Positions 1-64,000 of a DNA stretch of 64,000 nt are shown here, in pieces (position 1 is the stretch's first letter; every line of letters starts with the position of its first letter). The notes beneath the pieces were generated by a model. The model was not told the DNA's origin. It made no database searches and saw only the letters and a program-made list of their open reading frames with translations. The position numbers and the translations under genes are program-made. This DNA is from Epichloe hybrida (lineage: Eukaryota; Ascomycota; Sordariomycetes; Hypocreales; Clavicipitaceae). The stretch spans positions 744,001 through 808,000 of the forward strand of contig JAFEKR010000029.1 of assembly GCA_019022495.1 (NCBI GenBank), written 5' to 3'.

Positions 1-347
1 TTTCTGACTTGTTTGCCTTGCTTTCGTGACCCAGGCGAGGTCTCGGCCTCAACCATTTCATACTGCTCCTGTGATGATTTAAATGTAGGGCTTGCTGCCT
101 GGCTCCATCCCTAGACCAGATATAACTCGATGCGCCAGCACCACTGCCGCTGCCGAACATCATTCCCTACCCTCGCACCAACGCGTCGCACTCGATTTTT
201 ATTCCCTAGTCACAGCTACAGTCACAGCTACAGTCACAAAAGCTGCGCGCCAAGTCTGTCAACTTTGACACTCCCTATCCCTGAACAACGCTTTCCTTGC
301 ATCGTCCAAGGCCTGCTCTGCTTACGGTAACATTTCGCATCGTCAAT
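1..347. other. Upstream region of the Pmp3-type gene
   Basis: No supported gene. The stretch holds the presumed promoter and 5' leader of the small membrane-protein gene that starts at 348. A short direct repeat (CACAGCTACAGT type) lies near 210-237. Open frames here are short and have no recognisable protein character. Confidence 0.6.
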
Positions 348-751
348 ATGGGTGCTGCATCGGCCATTCTCATTGTCATCATCACCATATTCTGTGAGTT
401 TTTCTCCTCAAGGTCCTCAAACAACGCCTTGTTTGCTGACTTGAATAATAGTCCCTCCGCTGGGAGTATGGGCAGTCGCCGGATGTGGCGTCGGTAAATA
501 TTCGCTCCAACCCTACCCGCCGTCTACAATGTCGCTGACGAGGAATAGACTTGTTGATCAACATCTGCTTGACTATTCTGGGCTATATTCCAGGTCACAT
601 ACACGCCTTCTACCTCGAGTACATTTACTATGATCGCCGTGAAGAGGCGCATCATGGTCGCTTCCCCACAAGCCGCGCGCCCGGGGTCTATTCCGACAAT
701 GTGCAGACTGGTGGCCAGGGTTACGGCACCATTGTGCACCCGACTCACTGA
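348..751 (+). CDS. Pmp3/RCI2 (UPF0057) family plasma-membrane proteolipid
   Basis: Three exons, 348-393, 452-493 and 549-751, give a 96-residue protein. Introns have GTGAGT and GTAAAT donors and AG acceptors, and all splice phases agree. The N-terminal half is the family signature: a first hydrophobic helix, then FPPLGVWAVAGCG, then a second helix (LLINICLTILGYIPGHIHAFYLEY). The C-terminal tail of about 40 residues is polar, as in the longer fungal members. Family members such as yeast Pmp3 are small two-helix plasma-membrane proteins that affect membrane potential and salt or cation tolerance; that role here is inferred from the family. The start is the only ATG that opens directly into the first helix. 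Splicing is required, since each exon alone runs into a stop. Confidence 0.9.
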
Positions 752-2134
752 AGAATCATAGGTTGGTGAATGCCAAATCGTTTCGACGATGACGACATGG
801 TAGCAAGGTCTGACCGTGGCGGACGTTGTTTTGGGGAACGCGACATCTGAGCAACAAGACATGAAACTCGTCAAGCGTTGAACCCTAACATGCAATACCA
901 TAATACCATTATGCTTCCAACAGCCTCAACCCTCAATCTCAATCCGTAGCATAGGCGTACAACTGGGAAATGATATTCTTGTCTATATAAGTGTTATGAG
1001 AGTCCGCAAACCGCCTTCGCACACTTCAAGGGACGTGATGGGTGTGTCAGTGTCTTAGGCCAGTTGCCCAAGTACGAAAAACCACCAGCCAAAGGGAGCC
1101 AGCGCGAGTGAGATGAGAAACATCATCGTCGAAGATAGTGCTGCAACACCGAAGGGTGAGGCATCGAGGCCTCTTCGGCACACGACAATGTTTTGCCTCT
1201 TCTAGACTCGATGAGTGATGACCAGACCACTGTGCTCTGCGAAGCAGGTTGCCAGCCCATCATCGTGTGAACCAACTGGGCGGTGGGAGTCGCAAATCAT
1301 AAAGTAGTCAGCATTGGGTTGGGATGAATCGGGACGCAACATCTGGATCAGGCCGGCCACATCACGTCGAACCAGACTGACGGAGCGAGACGTGGTAACA
1401 TCTGTACAATCGTGGACAAGCCAACGGTTACCGAGCCAGAAAAAAAACCCAACGCTAGAGACCCCCGAAGAGTCCCTTCCCCATCATGTGCGAACTGGAT
1501 GGAAAATAAAGTCCCACGACTCACGAGTATGTTCCACGTCGACAAGTGGCATCCCTGGGTGGACGAGACGATGTGCGAACAACGCAGCAAGGGTCAACTG
1601 GTCCATTTTTCGATGCCTTCCTCGGATCATGGTGATGGCTGACTCTTTTGTTTGCTTACTAAGCATAGTCAGGTCTCAGGTCTTGGGCATGGTCAGGTGA
1701 GGTCTGGCGTGTCCCTCGGCTGACTGCCAAACGAAGTAGCGGGGAAGGAACGCAACAACCACTTCGGCGCTCTCATGAGTGGACAACATCGCACACTGAC
1801 GTGCAAATGGCCGGCGAAGAATCGGCGCATTACTCTCCCGGTCTCCTCAAGCACACGCACGCGATTACTCGTCAACTCTTTTTCTCTTTTTGCCTGGTTT
1901 CGGCACGGGAAAGTGGCAAAAGAACTCACTTTGGGCCGTGAAATCCGTCAACCCGTCGATGACCCCGGCCAGGAGCACTGTTTTGGACGATACGGCTCGG
2001 AGCCGATAGTGTGGCCTCCTTTTTTTTTTTTTTTTTTTTTTTTCAAATCACTCGGACAATTGATGCAGCGGTAGAGCGATACGGGAGAGCCTCCATTAGT
2101 GAACTTTGATCACTGACTTAACATATCGTTGCAG
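752..2134. other. Intergenic, no supported gene
   Basis: About 1.4 kb without a convincing coding region. The open frames present on both strands overlap one another and have arbitrary composition. A run of 24 T lies at 2020-2043. The end of the stretch (about 2111-2134) has a branch-like GACTTAAC and a GTTGCAG acceptor, so it probably contains the last intron of the next gene. Confidence 0.55.
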
Positions 2135-3423
2135 CGACCCGGAACAATTTGGATCATGTCCAACAGCCACTTGCGCCCTCGATCGACAACACCGTCGACT
2201 CGTCGTACAACGACAATACCCATTTTCCTTTCGCATCCAACCAGCGTTGCGCCCTCGACGCCGAGGGCAAGCCATCCCGGTCAGTCGACGTCCGCATTGC
2301 GCGCAGTGCTCCAAGTCGATACGTCGTGGGTGCCGGGTCCGAAGCCGGTGGGCCAAGGATCGGTACGGCCCGTGGCCTTGGATTTGCGAGAAACGCGTCT
2401 CAAGGTGGAATCGGCATGCTGAGCACGATGGTGAGGGCGTACAATCGCAAGACGTCCACTGTGGATGTTCATCAAGATGCACATTTGCCTCCCGTCGAGG
2501 CGTTCAGTTTCAAGAATTTCATGGTCAACATGGAAGCACAGGCTGGCGAAGATAGCATCAACTCAGACCTGGACAGGATAGCAGAGATATGTGCCAGATC
2601 ACGATATTCACTGAGCAACCAATATGAGGTTCATTGTGCCCCCCATGGGTCAGGAACATCTTTCCTCACATCTAGCCAGAGCCAGGAACCCCAGGGCCCG
2701 ACATTACAAGCCGTCCTCTCGGATGACGAGCAGGATGTACGAAGTACAACAAGACGGAGGAGGCAGGTGGGCAGGAGAAATAGTAGAGCAATGGGTACCC
2801 TGGAGACAATCATGTCCTCGAGCCGCTCATCAGACGAGGAAAGGTCGAAGAAGACGTCGGCATCCGAAGTTTCCGCTGAAATTCGCGGGCGAGGAGCAGT
2901 AAGAAAAACGTCGGGGCAATCGTCACCGACATCGTCTTCTCTCAGCGAACGGGAGGCGTCGACCTCGCAAGATGGCGACCACCGACCACCAACTCCTCCG
3001 AGACGACCATCAGCCTCGCTGGCTCTGATTGATAACTCCGGACAGGGCGGCACACTCCTGGATACCTCGACGACTCGGGTTTCTTCAGCGTTGGTGAGCG
3101 AGCCTGCATTGCCCCAGGCGTCTAGTAGTCGATTGGAAACTCGATCTGCTTCGGAAAACGAGGCAAGCAAGACGAAGAGGCTGGAAGACAAAGCTTTGCC
3201 GGTCCCTCGGGCAGATGTGTTGGACGTACAGCTTGCTAGAGGATCAATTACGTCTGCACGTCAAAGCACTTTGGGTACAACGATCCTGTCGACGGTATCC
3301 GGCTGGCTACCGTGGGTGTCTTCATCGGGCCAGCCAAAATACAATGGCCATGCCGAGGGCAGCCTGAGGGAGTTGCTGCAAAACACGGAAAACAAAGGCA
3401 AGAGCACGGGATGGACTATGTGA
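2135..3423 (+). CDS. Disordered Ser/Arg-rich protein of unknown function, 5' end unresolved
   Basis: An open frame of about 425 codons ends at TGA 3421-3423. It has no in-frame ATG at its left end; a plausible acceptor (CGTTGCAG, ending at 2134) suggests that the start codon lies on an upstream exon I could not place. The first 170 residues have mixed composition and look folded or conserved (for example FSFKNFMVNMEAQ near 2508-2540). The rest is low-complexity: acidic and Ser/Arg/Lys-rich with proline patches, as in disordered regulatory proteins. No catalytic motif, signal peptide or membrane helix is visible. I do not recognise the family. The long frame and absence of stops support coding; function is unknown. 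Confidence 0.6.
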
Positions 3424-4421
3424 CGAGCAACTGGGACGGGCACCTGGAAATGGTCGGTTGGCAGTTTTCATAAATCTGGCGGACAAATTTGCGACTCTGG
3501 ACGGAATTAGCGCGTGTTACTACGAGATCACGATTGAACAACTTGAACAAGATGTTGTCCTTGATGCAGACGCGAAGCTGATGGGCTACTTTGCACAACC
3601 GCAAGCAAGCAAGCAAGCAAGCGCACGGTTTCCAAGGCCGAGCTGCTCCGCATGTAGCATGGGCGGTGTTTAGTAAATAAGCGTCATTGCAAAAAACGAG
3701 CTCTTTGCTGAAAAAAAAGTTGAGCGTTGGATTTTTCAGAGCCCTGGAATGCGACAACTGCAGTTCATGGTCGAATGTTTTTGATGGGGAATGTTGGGCA
3801 CAGACTGACTGACCGGGTCGCGCAACCCCCGGGCGCCAGCATGATTGACGTGCCTTTGATGGAGAAGCGGCAAGCGGAGAACCGAACAAGCATGTCGGCG
3901 ATGGCATGTCGAAGCCCGCGTCTGTGCACCGTGGACCGGGGGATTGGTTCACGCGACTAGATCCTGTGGCAGCGAGACTGGCAATTCATGAGGAATCCAA
4001 ATTGCAACGTCATACTATGTCCAGTGCTATCAATCCAATTTCATACAAATAAATAAAAAGAGCAACCAGAGAGCGAGAGATGCGTACATGCGCTGAGACA
4101 TTAAAAAAAAGAAGAAGAAGAAGAAGAAGAAGAAAGCCAAGACTGGAATGCAAGTATCCACCCATCGCGCAGTCAGCCCAATCACTGCCAAGCCAAGGTC
4201 ACCGGGGTCTCCACTCCGCGTGCCTCATTTCCGATCCCTTCGAAACCCCGCCACCGTACCGTTCGTTGCCCTCCTGCTTTCACTTTCCGCCCGCGTCTCC
4301 TCCCTTTTCGTTTGACCCCTTTTGCTATCGCGTGAGCATCATTTTGGCCTCGCCCTTTTTTTTTTTTTTTTTCCTCCGCGGGGTCGCGAGTTTACGCCCG
4401 GGTCAGAAAGGTGAAGAGATT
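3424..4421. other. Intergenic with a GAA microsatellite and a poly-T run
   Basis: No supported gene. A (AAG)n tract occupies about 4102-4135 and a run of 17 T lies at 4356-4372. The 4080-4694 plus-strand frame spans these low-complexity tracts and runs antisense to the better-supported minus-strand peptide gene, so it is not called. Confidence 0.5.
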
Positions 4422-4610
4422 CTACCAGTATTTAGGCGCGAAGCTGTTGTCAAAGGCAGCCTTCTGATGCGTCGCGGGTGCCTCCTCGGCTTCCCTGGCG
4501 GCGACGCCGCGGCCGCCGACGCGAGGAGCAGAGAGCTGGTCCCTGATGGGGGCGGGGGCGGCCATGGCAGCTGTGGCCAGGCAGGCGATGATGACGGAGA
4601 CGGCGCGCAT
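4422..4610 (-). CDS. Small secreted peptide precursor (62 aa)
   Basis: The minus-strand frame starts at 4610 and stops at 4422-4424. The start context is ACAACAACATGCG, with A at -3, typical of fungal starts. Residues 1-18 form a classical signal peptide: MRAV, a hydrophobic core, then AMAAPAP with an Ala-x-Ala cleavage pattern. The mature part is about 42 residues, without cysteine, Ala/Arg/Glu-rich, and ends in aromatic residues (FAPKYW). There are single Arg sites but no clear dibasic Kex2 sites, so a repeated-peptide pheromone precursor is not supported. The family is not recognised. It could be a small secreted protein expressed on a host or surface, but that is inference. A short frame like this can also occur by chance; the signal peptide is the main support. 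Confidence 0.5.
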   Translation of the reverse strand: MRAVSVIIACLATAAMAAPAPIRDQLSAPRVGGRGVAAREAEEAPATHQKAAFDNSFAPKYW

Positions 4611-5549
4611 GTTGTTGTTGTGAGTGTGAGAGAGGCTGCGAGAATTCGGCGTGTTTTTTTTTTCCTTCGTGAGGTCAGTCCGTTTGACGAGTGACGGAAC
4701 AAAAAGGCAGGTCTGGCGGGTTTGTATGTGTGTGTGTGAAAAGCTGGGGGGGATGGATGGACGGAGCGAGAAACAGGGTCCGTGTGCTTTTATGGGAAAA
4801 ACAAGGTCTGCCTTGTTGATCCTACTTGTTTGGGGTGGAATGGGTGGTGATGCCGACGATCAGGGCCGGGGTGTTTTATAGCCCTTTTACAGTACGAATC
4901 ACAGCACGCGATTTGCACGCCGGCTGGCGCCTGGCTGGGGTGTTGCCGATGGAGCGCTCTCAGGCATGCCGGCTGGAGTGTGAGAGCCTGTGTGACGCAG
5001 GTACGGGAGAGGGCGAGGGGGGAAAGAGCCAGAACAGCCGGCCCGTGGAGTCTGATGCTATACTTGGAAGCAATGGTTCAGTTGAGGTGAGACAGCGCCA
5101 GCCTCCAGGACAAGCCACGCCTAATTCCCCCCCCCCTTAATACTACTATTTATCCTTTCTACTGAGCCTTTCTACTTACGTAGCCTCTCTACTTAGCCTC
5201 TCTACTTAGCCTCTCTACTTAGCCTCTCTACTTAGCCTCTCTACTTAGCCTTTCTACTTAGCCTTTTCGTGCCCCCCCCCCCAATGTCCCCCCTGAATTA
5301 TTTAACAGATCTACGGATTACTGTTGCGTGCTAGAATTGACAATTAGCCTGTCACCTTTGGATATGGCCTGTCAGTATTTCGTATTACCACAAGACCTCG
5401 GATGTGGCCAGCATGTGAGCTAGAACCCCCTATATTAATTAGATGATAAGCTCCGACCTGCAGCGACGGTGTAGTTGAATTTGACAACCTTCTCACTCAT
5501 TTTCGTCATACATCTCCTATCGTACCATTATCCCTACCGGACAACTAAA
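4611..5549. other. Intergenic with a 13-bp tandem array
   Basis: Up to about 5100 the sequence has normal GC content and no supported gene; it includes the presumed promoter of the secreted peptide gene. From 5100 onward it is AT-richer, contains C-runs (about 5126-5136 and 5272-5282) and the 13-bp tandem array listed separately, and ends in the leader of the broken secreted-protein gene at 5550. Confidence 0.5.
5153..5265. repeat. 13-bp tandem repeat (AGCCTCTCTACTT)
   Basis: Read directly: about eight copies of a 13-bp unit, AGCCTCTCTACTT, with the central copies identical and the outer copies carrying single changes (AGCCTTTCTACTT). The array is flanked by poly-C runs. It lies 285-400 bp upstream of the disrupted secreted-protein gene. 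Confidence 0.9.
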
Positions 5550-5932
5550 ATGAAGCTCTTCGTGGTCCTCATAGTGCCGGCCATGGCCACGGCCATGGCC
5601 CATGAGTCATAGTCATGCTAAAAAAAAGGCTATGATCATGAGACTGAACCGCATTATTCCCTCTTCACTGTGTTCTGCCGCGACACCGTCCTTGGCCACT
5701 GCAATGGAAGGACGTTCTATTCGGGTCTTATCTATTGCGTAAGATGACTGTGGCGAATATATATAGTTTCCCCGCCCTTTTCGTAGTCTTGATGCTAACT
5801 GCGCTCTACATACTGAAGAGGGTGTTCAAATTAGCATCCAAGAATGTACACGGATATAGAGACAAGAACAAGATTTGGAGGACCTTTTCGTGTCAAAGCC
5901 CTAACGAGTCCCCTTACTGCGTGAGGGAATAA
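5550..5932 (+). pseudogene. Broken small cysteine-containing secreted-protein gene
   Basis: ATG 5550 opens a 17-19 residue signal peptide (MKLFVVLIVPAMATAMA). The same frame then has TAG at 5610-5612 and TAA at 5619-5621, and stays open to 5738. An 80-bp intron follows (5739-5818), with GTAAGA donor, a TGCTAACTG branch site and AG acceptor; the second exon, 5819-5932, continues in phase to TAA. The post-signal part carries five cysteines in about 76 codons, plus one more codon for cysteine between the two stops. The kept frame, signal peptide, intron and splice phase argue that this was a real gene. Both stops are one C-to-T change away from glutamine codons, consistent with RIP-type mutation. 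The family is not recognised; the layout is that of fungal small secreted cysteine-rich proteins. The alternative is two sequence errors. Confidence 0.6.
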
Positions 5933-6871
5933 GCCTGGCAGGTGAGATGGGATGTCCCGCGCCACGAGACACCATGACAATCCAGATAGATGATGCAGCC
6001 CACAACAAGATGTTTCTCCTCGTCCGTCATCTCAAGCCCGCATGTCGCCAAGGCGCGTCGGGCCCCGAGACCCATGTGCTGCTGCTCACTCGTGGTCCCG
6101 CGATTGCGATTGCGAGCTACATGGCTCTCAGTATCAAAAAGTCCGTGGCTCCATCGCGCAATGGCGGCCTTGTCTCACATAGTCTCGCCCTCTCCCGCGG
6201 CCCAGACCGGGACGCAAATGCACTACCGCACATCTGCTAGCCTTGTTGATTGATATCCGCAGTGTCCCCCGTCCGTAAAGTCAATCCCAGGCGATGAAAA
6301 AGCCATCTTGTACAACGTCATGACGAAATGAGGCCGTCTCGCGATGCCGCTCTGCCATCTGGACTGCTCCCGACTTTTTTGTGTCACGGCAGTTTGTACT
6401 CCCTGTGTGCGCCCGTATGCTGTGACGCGAAATATGCATGTGGCTATTTTTACGTGCAAAATTTCACACCATGGATGAGGCCGGCTGGGTTGATTGGTCA
6501 AATAACGTCGTGCTTCTCGCCCTCGCCCTCGCCCTCGCCCTCGCCCTCGCCCTGCTCCCTTGCCTTGGACGGACCGAACTAGCAGGTCAGGTTAAATTAA
6601 CTAACAAGTGCTTAACGCGCAGCCATCTATCTGCCAGGGACGCACTATGCTTACACCATCCTCAGCCTGGCCTGTATACTCCGTACAGCAATGGTTTTCA
6701 TTTTTCCTGCATGTCCGTCTCTCTTCCTGCCACTCACAGTTTGTTCCGCCCGCCCCTCCTTGATATCTTTTCTCTCGTACAAGTTAAACCTTATGCCCCT
6801 CCTTTCAAAAAGAAAAAAAAAGAAAAAAAAAAAAGTGAATAAGCGAGTCCATCCTCCATCACTTCTCTGAC
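5933..6871. other. Intergenic with a hexamer repeat
   Basis: No supported gene. A CTCGCC hexamer repeat (about 6.5 copies) lies at 6515-6553, and an A-rich tract at about 6808-6836. The right end is the presumed 3' flank of CTK1. The overlapping plus-strand frames at 5947-6253 have no family character. Confidence 0.5.
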
Positions 6872-9831
6872 CTAACGCCTCTCATCAACATACACCCTCT
6901 TCGCTTCCAGCTCGCCATCATTGCCATCCTCCCCCGCGCGTTTCTTTTCCTGGTCGCGGGGCGTCTCCTTGGTCGCAGCTTTCCGGGCCTCCCGTTCCCG
7001 ACGCTCATTTTCCTTCCGCAATGCCTTGGACTCAAACTCGTGCCAGTCACCGTCGATTCCTGCAAGTCTGTGTGAGTTCGGTTAGCATCACACGTCAAAG
7101 CCGTCCATCGCCCACCGCCCACTTCTCGGGCATGCAGATATGTAGCCATCAGATATGTAGCCATCGACTTACTCTATTGCCTGTCTCGGTAATGGCTCCT
7201 CCTTGGTGAAGTAGGCGTGCTGTAGAACCCCGGCAGCTGTTGGCCGCTTGGCAGGGTCATATTGGAACATTGCAGACAGAAGCTCAAAGGCCGCTGGCGT
7301 CAACTTGTCGCTGTACTTTTCCGCCAGAGTACTCTTCCGCTTCACCGTCGGCCGCAGCAGCTCGAACCATGCCATGTCGGCCAGGCCGGGCCATTCCTGG
7401 CGGCTGGGCGTACCGAGAACATTGTAGATCTTATCAAGTTGGCTCAGCTCTGTTCCGTCACCTGGGAAGATGGCTGTCCGGTTGAATATCTCCACCATCA
7501 CGCAAGCAGCGCTCCATACATCCACGGCGGCCGTGTATTGGGTTTCTCCCAGTAGGAGCTCCGGAGATCGGTACCATATCGTAATCACACGGTTGGTGTA
7601 ATCCAGCTGGTGTCGCTTGGCGTAGAAGCGGGCCAGTCCGAAGTCGGCCAGTTTGAGGACTCCAGTGTTGCTCACCAGGATGTTTGCCGCCTTGATATCT
7701 CGATGCAGAACACCTCGGAGGTGGAGGTAATCTAACCCTTCAAACAACTGCCTCGCGAGATCTTTTCTTTGCGCAGGCTCGAGCTTAAACGTGGGATGGT
7801 TCAACAGGCCCGTCAGGTCGTGGGACAAGTATTCAAACACCATGAAGCAATCATTCTTCTCCACCATGACCTCCTGGAGGCTGACAATGTTGGTGTGACG
7901 CAAGGATTGGAGCAACTTGATTTCTCGAACTGCCGTCACGGGAAACCCGTCCCTCTCCCCCTCCATGCGTATCCGCTTGAGGGCGACCAGGCCCTTTGTG
8001 TAGACGTTCAGGCCTTTGAACACTTTGCCATACGTACCAGACCCAACCACCGACTCATTGCCTGGCTTCCTGTAAAACACTGACTCGGATGCTGTCAGGT
8101 CAGCATCTAGCATCGGCCGAGCCTTCGGTCGTTGCATCATCTTCTTGACCTTGCGCATTCGATTAGGGGCCATCTTGGAGCCACCGGGCGGCGGGTTCCG
8201 GAAGTCCATCCGCTGTCTTGCTGACGCTGGCTCCGTAGGTGCTGACCGGGGCGGCTCCCGGTCATTGTCGATATCCCTGACCGGTATGTCTTTCTTGGCG
8301 GGGGCATTGAACTTTTGCGAGATTTCGGGTTTGGGGGCTGTTGGCGTGGGCTTCGAAGACGCCTTGAAAGCGAAACTGAACTTGCCCGATATGCCGGTCG
8401 GGGACGATGCAGAACCTGAAGCACCGGGGTGGCATGGTCCAGATGGCACAGAGCCAGCGGGCTTGTCATTGACCCTAGGGTTTTCCGCCGAGGGCCCTCT
8501 TGGAGGCCTTGCGTCTCTGCCAGAATCCATCTCGTTCTGTTTGCGCACATCGTCTTCCCTTGCCGCTGTTGAGTCGCCTTGGTACCTGTTAGCCTCCAGC
8601 TCATCATGTGTGTATTGATTGTTTCGTGCCGATGATTCTGAATTGCCCGGGCCCCAAGGTCTAGTGTTGGGCCCTCTAAAACCACCACGGCTCTGATAAG
8701 AAGATCCTCGCTGGCTGTTTCCACGTGTGGTACCTCGGTAGTTGCCTGACGGGAAGGGGTTCATCGGTCCCGATGGGGCTCCATACGGAGGTGACCTCGG
8801 AGGATGGGGATGGGGATGGGGATGATGGTGGTCTGTGGGACCGCTGGGCGGACCGTGGTGAGCCGGTCCATTGTGATACGAAGGCGGGTGTTGTCTATAA
8901 TTATTATCAGCATACCGATGGCAAAACATTCAGATACGCAAGATTATGGTCAAGCTTACCGTTCGGGTGTGTGTTGTCCGTTCCGTCCTGGACGAGTATT
9001 GGGATAGGGGGAGGTGGATTGAGAATGTTCAAAGGAGCCCCCATGCGGAGGGGACTGCGAGTATCTCCTGGCAACGGTCCCGTAGTGCGATTTGTAGTTG
9101 TGCCCGCCGCGATACGTACTACGTGATTTCATTTCGTCATCCATGTCCGAACGAGACGAATGATGCGGCTCAACCACGTCTATTCCCCTCCTTGCATCTC
9201 GATAAGATCTCGGGGACCTTGGCCGATCTTGTCTCTGTGGTCGCGCGTCCAGGGGTTTCGGGCCAGGAGATGGAGCCCTAGCGGGTTGGGCAGAGCGCGA
9301 TGAGGTACGATGGCGACGAGGAGAAACTTTTAGGCGTTCTCCAGTTGGAGAGGGACTTCGCGATGTCTTTCGGTAGTCTCGGGGCCGTTCCCGTCCACTG
9401 CTTTTCGACAGCTGAGGTCGCGAGTCAGACGGGCGTCTTGATGGTGATAATGAGGCCGAGTCCCTTTGGCGTCTTGTGAGAGAATCTTTCGTTGGTGAGA
9501 GAGATCTGCGTGAGCGGGAATGGCGGCGTGTAGATGTCGACCGGTGTCTTCGGTGATGATGCCGGTGACGGCGATCCTGTGATGGCTCGCGGCGGCTGTG
9601 CTTCCTTGATTCGGTGCTTGGAGAATAGTCTCGGGAGGCCCTGGGAGAATCATGTGCTCTCTTTGATCTTTTTCTAACGGGCGAATCGGTCGAACGACTC
9701 CGTCCTCTGTGTCTTTTCGCGGACGAAGGTGAATGGTGGTGATATTGTTCACGGCTACGGCTTCGGCGAAGCTCATTGTCAAGATCCTGTTCGCGAGCTT
9801 TCTTAGCTCTATATCGGGGTATAAGGTCGTC
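6872..9831 (-). CDS. CTK1: CTD kinase catalytic subunit (Ctk1/CDK12-type), N-terminus displaced
   Basis: Exons on the minus strand: 9831-8960 (5' cut), 8894-7173 and 7067-6872, with matching phases. The first exon encodes an Arg/Ser-rich region; the second a proline-rich linker and a complete CDK domain: GSGTYGKV loop, ALKRI lysine, a PVTAVRE helix, HRDIKAANIL, DFGLARF, and a T-loop with TNRVITIWYRSPELLLG. The C-terminus (DWHEFESKALRKENERRERE) is typical of fungal Ctk1. The orthologue phosphorylates Ser2 of the RNA polymerase II C-terminal repeats with a cyclin partner (Ctk2) and Ctk3, in the nucleus. The frame upstream of 9831 is simply antisense UTP13. The true first 72 codons are at 23722-23939 on the plus strand; joined there, the protein would be about 1000 residues, a plausible full length. 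Confidence 0.92.
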
Positions 9832-12384
9832 CAATTGACTGCGTGGGTAACTCCATCCGCTTCGCACCTGATTATTTGCTCCCGATCGCTTTCCATGAGA
9901 ATATTTGTCCTGAAGCGCTCTCTGGACGAAGTTACAATTGAAGCTTCTCTCGTGCGAACTCTCAAGCCTCACGGTACTCCTGTTGTGGTCTTGGCCGTCG
10001 ATCGTACGAGCACGCTGCTTGCGACTGGCGGAACTGACGGCACGATCAAGGTTTGGGATATCGCGGGTGGTTACGTGACACATACCTTCCGTGGTCCATC
10101 TGTTCTGGTATCAGCCTTGCACTTTTTTGAAGTCGCCGCTCGATCGGGTGATCAGAGTCGCTCACGCAAAGGAAAGAAGAGCGCAGCGACATGTAACGAT
10201 TCCGACGAGGAGACAGATGCCGATACCACCATCAACTTCCGTATTGCGTCAGGTAGCCAGGATGGAAAGGTTCGCGTGTGGGACTTGCATAAACGTGCAT
10301 GTGTCGCCAACCTCGAGTCGCACGTCTCTAATGTCCAAAAGATCGACTACTCCCCCGAGCAGCATGCTTTGGTCAGTGCAAGCAGGGATAAGACCATAAT
10401 TTGGTGGGATACCAGGTCGTGGAAAATCCGAAAGGTCGTTCCATGTCTTGAGCTTGTTGAGACGGCGGGATTCTTGGACGAGGGCCGTCTCACCTTCTCC
10501 GCTGGCGCTAATGGCTGTTTGCGCATTTGGGACACTTATTCTGGCAAGGAGCTTACCCCCGCGCAGTCAGAAAAGAGCGAAGAGGAGGGAATTGTGGCTG
10601 GCATTCACCGCCCAGGTCTTCCATTCATACTCTGCGTTCAAGTAGATCATGCACTTGCACTCTATCGAACGCCTTCCAAGGATACGGCACAATCTTTGAA
10701 GGTTCCCGAGCCGTTCCGTCGAATTTCAGGCACACATGACGAAATCATTGATCTCGGATATCTGCTCCCAGACAGGTCACTTATGGCTCTGGCAACTAAT
10801 TCGGAGGAGGTTCGACTGATCTCAGTGGCCGAAGGCGACCAAGACGACCAAGTATCAGGCTCATGGGATTCTGCCGCAACCCGCTATTTTGGTCAGGACG
10901 TGGCATCACTGAGAGGGCACGAGGACATTGTGATCTCTTTGGATGTTGACTGGTCAGGGCACTGGATTGCCACCGGAGCCAAGGATAACACCGCACGTTT
11001 ATGGAGAGTTGATCCGGCCAACAACTCGTACGTGTGTTGGGCCACTTTCTCGGGTCACGCCGAATCCCTTGGAGCAGTTGCGCTTCCCAGAACTGTCCCG
11101 GTTGAGGGCTCTGCTGCTCGGACTAGTCCTCTAGAGCACCCGCCTACGTTTCTCATTACTGGTTCGCAGGATCAAACAATCAAGAAATGGGACATTCCTC
11201 GCCAACCACAACAACATGGCGCCAAAGCAAGGGCTCACTTCACCCGCAAGGCCCATGAGAAGGACATCAATGCCATCAACATTCATCACTCCAGCAGCCT
11301 GTTCGCCTCGGCATCACAGGACAAGACTGTCAAGATCTGGTCAGTCGAGGAAGGTGACGTTCAGGGCATTCTTCGGGGTCACAAGCGAGGTGTGTGGTCA
11401 GTCCAATTCTCCCCAGCCCAGCTGCCTGCCATCCAAGGGGATGACGGCCCTGTCACTGGCAAGGGCGTGATTATCACAGGTAGCGGCGACAAGAGCGTGA
11501 AATTATGGAGCTTGTCAGACTATACTTGTATCAGAACTTTTGAAGGCCATTCCAACAGTGTCCTGAAGGTAGCGTGGTTGAACATGCCAACCAAGCAGGA
11601 GCAGTCGAAGAAACCAGTTCAGTTCGTTACCGCTGCTGGTGATGGGCTCGTCAAGGTGTGGGATGCCAACTCAGGCGAAGCACTGTGCACTCTGGACAAC
11701 CACGAGGACAGGGTTTGGGCCGTAGCTGTCCATCCAGAAACTAACGCGATCGCATCTGGAAGTGGTGATTCCACTGTGACATTCTGGAAAGACACAACAG
11801 CAGAGACACAAGCCGCTGCATCCCAGGCCACGCTTAAGATGATTGAGCAGCAGCAGGAGTTGGAGAACCACATATATGCGGGCTCATATAGAGAAGCCAT
11901 CACCCTGGCTCTCCAACTGAACCACCCGGGCCGTCTGCTAAACCTATTCACGTCGGTTGTCACCAGTAGCACTCCCGAACGGGGCAGTTTGTGTGGTCTC
12001 AAGGCGGTTGACGAGGTCCTGGGAAGTCTGTCCGATGAGCAGATCTTCCTGTTGCTCCTACGACTCCGGGACTGGAATACGAATGCTCGGACAGCGCCGA
12101 TTGCTCAGCGAATCTTGTGGACACTGGTTCGAAGCTATCCTGCTTCCAAGTTCTCTAATCTGTCAGTAAGGGGTGCTCGCGGGCAGAAGAGCCTGCATGA
12201 CGTGCTCCAGGGTCTTCGAGTGTACACGGAGCGCCACTACAAACGCATGGAAGAGTTGGTGGATGAGAGTTACTTGGTGGAATATACCCTGCAGGAGATG
12301 GACAGCTTGGCCTCGATCGAGACAAGCGATGTGTCCATGAAGAAGTTGGAAGACGGACAGGGGGATGCGGTCATGGTTGGGTGA
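9832..12384 (+). CDS. UTP13: U3 snoRNP WD40 protein Utp13, N-terminus displaced
   Basis: The open frame reads without introns to TGA 12382-12384. It contains two WD40 propellers' worth of repeats (TGGTDGTIKVWD, ASGSQDGKVRVWD, ATGAKDNTARLW, ASASQDKTVKIW, TGSGDKSVKLW) and then the C-terminal Utp13 helical domain (near the end, DWNTNARTAPIAQRIL). Utp13/TBL3 is part of the UtpB module of the small-subunit processome and is needed for 18S rRNA processing in the nucleolus; the yeast gene is essential. The frame from 9733 to 9831 is not Utp13-like: it is antisense CTK1. The natural first 73 codons lie at 24267-23935 on the minus strand. In the present order the first in-frame ATG inside true Utp13 sequence is at 9895, which would drop about 94 residues, most of the first blade. 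Confidence 0.92.
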   Translation, partial: QLTAWVTPSASHLIICSRSLSMRIFVLKRSLDEVTIEASLVRTLKPHGTPVVVLAVDRTSTLLATGGTDGTIKVWDIAGGYVTHTFRGPSVLVSALHFFEVAARSGDQSRSRKGKKSAATCNDSDEETDADTTINFRIASGSQDGKVRVWDLHKRACVANLESHVSNVQKIDYSPEQHALVSASRDKTIIWWDTRSWKIRKVVPCLELVETAGFLDEGRLTFSAGANGCLRIWDTYSGKELTPAQSEKSEEEGIVAGIHRPGLPFILCVQVDHALALYRTPSKDTAQSLKVPEPFRRISGTHDEIIDLGYLLPDRSLMALATNSEEVRLISVAEGDQDDQVSGSWDSAATRYFGQDVASLRGHEDIVISLDVDWSGHWIATGAKDNTARLWRVDPANNSYVCWATFSGHAESLGAVALPRTVPVEGSAARTSPLEHPPTFLITGSQDQTIKKWDIPRQPQQHGAKARAHFTRKAHEKDINAINIHHSSSLFASASQDKTVKIWSVEEGDVQGILRGHKRGVWSVQFSPAQLPAIQGDDGPVTGKGVIITGSGDKSVKLWSLSDYTCIRTFEGHSNSVLKVAWLNMPTKQEQSKKPVQFVTAAGDGLVKVWDANSGEALCTLDNHEDRVWAVAVHPETNAIASGSGDSTVTFWKDTTAETQAAASQATLKMIEQQQELENHIYAGSYREAITLALQLNHPGRLLNLFTSVVTSSTPERGSLCGLKAVDEVLGSLSDEQIFLLLLRLRDWNTNARTAPIAQRILWTLVRSYPASKFSNLSVRGARGQKSLHDVLQGLRVYTERHYKRMEELVDESYLVEYTLQEMDSLASIETSDVSMKKLEDGQGDAVMVG

Positions 12385-12942
12385 TGATTGTGGCTTATCT
12401 TGCGGCGTTTAAAATGCATGCACATGTTGGCTCGAGGGTGTGATCTTGGGGAGGATAGGATCATGGGGCAAATTTTGGGCACTAAATAAAATGAGTTTCC
12501 AACACCTCGCAGTGCCTGCTGTCCAGCCGATGGGCCGGAAGCAAGAAGTTTCAAACACTTTGGTCAGATGCTGGTGATGTTGGTCAAGACGGGTGGTCAA
12601 GACGGGTGGGCATGCGTGCGCACTGCGGACGAAATACCCATCTGAAAGCATGCCGGGTAGGCTGAAGCTAAAGTGCAACAGCTCGCGTCAGCCCCACAAT
12701 GATGCATGAATCAGCATGATGCAGCTTTTGATTTTGGCCTCGCGACTTGATTGACTGACTGCGCAGCCTCGACAACTTGCAAGCTTCATCCAAACCACAC
12801 ATCACGCACCCATCGCAAGGGGTAAATAAAGAGGCCTGTTTTCGCAGCAGCACCGGCCCATTGACACGCGAACCAGCCCCCGGCGCACAAGGCGAACCAT
12901 ATTCAACTCACCCGCGGAATCCCAAAAAAAAAAAAAAAAAAA
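12385..12942. other. Intergenic between UTP13 and SAD1
   Basis: No gene supported. It contains the UTP13 3' flank and the SAD1 promoter and leader. A run of 20 A (12924-12943) reaches into the SAD1 start codon. Confidence 0.55.
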
Positions 12943-14604
12943 ATGGCCAAGCGCCAGGCGTCCGAGCCACTCGACGAGCTCGCAGGCATCGCCTCACCAG
13001 CCTCCAAGAAATCGCGAACAGCAGAACTCGAAACCCCCCCCGACGGGAATGGCGCATCCGCTCTCACACCGACACCTCTGCGAGAAACCACGACGGCCGA
13101 GGCAGACGAAGACGATGTATCCGACTTTGACGACGACGACGAAGTTGTCCCCGTTGCGTCGGCGCCCTGGCGACAGGCAAATCCCACCGAAGGCTACGAC
13201 GACCTGTATCTCGATACGATAGACCGGCACGTGCTCGACTTTGACTTTGAGAAGCTGTGTTCCGTGTCTCTTTCCAACATCAACGTGTACGCCTGCCTCG
13301 TCTGCGGCAAGTACTTCCAGGGACGAGGTCCCAAATCACATGCCTACTTCCACGCTCTCGACCAAGACCACCACGTCTTCATCAACCTCGAGACGCAGAA
13401 GGTCTACGTCCTCCCCGAAGGATACGAGGTGAAGAGCAAGTCCCTAGACGACATCAAATACGTGTCGGACCCACGATACACCAAGGCCGAGGTCATGAGC
13501 CTGGACCGTCCCCCATCGCAGACGGCCGGCCCGGCGAGCCCGGCGAAATCCTGGACCCTGTCCGGCAAGCAATACACGCCGGGCTTGGTGGGCATGAACA
13601 ACATCAAGGAAAACGACTACCTCAACGTCATTGTCCAGGCGCTCTCGCACGTGCCCCCGCTGCGGAACTACTTCCTCCTGGAGGACTTCTCCAAGACATC
13701 AGAGCTGGTCAAGCGGACCTCGATCCTCTTCCGCAAGATCTGGAACCCGCGCGCGTTCAAAGCCCATGTCTCGCCGCACGAGCTCCTCCAAGAGATTGCC
13801 CTCCGCTCCAACAAGCGCTTCACCCTCACGAGCCAATCCGACCCCGTCGAATTCCTCTCCTGGTTCCTCAACAATCTCCACCTCGGCCTCGGCGGCAGCA
13901 AAACCAAACCAGCAAGTTCCATGATCCAGCGCACCTTCCAGGGCAAGCTCAAGGTCGAGTCCCAAGCCATCACCGCCCGTGCCGACGCCACCGACCGTCT
14001 GCGCTTCGAAGAAGCCGCCGAAGTCAAGGTCGACGTGGTGCGCTTCCTGCTCCTGACGCTCGACCTCCCCGCCGCGCCGCTCTTCCAAGACGAGCTCGAG
14101 AAGAACATCATCCCCCAGGTGCCGCTACACACGATCCTCTCCAAATACGACGGCCGCTCAGCACAGGAGCACCACGCCCAGCGCAAGCGATACCGCCTCC
14201 TGCACCCGCTCCCGCCCTACCTCATCCTGCACGTCAAGCGCTTCTCCCAAAACAAATTCGTGTCGGAGCGCAACCCCACCATCGTCACCTTTGACGCCCG
14301 GAACCTAGACGTTTCGCCCTACGTGGAGCCGAACCCCGCCGAGTGGCCGCCCTCGGAACCAATCTGGTACGATTTGGTCGCAAACGTGGTGCACGAGGCT
14401 GTTCGGACGAGAGAAGACGTCGCGGACAGCGGGGATGAGCGCAAAACGTGGAAGGCCCAGGTGAGGGATCGCGCGACGGACGAATGGGTCAGTTGCCAGG
14501 ACTTGTTCGTGGAGAAGGTCCAGAGCGAGCTGCTGTATCTGGGCGAGACGTATCTGCAGATTTGGGAACGGAGGAGGACGCCAGGGGCGAATGGGAAGTC
14601 GTGA
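12943..14604 (+). CDS. SAD1: U4/U6.U5 tri-snRNP protein Sad1/USP39
   Basis: Single exon, 553 residues. An acidic N-terminal region carries a basic KKSR patch. A UBP-type zinc finger follows at about residues 106-155 (C-x11-C-x2-C then HAYFH), then a USP-fold domain from about residue 210 (GLVGMNNIKENDYLNVIVQAL to the C-terminal LILHVKRF and LYLGETYLQIW). In active USPs the first box has a catalytic cysteine; here the box reads NDYLNVIVQ, so, as in known Sad1/USP39, the enzyme is inactive and serves as a splicing scaffold that stabilises the tri-snRNP in the nucleus. The start is ATG 12943, immediately after a poly-A run. Third codon positions are strongly C/G, more than in its neighbours, which creates long shadow frames. 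Confidence 0.95.
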   Translation: MAKRQASEPLDELAGIASPASKKSRTAELETPPDGNGASALTPTPLRETTTAEADEDDVSDFDDDDEVVPVASAPWRQANPTEGYDDLYLDTIDRHVLDFDFEKLCSVSLSNINVYACLVCGKYFQGRGPKSHAYFHALDQDHHVFINLETQKVYVLPEGYEVKSKSLDDIKYVSDPRYTKAEVMSLDRPPSQTAGPASPAKSWTLSGKQYTPGLVGMNNIKENDYLNVIVQALSHVPPLRNYFLLEDFSKTSELVKRTSILFRKIWNPRAFKAHVSPHELLQEIALRSNKRFTLTSQSDPVEFLSWFLNNLHLGLGGSKTKPASSMIQRTFQGKLKVESQAITARADATDRLRFEEAAEVKVDVVRFLLLTLDLPAAPLFQDELEKNIIPQVPLHTILSKYDGRSAQEHHAQRKRYRLLHPLPPYLILHVKRFSQNKFVSERNPTIVTFDARNLDVSPYVEPNPAEWPPSEPIWYDLVANVVHEAVRTREDVADSGDERKTWKAQVRDRATDEWVSCQDLFVEKVQSELLYLGETYLQIWERRRTPGANGKS

Positions 14605-15432
14605 ACATGAAGATGAGGACGAGGATGAAGATGAAGATGGATGTGGACGAAATAGATGGTTGTGCCTACTTTGTCAGAACTCTGAACAAACATCAATAGC
14701 CGGTTCAATGACACACCCATCATCGTCATCATCTTCATCATTCACACACACGCACACTTCGAACAACATACAACGCTCCCGAATTGCGCAGAGCGCCTCA
14801 TTTTCTCCATGATCAAACCGCTGGGTTTGTTCTGGAATCTCGCTACTGGACTCATTTAGCTATACATATATATAGTACATCAGTGCATGAAGGAAAGCTC
14901 CGCGCACGACAAGATCCGATTCGTGCATGAACCGCGTCTCAAAAATTCATTCCGCTGTCCTCTCTCTTCGCTCCCCCGCGTCCCCCACGAAAATAAAATA
15001 AAATAAATCTCTTTTTCTTCACGCCAGCCCTGCTGTATGCATTGAACCTCGGGAACAACCGGATGAAGATTGAATTTTCACGATGCAACCGCAACCAAAG
15101 AAGCACTCCTACCCATATCGTGCTGAGCAAAATGAAATGGAATTGAAAAACAAAACAAAAAAAACGCTCCGAAGAATAGGGCACTACTCGTTCGACCAAG
15201 CACGGAGCAAAGAAGATGCAATAGAAATAATGTACTTGAGGTGAAGCGAAACCGCTCGAGACAGAGACGGCAAGATGAAGTCTGGGTTATGGACCCATGT
15301 GTGTATATATGCTCCTGCCTCGGTGTTTCACAGATACTGTGCAGTAATCTGATGCAAAAGAAACACAGACACATGATGTGAATTCTAATGCTTAAGCTCG
15401 CCAAAATTTGCTTTCCAACATGGTCTTTTCAC
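14605..15432. other. Convergent 3' intergenic region
   Basis: Lies between the 3' ends of SAD1 (plus) and the eIF4E-family gene (minus). It has simple acidic-codon-like repeats just after SAD1 (14605-14645), CATCAT repeats and an AAATA repeat near 14993-15006. No gene is supported; frames at 14939-15404 are hydrophobic shadows without a family. Confidence 0.5.
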
Positions 15433-16687
15433 CTAGTCTTGATTCTGTCGCTGCATATTGGAGATGTGACGTCTGTCGCCGCCCTGGTTTTGATGAGCCT
15501 TCTCACGACGTTGTTCATCGATGGCAGTCCTTTGTTGGATGCTGGAGTCGTGGCTTTTGAATTCGACGCGAGTGTTGGGGGGAAAGTTGAGAACATGCTT
15601 CATTGTCTCTCTGTGCAGGCAAAGCAAGAACACGAGTGTGGTTAGTCAAGTTCCTCGTCTAGCAGAGGAAACACGAATATGATACCGAAGAAGGCTCTTA
15701 CCGAATCTTGAGAACCCGACCACCAACTGTGCGGGTCCAAATGCTCAGAATGTCTTCACCATTGCGCATGCTGAGTACCGCACCGCAAACGTCCTCACCA
15801 GCGTCGCCAAACTGGTCCCCGATGAGAGACAAGATCAAGTCTTCCCAGTAGCGATCAGCGACGCCCTTCTTCATCCTCACAACCCACTTTCCTCCCTTGC
15901 GATTCACGTCATCTTCCCAGATGGGACGAATATCACTCTTGAAAAGGTGATAATCTGACACAACAGGCAACGATGACGGTCGCTTCAGGTGAGAATAAAT
16001 GTCCCAGAACTCCTCGGCAGTGCGTACGGTGGCAATGCCATGCAACGTATTTTCGTATGCGATGAAGCCGTGGGCCTTGGAGATGGGGGGTCGGTACCAG
16101 AAAGACCACGCATCTTTCAGCGAATGGGCTTTGGCAGCTGGAGAAGAGGCGGAAGTCCTCTTCTCGGCGATAGATGCCATGCTTGAGACTTTAGCCATTG
16201 ACTTATTTCCATCCTTGGGGACCGTAGTCTTGGGCACAGCGGAGCCCATGGCGGTGTCGAACGGATTTCCACCAGACTTGGGTGTCTTGGCAGACCCAAA
16301 CGACGCGAAAGCACCTGAGCCCAAGCCAAAAGCGCTCGAAGCGCCGCTTGTTGGAGATGCTAGGCCACCGCCTGACGCGTTGAAGGGGCTGGCTTTGCCA
16401 TGCGCCGAGGTTTCGCCTCCATGGCGCCTTGAGAAAGGGCCATTACGTGAGGAATCATTCGCCGATGAGCCGTTCGGGCCGGGTGACGACGTCGTGAGCG
16501 ATAGCTTACCGGAGCTGCGAGCGGACAGAAAAACAACCGTGATCAGCCCTTGTAATGCTCATAGTGATCGGTATAGAGCGGCAGTTGGGGGGGGGGGGGG
16601 ATTTGTGGCACGAAGCAAGGTATGGAAGGCAGTATTCGGAACTTACTTTGTGCGACGGGTCCAAAGGTTGTTGTTGTCGGTCGCCAT
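15433..16687 (-). CDS. eIF4E-family cap-binding protein (4EHP-like)
   Basis: Exons on the minus strand: 16687-16647, 16514-15702 and 15610-15433, giving 343 residues with consistent phases. The protein opens MATDNNNLWTRR. A long Ser/Gly/Pro-rich disordered segment precedes the eIF4E fold (about residues 140-300): SLKDAWSFWYRPP, TAEEFWDIYSHLKRPS, YHLFKSDIRPIWEDDVNRKGGKW, then YWEDLILSLIGDQF and VCGAVLS. These conserved Trp and Glu positions are those of the m7G cap pocket and dorsal face. The first pocket position reads SFWYRPP, with Tyr where canonical eIF4E has Trp, which points to the 4EHP (eIF4E2) class that binds cap without promoting initiation. That activity is inferred. Intron 1 contains a G12 run; the C-terminal exon is polar and Gln-rich. 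Confidence 0.88.
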
Positions 16688-17972
16688 GAAGACGTTGTTT
16701 AAGCGTCGCGTTGAAAAGAGCGGCTCGGTATCGGTAGACACCCCGAAGCAGACTTGCGAGGGTCAAAGCAAGGGGAAAGGAGAAGTTGGACGAGGGACTT
16801 TCAAGGGCGGCGGAAGGCGTAGACTGCAGAGGAGCGACGTTTCGACAATGTTACTGGTGTGCTGAAGAGGTGGACAAGCGTCGGAGGCGGCTGGGTTTGA
16901 GATGATGGGTGAGCTCGCTGCAGGTCGGGACGGATGCAGGACGAAGAGGGTGACGCACGACGGGCCTTGAGGTGGCGTCGCGATGGGCCGTGATTGCGGT
17001 TGCGGTTGCGGTTGCGGTTGCGGGTGCTGTTGCTGTTACAGTTGTGCGAGCAAAGTGAGGGTACGGCGTATGTACAACGTAGGTCGTGTGTGTCAAAACG
17101 GCGTGTGTGGCAATTGCGCAGAATGACGTAGATTGGATTAAACAGATGCTAATGGTGATATTGAAGAGACGGCGCGAGGTGAAGGTGAGATGATGAAGAC
17201 AATGTTTAGTATCGAAGGGTGGTGACGAGTCGAGTCGAGGAATGTTGTTGCGTGGTGGATCTGGAGTTTTTTTTTTTTTCGACGGAGAGACTGGCAGGAG
17301 ACGAGCTTGTGGAGGTGGTGGAGGTGAGGTGTGTGGTGTTGTGGAGGTCGAGAAATTCTTTGTCAGGTCCGTGTCTGGATTGTCTTGTTCAGCGCGTGGG
17401 TTCAGCGCGTGGGTTCAGCGTCCACGGCAGGCACATGGTGGACCATCCCAACTTGTCGGTCAGTGAATATTACATTACATGTATGTAGCTAGCTGACTTG
17501 GCAAGAAGAACGTCTGTCCTTTCCCGTAGCTTAGGCGTTGACGGAAGTCGCTCATGAAGACGCAACCAAAGTCTCACGCAATCAACAAACCTTGATGTGA
17601 CCCAACGGAAGATCAATTCAACATCGTCCCCGCTGAACGACAACCAGGCATCTACGGATCCATAATCCGTACACATCTTCTCATTGCCTCGTACCACCCC
17701 CTGAGGTTGAGAGGTTGAGGGGTTCAGGCAAAGACGCCCCACTACCACACCCCCCACCGGGTGCCCCTAGCCTTCTCTATTATGTAGCAAGCTAATCCTT
17801 ATCGCTTATCGCCTCTTAGGGAAAAAATTTCCCTGCAAGACACCACCAGCCTCGTTATCCAGCCGCGTTCACGTCCACGTCCACGTCCAAGCCATCGCTG
17901 CCACCACCACCAGATCTTCATAAGTACCAACCCAGAAGTCAAATCAGGGTATCGTTATCTTCTCCCCCAAGA
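16688..17972. other. Divergent intergenic region
   Basis: About 1.3 kb between the starts of the eIF4E-family gene (minus) and LOC1 (plus), so it holds two promoters. A GGTTGC hexamer repeat is at about 16994-17025 and a T-run at 17267-17279. A duplicated TTCAGCGCGTGGG lies at about 17389-17413. No protein-like frame was accepted. Confidence 0.5.
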
Positions 17973-18668
17973 ATGGCGGCTTCCAAAACAAGAACGATCA
18001 AAAACAAACATGCCGCCCCGAAAGGAGGGTCTTCTTCCAAAGGCGGCGCAGGCGCAAAACGCTCCGACACCGATGGCATCTCGAAATCAAGGAAGCCCAA
18101 GGGCCCCGTGGTATCGCAGCAAGTCAAGGAGAAGAACCGCGCTGCAATGTTGAAAAAGCCCAAGAAGAAGGTATACACGGAGGCTGAGCTCGGTATCCCG
18201 GAATTGAACATGGTCACGCCCGTGGGTGTGGTCAAGCCGAGGGGCAAGAAGAAGGGCAAGGTTTTCGTTGACGACACGGTAGGTCGCTCACCGTCATGCT
18301 CTGCTCAACTGAACCCCAGCGGATGGTGTAGCAGTAGGGGGCGGGATCCACACAAATGTTGTCGCTAACGAGCATGTTGACAGGAGGGCATGGGAACGAT
18401 CATGGCCATGGTCCAGGCCGAGAAGAATGGCGAGATCGAATCAAAATTGATCAAGGCTCGACAGATGGAGGAGATTAGGGAGGCGCGCAAGGTTGAAGCT
18501 CAGAAGAAGGAGCATGAGAAAAAGTCCAAGCTTGAGGACACCAAGGATTCTCTGAGGAAGAAGCGAAAGAGAAAGGGCGCGGCGGGCGACGACGACGACT
18601 CTGTCAAGACTTTGGCCATGTCGGGATCCAAGGCTACCAAGACGAAAAAGAAGGTCGCATTTGCATGA
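17973..18668 (+). CDS. LOC1: 60S ribosomal subunit assembly/export protein Loc1
   Basis: Two exons, 17973-18278 and 18384-18668, joined in phase 0, give 196 residues. The intron has a GTAGGT donor, a GCTAACG branch and CAG acceptor. The protein is very basic with Lys-rich stretches and has the Loc1 core: [16 protein letters not shown], then a [20 protein letters not shown] segment split at the intron, then [24 protein letters not shown] and a Lys/Arg coiled-coil tail. Loc1 is a nucleolar RNA-binding protein needed for 60S assembly, and in yeast also for nuclear steps of ASH1 mRNA localisation. It sits within the inverted interval and is intact. Confidence 0.92.
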
Positions 18669-18982
18669 AAGGCTGGCGGTTGGCTTCGTCTATGACGGAC
18701 ACGATGATGGGATATTTGCATGTTCACTCTTCATTTATGCATTCGGCATCGTTTGGCGCTTGGGAGTTTGTTTGGGCTCATCTCGGACACGACAATGTTG
18801 GTATTTTCCAAATTTGGTGTACATTGGACCATGGATAAGACTTCTGGCTGCAAGCATGTGAAAATCACAGATCTGATAATGCTATCTACTCTTATCCTTT
18901 CTGGTCGTGCAACAAGTTGTGTCAATGGTAGGTCGACTTGCGTACAACCAGTGCCTCGCAGCACTTCTCCGCTTTTTCTTCT
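18669..18982. other. Convergent 3' intergenic region
   Basis: About 0.3 kb between the LOC1 stop and the stop of the minus-strand hydrolase. Nothing beyond presumed terminators was seen. Confidence 0.5.
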
Positions 18983-20624
18983 TCACTGTCCATATACCTC
19001 GAGCTTGCGTTGCATAGGCTTGTAGGTTGCGCCGTGAGATGAATTTTCGGGAACAATACTCTCCGTAGATGGGTTCAAGCTGTCCAGATCGACCTTGCGT
19101 GCAAGATGATTCAAGAAGTTGCATACCTGCAAAGAGTCAGCACGCCTATATATTGTGGTTTCTCTCAACGGGCTTACCGGCTTTGGGTACCATCGACTGC
19201 CACCTGATTCGAACCAGCACAAATGACCACCTAGTGAGGTCGTGATCATGACGGTATTGGGGTTGAGTTTAAACTCTTCGTACGGAAGGGCTTGTTTGAC
19301 GGCAATCTATAATGCCAATCAGTTTCAAGACCTATATCTGATGGGGAAAGCACAATGGAAGTTTACTTACAGGGTCGTCAGCAGCCTGTAAAGCCACAAA
19401 GGGAATTCTTATATTGAGCACCGCATCTGTGGACGATGCATCTCGGTAGTAGGCAGTCTCGGTAGGGTAGCCCCATGTCGGACACCTACGAATGATGAGC
19501 AAGATTCAGAATATAACTAGAGACAAAGAACGACACGTACTGGACTTCGCGATCAAAATCGTGTAGGTAAGTGATTACTGACTTAATCGAACGCGGATCG
19601 AGGCTGCTATGCTTCTTCAACGCTTCCTCATGCGTTTCAATTAAGGATTTCATGGCCGCTATAAAAATGTCAGACAGGCAAGTCGCTCGAGGGACTTCGG
19701 ATTGCCGTGCATACTTACTGCCCATGGCTCTGAGATATACCTCCTTGCCAATCAAGCTGTTCTGCATCATTTTATTCGAGACTTCCAGATTGAAAGGGTT
19801 TGAGCAGACAACTGCTCCTTTGAGCAAGCATTTCTCCCCTTCTTCGCCACAATACTGCCTCACGTCTTAGCATCCAATTGCCAGGGGGTTTGTGGAAATT
19901 GAGATTGGTATTTCCATGTGTTTTCGTACTTACGTTTGTGAGCATGTTGGCCCCCAACGAGAAGCCTAGACCAAACAAAGGACGATTCGGAAAGGTCTCT
20001 CTCAACCACTTCACCGTCTGCGCGGCAGATGTTAACACGAGTCTTTCAGCAACGATCATGGCAACTGAGACTAACCTGTCTCATGTCCCACGTAGCACGA
20101 GCGTTATAGAGTATACCGCTCGTGATTTTGCTCATTGCACATCCTCTTGAATTGACCACGCACACCTCCCAACCACCGTCACCCAGTAAAGGTAAGATAG
20201 CGTGTCTCAAATAGACCTCATGCGAGCCACCAGAGAGTCCATGCAAAACGACGAGCATAGGCTTAGAATCGTCGGAGCCAATGTTGGCGAACTCGCCGTC
20301 AGTGTAGTACATCGTCCTTCTCGGTAAAGACTCGTCCCCGCCTTCGAAAGGCTGCACGGCAAAATCCACTGCAAAGGTTCCCCGGTAGGTTTTGTGGTCA
20401 GCTTCGAATATCTTGCGCCGATAGTAAATCTGCGGCCCATGTGGTCTCATAACAGTCCACATCGTTTGTGCATGGCCATTGAAAAGCAGCGGATTCAATC
20501 GGCAAGGCGGCGTCGCTGCCTCGACAATTTTGAGCACGTCCGTCTCTTTTCCATCCTTCTCTTTCAATGTCCGTGGCGTGGGCGCATGAGTAAAATCAAC
20601 CTTGGCATGCCCAAACCACTCCAT
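18983..20624 (-). CDS. Alpha/beta hydrolase of the Eht1/Eeb1/Mgl2 (YheT-like) family
   Basis: Seven exons on the minus strand: 20624-20076, 20017-19934, 19854-19719, 19658-19541, 19485-19371, 19306-19178 and 19126-18983. Total is 424 residues, with all phases consistent. The N-terminus MEWFGHAKVDFTHAP and RLNPLLFNGHAQTMW are family hallmarks. The oxyanion region is VVLHGLSGGSHE, the nucleophile elbow GFSLGAN (Ser about 203), the acid in AADDP (about 332) and the base in SLGGHLCW (His about 362). Yeast members make or hydrolyse medium-chain fatty acid ethyl esters or monoacylglycerols on lipid droplets or membranes; the exact substrate here is inferred. An upstream in-frame extension exists (to 20915) with a hydrophobic stretch; I start at 20624 because family proteins begin there. 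Confidence 0.88.
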
Positions 20625-22583
20625 CTTTTTGAAGATGCTCGACCAGTGCGCTGCAATAAATGGGCAACTTTGTAAAAAAGATACCGGCGCTAGACTGGCG
20701 GCAAGTGCACTGATGATGAGAATAGGAAAAAAAAGGGGGGGGCAGGTGGGGCAGGTAAAGCCTATGTAATAGAAGACAGCCGATGGTGAACAGCACAAAA
20801 CGACAAGTAATATGTCCTGGAACACAAAGGCATTGAATTGCACTTGAAGGAGGTCGGGGTATGATACGCCCATATACGACAAGATGTAAAGACTGCGCAA
20901 GCACTGCGCAAGCACTGCGCAAGCAACACAGTTAATGGGAGTCTCTTCTACCCGGCTACTTCAATATGGGAATGAGCTCCGTCCTCCGTCGGTCTTGCCT
21001 GCCAAAAAGGTCATCTGAGAATTGGAGCCACATCATGCTTTGGTCTATTGGTGCTTTGCTTCTTTACCAACCCACTAACCCAATCGCGGCAGAACAAATT
21101 CACCGATAGGCGAACGAATTTGACAAAACCCGATCGCCGTGTTCTATGTATGTACTTCTTTTTACTGCAGGCCACGGCCGAGCACCGAGAAAACTCGTGT
21201 CCCCTGCATAATACCCCGGAATGGTTACACAAGGACCTCATTAGCCAACGGGGTCGTAATCTCACCAGGTAAATTGAATGCGAAGCATATTGAGCAAATA
21301 ATTCGCTTAGCAGGGGATAACGACTATTATCGCGAAGGTCGCAAAGGTCGAGCTGACGGTCGTAGGGTTTGAAGGGTTGCTCTACAAGCATGACCAGAGT
21401 TAGAAGACGAAGCTGCTGCCGCTGCTGCTGTTGATGATGATGATGATGTCGAAAGAAGATGGGTTTTAGACCAAGCGAGCTTGTGTTGCCCGATGGCGGA
21501 CAATCGTCTATGACGAATTATAGGCGCGCGCAACCGTATGGAGGAAGCTGAAGATGCACGTAGCTAAATCGCGAGAATGTACTTAAAAAAACATACAATA
21601 TTCACGTAACTACTCTCTCTATAAAACAGGAGCTTTTACCTTTCTGTTTGTGCAGTACAAGGTAGCTTCAATCCATCCTTTTTCTTCATTGATCATCCTG
21701 CTAGGGGATATCTTTTCCCGACGTCACGTGCACCACGCACGATAGCTTGACAGTCCCAATGGGCCTGACGACCTTAATGCCCGGGATTCTGAAAATGTAG
21801 GGAAAGTATCTAATCATAATTAGGATGAGTAACTTTTTTGTGTATAATTTGTACGTCCGTAATCCGTAATTTTCCTTGTGTTGTTCAAGGCATTATTGTA
21901 CCTTGGGCTGCCACACTCATGCCTTAGGCCACCCTAGGCAGCAACCTGTAGGGGAAACACGACTTTTAGTCCGTTAACTCCGTAGATGATCCGCTTGATC
22001 AACAATCGACCACGTGATCTAGACCTGAGAACGTGACCTTTGCTCTACGTCTGTCCACAGTCAATCCACTCCCTCGTGCTTGATCAGACCAAATATGGTT
22101 GGGTTGTCCCACCCCTTTTTGGCACCGCAAAGGACTGTTGAATTGTCCCATTTGAACGAGTCAATGATCGGGCATGAGCGACCTGGGGCGACCGGGCTCT
22201 TGACAAGAATTTGTACGAAAATGAAGTCGCCGTGATACAAGCCTAGCCCGCATGAGGTCGCTGCGGCTGCCTTCTACAAGGTCATTTCTCGTCGAAACAC
22301 GCCAATACACTCGATGCCGCGATGTTTGCCGTCACTGCTGGATGCGACTCCAAATAGGTGATACGAATTTAGGACCAATGAGAAACGGCACCTCACAAAA
22401 TCAGTTCGGATTCGCTAGTTACAAGAATATGCCGGTGGAAAGTCATCTTTGTCAAAAGGACGCTTCCAGGTTACGCAGCAATTCGTAAAAGCACCGGAAA
22501 TAAGAGGATCTTTCAGCAACGACTTGATTACGCATTATCAGGATCCTGGGATCGAACACAGTCAATTTCTACTATCATGGCTT
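20625..22583. other. Intergenic, about 2 kb, no supported gene
   Basis: Contains the promoter of the hydrolase, a repeated GCAAGCACTGC unit (about 20895-20925), CTG/GAT microsatellite at about 21412-21450, and AT-rich DNA from 21.5 to 22.0 kb. Overlapping frames on both strands lack protein character. Long intergenic DNA of this kind is unusual compared with the compact 9-20 kb part. Confidence 0.45.
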
Positions 22584-23007
22584 TTAGAAGCCCTTGGCTC
22601 TCATCCTAGCCGCATTCTGTGCGGCTTCTCTCTGCACTTCCCTCTTCTGTCGTTCCAAGTCAGCGTTGCCTGTGCTTCTTGTCAATGGATCCGGTCTATC
22701 ACTCACAGCTTTTTTTTTTCCTGCGAAGACCAAGTCTGGGCTGAAGACCACAGCCCGTCACATCCGCGGATAGATGCTGATCGATGCGAATCGCGACTGA
22801 GCTACGAGACCAGAATGTACTGGCACTCAATACTGACGCCTCAAGAGTCGAAATATGGAGTCACGGATCGCCAGGGAGAAGATTGGCACTTACGCGAATG
22901 CTGATCATCTCGGACACCCTCTGACGCGGCTCGAGAGGGACCGTGCTGTCGCCAGTTCTCCAGAACTCGGATTTTGTTGGAGGGATTTCAATCGTCAGAC
23001 TCATCAT
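22584..23007 (-). pseudogene. Possible small gene with broken frame, function unknown
   Basis: On the minus strand ATG 23007 opens MMSLTIEIPPTKSEFWRTGD up to a good GTAAGT donor at 22893. Further down a frame with coding character ends at TAA 22584-22586 (ERQKREVQREAAQNAARMRAKGF, a helical charged tail). Between them an A10 run (minus strand; T10 at 22710-22719) puts the two parts out of frame for the splice sites I could find. Either the intron structure differs, the run has an indel, or the gene is dead. The ATG overlaps the stop of an upstream 75-codon frame (23231-23004). No family was recognised. Confidence 0.3.
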
Positions 23008-23721
23008 TTCAGTTGATTGAGCGTGCTTCGTAAATGATCCCAGAGGATCCGTATATAGTCTTCTCTTTCCAACCCTCTGACCGTGTAGTGACGGCTGTTG
23101 AGGTCATGATGATGTGAGGCCAGTGGTTGGGCCTCACACGACTTTGGATGAGAGCCGGCTGGAAATGCGGCTGCAGGAGAGAACGACAACTGCGACTGCG
23201 TGGTCGAAATGCAGGAGGAAACTGCAAGCACTCATGAATCTAAAGATGGACGACAGATACGAGTCGGCAGGATATGACAATTGGCATGGATGAAAATGGC
23301 AGACTGAAAGTTTTGGTACGCTGGGTCGAGAATGAATGCCCATCGTTGGGCAATGGCCGGAGGAGTCAGTGCAAGCACACGGTAAGCCAAAGAATCATGA
23401 TATAGTGCAGGCATCAGGGGATGCGACTTTCCGAGTTGCCAAAATGCTGTCCTTGGTCGGCTCACAGGGGGAGAATGAGGAGCGATTGATCTGCAGCATT
23501 TGGTCCGCACTGCGTCGTCGTGCGCCAACTCAGCCCTGGTTGTTCGGGTCCTGGTGGTTATGGGGTTCATGGTGGCTGCACCACAGCACGCCCCGGCCCA
23601 GTTGTTCGGCTAAGGTGCGGCGATTTGTCGTGACAGCACTAAAACTCAAACGGGGTACTCGAGAGAAGTCGACGCCTTCAGCCGTCCACAACTACATCCG
23701 CGTCGCCGTCGATATGTTGCC

Positions 23722-23939
23722 ATGAGAGATCCTGGAGGTAGTGATCAGGGAGAAAGGGCCCGAAGTGGTCGAGGACTACCGTCCTTGGACGGACCAAGAT
23801 CTCCTCCACGGCCAGCCCGGCGCAGCCCCAGCACTGGATCCCGCCTTCGCCATTCCAGATCCGACCACGACTCTTCCAAGAACGACCATCGCCGCTCTCG
23901 CGACCGTAGCAGAGATCGCTCGCATAAGCATCAAGACGA
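23722..23939 (+). pseudogene. CTK1: Displaced N-terminal 72 codons of CTK1
   Basis: ATG 23722 opens a Gly/Arg/Ser-rich frame: RDPGGSDQGERARSGRG, then RSPPRPARRSPS and RRSRDRSRDRSHKHQDD. This is the same RS-type composition as the cut first exon of CTK1 at 9831-8960. At GACGA (23935-23939) the composition changes abruptly; the sequence beyond is antisense UTP13. Joined at the shared pentamer to the minus strand at 9826, the reading frame continues exactly (QDD then LIPRYR). The fragment keeps what should be CTK1's own promoter (about 23.0-23.7 kb). As it stands, transcription here would give a short RS peptide with an unrelated tail. Confidence 0.8.
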
Positions 23940-24267
23940 TTCCGTCGACTGGATAGAATTAGTCAATGTGCGGATGCACTGGCGCCGAGAAACAACCTAC
24001 AGGTCAAGGTTGATATCATTTCGCCATCCTAATTGGACCGTCAGCACATCATCTTCCAGAATACGAAGCCTCCCGAGGGGTTCATCTTACTCCCTCAATC
24101 TGGGCGAGATGCTTGCCGTTGGCGGGGTTGGTGAGGACTGCATCTTCACCCAAGGTTGTGGCCAAAACCTGAGCTTTGTTGTCGATTGCGATTGCGCCAC
24201 CAGTAAATATAGGCCGAATAACGTTTCCTACGTCAAAAGTCGTCTTTGATGGTTGTTTGATGGGCAT
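23935..24267 (-). pseudogene. UTP13: Displaced N-terminal 73 codons of UTP13
   Basis: Minus-strand exons 24267-24091, 24028-24001 and 23948-23935. The first reads MPIKQPSKTTFDVGNVIRP with GEDAVLTNPANGKHLAQIEG, the usual Utp13 start and first blade strand; the second reads DGEMISTLT. Introns are 62 bp (GTAAGA donor, TTAG acceptor) and 52 bp (GTAGGT donor, TTGACTAATTC branch, CCAG acceptor). After the last exon's TCGTC the homology stops and antisense CTK1 begins. Joined at TCGTC to 9832 on the plus strand, the frame continues into the Utp13 body without shift. The presumed UTP13 promoter remains here (24.27-25.2 kb), shared head-to-head with the gene at 25.27 kb. Confidence 0.82.
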
Positions 24268-25265
24268 GTTGAAGACTCAAGATGTTGAAGTGACAATTTT
24301 GAAGTTGAAACTTTTTTTTGGGGTGCCGCGCTAATAGCGGCCTGGCCTGGTTGGCAGTTGCTGCCCGCTGGCCAGGTGGTCGGTCCGGGCAGCTAAGTCG
24401 GAAAAGTCGAGAGGACGAATCTACACAGTTTTAAAATATAATCTGAGTTTTGATCGAGGCTTGTACATACGACCATACCTACCAGAAAATTCGGGATCCC
24501 GTCCGCTCTCCCATAGACAAGCTGGTAAGGGGCAGATTAGTAGTTGGGTCGGTGACGACCAGCGAACACCGGCTGTTGTATGTTTTTTGCCAATTACGTG
24601 TGCGAGTACGTCCAAAACGTCTGCATGACTTTAACACTGTCGTCTATAACTTATGGCTTTTCTGGTAACGGCGGATGTACGTTTTATTTTTGACGAATGC
24701 GCTTTTGGTTATCCAACTGCAACAGATGCCTATACCTAGTCACATCCCGCGTCACACTGTATATCCATCACTGCGGGCCTCTTCTATGTCAATCGTCAGA
24801 ATTTGTCACACTAGCTGGGCATCGCTAGCAATCCCGATGTGTTCACAAATCCGATGCATTGGCCACAACTCATGAGCAGGAAAAAACTCTAAAATTCAAT
24901 ATATATATTACTGTATTCTACGCGTCCGTATTTATTAGACTGGCCATTACGACTAAACAGGAGGCAAGGAACTCATGATTTGCCGGCGCACAGATAAGGC
25001 ACGTGACGTTGCGCCGCCTTGATGTCTCTCGCATGTCGCCAATGCCTTCGCTTCCACATTTTCTAAAGAGGTGGAGCAGGACAACAGCGAAAAGTCGTGA
25101 ATACGGATTAGACCAAAGTTGACCCAGAACGTTGGGCACGCCTGCCGGTAGCCCGCACCTTTATGCAGGACCCTGCACGTTAACACCATCAACCTTGACT
25201 GCGATTCATCCACAGTCGTTTCAGTCGTTTCAGTCGTGTCTCTTCCTCTCTCTTCTCCACCCAAC
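24268..25265. other. Divergent intergenic region
   Basis: Lies between the original UTP13 start (minus) and the membrane-protein gene on the plus strand. It includes an AT-rich section near 24.89-24.95 kb. No protein-coding frame is supported. Confidence 0.5.
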
Positions 25266-27072
25266 ATGGGCCGTGAATATCCATCGGCATTGGCATCGGC
25301 ATCGCTTTAGTTCGCAATCATGGGTATGCAAGGGCCGCTCACAGCGCTGGCGTTGGTGGGTCTCCTCAACTCATCTCACAGTTGGCCGCACCCGGCACTG
25401 ACGTTCTCAAGGGTCGCTCGCCGTATGATGAGGTCGTGGATGGTGAAGGACAAGATAATGGCGACCAACCCACCCAGCAGTACGACCACCGTGGGCGCCC
25501 CATCAATCCAGACACCAAGCGCATGAACCGGGACATAATCAGGGCGCACAACGAAGTGATGCTGGTTATCGGGGTCGCAGAACCTGAGAATCCCTTTTCA
25601 GGACCAGAAGCCGAGTCACAACGCCGCCATGAGGCACACGAGGACGAGATAGGGCTTCGCTTAGGATCTTTAGCCAGAAACTGCATCGAGGCAGTAGACA
25701 TCTTTGGCATTCACGGACTTCGACAGCGAATTCTGGTGAGTAGCCACGGTCGCAATCAGCCGGAGCCTCCAGCCTCACTAACCAATTCGCCTGCCAGATT
25801 TACAAGAGATACTCTCACATCCCCTTTTGGGACTTGTTCAAACAAGCCAGGACAGGTTTCTCATTTTCTCGGGACGTTCTCGCTGGTGCCCCTACCAGCT
25901 GGCTTGTCCGTTACTTGGAGTGGAAAGAATGCATGCCGTGGCTGGATGGAAGCAGAGCCGCCATCCCTCGTCTCATGTAAGCGCATTTGCTATTCCGTGC
26001 GTCTTGCGGACGAAAAGAACTGACAGTGATAAGCGTACACGAAGCATGGTCGTATATCAAGGTCCATCTGGAGCTATACGTTGCTCTACAGCGATTGGGA
26101 ATCATGTCTGAAAAGCTCTGGTTTCCACGCCCAAGCTTCTTCATTCCCTTTACAGAATCTTCACCGATGCCGGCTCCTCCACCACTGCACGATTACACCA
26201 TCTCGTCAGTATTAGGTTGGCTTGGCGGCACTCTCGTCTCGTCAACACCCTTCTTAGTCTGGGTCATGTCACGACGCATACTACAAGACTGGTATCCGCA
26301 GATATGGTCCCAGATCTATCGAAGGCTCCCCAACACCGTCTTTCACCGCAAAACGCTTCCTGTAGCAGCGCCGCCGCCGCCGCCGCCGCCACCTCCCCCC
26401 CCATCCTCACAAGACTCACCCGGTACCGCCAATATCAGCAGCGAATCTGCTCAGCGGGAAATAGAGGGACTGCATGGCCCTCACCAGAGACAAAACGATG
26501 AAGAAACGTCTCCCGCAGGCCAGCCTGGTCAAGAGACTCTCCGCCGAGCAAGTGTCTTCTCTACCCGAGGCGATGAATACCCCAGCGATGATGAAGAAAA
26601 TGAAGGGATCAGCGCCACTCTGATCAGTTTTGATGTGGAAGCCTCTGAATCTCAAGACGCGCCACCAGGTCTCTGGTCAGCAGAGCTGCGTCCCAGCGCC
26701 GGCCCCGACTCACGATCCAGTAGCAATCAGCAGCCCGTATACATGGACACGCAGCTCACGCACTTCCCGCCGTTGATAGCAGCGCATTTGTTCGCGCATT
26801 CCGTGACTCGGATCCTCACGGCACCGCACGAGGGCACAGCTCTACGTCTAGTCGCCCGAATGTTCCGCCTTCGCCAAGGCCTTCCCTGCAATGACATGTT
26901 CAACGTGTACATGCTGAGCGGTGTGACGGGCACTTCGCTGGTAAATTTTTTCGGTACCGAACTTTTGTCCTTGGCTCTTTCGAGTGAGATTTGGGCAGTG
27001 TTCGCATTTCTTTCGCAGTGGTATCACATGACGGAAGAGGAATGGAAGGAAAAAGATGGGAAAGCGCAATGA
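25266..27072 (+). CDS. Fungal membrane protein of unknown function
   Basis: Well-supported exons are the one ending at 25735, then 25798-25976 and 26034-27072, with consistent phases. They encode a hydrophilic N-terminal part (RGRPINPDTKRMNRDIIRAHN), a conserved-looking middle (IPFWDLFKQARTGFSFSRDV), a hydrophobic segment near SSVLGWLGGTLVSSTPFLVWV, a P12-type polyproline tract and acidic disordered linker, then a second hydrophobic region (FNVYMLSGVTGTSLVNFFG) and an EEEWKEKDGKAQ end. No enzymatic motif is visible. The start is uncertain: the frame has no ATG before 25382. ATG 25266 fits in phase only with a 38-bp intron (25273-25310), which is very short. The overall frame is convincing; the first exon is not. 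Confidence 0.65.
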
Positions 27073-27996
27073 TCCTATCGAGATGTTGCAACTACACTAC
27101 TATGCTTATTGTTCTCCTTTAATTTTCCTTCACAGAACGAATCATCTTTTGCAAATTTGGCGGGTTTTGTACAACATTGTTTTCTTTTCTTGCAAGCGAG
27201 CGAGCTATGGACTCGACTCAATTACAATTGAGCGAAGCGGTCTATATTTCCCCAATCCCCCGGCCACCTGCGCACAGGCCCGTGATTCTCCTCACATGGA
27301 TCCCCGAGCAGTCAAGTCCTGGACCACGACGCGATATTCATACAAGCTAGAGACAACTTGGCGGGCCTGTCGGTTTGCCTGGCGAAAGTTAAAGCAGGAG
27401 CGTGCGTCTAACTTAGGCAGACAATCCTAGAAGCTCTATAGGGAGGTATTCTATAAGGCTGATCTTAAAAAGAGCAGAAGAAGGGAAAGTTTTAGTGATA
27501 GAAGGACGGATTAGATTAAGCTCGCTTAAAGTTAATCAGATGAGAGCGACGTCGATGTCAGAATGATGGTAGGCAGCAACGCGGATCACAGCATTGCGCT
27601 GATTGCTTTCTGAAGACAGCACCCGTTGACCCCCCAGGCTGTCCAAATGTGGTGAAACGAGAGACTTACGGGCATGACGATCATAAGCCGATGATCAGCT
27701 TGGAGCGATTCATTCTGGTAAGTGGCCGGGAACCAGAGGAATTGCCCAGGGTTGCACCAAGATGAGTGTCAGCGAACAACACGATTGACAGATGCAATAC
27801 TGCAAGGGATTCTAGTCTCATTACACCAAAAACGTTGATATCATCAATCACATGACTAAACGCCCGCCAAACCCCCTCATCTACAAATGTACGCCTGATG
27901 CTTCATGCCCAACCAGTCGACTACATTACCGTCATGTTTTTTCCACCCCCCCCCCCCCCCCAAAAAAAAAAACCTACAAATACTCTCAAATCGCCT
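27073..27996. other. Convergent intergenic region with C16/A11 tract
   Basis: Contains 3' flanks of the membrane-protein gene (plus) and MCM5 (minus). The run C16 (27946-27961) followed by A11 (27962-27972) lies 25-50 bp past the MCM5 stop. No gene supported. Confidence 0.5.
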
Positions 27997-30352
27997 TTAA
28001 GCTCCATGTCGGTATACTTGTGCCCCTGAATTCCTAAACATGATCGTATCTCTTCTCTGCAGAACCATCAGGGCTCTGTTCAACCCCTGCTCACTGTAGC
28101 CCTTGCCCTCGACCATCTCTCGCCTCAAAGTAGCCAAGCTTGTGCTCCAGCCGATTGGCAGTCGGCGCTTCAGCTCAAGCTCAAGACGATTGACTTCCTC
28201 ATTCAACTCGCGACTTCCTTGGTTGCTTCCCTGGTTGACGGCATCCATGGTCGAGCAGAGGAACAGGCGGATGGCTTCATCAACATGCTCCTCCGTAGCA
28301 ATAGACGAGAGTGTCAACTTGGCAAGCGACTCGGTAATACGAACAATGGCTTCCAGCTGACGCACGGTGATGGGAATGGACGAGCGGGTATTGGCTTCCA
28401 TTTCTGCGGCGTGGACCTGTCTTCGGATTGATACGAAATGAGAAGAGAGTTTATCCGCGGCCTTTGAACTAAGTCGGGGTGCACAGCGCCTGAAATTCAT
28501 GGTTAGCAGGGTTGGGACAGTGAGTAGTGCTTTGGAGTTGGGACCAACGTTTTGCAGTAGGTAATATATCTTCGCATCTTGTCGGCCGGAATTTCGGTTT
28601 CAGTGACCTCTTCAGTTCCCCGACCATCCATGTGAATCCCCATGACGTGCCTGGCTATTCTCTCGTCCTTCTCCCGAGTGTGTTCATCCTTGACGATGAA
28701 AATCATGTCGAAACGGGACAAGATTGTAGTTTGGAAGTCAATATTTTCTCCAGGAGTCTTCATATCGTCGTAACGACCGAAGATGGGATTGGCCGCAGCC
28801 AAAACAGACGTTCTCGCGTTGAGAATCGTTGTGATGCCGGCTTTTGCAATGGAAATAGTCTGCTGCTCCATGGCTTCGTGAATAGCGACGCGATCTTCGT
28901 CTCTCATTTTGTCAAACTCGTCGATACAGACGACTCCGCCGTCGGCCAATACCATGGCACCACCTTCCAAGTAGAATTCTCTCGTCGACTGATCTCGCTG
29001 GACGGATGCTGTCAAACCAGCGGCCGATGATCCTTTACCGGAGGTGTAGATAGAGATGGGAGCTGCCTTTTCCACAAACTTCAAGAGCTGTGATTTTGCT
29101 GTTCCAGGATCACCAAGAAGAAGCACGTTGATGTCGCCTCTCAGCTTCATCCCATCAGGCAAAATCTTCTTTGATCCACCCAAAAGCAGACACAATATGG
29201 CTTTCTTGATGTTCGTGTTACCGTAGATTGATGGCGCGATGCATTCTGCCATGATGTTGTATAAATCTGGTCGCCTGCTCAGCTCCAAAAATTCTTGCTC
29301 TTCTTCCTCGGAATATGTAGCAGAGCCCTTGGAAGATTGATCCAAGTCCGTTTGAATTCCCACTGCTCTAAGGTAAGGCGTCCGAATTGCAACTGCACCA
29401 GTGGTGGACGAATTCTTGGACGCTTTGTTCTGGTAAATGGAGAAGATTCCCACAACGGTACACCTTGAGCCCGGAACCACACGGTTTGTGAGATATCTGT
29501 CAGCAGAGATGAGAACATGTCTGGGAAGCTCTCCAACAGGTACCTGGTCCGGCGCTTCTTGGAGTTTAATGATCTGCTGGTCGACGAACTGGGACTTCTC
29601 GTGCATGACGAAGTATGGATCGAGAGGACATTTTTCGGTATGGTCGTTGGGAACTCGCTTGCGAGCACATGTTCGGGGAAGTGTCACACCTGTGAAGCCG
29701 CCAAGCACGGGAATGAATTCCTGATGCTGGCAGTTACGGCACTGAATGTTAAGCTGCGTTGCCTTCGACGACATCACCGATGCCCCGATGACAATTCCGG
29801 GGACGCGCACCAATCTCGCAATGGTCATGGAGTCCAAGTTACGAATGGAGACATCGTCAGCATCGGAATGCAGGAGAAGCTGGTGGTCTGGCAAGTCGAC
29901 TTTCTTCTCGTGGGGGAAGACGATTCGATGTGTGCACTTTTTCAAAGCTGCCTCGAACTGTGCCAACGTCGTTAGTTTCCCGTCATCACCATGAGTTTCA
30001 GCTCATGTCCGACGTACAAGGGGGAGGATATCAGCAGGCTCTGAGGCCAGTTTGTGGGCCAGCTCCTCATTGAAGTTGATGAGGTCGTTGATATTAACAT
30101 CACAGTAAAACTTTTTTAGCAGCGCATTCTCTCGCAGTTGATCACTGGCCGCCGAGTCAATTTTAACCATCTGCTATGATGCCACACCTGGTCAACGGGT
30201 TTTAGTGTCACATACCGATAAACAAAGTTGTTATCAAGTCGGAAATCAAGAATAAAAGTCTCGAGCTGTTGCTGCAACTGCAGTCGAGTGTCGCCGTTCT
30301 CACCAACACTTGGCTCATAAACGTGGGTGGAATATACAGATTGACGATCCAT
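27997..30352 (-). CDS. MCM5: DNA replication licensing factor Mcm5
   Basis: Four exons on the minus strand: 30352-30216, 30144-30018, 29957-28549 and 28489-27997, for 721 residues. All phases agree. The N-terminus [14 protein letters not shown] is typical. The N-domain holds a zinc ribbon (CRNCQHQ with later CARKR and KCPLD). The AAA+ core has Walker [12 protein letters not shown], Walker [11 protein letters not shown], sensor 1 (LAAANP) and arginine finger SRFDMIF; a C-terminal winged-helix region follows. Mcm5 is one subunit of the Mcm2-7 helicase that is loaded on origins in G1 and unwinds DNA in S phase. Length and motifs match the family throughout. A GCGCGTC inverted repeat 137-152 bp upstream may be an MBF site. 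Confidence 0.97.
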
Positions 30353-31029
30353 GGTTGAGTCACTGGCACACTTGCGTGGTAACAATCGTGCAATGAAAAC
30401 TCAAATGGCTTGATGGTCAGATAGGCAGGTTGAAGGTGCAGATGCGACAAGGACTACGGAGAACTCCGTACTCCGAATGTAAGTCATAGCGCGTCAAGAC
30501 GCGCTCAAATGCTCCCAAAGTGGAGCAAAAAAGGTAGGGTGGGGCTGCGGAGTGTTCACACAAGCTGTATTATTTCACGGGGCATTAATATTAGCGGTCT
30601 ACAGAGTATCGTCACGTGTGATCAAGCTGATGATATGTAAGCATCGCGCACGCGCACGGAGAATCCTCGGCCGTGGTTTGCAACAGCTTGGCTTTAGCTG
30701 AGCTGCCTTCTTGTTGTCGATCCCATTTATCATTGTCGTAGTTATCCATGCTGAGAGCGACTGGGGTCGCCGTCAGCAATGCCCCATTGACATCTGCCAT
30801 ATTAATACTGGTTGCATCATGACATCTGATTCATCCGTTTTGTTGAATCGTATTTTTTGAGTATCTTCCCATGGTTCTGTACATGACAGCGATGATACCC
30901 TGGTAGCACTCCTTACCAAAGCCGTCCGCACAGCCGTCGGCCCTTTAACCGCTGCCGTACTTTCCTTTGTTTTTTAGCATTCAAGATTCGTTAAAGAACC
31001 CAAAAGAAAACTTTCTATTCAAGGGCATC
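30353..31029. other. Divergent promoter region of MCM5 and VPS54
   Basis: About 680 bp between two start codons. It holds the GACGCG palindrome described separately (30489-30504). The 30612-30800 minus frame lacks any family character. Confidence 0.55.
30489..30504. promoter_or_regulatory. Palindromic MCB-like element upstream of MCM5
   Basis: GCGCGTCAAGACGCGC is a two-arm inverted repeat (GCGCGTC, spacer AA, GACGCGC). Each arm contains GACGCG, the core of the MluI cell-cycle box bound by MBF (Mbp1-Swi6) in ascomycetes. It lies 137-152 bp upstream of the MCM5 start. MCM genes are known targets of G1/S control in yeasts; the role here is inference. Confidence 0.4.
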
Positions 31030-34000
31030 ATGTTCTCGTCTCCAAATGTTGGGAAGTCTGTTGACAGCTTCTCGACGCTGTCACCAGGGGGTCGTCATGA
31101 AGTCTCGCTTCATAGGTTTGTCCAAGTCACAAGCTGGAATTGCATGTATACATGCTGACGGGTTGGAAAGCAGCCGATCTGGTCAGAATTATACCCGCTC
31201 AGCTTCTCGACGTGATTCTACTGCGAGCTCCATTCATTCAATAGGCGGCACCTTGGATACCTCATCGAACAACGCATCTCATTCTGTCTACGAGTCTGGG
31301 CAAAACGGTAGGAAGCTTCCAGCCCCTCTTATTAGCAATCATCTTTTCTAACCGACGCCTTGCCAGCTATCTCGACACTTCTACAACCTCCTATAGTACG
31401 AACGGGTCTTCAGCCGCACACTACAGCGCCGTCATCAAGCTCCCACAAGGCCCCGACCGCACGAGATATCCCCCCTGTCACACTGACGAATATTCCCATC
31501 GTTGATGCTGCCGAATTCAATCCGTATCTTGCGCAAGTAGGTGCATTATACGAACAGCTGCGGCGAGTCAAAGAGAGCGAAGAAGAGGCGGCCAATAGCC
31601 GACGCAACATCAAGCCTGAAGAGCAGCACGACACGGGACCAGGCAGTCTCTTGCAACCGACCACGAGATCACACCGTCGAGGTTCCACATCCTCCGTCAC
31701 GTCATTGGGTTCTATCGAGGCACCGAGCCCCTTGAGGAGGTCCAGCTCCGGATTGATGCGGAAAGCTGCCCAGGGTCCGGCTCCTTTATCAACCATCCCC
31801 ACTGTGTACTACGACGAGAATTTCCATCTTGAGAACCCTAGGACGTTTGATGTGGTCAGCGAACGTTCGGAAGTGATTCGCCCTCCGTCATCTGACAAGG
31901 ACACCTCCTCTGCCCCTCGCAAGGCATTAGCCACGAATGCTATTCTTCAGGAAAAGCTGTCTTGGTATATGGACACGATCGAAGTTCATCTGATCAACTC
32001 GATATCGACGGCGTCTACCACATTCTTTACAGCGCTTGGCTCCCTGAAGGAGTTGCACTCTGAAGCTGCTGAGTCAGTGGAGAGAATAATAGGGCTGAGG
32101 GAAGAACTCGCGGCTCTCGATGAGGAAGTGGCCACCAATGGGTTGCTCATTGCCCAGAAACGCCGTCGACAAGAAAATTTGCGTCAACTCAACGACGCTG
32201 TCTCTCAGTTACGCCATGTTGTTGAAGCGATTGCTAATTGTGAGTCACTTGTTGATGCCGGAGAGGTAGACGAAGCTCTATCCAGTTTTGATGCACTGGA
32301 AAAACTCATCGCGGGCGAACGTGACGAGACGGATAAAAGTGCATCACTTGATATAGTGCTGCGCGATTTACGCGGGACCTCTGCCTTACAGGGGATCAAT
32401 CAAGACTTGAACACATTACGATTCAGAGTTGGAAAAGCTTTCGAGTCGCAATTCATCAGCATCTTGCTCACAGACTTGAGGCGTCATTCAGAATCCGTGA
32501 CAGCATCAGAGGTCCTATCACGATGGAGCAATGCCGCCTCGAGGCAAAGAGGCGGCCACTCTCGGTCCTCTTCCGTGTTTCCCACCTATCTCACCTTGAC
32601 CGAGGGACTGAAAGCTCAGCTTATGCCAAACATGATTGGGCTGCATCGTGCCAAATACGTAGTGACGGCAGCCATGGCATATCGAGACACGGTACTTCGA
32701 GAAATCCGCAACTTGATTCGACGTCCACTTCCTAGTTCAAGCGATGACGACAATGAATCCATGCTGTCGGTCTCGACAACGAGCGGCAGCAGACACCTAT
32801 CTAGTCAGGAGAAATCAGCTAATCTGGCGAGAAACCTGCGTGCGCTGGATTCAGAGGATGCCGAAGAGCTTCTAGTGAAGATCTATGTTGGTGTTACAGA
32901 GACTTTGAGGCGGTTGACAACGCAGGTCAAGGTTCTTTTGGATATTGCGAGCTCCTTGTCTGACCTGCCTAGTCCAGATGGGGTCAGATCGCCGCTTGCC
33001 AGATCACCGGCCACAAGCCCTCGTCCCGATCGTTATCCCACGAATCCCATGGTGAGCGCAGACATAGAACTGCAAGAAGAGCTCCATAAGAGCCTGGATA
33101 TCAACAGTCTTCTCACCCAAGCTGTTGATGTCGCCAACGACAAGATAGTGAAAATCTTGAAGGTGCGAGCCGAGCAAGCTACCCACTTGCCGTTGGACTT
33201 CTTTCTCCGGTATTTCACGTTGAACCTTTACTTTGCGAATGAGTGCGAAGCCATCTCTGGGCGAAGCGGAACGTCCCTCAAAAACGTGGTCAATGGACAC
33301 ATCAAAGAGTTTGTCCAGCGGAATCGGGATGCGGAGATGCAAAAGCTTGCGCAAGGCATGGAGGCGGATCAGTGGAACGCCAAAGACTTCTTAGAGAGTG
33401 ACTCGCAATTACTCAACATGATACTGGGATCCAGTACACAGGATGATGCGTCTATTTGGACGGAGAACAATAAAATATGGATCCCATATCGTGAACTCGA
33501 GAAGCCAGCAGAGCCGAGCACAGAACCCGCCGAGACCAATGTCACCGGCAAAGACAAGACGCGGCCTGCTGTCATTGAGTCGGAAAGGTTTATCCTTCCA
33601 AACTCAGCCATCCTGTGCTTAAGTGGCATGGGCAACTTTTTACACCTGATTGCCGGTATACCGTCCATAACAACGGATGTGGCCTCTTCTTTGATTGCTT
33701 ATTTCCAATTGTTCAATTCCCGCTGCACTCAGTTGATCCTGGGCGCGGGCGCCACCCGTTCGGCGGGCTTGAAGAACATCACCACCAAACACCTGGCTCT
33801 CGCCTCGCAGGCGTTGTCGTTCATGGCTACATTGGTCCCTCACACTCGCGAGTTTGTACGCAGCCATGCTGGGTCAGGTGCTGGGGTGTCCAGTCTGATG
33901 GGAGAATTCGACAAGGTACGGCGGCTACTGCAAGAGCACCAAAGCAGTATCTATCAAAAGCTCGTCGACATTATGAGTGGGCGAGCGGCGATTCACGCCA

Positions 34001-34602
34001 AGAGCATGAGGGCCATCGAGTGGGACACATCCAAGGCCGACTCTGTACATGCATACATGGAAATTCTTGCGAAAGAGACCATCACGCTACATCGGGTGCT
34101 AACGAAACATTTGCCCGATGCGTCAATTCAGATGATCATGACTCCCGTTTTTGCCAGTTACAAGGAACAGCTGGGGGCTCCTCTTCGAGAGGCAACCCTG
34201 AAAACAGAAGCTGGCCAACAAAGGTGAGCTGGTTGCCCGTGTTGTACCCCGTAGTTTCTTTCTTGACCATCGACGATGTTTTCTTTCTCGAGCAAGACGG
34301 AGTAGCTAGCTAACCTGGAGGAACACAGCATGCTGCAAGACGTGAAGTTTTTCTCATTCAAATTGGGCAAGATCGAGGGGTCCGGCGACGCTGGAGATTT
34401 TCTGACAGAGATTGTCAATTCCAAAGAAGTGAAGCCCAAGACGCCCGAACCTTTCAAGGCAGGAATTGCGACAGCCGAGAACGAGAAGGACGAAGACGAC
34501 ACTGCTGTGTCCAAAGGGAAAACGTCATCATCGTCATCACCAACGAAGGAGGATGATAAGACCAACGCTTCACCAAGTACAGATGACAATGAAGCGTTGT
34601 AG
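31030..34602 (+). CDS. VPS54: GARP complex subunit Vps54
   Basis: Exons 31030-31115, 31174-31307, 31367-34223 and 34329-34602 give 1116 residues, with consistent phases. The protein opens MFSSPNVGKSVDS and has a Ser-rich leader. It then has the conserved block AISTLLQPPIVRTGL, DIPPVTLTNIP and FNPYLAQVGALYEQL, a coiled-coil region (GLREELAALDEEVATNG), and the long helical Vps54 body (LDFFLRYFTLNLYFANECE, SQALSFMATLVPHTREFVR). The last exon has DVKFFSFKLGKIEG and an acidic tail. Vps54 joins Vps51-53 in the Golgi-associated retrograde protein complex, tethering endosome-derived vesicles to the trans-Golgi. All expected regions are present. Confidence 0.94.
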
Positions 34603-35536
34603 GAAGGCGAATGAAGTCTACAGAGAAGGGAGTTCATTTACACGAAGATATGCCCGGAAGTTTATTTGTCAGTAATGTGCAAGGGAATTTTGACGAGTTA
34701 CAAGACATGTACATGTATGGCAATTACAAACAGGCTACGTACAGAGAGAGGTACGCAAACAAGAGCAAGTCAAGACGGTCGACGGAGTACTATTGATACC
34801 CGGGGGGGGGGGGGGCATTTCCAAAAGCGTAGAAGTAACTTGGCTCCATTGACGAGCCATGACGAGTGCTCTGCCATGTCGCATCCAATGGGTACCTGTG
34901 CACGGATTACTCGGAGATGTGTCATCCGTTGCGTCATCCCTCATCCGCCTGGCACACTCATTCTGTCCACAGCAGCAGTCTCGACCACCACTCTCTGTTT
35001 GTCCCCCCATAAGCCGCACATGCAGGAAAGGCACAGACGCAATGCAGAGATTACTCAATGCATTTACTTACACGACCTCGTCGTCTCCATACAGTGTTTC
35101 AACATGATAGGCCACTCCTGCATTTTCTCAGCCCAACCAATTTATTCCGATATTCGTGCTACTTGTCCTCTCACGATAGTACAATGGTGTGCCGTTCCGT
35201 GAGTGGAGTTGCCGTGCATTTCACATCATTTTCGGGGGGGAAGGGTGGTATCTTCCGAGAACCAGTTCTCTGAGAGGAAATCCATCATCGAATCATGCTC
35301 TTTCTTTTAGGCGAAGCACGCTATGAAAGTCAAATCATGACACCAATTATGAAGAACAAGTTTCGGCGTTGCTATGCGTCGCCCTGCGTATTAGTACTCT
35401 ACATGTTTTTTTATTTATATTTTCCCCCAACAACGCTCGTCTGTCAGGGGGGCGGGTGAATGATCTCGACGCAAAAAAAAATGTCCTTCATTATATAGGG
35501 AACAGGGACCATGGGGAATTTTTGATTTCTTCCCCC
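34603..35536. other. Convergent intergenic region
   Basis: Between VPS54 (plus) and the farnesyl diphosphate synthase gene (minus). A G14 run lies at about 34801-34814. No protein-like frame is supported. Confidence 0.5.
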
Positions 35537-36739
35537 TCACTTGGTCCGCTTGTAGATCTTGTCGAGAAAGACTTCGAAAACAGCCTTCTTCAGCCCCTCG
35601 CTCTCGTCGATGCCGTCAATCATGGAGCGAATCTCAGCAGCCCTCTTCTCCTCGAATGCCTCGTAGCGCTCCTTGATCTTCATGTCGCTGTACAGCTTCT
35701 TGATGACGGCCTCCTTTTCGTCGCTCTTCTGCCCGTAGTTGTCCTCGAGGATCCTGCGCTGCTCGGGCGTCGCAATCTCGATGGCCTGGTTGACCAGCCA
35801 CGAGCACTTGTTGTCCTTGATGTCGGTGCCGATCTTGCCCGTGTGCTCCGGCAGGCCGAAGTTGTCGAGGTAGTCGTCCTGGACCTGGAAGTACTCGCCT
35901 AGCGGGATGAGGATGTCCTCGGCCTGCCTGAGGTTCTTGGGCGTGGCGAGTTTGAGCTGGTGCAGGGCCAGCGCGACGGGCAGGTAGAAGGAGTAGTAGG
36001 CCGTCTTGTAGATGACGATGAAGCGGTACTTCTCCATGGAGAAGTTGTCGAGGTCGACCCTGTCCTCTGGCGCGGTGAGCAGGTCGCACAGCTGGCCCAG
36101 CTCCGTCTGGAGCGTCGTCTCGTGGAAGAGCTCCAACATGTCCACGTAGGCCGGATGTGAGCGGAAGTACTTCTTGAGGAGCAGGTAGATGGCCGACTCG
36201 AGGACGAAGGCGTCGTTGATGGCGATCATGCCCACGCCTGGCTGGCGGAACCAGCACGGGCTGCCGCGCCGCGTGACGCTGCCGTCCATTATGTCGTCGG
36301 ACACGAGGAAAAAGGCCTGCAGGAGCTCCGTCATCCAGCCCAGCGTCGCGGCGAGGAAGTACTCTTCCTCGCCGAGGGGCCGGCCAACGAGGAGGGAGAC
36401 TGAGTCAGGGACGGACATGCCGCGGTTGCATTTGCCGCCGAGGGGGTTGGCTCGAAGGTTCTGTTTTCATGCGAGTTGGTGTGTTTTTAGCTTCTTCTTC
36501 TTCTTCTTCGTCTTCTTTTCTTCCTTGTAAAGAATGTCCATAACATTTTGGCTTTTGGGGGGGGGCAGCCGGGGCCAAGTTTGACAGTCCATCGGCCAGA
36601 AGCAAAAGGCTTTACTAACACTCCTCAACCAATCCAGTTCCGCCTGGGGAAGCTTATACGACCTGGCATGCTCCAAAATCGCTTCCTCGAGCTTGGGATA
36701 CACCGACTCGAACTCCTTGAGCGTCGTTTTCTGCGCCAT
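35537..36739 (-). CDS. ERG20: Farnesyl diphosphate synthase
   Basis: Two exons on the minus strand, 36739-36620 and 36460-35537, phase 0, 347 residues. This is the normal length for fungal enzymes. The first Asp-rich motif is DDIMD (residues about 95-99) followed by SVTRRG; the second is DDYLDNFG (about 235-242). [10 protein letters not shown] and the C-terminal KIYKRTK complete the family pattern. The enzyme condenses isopentenyl and dimethylallyl (then geranyl) diphosphate to farnesyl diphosphate, feeding sterols, dolichol, heme A and prenylated proteins; it acts in the cytosol or peroxisome. The 159-bp intron contains a CTT repeat and a G-run. Strong GC bias at third positions creates long shadow frames. 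Confidence 0.97.
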
Positions 36740-37891
36740 TGTGATCTGAGGGGCTGTACGGATCCGGCCGGGTATTTTTTTTGCGAATGTCTCTGCAAAA
36801 ACGAGCAAGTCGACGAATCCCAATGTCTGGGAGGGGGGCGGGGGGGAAGGCGGTCAAGGACCGTCAAGCAGAGAAAAATATCGACGTTGGCAGTTGGCAG
36901 GTTGGGTTCAACGAGGGGCACTGGGCCCCTTCTTGAGGTAAGGAGGGAAAGGTGGGGGGGGAAGGGGGGGGTGCGAACATTCAAGCATCGGGGTTTTTTT
37001 TCTTCCCGGGTTTCATATCAGGCATTACAGAAACGGTACATATCGTTTCTAATAAATGCGGCTAAGCGAACATGTATAGACCCGACATCTCCCGTCCTGC
37101 CGCCTAAACTGCCGCCTAAATGTCCTCGCAAAGCAATGGGCAGCGTGCACTGACCCGTCCACTGCCGCATCTAATACGTCCGTACGTCCATCCAATTCAC
37201 ACAAAGTACGCGCACACGTGGGGAAACATCCCATTTAGCCGCGAGCGATCTGCATCGCATCATCTAGATAAGAGGTACTATTCGTTATCCAATCTATAAG
37301 GGGTATAAAGGGGCATAAGGGGTGTATATGTGATCTGAAGGGTGATATGTACAGAATAGTGACATCGAAAAGTGTGGGGGATAAATGTTCATCAGTGACA
37401 GTGAGAAGTGTTAAAAAAAAAAAAAAAAAAAAACCCCCTTCTAGTAACGAGAGCCCGGCCCGTTAGAATGACAAGACCACCGACATGGACAGCTGTCAAG
37501 ACACACCAAGCCGGTGGTTGAATATGAAGGGAGGGAAAAAAGTGTGGTTGGGACAAGCACTTGGACTGGCTCGCACCAGTCAAGTCGTCGCGTCCCTAAA
37601 GAAAGAAAGAATAGTCATAGTCGGAGCCCCCGAAAAGAAAAAGAAAAGAAGTCCATTTCCAGCTGCGCCTTTGGTACCAGCAGAATTTGCTCCATGTTCC
37701 CCTGTAACCCATCAGTGTCTCGTGGTCTCGAATCTTGTCCAAAGACGCGCGAGGGGTATCCTTCTTTTGTGAATCCAAGTTTGCCGTGTTCCCTATGTGA
37801 TAATCCTTTTTTTTTTTTCCTTTTTTTGCATGTACATCATATCATCATGATTCGGGCGCTTAGTGCGCGGTTCTTCTTTTTCTTGAGTGCT
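36740..37891. other. Intergenic between ERG20 and a secreted-protein gene
   Basis: Holds the ERG20 promoter (with several G-runs at 36829-36970), AT-rich stretches and an A-run near 37414-37432. No gene is supported. The frames at 37485-37924 are Lys-rich shadows of simple sequence. Confidence 0.5.
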
Positions 37892-38398
37892 TTACTGGGC
37901 CTGGGCGAAGTTGAGGCCGCTTGAACCGGAGCCCAGAGTGGTGATGAGGTCAGACTCTTTGGTGACCTTGGTCTGTATATCATCGGGAAGCCAGTAGGCG
38001 TTGTCGCAGGGGAAGACCTCGCAACCAGACATGGGCCACTGGCCATCAGCGGGCCACATCTGCTTGACGTTGGCGTGATCCGCAGGGCTGACGATGGCAG
38101 AGACGTCGAAGTAGGTCATGTCCCCCCAGTCGTGGAAGTTGACCTCGCCGAGCATACCGGGCTTATTCTCCTGACCCTTCTGGACGGCGTAGTAGTTACC
38201 CTTCCACTTCTCGGTAGGGAAAGTGACCTTGGTCTTCTCCTTGTTGTTTACGGTGACGCTTTTGACCTCTGCGTAGCCTTCGCTGGGGGTGAAGTGGATA
38301 GTACGAGTGACATTGTCAAGAGTCCAGAAGGTGACGGAGCTGGCGCTGACGGCAGCAGCGGAGGCAACAAGAGCCAGAACGGAGGTAGCGAACTGCAT
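37892..38398 (-). CDS. Small secreted protein, family often labelled 'DNase1 protein' in fungi
   Basis: Single exon on the minus strand, 168 residues, start ATG 38398. Residues 1-19 are a signal peptide (MQFATSVLALVASAAAVSA). The mature part carries SVTFWTLDNVTRTIHFTP, GMLGEVNFHDWGDMTYFDVSAIV, VKQMWP and SGCEVFPCDNAYWLPDD, the conserved blocks of a small secreted family common in Sordariomycetes. Two cysteines (SGCEVFPC) probably pair. The family name reflects annotation history; I see no known DNase active site, so nuclease activity should not be assumed. It is expected to be extracellular or wall-associated. Confidence 0.85.
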   Translation of the reverse strand: MQFATSVLALVASAAAVSASSVTFWTLDNVTRTIHFTPSEGYAEVKSVTVNNKEKTKVTFPTEKWKGNYYAVQKGQENKPGMLGEVNFHDWGDMTYFDVSAIVSPADHANVKQMWPADGQWPMSGCEVFPCDNAYWLPDDIQTKVTKESDLITTLGSGSSGLNFAQAQ

Positions 38399-41300
38399 AT
38401 TGACTGATCGTTTGTGTGTTTCTGTGGTGAGAGTAAAAAAGATTGTTTGGAGTTGGTCGGTTACGGAGCCGAGCCGTTGTATAGGTTGGTTGTATGTGTT
38501 TGTGCGTGTTCGTGTTGTGTGTGTTTGGGAATGAGTGCAGAAGCTTGTCAAGAATTGATGGGCTTCAAAAATGAATGTAAGTCCGAGGACAAGACACGGA
38601 AGCAGTTAATTCAGAAGGATAGTAGTATGGTTGGAAAGGAAGCCACGGGATCGGTATGGTGAAGGGGGGGCGGGAGGCTTGATTTATAGATCTCACAATG
38701 GGCTCTCTCACCATGGGCCATGGCGGCACATGGCTCGAGAACAAAGGGTGTGGCACGGCCGAACTTTGAACAGGACTGACTTGTTCTTGGACGTGTGTTT
38801 GATGTCGACTTACGTGGGTCGTGCTAGATAGAGCCACAAGTCGAGTTCGAGAACCCAACAGGAGACGAGAGAGACGAGAACAAGAATGGGCCCACTGGAT
38901 ATCTCCTCCACACCTCCATTCTACTTCCTCGCGATTTGTATGTATGTATTTCGACAATTGTCGCGGGGGGGAGTTTGCGCCGGTCCCTTGGTACCTGAGA
39001 AGTCCCTGGGCTCCAACGCCGCCTCGCCGCCTCGCCGCCACGCTGCTGCTTCCGTGTGCTTCGCGATTACTCGTGCATCTGCGGATCAGTACATGTAGAG
39101 TAAGTGCAGTGATCCACAACTTTACAGGTACAAAGCATCTCAGCTTTCGCATGGCTTGCCATATGCCGTCCCAAACCATACTAGTTCCTCCAATCGACGA
39201 TGCCGTTGTCCTCGCGCATGCTTGTACAACTTGTGCGGTTCAAGACGACGGCAGACACCTTTTTTTAATTTCCTGTTTGAATGACGAGTAGAGAGGAAGA
39301 AAAGACAACTGCCCAATTCCACTCGAGGTGTCGGCCCTCGGGTACCGATCCATTTTCGGGAAAGGTTCGTGGACAAGCTTTTTTTCTCTGGCGGCAGCTT
39401 GATTAGAATGAAATCCGAGTGTTTTGGAAAAGTACCAGTGCCCTCTCCCTCTTCATGATTCGTCCTCTCGTCCGTTGTGGCGTGGTCGGCAGGCAGATGG
39501 CTCATTCAGTCGACTACTTGTCGTTGCACTGTGCGGACGGCGGGCACGGCAGAGCGGGTACTGGCGAACTGTACGGACGTCGTAATGTACGTTCACGGAC
39601 TGCGCGATGCCAGATCGAGGGGTTTGGATTGAGTTGAGTGGATTGAGTTGAGTGGGGCGGGCAGGCGGCAGGCAGGGGGTGCCACGCCTGCCCTGTTGTT
39701 CCGACTCCCAAGACAACCCCCGCCTCGACACGCAAGGACGGCCATCTCTCGCAGATGCCCGGGCCAATGAATAAAAGCGTCATGACCAGCTTGGTTGGGA
39801 GTGCGCGCGAGACAGGGAGACCAGCAGAAGCTGGCTTTGGGAGGAAAACATAAATCTGTTCTGCACAACCACTGCCACCGTTTCCCTAATTCCCCATGTA
39901 ATTTCCTCGTTCCTAATATCCTAATCTCCTAATTCCTAATTCCTCGCGAACATGCTTCGTAGCATCCATTGGCCCGGCCGAAAGCCTCCTGTGCCTGGTG
40001 CCTGGCATAGCATCCATGTGGCCAACCCTGACAGGCTGTCCTCCAGGCACTGTGTGTTGCACGTTGTACATGTAGTACGCGTCTTCCAGTTTGTGGTGTG
40101 GTGGGCGGGTCGGCAGGCCCCACCCACTCTCCTCCTCGTCGAGGTGGTGGGTGTGCAGTCTGCGGCGACTTTGCAAGTCTACAAGTATCCCGGCTGCTAT
40201 GTAAGTCCATGCCAAAGTACCCAGTACCCAGAAGGAGACTTGTCGGCCTGGAATTTAGTGCCATGTCAGGTACCCGCTACAGCATATTGGTGCGTCCGTG
40301 ACTGGTCGCCAAGCTTCCTCCTACGGCGTGTCATGTTTCTTCTTTCTTTCTTTCCAGGCCTCATTCTTGGCTTCTTTTTCATTGTTTTCCTCTCTCTGCG
40401 GCCCTGGACCCGCCCGCACGCTTATGTTGGTCGCATTCCGTGCTCAGGTAATACTCCGTACATAGTGCCATCCACCCACCCACACGCTGACAGGTCTGGC
40501 AGTACGGAATAGGCCGCCACGCCGCCAGCACGGATTCTGGCGGATTACCTACGGATTAGTAGCATACATATGTAATCCGTACAGTAGTAGCACTGAGAAA
40601 TGGCCCGTTTTTTTTTGTGGGGGGGGGGGTTTTTTTTTTTTACCATTGGTGTTTGAGCATTTGGCTTGTGCGCGCTCTGACCTATCTTTTCGTGCCCCTC
40701 AATGTTCCATCTTCACACTCGACCGGTCAGGTCAGTCAGTATCCGCTCCCTTCCAGTCTGCTCGTCATGGAACCCTCGGGCTATCGGCCCAGAAGTGCAG
40801 ACCGCTCGTTCTGCGTTGTACTAGACGCAAGCACTCAATGACATGGCATTGTCCACGAATCTGCCAACAAGTTAACAAGCATGCTACCTAGCTTGGTCCA
40901 ATAACCATCACAGCATGAATGAATATGTACATATGAACAATGTAGCGGGGCCTTCAGTATTCTGGCCCAGGCCTTGTCTTGAGTGTTGACTATTTGGGCC
41001 CACTTCCACACCATCGATACAGGAAGATATTTCCTGACGAGACCGTCAGACTGTCCTCTGGGCTTGTCTTGTGGCGATCCCTGATTAGGAAGGCTGCTGC
41101 AAAAGTCCCGCTTCACGTCTTTTGTATCGCACGTAGAAAAATTTTCAGTCCAGACAGTGGTGATAGTGCAAAGCCAATCAGCGATGGAGGAAAACTCTTC
41201 TTCATATTCATGAAAGCTCGCTGACCAAGATTTCTAGACTTTTGCCCCCCCTCACCCACTGGATGGACGGATGCAGAGGCTTGCTTTTGCGGGCAAACCT

Positions 41301-42856
41301 CGATATCATGGATCAGATTTCACATCCCTGTCAAGCATTTACTTACCTTGTCCAGGCCGGTAATCAGTCAATGTTGACGGCACTAGGCCATCCATTATAA
41401 GGTGTACCATCGCCGAGACGATCACTGCGCCAACTAAGGGAATCAACGATGATCTAACGTGATTTTGCTCAGACCGGCGGTCGGTTTAGTAAAAGAGGGG
41501 AACCATGAGTTGCCGACAGATTATGATAAACACCAGACTTATTGTAGCCATCCGTTGCTCGTTTTGGTGAACTGGGTGTGATATGATAAGTTGGCATCGT
41601 GTGCGAATATGCACTGCAGCAAGATGTTGGCTAAAAATCGTGCCGGGCTTGTTCAAGTATCAAAAGCACGAGGGACGATTTGTCCTTCTTCCGCCTTCTT
41701 CCGTCTTAGCAGAAGAAAAGGTGTGCAAAGGTGCCTGTAGGTGCCTGTCTGCTTGCCCTACTTGATGTGTGCTACGGTAGCTTTGTCCGATATCGTACTT
41801 CTGTCGTGGTCTCTCACAAGTGGTGTGGTGAGCCTAGCCAAGATAAATGGAACTAGGACTGCGCTCATTCTCCCAGGCATTACATGAAAAGTAATGACGA
41901 TTTGAAGGAACGTGACACATGAGTCCAATATGCTTTCAACGTGAGCAAGTAGATTCGGGGAGGAACAAAAAGACTGCCGGTTTTTTTATCGCCTTTTGCC
42001 TCAGATTTGATGAAATGTTGGCCGCTGGTTACAGGTGTAACGTAACAGGCCAGTTGGTATTTCATCGAGATCCAAGAGAAACTCCCCCGTGCGGATCAAC
42101 GAGGGTGAGAGGATCTCAGCATTTGGGTGTGCCACCCTTGTTGGCCTCGGAGACCTTTTGCTCTGTGAGCACGGCAATTGTTTTCGGGTGAATCAGCAAA
42201 TTTTTCGTTATTGTTGTTGTGCCCTCCCGACAAGAGCGACTAGACACGGCGCGATGCACTTTCCGCATTAGTGCATGAAAAATTTGCATGAAGTGATGAA
42301 TAAAGTTCGACGAAATATGGATAGTGAGTGGCCTTGATGCCTGGAAAACTAGGCTATACCAAATACCTTCACATGCCTTTCAAAGTATGGCAATGAGGAG
42401 ACGGAACATGTAGCTCGAGGTCCTCGGTTCCTGGACGGCGGCATCCGAAGGAATGGGGATGTCAATGGGCCCGAAATCAATGTGCATGATGCTTGTAGCC
42501 TGGAAAATATCTTGACGTGTCCATTTATCCATGACGTGAACACAACGATGCATATCCTGAGAACAGTGGGGTTACAGGTTCCAGGTACGCCAGGGAGTCA
42601 GCAACAGCAAATAAGTCGTTCGATAATCCACAATGCAACATTCAAGGCAATGAACCGCTTGATGACGTGAAGTTCCTGAGGCAAAAATAACCAGCGATCA
42701 GCGAGGCGACTCACTGTCGACCAGCCTGCCCATCATGGGTGAGCAGTAAACGGACGTGGATTTCCCTCATCACAGCGTCATTTTCCACTGGGAACAGAAG
42801 TGCCAGGCGCGTCAAAAGGTTGCGTACATACATGACCATCAACTTTGACAGTCGAG
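38399..42856. other. Gene-poor 4.5-kb stretch left of the transposon block
   Basis: Base composition is near that of the genic DNA, yet no frame on either strand shows a recognisable family, a signal peptide or a believable intron structure. Simple features: short ACGGATTA-type repeats and a TTTCTTTCTTTC run near 40330-40350, G-run/T-run pair at 40617-40640, and GAGTGGATTGAGTTGAGTGG repeats around 39629-39653. It may hold decayed genes or a long regulatory region. Confidence 0.45.
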
Positions 42857-42860
42857 GCCT

Positions 42861-42976
42861 TGAAGCAGTACCAAAATTGAGTGGGATAATGTAGGTTGTA
42901 TTGTTCAGTTATCTAGCTACCGGGTTCCCTATAATAATACTACTAATAATTACCTTAGCCATTCTCCACCTCAACA
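42861..42976. repeat. Left LTR of the Gypsy-like element
   Basis: 116 bp from TGAAGCAG to CCTCAACA. It is the 3' LTR in the element's own orientation. It differs from the right LTR at 12 positions, all transitions; nine of them keep C or G here where the other has T or A. Preceded by GCCT. Confidence 0.85.
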
Positions 42977-44071
42977 GGCTAGCGGGGTCTAAGATAGTGT
43001 TAACCATAATATCATAAGCTAGTGATTATTCTTACTAATCCTTTGAGTTATTCCTCCCCTTAATTATTATTCTCTATCTCCTAATAATTCTATATCTCTT
43101 TCTTTAGATCCTAATTAGCTATATCCTAAGTATTTAATCTAGGTAGTTATAATCTTTCCTGGCGCAGGATATACATCTTTAGGTTATTAATATAAATTTT
43201 CTAACCTTATCCACCTTCTAATGGTTTAATTTTGTAGGACACTAATAATAGCTTTTTCTTTACTATTAAAAGCTTTCCCTAGGTCTTATAGAATTTCCCC
43301 TTTAACTTATTCTCCTTATCTATTTTCTCCTATATAAGATTACTAACTTTAAACTAATATAAGGATTTTAAGGAGTTATCTTTACTATTAGTCTTTCGGG
43401 TTTAAATTAATTCTCTTCTCTCCTCTCTTAGATTAGAATACTATAAGTTTATTTCTTAGATTAGTTTAGAGTTACTCTCTAGTTTTAATAAGTCCCTAAT
43501 CTCCTCTAGGTTATTATTAACTCCCATATGCTTTGTAAATAGATTAAATCCTAACATTAATATAGCTAGGGTTATCCTAGCGCTTAATATAAACTAATTA
43601 TTTAAAATAACTATAATACTTAGAATAGCCTAATTCTATAAATTAAGTAATACTCTATCCCTTTCTACTACCTACTTTATTAATTATTATTTCACTAGGT
43701 AAATATTTCGCTTAGCAAGTCCTATGGAAGCAGGATATAAGATAGGTTTAAATATAATTATTATACTATCTTTTCCTGCTATTAATTCAAAGGTTAGGTT
43801 CTTAAAGTAGGATTCGTTATTATAGTAGATTCTTTTTAGCTAACTAAAAATAAAGCTCTAATACTTATCCTATATCTAAGTAACTAAATCCCTAGTAGCT
43901 TCATTATAAGACTATCCTAGCGCAAACCTTATTATATAGTCCACTACGATTAATACATATAAGTCCCTATTTCAAGCCTTAGGAGCAGAGCTTTGCATGT
44001 AGTGTAGTATTTGTAGTATTTTAGCTTTCGATGTAGTATGTAGTGTAGTAGTTTGTAGTGTAGTGTAGTAT

Positions 44072-44105
44072 GTAGTGTAGTGTAGTAAATACTACACTAC
44101 ACTAC
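44072..44105. repeat. Perfect 16-bp hairpin of GTAGTGTA repeats
   Basis: GTAGTGTAGTGTAGTA, two A, then its exact reverse complement. The same motif recurs in inverted form near both right termini (46049-46100 and 47450-47500). Subterminal inverted motifs of this kind are transposase-binding sites in hAT elements; that role is inferred here. Confidence 0.8.
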
Positions 44106-44820
44106 AAATACTACAAATGTAGTATTAGTAAAAAAAAAGTGGGTACTTTTATTATCTTATAATATTCCTTAGATTTTTCTTAATTAGCTTAATATTAGCC
44201 TTTCTTTTTATTATAATTTAGTTATTTAGTTATAAATATTTTAAGTTTAGGCTTATTTAAACTATTAAGCTAATAATAGGGATAGGGTTACTAAAGATAA
44301 ACTATTTTAGTATTTATATATAGCCTAAATTTTTTAGTAAATTTAAAAGGTCTTTATACTTTTATAGCTTTTTTCTTAGATTTACTATTTAATTTTAGTA
44401 TATTTTTTATCTTTTAATCTAAGATTTACCCTAAAGAAATTATTTATTATTCTATAAAAATAAGATATTAAATATAATAATAATATATTTAGATTAATAA
44501 GACTTTTATTATAAAGATAATATTTTATTATATTTAGTAAGAGGTTCTTTAGTAATATAACTATTTTCTTTAAATTAAAACTAATTATATTAAGTTTTTA
44601 GGTTTTTAAGGTAAAAGAAAATTAAAAAACTGTAAAAAAGCTATAATAATAAAGCTATAATATTTTTTAGGATATTAAAATATAAAATAAATTAATTTCT
44701 GTTAATTATTTAATATATAAAGAAATAAGCTTTAAAACTAGGTTTAATTATTAATACTATTCTTATCTTACTTTCTTAGTTAAATAGTTTTTTTTAAAAG
44801 TAAGTCTAAAGTAAGTTTAA

Positions 44821-45340
44821 AGTGGGTCTAAAGTAAGGTTATTTAGTTATATCTCTTACTTAGTTATAGCTTTTATAGTTTTTTATAATCTAGTCTTATA
44901 AAAAGAAGGGATTTATAAAAGTGGGTCCAAAGTGGGTCTATTTAATTATACCTCTTACTTAATTTTATAACTTTTATAGTTTTTTATAATATAGTCTTAG
45001 AAAAGAAGGGATTTATAAAAGTGGGTCCAAAGTGGGTCTATTTAATTATACCTCTTACTTAATTTTATAACTTTTATAGTTTTTTATAATATAGTCTTAG
45101 AAAAGAAGGGATTTATAAAAGTGGGTCCAAAGTGGGTCTATTGAATTATATCTCTTACTTAATTTTATTACTTTTATAGTTTTTATAACATAGTGTTAGA
45201 AAAGAAGGGATTTATAAAAGTGGATCTAAAAGTGGGTCTATTTAATTATACTTGTTACTTAGTTATAGCTTTTCTAGTTTTTATAATCTAGTTCTATAAA
45301 AGAAAATATTAATAAAAGTGGGTCTAAAGTGGGTTATGTT
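44821..45340. repeat. About 100-bp minisatellite inside the hAT-like element
   Basis: Copies begin at 44921, 45021 and 45121 with an exact 100-bp period and near identity, and degraded copies flank them at about 44821, 45219 and 45317. Each unit begins GTGGGTCCAAAGTGGGTCTA and continues with AT-rich sequence ending AGGGATTTATAAAA. Confidence 0.85.
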
Positions 45341-45740
45341 AGATATATCTTTTATTTATTACTAGCTTTTATACTTTTTTTATAATCTAGTTAAAGAAAA
45401 AAGAGATATTAAAGTTTATTATTATTATTATTACTATTATAGCTAAAGTACTAGTACTAGCTATATAGAAAGCTAACTAAGGTAAATAATATATTTTTAC
45501 TATTATTATTTTAAATATTATTTTAAAAAAACATAAGAAAGAAAAGTATTTTATTTTACTAATATTTTTATAAACCTTAAAATACTAAATAACTAAAAAG
45601 TAAAGCTTTTTCTATAGTAATTTACTAATACTTACTAATGTTTTATTTAAGTTATTTATTTATTATTTAAACTTAATTAAACTTTAACACTTATAATATT
45701 ATAAAGTAATAAAAGCTATTCTTACTTATTCTAAGTAATT

Positions 45741-45940
45741 TTAAGCTATTTTAAGCTATTTTAAGCTATTCTAAGCTATTCTAAGCTAGTATAAGCTATT
45801 ATAAGCTAGTATAAGCTATTATAAGCTAGTATAAGCTATTATAAGCTAGTATAAGCTATTATAAGCTATTATAAGCTATTATAAGCTATTATAAGCTATT
45901 ATAAGCTATTATAAGCTAGTATAAGCTAGTATAAGCTATT
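45741..45940. repeat. 10-bp satellite array, variant copies
   Basis: About 20 copies of a 10-bp unit (TAAGCTATTA and TAAGCTAGTA alternating, TAAGCTATTC at the left). It belongs to the inner hAT-like copy, and lies just inside the right terminus at 46134. Confidence 0.85.
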
Positions 45941-46134
45941 ATATTATTAAAAAATTCAAAATACTACAAATACTACAAAATACTACAAATACTACATGTA
46001 GTAGAAAAATTTCATTGTAGTGTAGTATGTAGTGTAGTGTAGTATGTAGTGTAGTGTAGTATGTAGTGTAGTGTAGTATACTACACTACACTACAAATAC
46101 TACAAGATGTAGTGTAGTGTAGTATAAAGCTCTG

Positions 46135-46719
46135 GGCATGAGATCTACGAAGTCAAGTGGATTAACAGCAACGACAATCCGGCAGACGCGATAACTAAAT
46201 CATTGCTAAATTTATTACTTTTCTCTTTAATTAATTTAAATAAATTAACGATTCGTGTTAAAGGATAGGTGAAGAGACCTATGATATTAGGAGACAGGAG
46301 CTTAGGCAAGGACTGATAGATTAATTTAATTAACTAATACTATAATAGCTAATTAGAGCAGTGGATTCCTATTAAGGGATTTACTAGTGTATACTTTCCT
46401 TTAATCTGATTTTTATTACGTTTTTAAGCTCTTTAGCTATAAAGGAAAAAGAGAGATTACTAGTGTTAATTCCTTCGGATCTTTATTAGTTTAATTATAG
46501 CTAAAGACTAGACTAATTGTGGGTCTAGCGCGATGCACGCGATGTGATTGGCTGCATTAATTCGCCACCCCCTTTTATGCCCCACATACGGATTTCGCTT
46601 ACTTTTCTAGCATCTAGACTTTCCCTCTCTTCTCCCTCTTTCCTAGCTAGCTAACTAACTATCATTGACTTCAATTATATAGGATTTATTACCTGCGCAG
46701 GACCTTGGTGCATCTAACA
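46135..46719 (+). mobile_element. 3' fragment of a Ty1/Copia retrotransposon with LTR
   Basis: Plus strand 46137-46200 reads KWINSNDNPADAITK and flanking codons, the conserved C-terminus of Copia RNase H, without stops. A candidate 3' LTR (TGTGGG...CTAACA, 202 bp) spans 46518-46719. This DNA has markedly more G+C than the surroundings and looks little touched by RIP. The left end is cut at the right terminus of the inner hAT-like copy (CTCTG 46130-46134). The rest of the Copia element is missing. After the LTR the outer hAT-like sequence resumes. Confidence 0.7.
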
Positions 46720-47010
46720 ATTACTACTACTACTACTATTATTACTATTATTACTATTATTACTATTATTACTATTATTATTATTTTAAAAAATATAAGA
46801 AAGAAAAGTATTTCATTTTATTAATATATTTAAAAAGCTTAAAATACTAAGTAATTAAAAAGTATAGCTTTTTCTATAGTAATTTCCTTATACTTATTTA
46901 TATTTATATTTTAGTTACTTATTTACTATTTAATTTTAATTAAACTTTAACACTAATAATATTATAAGTTAATATAATTTATTATAATTATATTTTATAA
47001 ATATATTATA

Positions 47011-47370
47011 AGCTATTATAAGCTATTATAAGCTATTATAAGCTATTATAAGCTATTATAAGCTATTATAAGCTATTATAAGCTATTATAAGCTATTATA
47101 AGCTATTATAAGCTATTATAAGCTATTATAAGCTATTATAAGCTATTATAAGCTATTATAAGCTATTATAAGCTATTATAAGCTATTATAAGCTATTATA
47201 AGCTATTATAAGCTATTATAAGCTATTATAAGCTATTATAAGCTATTATAAGCTATTATAAGCTATTATAAGCTATTATAAGCTATTATAAGCTATTATA
47301 AGCTATTATAAGCTATTATAAGCTATTATAAGCTATTATAAGCTATTATAAGCTATTATAAGCTATTATA
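47011..47370. repeat. 10-bp satellite array, 36 perfect copies
   Basis: AGCTATTATA repeated 36 times without a mismatch between 47011 and 47370. It occupies the same place relative to the right terminus (47508) as the 45741-45940 array does relative to 46134, but is longer and homogeneous. Confidence 0.95.
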
Positions 47371-50300
47371 AGTAATTATATTACTAAAAATTACAAATAC
47401 TACAAATACTACAAAATACTACATGTAGTGTAGTGTAGTAAAAAAATTCCCTTGTAGTGTAGTGTGTAGTGTAGTGTAGTATGTAGTGTAGTGTAGTGCA
47501 AAGCTCTGCTTAGGAGTAATAGGTCCTAAGTAATCTATTACGACCAAAGCCTAGGGTTCTAATATTATTATGGTTTTCAGAGCGGATTAAGGTAATCTTA
47601 TTCCTATTTACTAGTAGACTAGATAAGATTAGCAGTAAGATTCTATATCTCTTACTCTATCTAGCTAGAAATATTACCTATAAAGTTTTTATATTATAAT
47701 AGTTAGTCCAAAATAACCTATAGTGTTATAGGCTTATTAGAGTTTAATTAGAACTTCTTTAGAAAGTATATATTCTAATAGTAATTCATCTAGTTCTAAA
47801 TAGTAGAGTTTTTATTCTAAGATTTAATATTTTAGCGCCTAACGCCAAATTAGTTTCTAATATTCAGCTAGGATTGTCTAGTAACTATAAATAATCAAAG
47901 TCAAAATTTCTCTATACTATTTAGAGTTTAGCTATTCCTAAAGCTTAGTTCTTACTATCTCTAAGGTTTTATTATCTAATCTTTCGCCTTCTAGTATAAT
48001 TATTTTACTTCTTATTAAAATCATCACTAGTTACTCTTATGTAGCTAGTGTTACATTAACGCCTATTTATCTCTTTACTTTATATAGATTAGACCTAAGT
48101 TCTTCTAGTAGTCATGACATCCTATCCATAATCTTTATAATCTTCATTATATTAGGTTAGTATATATATTTCATATTTAACTCTTAGAGAATATTTACCT
48201 ATTAAGTAACCTTCCTATAAACCTTAGAGAGATTCGCTATAGAATTAATAATTCCTTTGTAATCCGTGTACACCTTTAAAGGGTAAGGTAAACTATTCAC
48301 TAGCTATTACGTCTCTTTTAACCTAATAATAATAGCTAACATTTCCTTCTTAGGTATTATATATTGTTTTTCAGCGTCCCCTAACCTATGAGATATCTAT
48401 ATAATAATTTATACCTTTAAGAAATTTAATTCTATTACGCTTATGCTAGGATTAGTGTCTTCTAGCTAAAATAGAACTCCTCTAGTACCTATGTCTAAAG
48501 CATCTATTACTAAATAAAACTATATCCCTAGCTAGGCCCTAAAAGTAGTATTTACCTAAATACTATAGCAGATTTATAGTAAAGCATCTTAAGCCTCTTA
48601 TATCTATTTAGGGTTCTCTTTTAGGACTTCTACCCTCTAGACTAATAGCTTCCTTAATTTAGTAACCTTCTAAATGTCTTAGAAAAAGACCTTCTTAATT
48701 ATTAGCACTAGGTCTAATCTCCCTAGAATAAACTTCCGTAGGAATGGCATTAGATATATTAAGACTAAGATTTCATTCTAAGTTTTCAGGGGTCTTTATT
48801 TAAAATATTTCTCTAGGTTAGCAAATCTTTTATGATGTTTCCTTGCTAGTTTAATCTTCTTATCTTTTAATAAGTATTTAACATAGTTTACGCTAGACGT
48901 AAAAAGGGTGGTCTTACATTTACTTAGTCTAATCAGAGCCTAAGTAACTTATAGGAAGTATTATTTCTATAGAAAGTTAAAGTAATTCTCCTATATTTCA
49001 GAGCCTAAGTAGTAGTTATTTATATAAATAGAGAATAATATTTATATATCCTTTATATATCCTAGTATTAATTCGCTTTCTATTCTATTTTTAAAGAATA
49101 AGTATCTAAAGGTTATGTCTCTAAACCTAGCGTAACTTGCTAGTAATCCTATTAAGCCCTAGGCTATGTTATTATAATAATATATTCTATTTAGCCCTGA
49201 AAAGGCTATCTTATATTTATTAGGTAGGTAAATCCTAATTACCTAGAACCTATTTAACGCGTCCGCTTAGGAGAATATTATTAATTTTCTATAATAAACT
49301 AAATCTAAATCTACTTCTATATTATAGCATAGGTAAGCTATCTTAATAGTCTTGCTATTTATGTTATAATAGTTATATACTACTTAAAACACCTTTAGAG
49401 TTTTAGGAGCGAAAATCATTAGTGCCACCTATTCTAATAGTCCTTAATAAATAATACTTGCTTTCTTTATAGCTAGAAACACTTTCTTTATAAACTTATA
49501 ATATAGTCTAGAGTACTAATATTACTTCCTCTTCCCTAGTTAGGCATTTAGAATTAAAGGGATATAATATTATAGTAAGTTAGTTATGTAAATATCCTTA
49601 AGTCTCTTAATAAAATATTCTCTGTAGGTATAATATAACCTTATAATTATTATCTATTATTTAGCAGTCCTTATATAGTCTCTAAGGATAATATTAGACT
49701 AATTAAACCATAAAACTATGGTTTTAGTTAGGGAGTTAGATAATAGTTAATTTATATGTAGATTTTAATATCTTAAGGGGTAGCCCTTAATTTCCGGATT
49801 TCCTATATAAATATTTAATTTAGGCTATCCCACACTATCCTAGGTTACTATCTCCTTATCTAGGTCGCGAACTAGTGTATAACCTACGCGATTTAACTAT
49901 AACACTAAGTCCGTATAGTAGTTATTACTATCCCTAGTTTTATTAACTAATTCTTTAATTTAGTTATTTATATAGTAATTTCTGATTTTTAAGGGGGAGG
50001 CCTTGATTTCTTTATTTCCTATATAAATTAGTCCTTAGTTATATCTAAGTATGTCTATCTTTAAACACTAGTCTTTATCCCTATCTAAGTGTTATAAATA
50101 CTATAGCCTAACCTTAGTTTCTCTAGGTAAACCTAGATTATTAGTATTTATATAGTGTTTTCTATTTCCTAAGGGGTAAACCTTAATTTCTAATTTTCCT
50201 ATATAAATTAAGTGGTTACTATGTCCTAGCGCGTCTGCCCCTAGTTCTTGCTCTATTAGAACGCTTAACTCCTATGTATTATGTATCCTAAGTTCTGTTT

Positions 50301-53300
50301 CTTAGACTAAGACCTAATTTTTATTCTTTAGGTAGTAATTCTTACTTTATAAGGGGGTACCCTTAATTTTTAACTTTCCTATATAAATTAGGACTTCCTT
50401 ATATCTAGAGGTGTTTTCTATAGGTTTCTCCTATCCTTTCCTAATACTATAGGAGTCTTTTAGTATTTTAAATAAATTAAGTTTATTATACCTATCTAAT
50501 TCCTATCCTTTAGCTAGGTTAGGCCTTATAGATTCTTTAAATTTCTCCTTATTTATTTCTTCCTCTTCTAATTCTTTAGGATTATCCTTTATTATATCTT
50601 CCTATAATAATCCTAGTTCTTTATAATAGTTCTTATTAACTTATACTCTTACTAGGTTCTATTTAATAAAACTATAGTTTATACTTACTACTAATTTCTT
50701 TTCTTATAAAGTCTTATAGAAATTAGTCTAACTCTATGTAATTATCTAGTATATTAATATAGGTTTTAGTTAATTAAGGCTAGAGTAATAAGAGGTGAAT
50801 AATTTAATTTCTATCTTAGGGTTTAACATAAGGATTAATTTATCTATAATAATATTCTATAGTGGTTTCTAGATAACTATAGTAGTAAACTTTAACTCTA
50901 GTTTATAGGTAAGAACTCGTTTATTAGTTGTTTTTACTATATTATCTAGGCTAGAACTATATAAGCTATCTATCTTACTTCTAACCTTATTTATAGTAAT
51001 ATTATTCTTCCTATTAATACTTCCCTTAGTTCTCCTATTTTCTTAATATACCTTTCTTCTATACTTTATTCCCTAAGTATTCTCCACTAGTATTTCTTTA
51101 AAACTTATTATTCTAATCTTATCTAGTAATAGTAAATTATAAACATATAAATAACCGCTAGTATCTTTATTATCCGTGATTCTTAGTTTTCTAATCCCTA
51201 GTTTTTTACTTTATTAAATACCTTACTATTTAATCCCCTTAGGATTTCCTTAACCTTCTCTAGGATTTCTTAGTTATTCTCTATAAACTCTATAATTTTA
51301 TCTAGTCCTATTCTCTATAGAAGCTAGGCACATGGATTAGATTATTAGAATAGGTCTAGGCATAGGTATATTAGGAGTGTTTATATTTTGCCCTTAGTAC
51401 TTGTAATTATGATTTTCTCTAGCCTATAATATTTAATAGTATTTATTCTTTATAACCAAACCTTTCCTAATAATATATCCTAATCTTATTAAGCTAGTAT
51501 TATATAGTATTTAGCTAGAGCTAAGATTTCCCTAGCTATAATCTAGAGGTAAGCATAGTAGGAGATTAGTTAACACACATTATTTGCTATCTTAATAAAT
51601 CTTAATTTATAAAGTTAGACTAAAGGGATTCCATACCTCTTTAGGTAATTTATATTTACTAGTTCCACGCTTAAGCTACTATTAAGCAAAGCTAAGTCAC
51701 ACTAAATACCCTTAATATATATTATAATATATCCTAGGGTTATTAGTACTTCGCTATCTAGCCTAGTAATATTATTCTATATAATTATAGTGTTTGTTAA
51801 CCCTAGGGATCTATAGGCTACTATTTCTAGACCTATTATTCCCTTATATAGCTCTAAGAGATAAGAGATAATTACTTTAGCTCTATTACCCTTTAACTTT
51901 TATTAGCATTATATTAAGTAACTTAGTTATTAGCGGATAATTAGGGCTATCTAGAGGAGTTATAAAACACGAATAGATACTATAGTTTTACTTAGTTATT
52001 TTCCTAGGTTAAATAGTAAAACTTTATATTCTTCTATAGCCTAAATATTCTCTAAGGCTAATCTTTAGTAGGGTTAAGGGTTTAAGGTAGTATTATTTAT
52101 TTCTACCTCCCTTAGTTATATAGTTACTATAGGTATAGTAGGTTTCTAGGGATTTACTATACTTTTATCTAGATATAGACGTAAGGTAGGAAGTAATCTT
52201 TAAAACTCCTTAGAGCTTATTTCCTAGAGTAGTAAACATATACTTAGACTAGGATTCCTACTATCCTATAGAGTTTTATCTAAGTTAAGGATTTCTTTAA
52301 TTTATTCTATTAGTAAGTCTCCTAAAGTATTCCTAGGTTTAGTAAATAATTTAATAATTCTCTTAGCTAGTCCTCTAGTAAATACTAGCTTATTTACTTT
52401 TTCTTTTCCCTTTACTATAGTAGTAATATTAGCGTAACCTATCTTATTTTCTTCCTAGATATAACTTAGAGGTTAATAGTTTAAGGATAATACTATAGGT
52501 AATTAAATCTTAGTATTAGTAATATAGCCTTAGGGGGGGATTAGTTAACTTATTTCTATAGTACTAATAAAGTTTATTTAGTTTTTATTATCTAGTTCCC
52601 TCCTGTAATCCTTTTTTATCTAGTAATTATTATAGTTCTATTAATCTTAGTGCCTTTTAAAGTCTTCTATTAAGTATCTATCCTTCTATATATAACTATA
52701 TCCTATATATCCTTATTCTTTATATAAGAAGCACTAGAAGAAATTAAGGTCTCTCTAGGTATCTCTTTAGGGATCTCTCTAAGGAAATATACTAGTTATA
52801 TTTCCTACTAGTCTTATAGAGGCTTAGATTTGCTTATTTATATTATATCTCGCTTAGTTATACTAGCTTGTAGTCTAATTTATATTACTAGCGCCTTAGG
52901 CTCTAAATGCTTTAAGTTATTTTACTAGTTTTACTATCTATTTAAAGGCTTGCTTTTCTCTTTTTAACTATTCTTCTATCTATCTCTAGAGGGGAGCTAT
53001 ACCTAGCGTTAAGGTTTCCTTATTAGATAGTTATAATATCTTTTCAGAGGCTAATAAATAGTATTTATATAGAAATAACTTTAAGTTAGATATTATTAAG
53101 TCCTTTAAAGCTATACTATTTATCTATTTATTTAATGTGAATAGATAATCTAATACCCTTTCTTATAGTTAGGCGTTTACTTCTCTATTTACTAGATAGG
53201 TAATAAAGTTTATAAATAAAACTTATTAAGTACTAGATTTTATCTTAGAAGCTAAATACTTAGCTTATTAAATATAAGTATTTAGTATCTCTCCTAGTTC

Positions 53301-55663
53301 TTATGTAAAACTATATACCTCTCTTTACGTAGAAATCTTAATAAAAGGATCTAGCTTCTTAAACTTTTCTAAGAACTTCTTAGCTATATTCTTCTATATC
53401 TAGTTTTTATACTCTAAGTCTTTATACTAGGCTACTACTTTCCTATATAAACCTTAGATAAAAGTAAAACGCGTAAAGGTATTAATATATTCTTTTAGGG
53501 CTTAGGCTATCGTGGCCATTATTTTGTAATGTTTTATATATTCTTTAGCTAGTCTATCCCTTAGTAAGCTAGAAAAGGTAATTCCTCCCCTTACTATTAG
53601 GTTTATTAGGAAAAAAGGACTACCTATAGTGCCTATCTATCTAGTTTCGCTAGGATTAGTAATATTATATAATTATAAAGATAAAGAGGGGATAAGCATT
53701 ATAATTTTATTTAGTTAGGGGGACTATTCTAGGGGGTGCTTAGGGCTTAGGATAAATTCTAATAAAAATCTATTACCCTACTCTAATTCTAAGCTTAGGA
53801 CTAACTCTTCCTAAGTTCTAGCGTCTAACTCTATAGAAAAAGGTCCTAGCATAAAGTGTTCAAGCTAGAGGGTGTTATTTTAAGGGGTTAGTAATTTAGT
53901 AATTCTTTAAGATCCTTTAGTGCCCCCCTAAGTCTAGTGATTTACCTAGCTAGATTAATTACTAATTGTGATTATGTTAATAATATATCTGATTTCTTAA
54001 ATAAAGGTAAATAGGATAGATTATTAGGTAGTAGGAATTAGGTGTTAAGGTTTTAGGCTTTTAGGATTTTTAGACTCTTTAAACCTTATTATAATAAAGT
54101 TTTTAAGAGTAAAAGTTAGGGGGTGAGCATAGAACTCCAAAACATTAATTATATTTGCCTAGCTAGAAGAGAATAAGAAGGAAAATAAAATCATTCTCCC
54201 TCTATCCTAAAATAAAAACATTCCTCCCTCTCCTAATAACTCCTTTCTCTATAACTTAAGCAAATTCCTAATATAAGCATAGTACGCTAAAAGCTTTTCG
54301 CACAGTGCTATCTAACTAGAAGATTGGATTAGCGAATAAGTGGACCTAAAAGTGGGTTATAAGTGGGGTAGTAGTCCGTGCTTCATACCTCTAATTATAG
54401 TAGTGTAATTATCTTAAAAACCTAGGTTTTTAAAGTTAAGAGGCACCTTAGTTAGTTCCCTAAGGCATAAAGTTTAACCCCTAGTTTACATTCTATCCTA
54501 TATACCTATCTAAGTGTCTTACACTATAATACTAGGTAAATATTACTACTTCTTTATACACCCCTTATATTAGTATATTATCTCTAGCTAGTCTAGTAGT
54601 AAATCCTATAAGTAGTTTCTTTAATTAATAGCTCTTTTCTAGAGCTTCTTTAATTATTAAGTTTAAGGTTCTTATTATATTATATTTACTTAGAAATATC
54701 TGCCTTTACCTATAGAGTGTAGATTCTTTATACTACTAAGTATAGAAATATCCATTCCTATACTAGAGTTTTACTATTTAGGTTAAATTCTAAGGTCTAA
54801 AAATTCCTTAAGGTTTTGCCTAATATCTAGTGTTATTTACCTCTAGTTTAAGTAAAGTATTACTATGCCTAATTTACTAAGTATAAAAATAATACTTCCT
54901 ATAGTTAGATTCCTTAGTTTAAGTGTAGCTTATAAGGCTCCTTAATTTAATAAGTTCTAATACTTTATCTATTAGTATCTAACCTTAGTTAATCCTCACC
55001 CACGTAGAACTATAACTATTCATAATCTTAAGTGCTAGTATTATACTAGGTTTATGCTATAGTGTTTTTATTAATTCTTCCTTATTTATTTCTCTATAGC
55101 TTTATTATAGATTAAACTTCTAACCTATTCTTTTCCTATGCTATAAATTCTTCGCTTTATTATTATAAGTTAACTTCCTATTATAATCATTATTTATTAC
55201 TATCTCTAATATAATTTACTTCCTATTATCCTATTCTAGGTATTCTAGGATCTTATTAAATAATTCTTTGTAAGTTTTACATAGCCCTATAGTTCTATAC
55301 CTATCTTATTAAGTCCTATAGTCCTTAATATTCTTACCTTATTAAATAGTAGTGTTTTCTAACTATAGCTAAAGGATTTTCTTAATTATAGTAATAACTA
55401 TAGCTATACTCTAATTATTATCTTTCTTTAGTTCTAACTATAGTTATATTCTAATTTAATTTCTCTTTATTTCTAAACTTAGTTATACTCTATAAGAGTT
55501 TTATAATCCCCTTTTCCTTCTAGTCTAAGTATTATTTATTATTTATTTAGTCTAGTAACGCTATAGAAGTACTTTATTAGAGAATCTCTAATATTAGAAT
55601 ATTTAATTATAGTAATAATTTAGTTAAGCAAAGGAATAATTAAAGGTCCTAGTCTTATTACTA

Positions 55664-55779
55664 TAAAGTAGTACTAAAATTAAGTAGGATAATGTAGGTT
55701 GTATTATTCAGTTATCTAGCTACTAGGTTCCCCATAATAATACTACTAATGATTACCTCAGCCATTCTCCACCTCAATA
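55664..55779. repeat. Right LTR of the Gypsy-like element, RIP-mutated
   Basis: 116 bp from TAAAGTAG to CCTCAATA. It is the 5' LTR in the element's orientation. Its outer TG and CA have become TA and TA in forward reading. Followed by GCCT, the target duplication. Confidence 0.85.
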
Positions 55780-55783
55780 GCCT

Positions 55784-57477
55784 CGAGATATGGGAGTACA
55801 AGTCGTCCAGTCACTATGGTTTCTCGCCTAATAGCACTGGTTAGACGGGCTCAATATCAGACTCCATGAGTCGGGATGAAGAGTATCTCACTCATGGTTT
55901 GTTTCCGCAGTCATCTCTGGTCAGTCACTGGTCGACAATTAAAGTGTTGCAAGAAGATCGAAAGCATTCACATTTGGATCATCGCGGCATTGCGGAGAAC
56001 GGGTTGTCAACAAATTCGAGTCGGCAAGGGAAAGTGGAGAGTGGAGAGTGAAAGTGGAAAGTGGTGGAAAGTGGAAAGTGGAAAGTGCAGGCGTCACTTG
56101 TTGTTGGCAGGAAGTGGAAAGGGCCTTTGTCCAAACAGTGTTGAGATGGAGTGCGCACAGTTACTTGGCACTGGCTAACACCTCAACACCTCCTCACCTG
56201 CCTGGGGATGGGATGCCATCATGATCAAGGCCCAACACGAATGACGCGTCAAAGGTCACTTATGCATGAGCCATCGAAAACTACCTGCGTCCATTGTCGC
56301 CACAATTTCATCATTTGGAATTACCACAGACTACAGGCCATCCCTCAATCCAATTGGGCAACCAGGAGCTTGAACTTCCACCGTCGGCCATTCGTCTCAG
56401 GACGCCGGGGCTTTGAAGTTTGCCTAGTTGCCCTAAACAAATCTCAAAGGCAATTCGAAAATTCTGCGCCTGACTGCTCGTCGTGGGGTCCCTCAACAGA
56501 TTTGATGGGACAAACACGGCAAAGTGCGGCGGCATCCCTCCGACTACGAATGCGGCCTGGGCAGTTGCATTCCAGTCTCGCAACCGAAGTAGTGTGAACA
56601 CGCAACTTGAACATCGGCTCTCTTCTCCCTTTATCGTTCAACAAGCAGGATACTACTGGCTGACTTGGATCTCAGCTATGCCAATTACCAGGAACAGGGC
56701 AATGCATGAAGATATGGCCATGTTTCCCACTAGGCCGAAGAGGAGAGTATAGTCATTCACGCAGACGCAATGCCTCTTTATAGGACTTATCCTTTCGGGT
56801 GGTTCGACTGGAACAAGGACGCTCCTTGTTTTGGTATGACTTTCTAAAGTCCGTCTGGCCATCTCCTTAGGACGTTGTCCCTGAAGAATGAGACTCAGAT
56901 GGCATCACCATTGGGTAGGCTAGGATCTATCAAGGTTCACCGGCTTTTCTCGAGTCGAATTGAAGCATACGAGAATGATGAGCACAACCGACAAACTTTG
57001 GGATTCACGGCGGTTTTCCCCACTCGCATCATCAGATTTGTGGACATTACGAGCCATACTTTGTCTAAAGAAGCATCCCGTCATTCGGCAGTCATCTAGC
57101 GCCACGTAGCTGACAGCCGGTTGCAGAACATTTCTGTTGACAGACTTGCAACTCCGTCCTAAAAAGGCAATTTCCTCTTCCGGTGATGACCTGGACTGGA
57201 TCCACTGTTCTTCGGTGCCATCCTAGACATTGTCTCAGAGTATCGAACGTCCAAGTCTGCTGCAAGCAGAACTGGCTGGTTGAATACAAAGAAGCAGGAT
57301 CATCCAGGATTTAGGACGAATCCATCTTTTTTCCACCAATCCAAGATACAAATATCAGTTCGACCGCCCTCCTGTTTAGGCGGTGTCAACATAAGCAGCG
57401 CGTGCAAGTCAACTCACTCCAACTTCATCGACCTTCGCTCAGCCCAAATCAATTGTCTATCAAAACCAACAGAAAAG
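55784..57477. other. Intergenic right of the transposon block
   Basis: No supported gene. A GTGGAAA-type purine minisatellite lies at about 56034-56090. A minus-strand frame at 56653-56862 includes one hydrophobic helix, but nothing confirms it. The right end carries a pyrimidine/CAA-rich leader typical of a fungal 5' UTR ahead of the wall-protein gene. Confidence 0.45.
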
Positions 57478-58430
57478 ATGAGATTCACTCATTTCTTAGC
57501 CATGGCCTCCCTGGCCGCCACTGGTATGGCCCAGTCATCCAGCACTGCTGCAGAGAGCTCCGCCGCCGAGAGTTCTGCTGCCCAGAGTTCTTCTGCTGCC
57601 AGCTCCGCCGCCGAGAGTTCTGCTGCCCAGAGTTCTGCCGCTTCCAGCTCTGCCGCTGCCAGCTCTGCCGCCGAGACTTCTTCCGCTGAGAATTCTGCTG
57701 CTGAGACTTCCGCCACTGAGACTTCCGCCACTGAGACTTCCGCCACTGAGACTTCCACCGCTGAGACTTCCGTCGCTGAGACTTCCGCTATTGAGAGCTC
57801 TGCTACACCCGTCAGCAGCGGGCTCACGGAGACTGTCTTCACAACTGTCATCAGCACGGCTTTCACGACATACTGCCCTGTAAGTAATTAACTGTGATTA
57901 CAGAAGAAGAGGGGGAGGATATTCCGTTACGTTTTTCGGTGAATCTCCATATTTGATGAACAGAGTTGATAAGTTTTATTCAGGAACCCACTTCTTTCTG
58001 TGTTGGCAGCGTCACCTACACCGTCACCGAGCCTACCACGTTGACCATCGCGGACTGTCCCTGCACCGTCACCCACAATCCCATGCCGACCCCCGACAAC
58101 AAGCCTGCTCCTCCTCCTGACAACATGCCTGCGCCTCCTCCTCCTGAAAACATGCCTGCGCCTCCTCCTGACAACATGCCTGCGCCTCCTGCTGACAACA
58201 TGCCTGCTCCTCCTCCTGACAACACTCCTGCTCCTCCTCCTGACAACATGCCTGCTCCTCCTCCTGACAACAAGACCGCTCCTCCTGCACCTCCTGCTGA
58301 GCAAACCGCCCCAGCCAGTGGTGGCAAGACTGAGCCCGCGAACCCTCCTGTCGTCACTGCCGCTGCCGACAAGGCGAACGCTGGTCTCGGTGCCTTGGCT
58401 ATTGCTGGTCTCGCCGCCGTTCTCATCTAG
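57478..58430 (+). CDS. GPI-anchored Ser/Ala-rich cell wall protein
   Basis: Exons 57478-57879 and 57984-58430, phase 0, 282 residues. Signal peptide MRFTHFLAMASLAATGMA. Residues about 20-115 are a Ser/Ala/Glu/Thr repeat (SSAAES, SSAAQS, then ETSAT units), a likely O-mannosylated stalk. A conserved cysteine module spans the intron: VFTTVISTAFTTYCP, FCVGSVTYTVTEPTTLTI and DCPCTVT. It resembles the wall module of fungal adhesin and clock-controlled wall proteins. Then come repeats of PPPDNMPA, and a C-terminal hydrophobic tail (AGLGALAIAGLAAVLI) for GPI attachment. The product should sit in the wall or on the plasma membrane; adhesion is an inference from relatives such as the Metarhizium Mad proteins. 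Confidence 0.88.
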
Positions 58431-59278
58431 AGAGCTTCCTATGACATGGAAGGTTGCCAATAACTATTACTTACATCAAAAAATTGGAGTGTCCATTCAG
58501 TCGTTCTCAATAACTACGAGATGGATCATGTCAGGACAGCCACGTCTACGGGACCTAAGCCGTTGATGATGATGATGTTCTAGTTGAATTTCTTCCTCGC
58601 AGATATCTTGGGGTTCGGAATTGAGCGTTGTGGGGATTAATAAGTAGTCTTGGGTATCTAGTAAACAAAGGTAATACCGGGGCGATTAAATCCCCGCGTA
58701 TATGGACCAACTGTCATGTCATCCGTACACGTGCAAATTGGACAATGTGACGTGTAGTGAAAAGAGCTTCCGCACCAACCTTGATGATGAACAGCTCATT
58801 CATCTTGACCATAGGCATCGACGCTGGATTTCAGTGACGCGGGGCACCAAGTCATGACGTACAGACAAGTGGCGACGCGACACGACACGTATACCGTTCC
58901 TGAATGTTGTAGTCGGCCAAGGCTCCCCGGTGAGTAAAAGCCGACGTGTATGGATGATGCTCCATCGGCGCGCGCGTTTATAATCACCGTCGAAGAAAAG
59001 ACCTACATTGAATCATTGTAAGTAGTGTCTGTTCAGCAACGATAGTCACGCCCTTCACATGAACCGCATCGCATCGCATCGCACCCAAGTCGGCGTCGTG
59101 TGGTGGCTAGTTTGACTCGCCCATCATAAGTATAGCTAGCTAGTCCAGTTGGCACGAGAACGCAAGAATGGATCCATTGCCAACCCTGCAGTGCCATCCG
59201 TTTTCCTTTCCTCTGCGTTCCCCATCATGGACTCATGTGCTCGTCTCCGAGACTACTCGATGTGGCCCAAATCCCATC
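58431..59278. other. Convergent intergenic region
   Basis: Between the wall-protein gene (plus) and CDC23 (minus). A CGCATCGCATCGCATCGCA repeat lies near 59065-59083. Nothing else supported. Confidence 0.5.
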
Positions 59279-61692
59279 CTAGCTATCTGAGCCGAACATG
59301 CCGGCCGCCTCCATCCTGGACCTCACTTCCCTTGCCAGCGCCTTTGCCTCTTCCACCTCGACGCCATCCTGGCATAGTTCCATGGCTAATCTGTTTGCAG
59401 TGGTGTAGTCTGATGTGCGCATGGCGAATCTCGCGAGCCACATGCGTGCTTTGCTCGTCGCCGCCGTCACGCCCGTTCCTTCTGCGGCTCCCGCCCCATC
59501 GCCGTGGGTCTTGTCCTCGACGCCTGGTTGATGGAAATCGTCCGATGCGGCTGGCGAGTCGCTATGGGTCATGGCGGATTCACCGAGGCCATGGCTCGCG
59601 TCTGCTGCTGATGCTGATGCTGCTGCTGCTGCAGTGCCTTCTTCCTGCGCGACGCATAGCTCCATGTAGGCTTTTGCCTCTTCCTCTTCACCAAGTTGGT
59701 CATACATGGCTGCGATTTGGAGCAGAATCTCGGGGTCCATGTGGCCGGTGGCACCTCGCGCGCCGAGGACATCGCCGCCGCCGCCGAAACTGCTTCCTAC
59801 GTCGTAGTAGGCATCGGCTAGGAGGGCCCGTTTCAGGGCTTTGATGCCGTCGCGTTCGCAGCCCATTTTCTGAAGGCACGAGCCGACGGCCATCCACATT
59901 TTACCGTCCCACGGTCGCAGACCGGCGGCCTTTTTGTAGTACCAGAGGGAGTAGGTGTGCATTTCTAGCATTTCATATGTCTGGCCGAGACCGTACCAAG
60001 CACGATAGTCACGACGGTTGACGTCGACGGCGCGGCGGTACGATTCAATGGCCGCGTGGGTGTTTTTCAGCTCGACATACTCGTGGCCCATGAGCGTCCA
60101 GGCGGATAGGCATGAGCGATCTAATGTCAGTGCTCGTCTAAAGTACTGGACGGCCTTTTCGTGCATGGATAGTAGGGAGTAGTAGTTCCCAATGACGACG
60201 CACGACTCTGGGCGGAACTTGTCGACACTGGAGCAGAGGTGAGCTACAAAGGCCAGCTTCGGGCGCATGTTTAGCACGTAGAGTATGTTGGAGTAGTGAT
60301 CTAGCGAGTCCAGGCGGTGCGGGTGCAGCGATAACAGGCGGCTGAAATGTTGCTCGGCTGCCATGAGGTCTTTGGCGTGGTATGCGAGCAGTGCGTTGCA
60401 GGTTAGGAGGAACGATGAGGTTGGGAAGATGGACAGGAGCTGCTCAAGAGAGTTGGCCAGATTCGGCGTCTGCTGGTACAGTTCGAGGGAAGTGTGAAGA
60501 TGGAACATGAACGACACAATGTTCTGAGGACAGTGTCGGGCGATTTGATTGAGCTGGTTGGCAAGCCGAGCCAAGCCATTGCCACGAAATTAGTACATGT
60601 GCTTTTTTTATATCGTGCGCGTGTGCCGGGACTTCGCGAGTTTAAAAACAATACCTCTTCGACCCTCGAAATCAAGGATGTCATTTCCAGCCAGCAGCCC
60701 CAGTTCATAGGGTATTTGTGCACGCTTCGGATCAAGTAGCCCATGGCCTGCGCGTCGTTCTTCTCCTTTGCCATGACCATTCCGTATCTATATGGCAGCG
60801 TCCCCCCCCCTCCCCAACCATGGTCAGCACTCTCTACCATTGAGCTAATGAGGGCGATTCACTTCTCATGACATGAGCCACTGAAATTAGAATCAGTCCG
60901 CAAACTCACAAGTATTCCAGCCATCCCTGGCTTCCCAAAACCTCCTCATCCGCCGTCGTTCTCTCCTTGAACCAAGCGGCCAAGAATCTGCCAACCACAA
61001 GAAGCTGCTTGTTCGCAACAGTCCCTAAATCCTGAGGGCCCATGACCATTTCCGACTCCTCATTCTTGCGCTTCTCACCAGACATGAATTTTGCATAGAG
61101 CGCTAGAAACAAGCTCTTCTGGCTCAGTTTTGGCAACGGTACTGCCGCCGCCACACCAGCGTCCAACAGCCTCTCTCCCTCGGTAGCTTTCGCCTTGCCC
61201 TTTGCCTTTGCCCGCTGCGAAGGTGTCGATGATGGCGTCGCGGCTTCAGAATGCGATGCTAACACGGACGATAAGAGATAGTCGGGGAGGAAGACGGCAG
61301 CACATCGATCGAATTCTTTACAGTCGAAAAGGGACTTGGCAAGTAGGTATTTGCTCATTTCCCTGGCTTCGAGAGCTGCCTCTTCTGGGTCGGCATTGGG
61401 CGTGAATATGGGACATGTGCGCCTCGTGGAATTTGCGGAAGTGGACTCGTCCTCCTCATTATCGGTCGGCTCGGGGAGGGCGTTGAGGAGTTCGGCGGCC
61501 CTGGACGAAGGTGAACAAAACGCTGTTGATGCACATTTTCTTGCCTGTAAAAACGCTTGGGGAAGGGGGGGGGGGGGGGTTGTGGAAGAATTACCATTTC
61601 GCTGATGAATAGAGGCATCGTTCCGACGTCTTGATGACAGCATCCTGGAGAGCATCTCGCAGGTGCGAAACCTCTCGCGCGCTTAACGCCAT
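59279..61692 (-). CDS. CDC23: Anaphase-promoting complex subunit 8 (Cdc23)
   Basis: Exons on the minus strand: 61692-61595, 61500-60910, 60787-60655 and 60553-59279, for 698 residues with consistent phases. The N-terminus MALSAREVSHLRDALQ and KTSERCLYSSAKWAAELLNAL is typical of Apc8. TPR repeats fill the C-terminal two thirds (YFRRALTLDRSCLSAWTLMGHEYVELKN, YRRAVDVNRRDYRAWYGLGQTYE, YYKKAAGLRPWDGKMWMAVGSC). Cdc23 is a scaffold TPR subunit of the APC/C ubiquitin ligase that drives mitotic exit, in the nucleus. The C-terminal third has a low-complexity Ala/Gln/Ser insert. Intron 1 holds a G14 run (plus strand). All expected regions are present. Confidence 0.94.
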
Positions 61693-62377
61693 GCCCGACG
61701 GGATATCAGCGTCGAGTCGAGCTGCCTGCCAGGGAGGGATTTTGTCGCGTCACCATATCAGATAGGCAATCGTGCAGGCTTCCGGACCTGGGCGGAGATG
61801 TTGGCAAGAAGTATTGCGTCGCTCGTAGAAGCTGGGAGAGGGGGAAAGCGCTATCGCGTTCCAGCCAGCACGAAGCTTCTCGTCTCAGCTTGGGAGGTCT
61901 ATACCGTTTTTTTACTGTAGATACACTGTGTACGCACTGTATTCATGAGATCAGTTCATCAGCTTGTCAGTGGTCACTTATGCGAAACCAGACCTCGACT
62001 ACTACAGAAACGAACGTCACATAACATGATCAAATCAGGCCTTTCTAGTCGTAGCATAATTCATTGCAAACATTATGAAGCACCCGTCATAGATATATAG
62101 TTAGTTGAGTGCCCTCCCGGCCCATCGTCAGTCAAATGAACGCCATCCCGAGCCAATCCAGCTAAAAATTCATCCTGCTTTTCCTCCAGTTTCCAAAGTG
62201 TGCCACCTGGGAATCGGGTATCTCCAAGTTAGAGCACAAACACTCCTCGCGTTGTCCTTAACGCCGACTCTTCGCCGTCGCTGTCCTTTGCCTCGTCCTG
62301 TCCTTTCCTGTCTTATACGCCTCACTCGATACATTACAGTGTCATATCATCTATATGACCATGACTAGATTAGTAGT
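61693..62377. other. Intergenic between CDC23 and the PH-domain gene
   Basis: About 0.7 kb with the CDC23 promoter and the 3' flank of the minus-strand PH-domain gene. No supported gene. Confidence 0.5.
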
Positions 62378-64000
62378 TCATCGTGCCCTGTTCACTAGAG
62401 GTTCAGGGGGGCTTCTCGACGGCGGCCGAGAAGGCGCCTCGGCAAGATGCGGGCGACGCATAGGCATTGGCGGTACAGGGTGATGCTTGTGAGCATCAAA
62501 GGGGAAATTCCGTCTCTGCGAAGCACTGGATTTGCTTCGTTGGCGCTGAGGGCCTTTGCCTGGAGGAGGAGGAGGATACTGAGTCGGCGGTGGAGAAGCC
62601 GCGCCAGCAAGCCCGCCACCGCTGTTAGAAGGCGACAGGCCATGGCGACCAGAGTTTCGTCTCACAGCGGCGTCCCGAGAGTCTCTTGTTGCACCTCCCA
62701 TTGCGAGGTTGATGAGCGGTTGGCCCGGCGCTTGTCTCACGCCTGGATTGTGGAAGCGGGGCGGCTCGGGGAAGTCCTTTGTGAAATTCAGCAGCGGAGT
62801 GGGATGTCTGTCACGACGAGGCACGCCACTCGCGATGGCGGCGGCGGTGGTGGTGGTGGAGGAGGAGGATGTGGGCGTGTCGGCAGTCATTGGTCTCCGT
62901 TGTTGCTGCTGCATGTATCGAATACGAGCTGAGTGCTCCGCAGCAGAGGGGAACCACGATTTCGGGCCATCTTTCTTCTCTTCCTGCTCAGCGTGCTCAG
63001 CGTGCTCAGCGTGCTTCTTCTTCGAGGTTCCGGATGAATCTAATGAAGACTGAGTTATGCCTCCGTTGAGCAGTGACGGTGTTTCGGTGAAAGGCCCGTC
63101 GACGAGTCTGGACGAGGAGCATAGTTTGGCGCCCGTTGTGGAAAGTGTCGCTTCAGTTTGTTTGCGTTTCTCATACGTGTCACCAAGAAGGCCGCCAACA
63201 GAGAACTCGGGCTCCTCCTCGCTGACGGTCTTGGGGATCTCTGGGGCGGCTGCAGCGTGCTTCACTCTCACGGAGCCTTTGGATCGAATGGGAAGCAACT
63301 TTTGCGTGGCTGTCTTTTCAATGATGATTTTGCTCATGCGGAACCCGTTGACATCCATGAGAGGCTCATCCGCGGCTTCAGCAGCACGGTCCGAGACCTT
63401 GGTACCCGCGCCATGGCCGTTCCTGGCGGTGCTGTTCTTGGGACTTGGGCTGTTATGCTTATTGCCAGCAGCATCGAGCACTTGCTGTGGCGATTTTTCC
63501 TTCTTGTCCAGAACGATCATTCGGTTGACCATGTACCAACTTCGCCAGCCGTGCACCTTTTCATAGAAGAAAGCAGCTTGCTGGGCATCCTCCGTGGAGA
63601 AGAAGTGGACGAAATTCTCTCCATTGGGGAACACGACTGTCTTTTGCTGACTCTTGATGGCATAGCAGAATCTTTTCGGGGGTCTGAGATTGCGACGCAT
63701 CTCGCTCTCCTTGGGAGCATAGATGTCGAAATCTGTCAGATGGCAAAGAACGGAACTTTCCTTGTCAGATGGTTGTGCGTTGTCCGACTTGGCAGCATAC
63801 ATTTGGCCATTGTCCAGGAGCGTCAACCATCGCTTATTCCATTTGCCAGGTTTGGACGAGTGGTACATTTGTACGCAGAAGCCACTGGGCGGCTCTTCGG
63901 TGCGGGGGACGGACTCGATCTCGAGGTCATGGTCGCTCTGGGTAGTGTCGCACGACATGACGAGCAAGGAATTTTGCTGATCGCGGTCCCAGGAGTTCAT
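62378..64000 (-). CDS. PH-domain protein, possibly partial at the window edge
   Basis: The minus-strand frame is open from the window end (ATG at 63998-64000) to TGA 62378-62380, 541 codons. Residues about 35-155 look like a PH domain: FCVQMYHSSKPGKWNKRWLTLLDNGQ, then DFDIYAPK and a final helix AAFFYEKVHGWRSWYMVNRM. The rest is disordered, with Ser/Pro-rich and basic stretches and a PPPPPGKGPQRQRSKS segment. The domain suggests phosphoinositide or membrane binding. In related fungal proteins a Ras-association-like region often precedes this PH domain; that would lie outside the window, so the first ATG seen may be internal. No function is assigned. Confidence 0.8.
   Translation of the reverse strand: MNSWDRDQQNSLLVMSCDTTQSDHDLEIESVPRTEEPPSGFCVQMYHSSKPGKWNKRWLTLLDNGQMYAAKSDNAQPSDKESSVLCHLTDFDIYAPKESEMRRNLRPPKRFCYAIKSQQKTVVFPNGENFVHFFSTEDAQQAAFFYEKVHGWRSWYMVNRMIVLDKKEKSPQQVLDAAGNKHNSPSPKNSTARNGHGAGTKVSDRAAEAADEPLMDVNGFRMSKIIIEKTATQKLLPIRSKGSVRVKHAAAAPEIPKTVSEEEPEFSVGGLLGDTYEKRKQTEATLSTTGAKLCSSSRLVDGPFTETPSLLNGGITQSSLDSSGTSKKKHAEHAEHAEQEEKKDGPKSWFPSAAEHSARIRYMQQQQRRPMTADTPTSSSSTTTTAAAIASGVPRRDRHPTPLLNFTKDFPEPPRFHNPGVRQAPGQPLINLAMGGATRDSRDAAVRRNSGRHGLSPSNSGGGLAGAASPPPTQYPPPPPGKGPQRQRSKSSASQRRNFPFDAHKHHPVPPMPMRRPHLAEAPSRPPSRSPPEPLVNRAR

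What the first reader, a model, noticed from the sequence alone, without database searches (positions are those of the whole stretch)
9827..23939. A 14.1-kb inversion cuts CTK1 and UTP13 and can be undone exactly at a shared pentamer
The CTK1 body (minus) and UTP13 body (plus) collide at 9.83 kb, and both lack their N-termini. Both N-termini are at 23,722-24,267, in opposite orientation. Undoing the inversion between TCGTC (9,827-9,831) and GACGA (23,935-23,939) joins CTK1 as QDD then LIPRYR in frame, and UTP13 as exon 3 to CAA TTG ACT in frame. It gives proteins of about 1000 and 923 residues. Two genes with introns being restored by one cut pair is very unlikely by chance. UTP13 is essential in yeast, so this is either a real rearrangement with a rescue (for example heterokaryon, duplicate copy or tolerated truncation) or an assembly or library artefact.
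Basis: partly seen in the sequence, partly recalled or inferred. Interest (0 to 1): 0.92.

Follow-up and report, generated by a model that had tools for sequence, protein, structure and literature searches.

The report
Inversion breaks two hybrid fungus genes

Summary
The inversion is in the sequence. The assembly holds a second, uninverted copy of the region (contig C1). Over about 88 kb of C1, 21 of 25 alignment blocks run the same way; the four inverted ones are exactly the 14.1-kb block. CTK1 (1007 aa) and UTP13 (913 aa) are intact on C1 and cut on the window's contig C79. The pentamer only seems to work because GACGA occurs twice, 30 nt apart, inside CTK1; its UTP13 join is also wrong (the break sits at the 3' splice site of intron 2).

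C1 is 8,313,425 bp and the assembly 79.9 Mb, as published for Epichloe hybrida Lp1, a young E. festucae-type x E. typhina allopolyploid. By one marker gene C1 matches E. festucae; C79 is then apparently typhina. An intact UTP13 of the C79 type exists in other public data. The broken coding stretches have no stops. Best reading: a real, recent, two-break inversion after hybridisation, removing two homeologs at once, tolerated because the other parent's copies remain. No reads were available, so an artefact is unlikely but not excluded.

The parts
9846..9849 (.). Left inversion junction: CTK1 sequence (antisense) up to 9846, shared GT 9847-9848, UTP13 from 9849
   Evidence: alignment to both C1 loci; one mismatch to C1 at 9845
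23947..23950 (.). Right inversion junction: CTK1 up to 23947, shared dinucleotide 23948-23949, UTP13 from 23950
9849..23947 (-). Inverted block relative to C1 (about C1 2242755-2256664)
   Evidence: 4 of 4 alignment blocks here are minus
8960..9846 (-). CTK1 exon 1, part after the break
   Evidence: open frame, 90.8% aa identity to C1 exon 1 after the break; 3' boundary read from the sequence by analogy with C1
7173..8894 (-). CTK1 exon 2 with protein kinase domain (PF00069)
   Evidence: boundaries read from the sequence by analogy with C1
6872..7067 (-). CTK1 exon 3 and stop
   Evidence: read from the sequence by analogy with the C1 model
23722..23947 (+). CTK1 N-terminal fragment (start codon to break)
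   Evidence: C1 match 96%
9849..12384 (+). UTP13 last exon (body: WD40 repeats, PF08625 Utp13 domain)
24091..24267 (-). UTP13 exon 1
24001..24028 (-). UTP13 exon 2
23950..24000 (-). UTP13 intron 2, cut at its 3' splice site
12865..14604 (+). Open frame carried in the inverted block: ubiquitin hydrolase with zf-UBP (name Sad1/USP39-like recalled)
15698..16558 (-). Open frame carried in the inverted block: eIF4E family (PF01652)

Best explanation
The window carries a 14.1-kb inversion, relative to a second copy of the same region on contig C1 where both genes are whole, that cuts one copy each of CTK1 and UTP13; it likely arose by two double-strand breaks rejoined end to end in the apparently E. 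typhina-derived subgenome of what is likely the hybrid Epichloe hybrida Lp1, likely after hybridisation, and is likely tolerated because the E. festucae-type copies on C1 supply both functions. Shown: the inversion in the assembly, the intact C1 genes, a second copy of each gene family tested, the junctions, the lack of long flanking repeats, and an intact C79-type UTP13 in other public data. Inferred: the name of the strain (from contig length and total size), that the assembly is true at both joins, that the event is younger than the hybrid, that the joining was non-homologous, that the broken copies are non-functional, and that the C1 copies rescue. Predicted: the two bodies lost their promoters, and the two N-terminal stubs, now convergent, would make only short chimeric products (125 aa if UTP13 splices into CTK1 antisense; 175 aa by CTK1 read-through).
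For: C1 holds an uninverted copy with intact CTK1 and UTP13. Two UTP13 body loci in 79.86 Mb at E<=1e-30 (53 of 158 candidates scored); probes over each junction hit only C79 and C1. MCM: 12 loci, which fall into six pairs by score, so a doubled genome. C1 length 8,313,425 and 79.86 Mb equal the published Lp1 figures (PMC7922272, section read). One nearby gene: C1 copy 99.6% identical over 495 aa to E. festucae Fl1 C2857_005384, C79 copy 90% over 335 aa and 82% over 415 positions that include a damaged stretch. P0001, an intact 913-aa UTP13 from unnamed public data, is identical to C79 over 68 of 68 N-terminal residues and 843 of 844 body residues; C1 differs from it at 16 body residues. Broken coding parts: 0 stops; UTP13 body dS 0.099, dN/dS 0.10; CTK1 exon 2 dS 0.104, 0.11; CTK1 exon 1 after the break dS 0.094, 0.47; eight other open frames range 0.09-0.41. 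Junctions keep every base; one mismatch against C1.
Against: No reads: the joins rest on one assembly (Illumina, pyrosequencing and nanopore). A stretch at about 2.14-2.35 kb of the same contig is full of small deletions against C1, so the consensus may be locally poor. UTP13 essentiality in this fungus is not shown and in yeast is recalled. The parental label of C1 and C79 rests on one gene. No intact C79-type CTK1 was found, but the C1 type was not found either, so that is uninformative. The absence of decay also fits an artefact or a break made in culture.
Confidence: 0.83

Rival explanations
1. Assembly or library artefact: the block was flipped in silico or through chimeric molecules, and the strain has an uninverted C79 copy.
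For: No read data; a stretch with many small deletions at 2.14-2.35 kb; published assembly mixes three platforms; no stops in the broken genes.
Against: Both junctions are reciprocal with no N, loss or duplication and one mismatch. Longest inverted match in +-500 bp is 10 bp in C79, reached or exceeded by 181 of 300 random pairs in the window, and 11 bp in C1, reached by 66 of the same 300; no inverted repeat of 40 bp or more found in the window. The block's identity to C1 (88-93% by block) is like its flanks, so it is not a C1 piece. Probes found no uninverted C79-type copy in the assembly.
Confidence: 0.12
2. The inversion was already present in the E. typhina parent before hybridisation.
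For: Nothing in the sequence separates before from after; only one genome of this type was at hand.
Against: It would have left a haploid parent without intact UTP13 and CTK1 (essentiality of UTP13 recalled). An intact C79-type UTP13 exists (P0001). In 8 of the 9 locus-tag series that I could pair from names, CTK1 and UTP13 are 5-7 gene numbers apart; in the ninth (Ophiocordyceps unilateralis XA68) they are far apart, on short contigs. Tags do not give orientation.
Confidence: 0.03
3. The truncated copies remain functional: the UTP13 body is translated from an ATG at 9733 in CTK1 antisense (883-aa open frame) or from an internal ATG, and the CTK1 body keeps its whole kinase domain, so the break is neutral for function.
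For: Both fusion frames are open: 883 aa for UTP13, 384 codons for the CTK1 side; kinase and Utp13 domains intact; dN/dS of UTP13 body and CTK1 exon 2 not raised.
Against: Neither body retains its own start; UTP13 loses residues 1-69, present in 7 of 7 full-length relatives printed. No transcript data were seen.
Confidence: 0.1
4. A programmed or recurrent invertible segment (site-specific switch).
For: Sharp, reciprocal ends.
Against: No inverted repeat longer than chance at the ends; ends lie inside two genes.
Confidence: 0.01

Closest known systems
Homeolog loss by deletion in E. hybrida Lp1 (PMC3945203; abstract and passages)
   Same: Likely the same strain; one parental copy removed, other kept; 87 of 6,698 genes given there as candidates for loss; at least 20 genes said to be deleted
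   Different: There deletions, mostly of the AR5 (festucae-type) copy and several near AT-rich regions; here an inversion of the apparently typhina-type copy in gene-dense DNA, two genes cut at once with no sequence lost; 'inversion' has 0 occurrences in that main text
Broken MAT homeolog of Zygosaccharomyces parabailii (PMC5433688; abstract and passages)
   Same: Post-hybrid rearrangement without repeats breaks one homeolog of a hybrid
   Different: Reciprocal translocation after HO cleavage at MAT, with a fertility phenotype; here an inversion, no known nuclease, two housekeeping genes
Rearrangements in Verticillium longisporum (PMC8406199; abstract and passages)
   Same: Allodiploid fungus with post-hybrid rearrangements and homeolog loss
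   Different: Syntenic breaks associated with repeats there; no repeat at the ends here
Inversions in haploid Epichloe (PMC9318876; passages and section 3.4)
   Same: Same genus, if the strain is Lp1
   Different: Inversions are the rarest class there, 0-3 per terminal branch in the 14 of 15 rows seen, and rearrangements mostly in AT-rich DNA; this one is in GC-rich genic DNA

Membership tests
Simple (non-homologous, two-break) inversion | Same content, opposite orientation, reciprocal junctions | tested here: met
Simple (non-homologous, two-break) inversion | No or minimal homology at breakpoints | tested here: met
   2-bp GT shared; longest inverted match +-500 bp is 10 bp in C79 (181 of 300 random pairs equal or exceed) and 11 bp in C1 (66 of 300)
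Simple (non-homologous, two-break) inversion | Present in the DNA of the strain (reads) | not testable with these tools
   no reads held
Repeat-mediated inversion (NAHR) | Long inverted repeats at both ends | tested here: not met
Homeolog loss in an allopolyploid | Two diverged copies genome-wide | tested here: met
   12 MCM loci, six pairs by score, 2 UTP13 loci, dS about 0.1 for most of the frames compared; only these families and this region were tested
Homeolog loss in an allopolyploid | One copy intact, the other disabled | tested here: met
   C1 intact, C79 cut
Homeolog loss in an allopolyploid | Disabled copy intact in the parent | tested here: inconclusive
   intact C79-type UTP13 P0001 without organism name; neither type of this CTK1 found
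Homeolog loss in an allopolyploid | Expression only from the intact copy | not testable with these tools
   no transcript data held
Invertible switch | Recombination sites as inverted repeats, both orientations present | tested here: not met
   only one orientation of the C79 type in the assembly

The most novel reading that the evidence does not exclude
The inversion is one tooth of a ratchet that locks the hybrid: each parent's genome has lost at least one indispensable gene that only the other still supplies (UTP13 now only from the festucae-type C1; an MCM replication helicase gene now only from C124, its partner on C115 having an in-frame TGA), so neither parental set can be shed again. 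This needs C115 to be festucae-derived, which I could not decide.
Probability: 0.15. Interest if true: 0.75.

Novelty: new member of a known kind. Interest (0 to 1): 0.5.

Why it matters
If true at the read level, it is a base-resolved case in which one inversion removes two housekeeping homeologs in a young allopolyploid fungus, by a class of mutation that is the rarest in the genus, in gene-dense DNA without repeats. It would show how hybrid redundancy relaxes the ban on breaking essential genes and would give a dated marker: it cannot be older than the hybrid if UTP13 is essential. It would also make one region of the festucae-type genome indispensable. For genome readers it is a caution that a broken essential gene can mean a second copy elsewhere.

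Tried and rejected
Repeat-mediated inversion: no repeats beyond chance. Relaxed selection on the broken copies: not seen for UTP13 body and CTK1 exon 2; CTK1 exon 1 has dN/dS 0.47, but it is an RS-rich stretch and the value is a two-copy comparison, so it is no evidence either way. Mating-type search PF04769: no match in the genome and none in the 14 controls, so uninformative. Subgenome labels by repeats: a 258-bp insertion and an LTR probe both hit C1 and many other contigs, so C115 and C124 stay unassigned. Intact C79-type CTK1: among the 45 hits (E<=1e-150) none is over 83% identical to the C1 query, so neither Epichloe type is listed. Paper searches (listings only) for an inversion in Lp1 or for breakpoints in hybrid homeologs showed no title or abstract reporting this event; names printed with accented letters cannot be searched there, so this is weak.

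Full report
What was checked. The window is G000:C79:744001-808000 of a 79,862,988-base assembly in 156 contigs. A 501-base probe over the left junction hit C79 and, in two halves of opposite strand 14 kb apart, contig C1 (94 and 97% identity); a 551-base probe over the right junction did the same (95 and 96%). I fetched 100 kb of C1 and 70 kb of C79 beside the window.

The inversion. blastn of 134 kb of C79 against 100 kb of C1 gave 25 blocks longer than 150 bp (shorter ones dropped): 21 of 25 on the same strand and in order apart from small overlaps, 4 of 25 on the other strand, and these four tile window 9847-23949. The blocks run from about 26 kb left of the window to 16 kb right of it (C1 2,212,103-2,300,000, the end of what was fetched). 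The four long C1 frames further left have no match in the C79 stretch fetched.

The junctions. Left: C79 follows C1's CTK1 (antisense) up to 9846, with one mismatch at 9845, and C1's UTP13 from 9849; GT at 9847-9848 belongs to both. Right: CTK1 up to 23947, UTP13 from 23950, with the same two letters shared. No base is lost or gained. The window has no N. In +-500 bp the longest inverted match between the two ends is 10 bp in C79 and 11 bp in C1; of 300 random pairs of places in the window, 181 had 10 or more and 66 had 11 or more. No inverted repeat of 40 bp or more was found in the window.

TCGTC (9827-9831) and GACGA (23935-23939) are both inside CTK1. GACGA occurs twice in CTK1 exon 1, 30 nt apart, at QDD and LDD; joining the copies is in frame but drops ten residues that the intact C1 copy has. 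The UTP13 break is at the 3' splice site of its second intron.

The genes. On C1, CTK1 is 1007 aa in three exons and UTP13 913 aa in three exons (models made by hand from splice sites and the relatives). The window's CTK1 body keeps the kinase domain (PF00069) and its UTP13 body the Utp13 domain (PF08625).

Which genome. C1 is 8,313,425 bp. The published E. hybrida Lp1 assembly has contigs of 9,259 to 8,313,425 bp, 79.9 Mb and 158 scaffolds (PMC7922272, section 2.1 read; here 156 contigs are held). Sequencing there was by Illumina, pyrosequencing and nanopore (section 5.3 read); MaSuRCA and manual curation are stated for the sister strain e19, not for Lp1. MCM loci number 12, six pairs by score, so the genome is doubled (six MCM2-7 genes per haploid set is recalled). 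A fast-evolving gene at window 2.2-3.4 kb has a C1 copy 99.6% identical over 495 aa to E. festucae Fl1 C2857_005384; the C79 copy is at 90% over 335 aa and 82% over 415 positions including a damaged stretch. So C1 is festucae-type at this gene and C79 the other parent, which by PMC3945203 is E. typhina (passages read). The C79 label typhina is by exclusion and from one gene.

Polarity and age. P0001, 913 aa, is an intact UTP13 from unnamed public data (longest contig 2,902 bases). As the gene has introns, an unbroken 913-aa frame on a short contig suggests a transcript (inference). It is identical to C79 in 68 of 68 N-terminal residues and 843 of 844 body residues; C1 differs from it at 16 body residues. 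So the C79-type gene was whole elsewhere. In relatives, CTK1 and UTP13 of one locus-tag series are 5-7 gene numbers apart in 8 of the 9 series I could pair from names (four Claviceps, Cosmosporella, Stylonectria, two Fusarium); in the ninth, Ophiocordyceps unilateralis, they are 1,984 apart, on short contigs. Broken stretches: UTP13 body dS 0.099, dN/dS 0.10; CTK1 exon 2 dS 0.104, 0.11; CTK1 exon 1 after the break dS 0.094, 0.47; 0 stops. Eight other long open frames ranged from dS 0.01 to 0.22 and dN/dS 0.09 to 0.41 (open frames without gene models, best match only, pairs under 80% identity or 250 aa dropped). Nothing marks decay, so the break is likely young, or an artefact.

How it would work. 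Two breaks, one in CTK1 exon 1 and one at the UTP13 splice site, rejoined end to end in swapped order (inferred; a 2-bp overlap is too short to prove a pathway). The promoters should stay with the short N-terminal stubs, now convergent; the bodies stand head to head. Spliced, the UTP13 stub would read 125 aa; the CTK1 stub reads through to 175 aa. Rescue by the C1 copies is inferred. UTP13 is described as a UTP-B subunit of the SSU processome (PMC5466602, passages); that UTP13 is essential and CTK1 dispensable in budding yeast is recalled, and the passages I saw do not state it for Utp13.

Setting. In Lp1, PMC3945203 reports almost all genes retained, an age of no more than 300,000 years, 87 of 6,698 genes as candidates for loss and at least 20 genes deleted (passages); its main text has 0 occurrences of 'inversion'. 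In haploid Epichloe, inversions are the rarest class (0-3 per terminal branch in the 14 of 15 rows seen) and rearrangements affect 1-11% of nucleotides in GC-rich regions against 43-71% in AT-rich (PMC9318876).

A second disabled essential-type copy. One of the 12 MCM loci (C115:149171-149839) has an in-frame TGA; its partner on C124 is open. The stop is a single substitution and could be an error. It fits the same redundancy, but which parent each contig comes from is unknown.

An idea not tested: the convergent stubs could make double-stranded RNA against the intact copies; the genome has Piwi-domain matches (6, one of them short with a stop), no more was looked at.

Noticed in passing
window 60001-63999: About 4 kb is 99.4-100% identical to C1 against 83-98% in the other scored 1-kb bins: a likely gene-conversion tract between the two parental copies.
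   Followed up: partly
window 42757-55803: A 13-kb AT-rich block (GC 0.19-0.29 in its 2-kb bins) with tandem arrays is absent from C1, whose flanks are contiguous: likely mutated repeat insertion on one parental copy.
   Followed up: partly
G000:C115:149414: An MCM-family gene has an in-frame TGA while its partner copy on C124 is open.
   Followed up: partly
window 2140-2350: The 5' part of a conserved gene (homolog of E. festucae C2857_005384) is full of small deletions against C1: poor consensus or real decay.
   Followed up: partly
window 21484-21741: 258-bp insertion absent from C1, flanked by a 6-bp repeat AGCTTG; 39 other matches at 73-80% among the 40 scored of 109 candidates: a small mobile-element family inside the inverted block.
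   Followed up: partly
G000:C79:723961-730745: 6.8-kb insertion absent from C1 with TG...CA ends and GGTCC on both sides; 500 bp of it has 42 other matches (40 of 1124 candidates scored): looks like an LTR retrotransposon.
   Followed up: partly
window 24465-24584: A 5S rRNA gene lies 515 bp from the right breakpoint.
   Followed up: no
G000:C79:91392 and G000:C69:5131110: One MCM pair (by score) links C79 with C69 rather than C1, so the two parental sets may not be colinear along the whole of C79.
   Followed up: no
C1 2220370 and 2297574 (minus frames) against C79: Of 36 C1 frames of 250 aa or more, these two, besides CTK1, match C79 in two reading frames: possible frameshifts or introns in one copy.
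   Followed up: no
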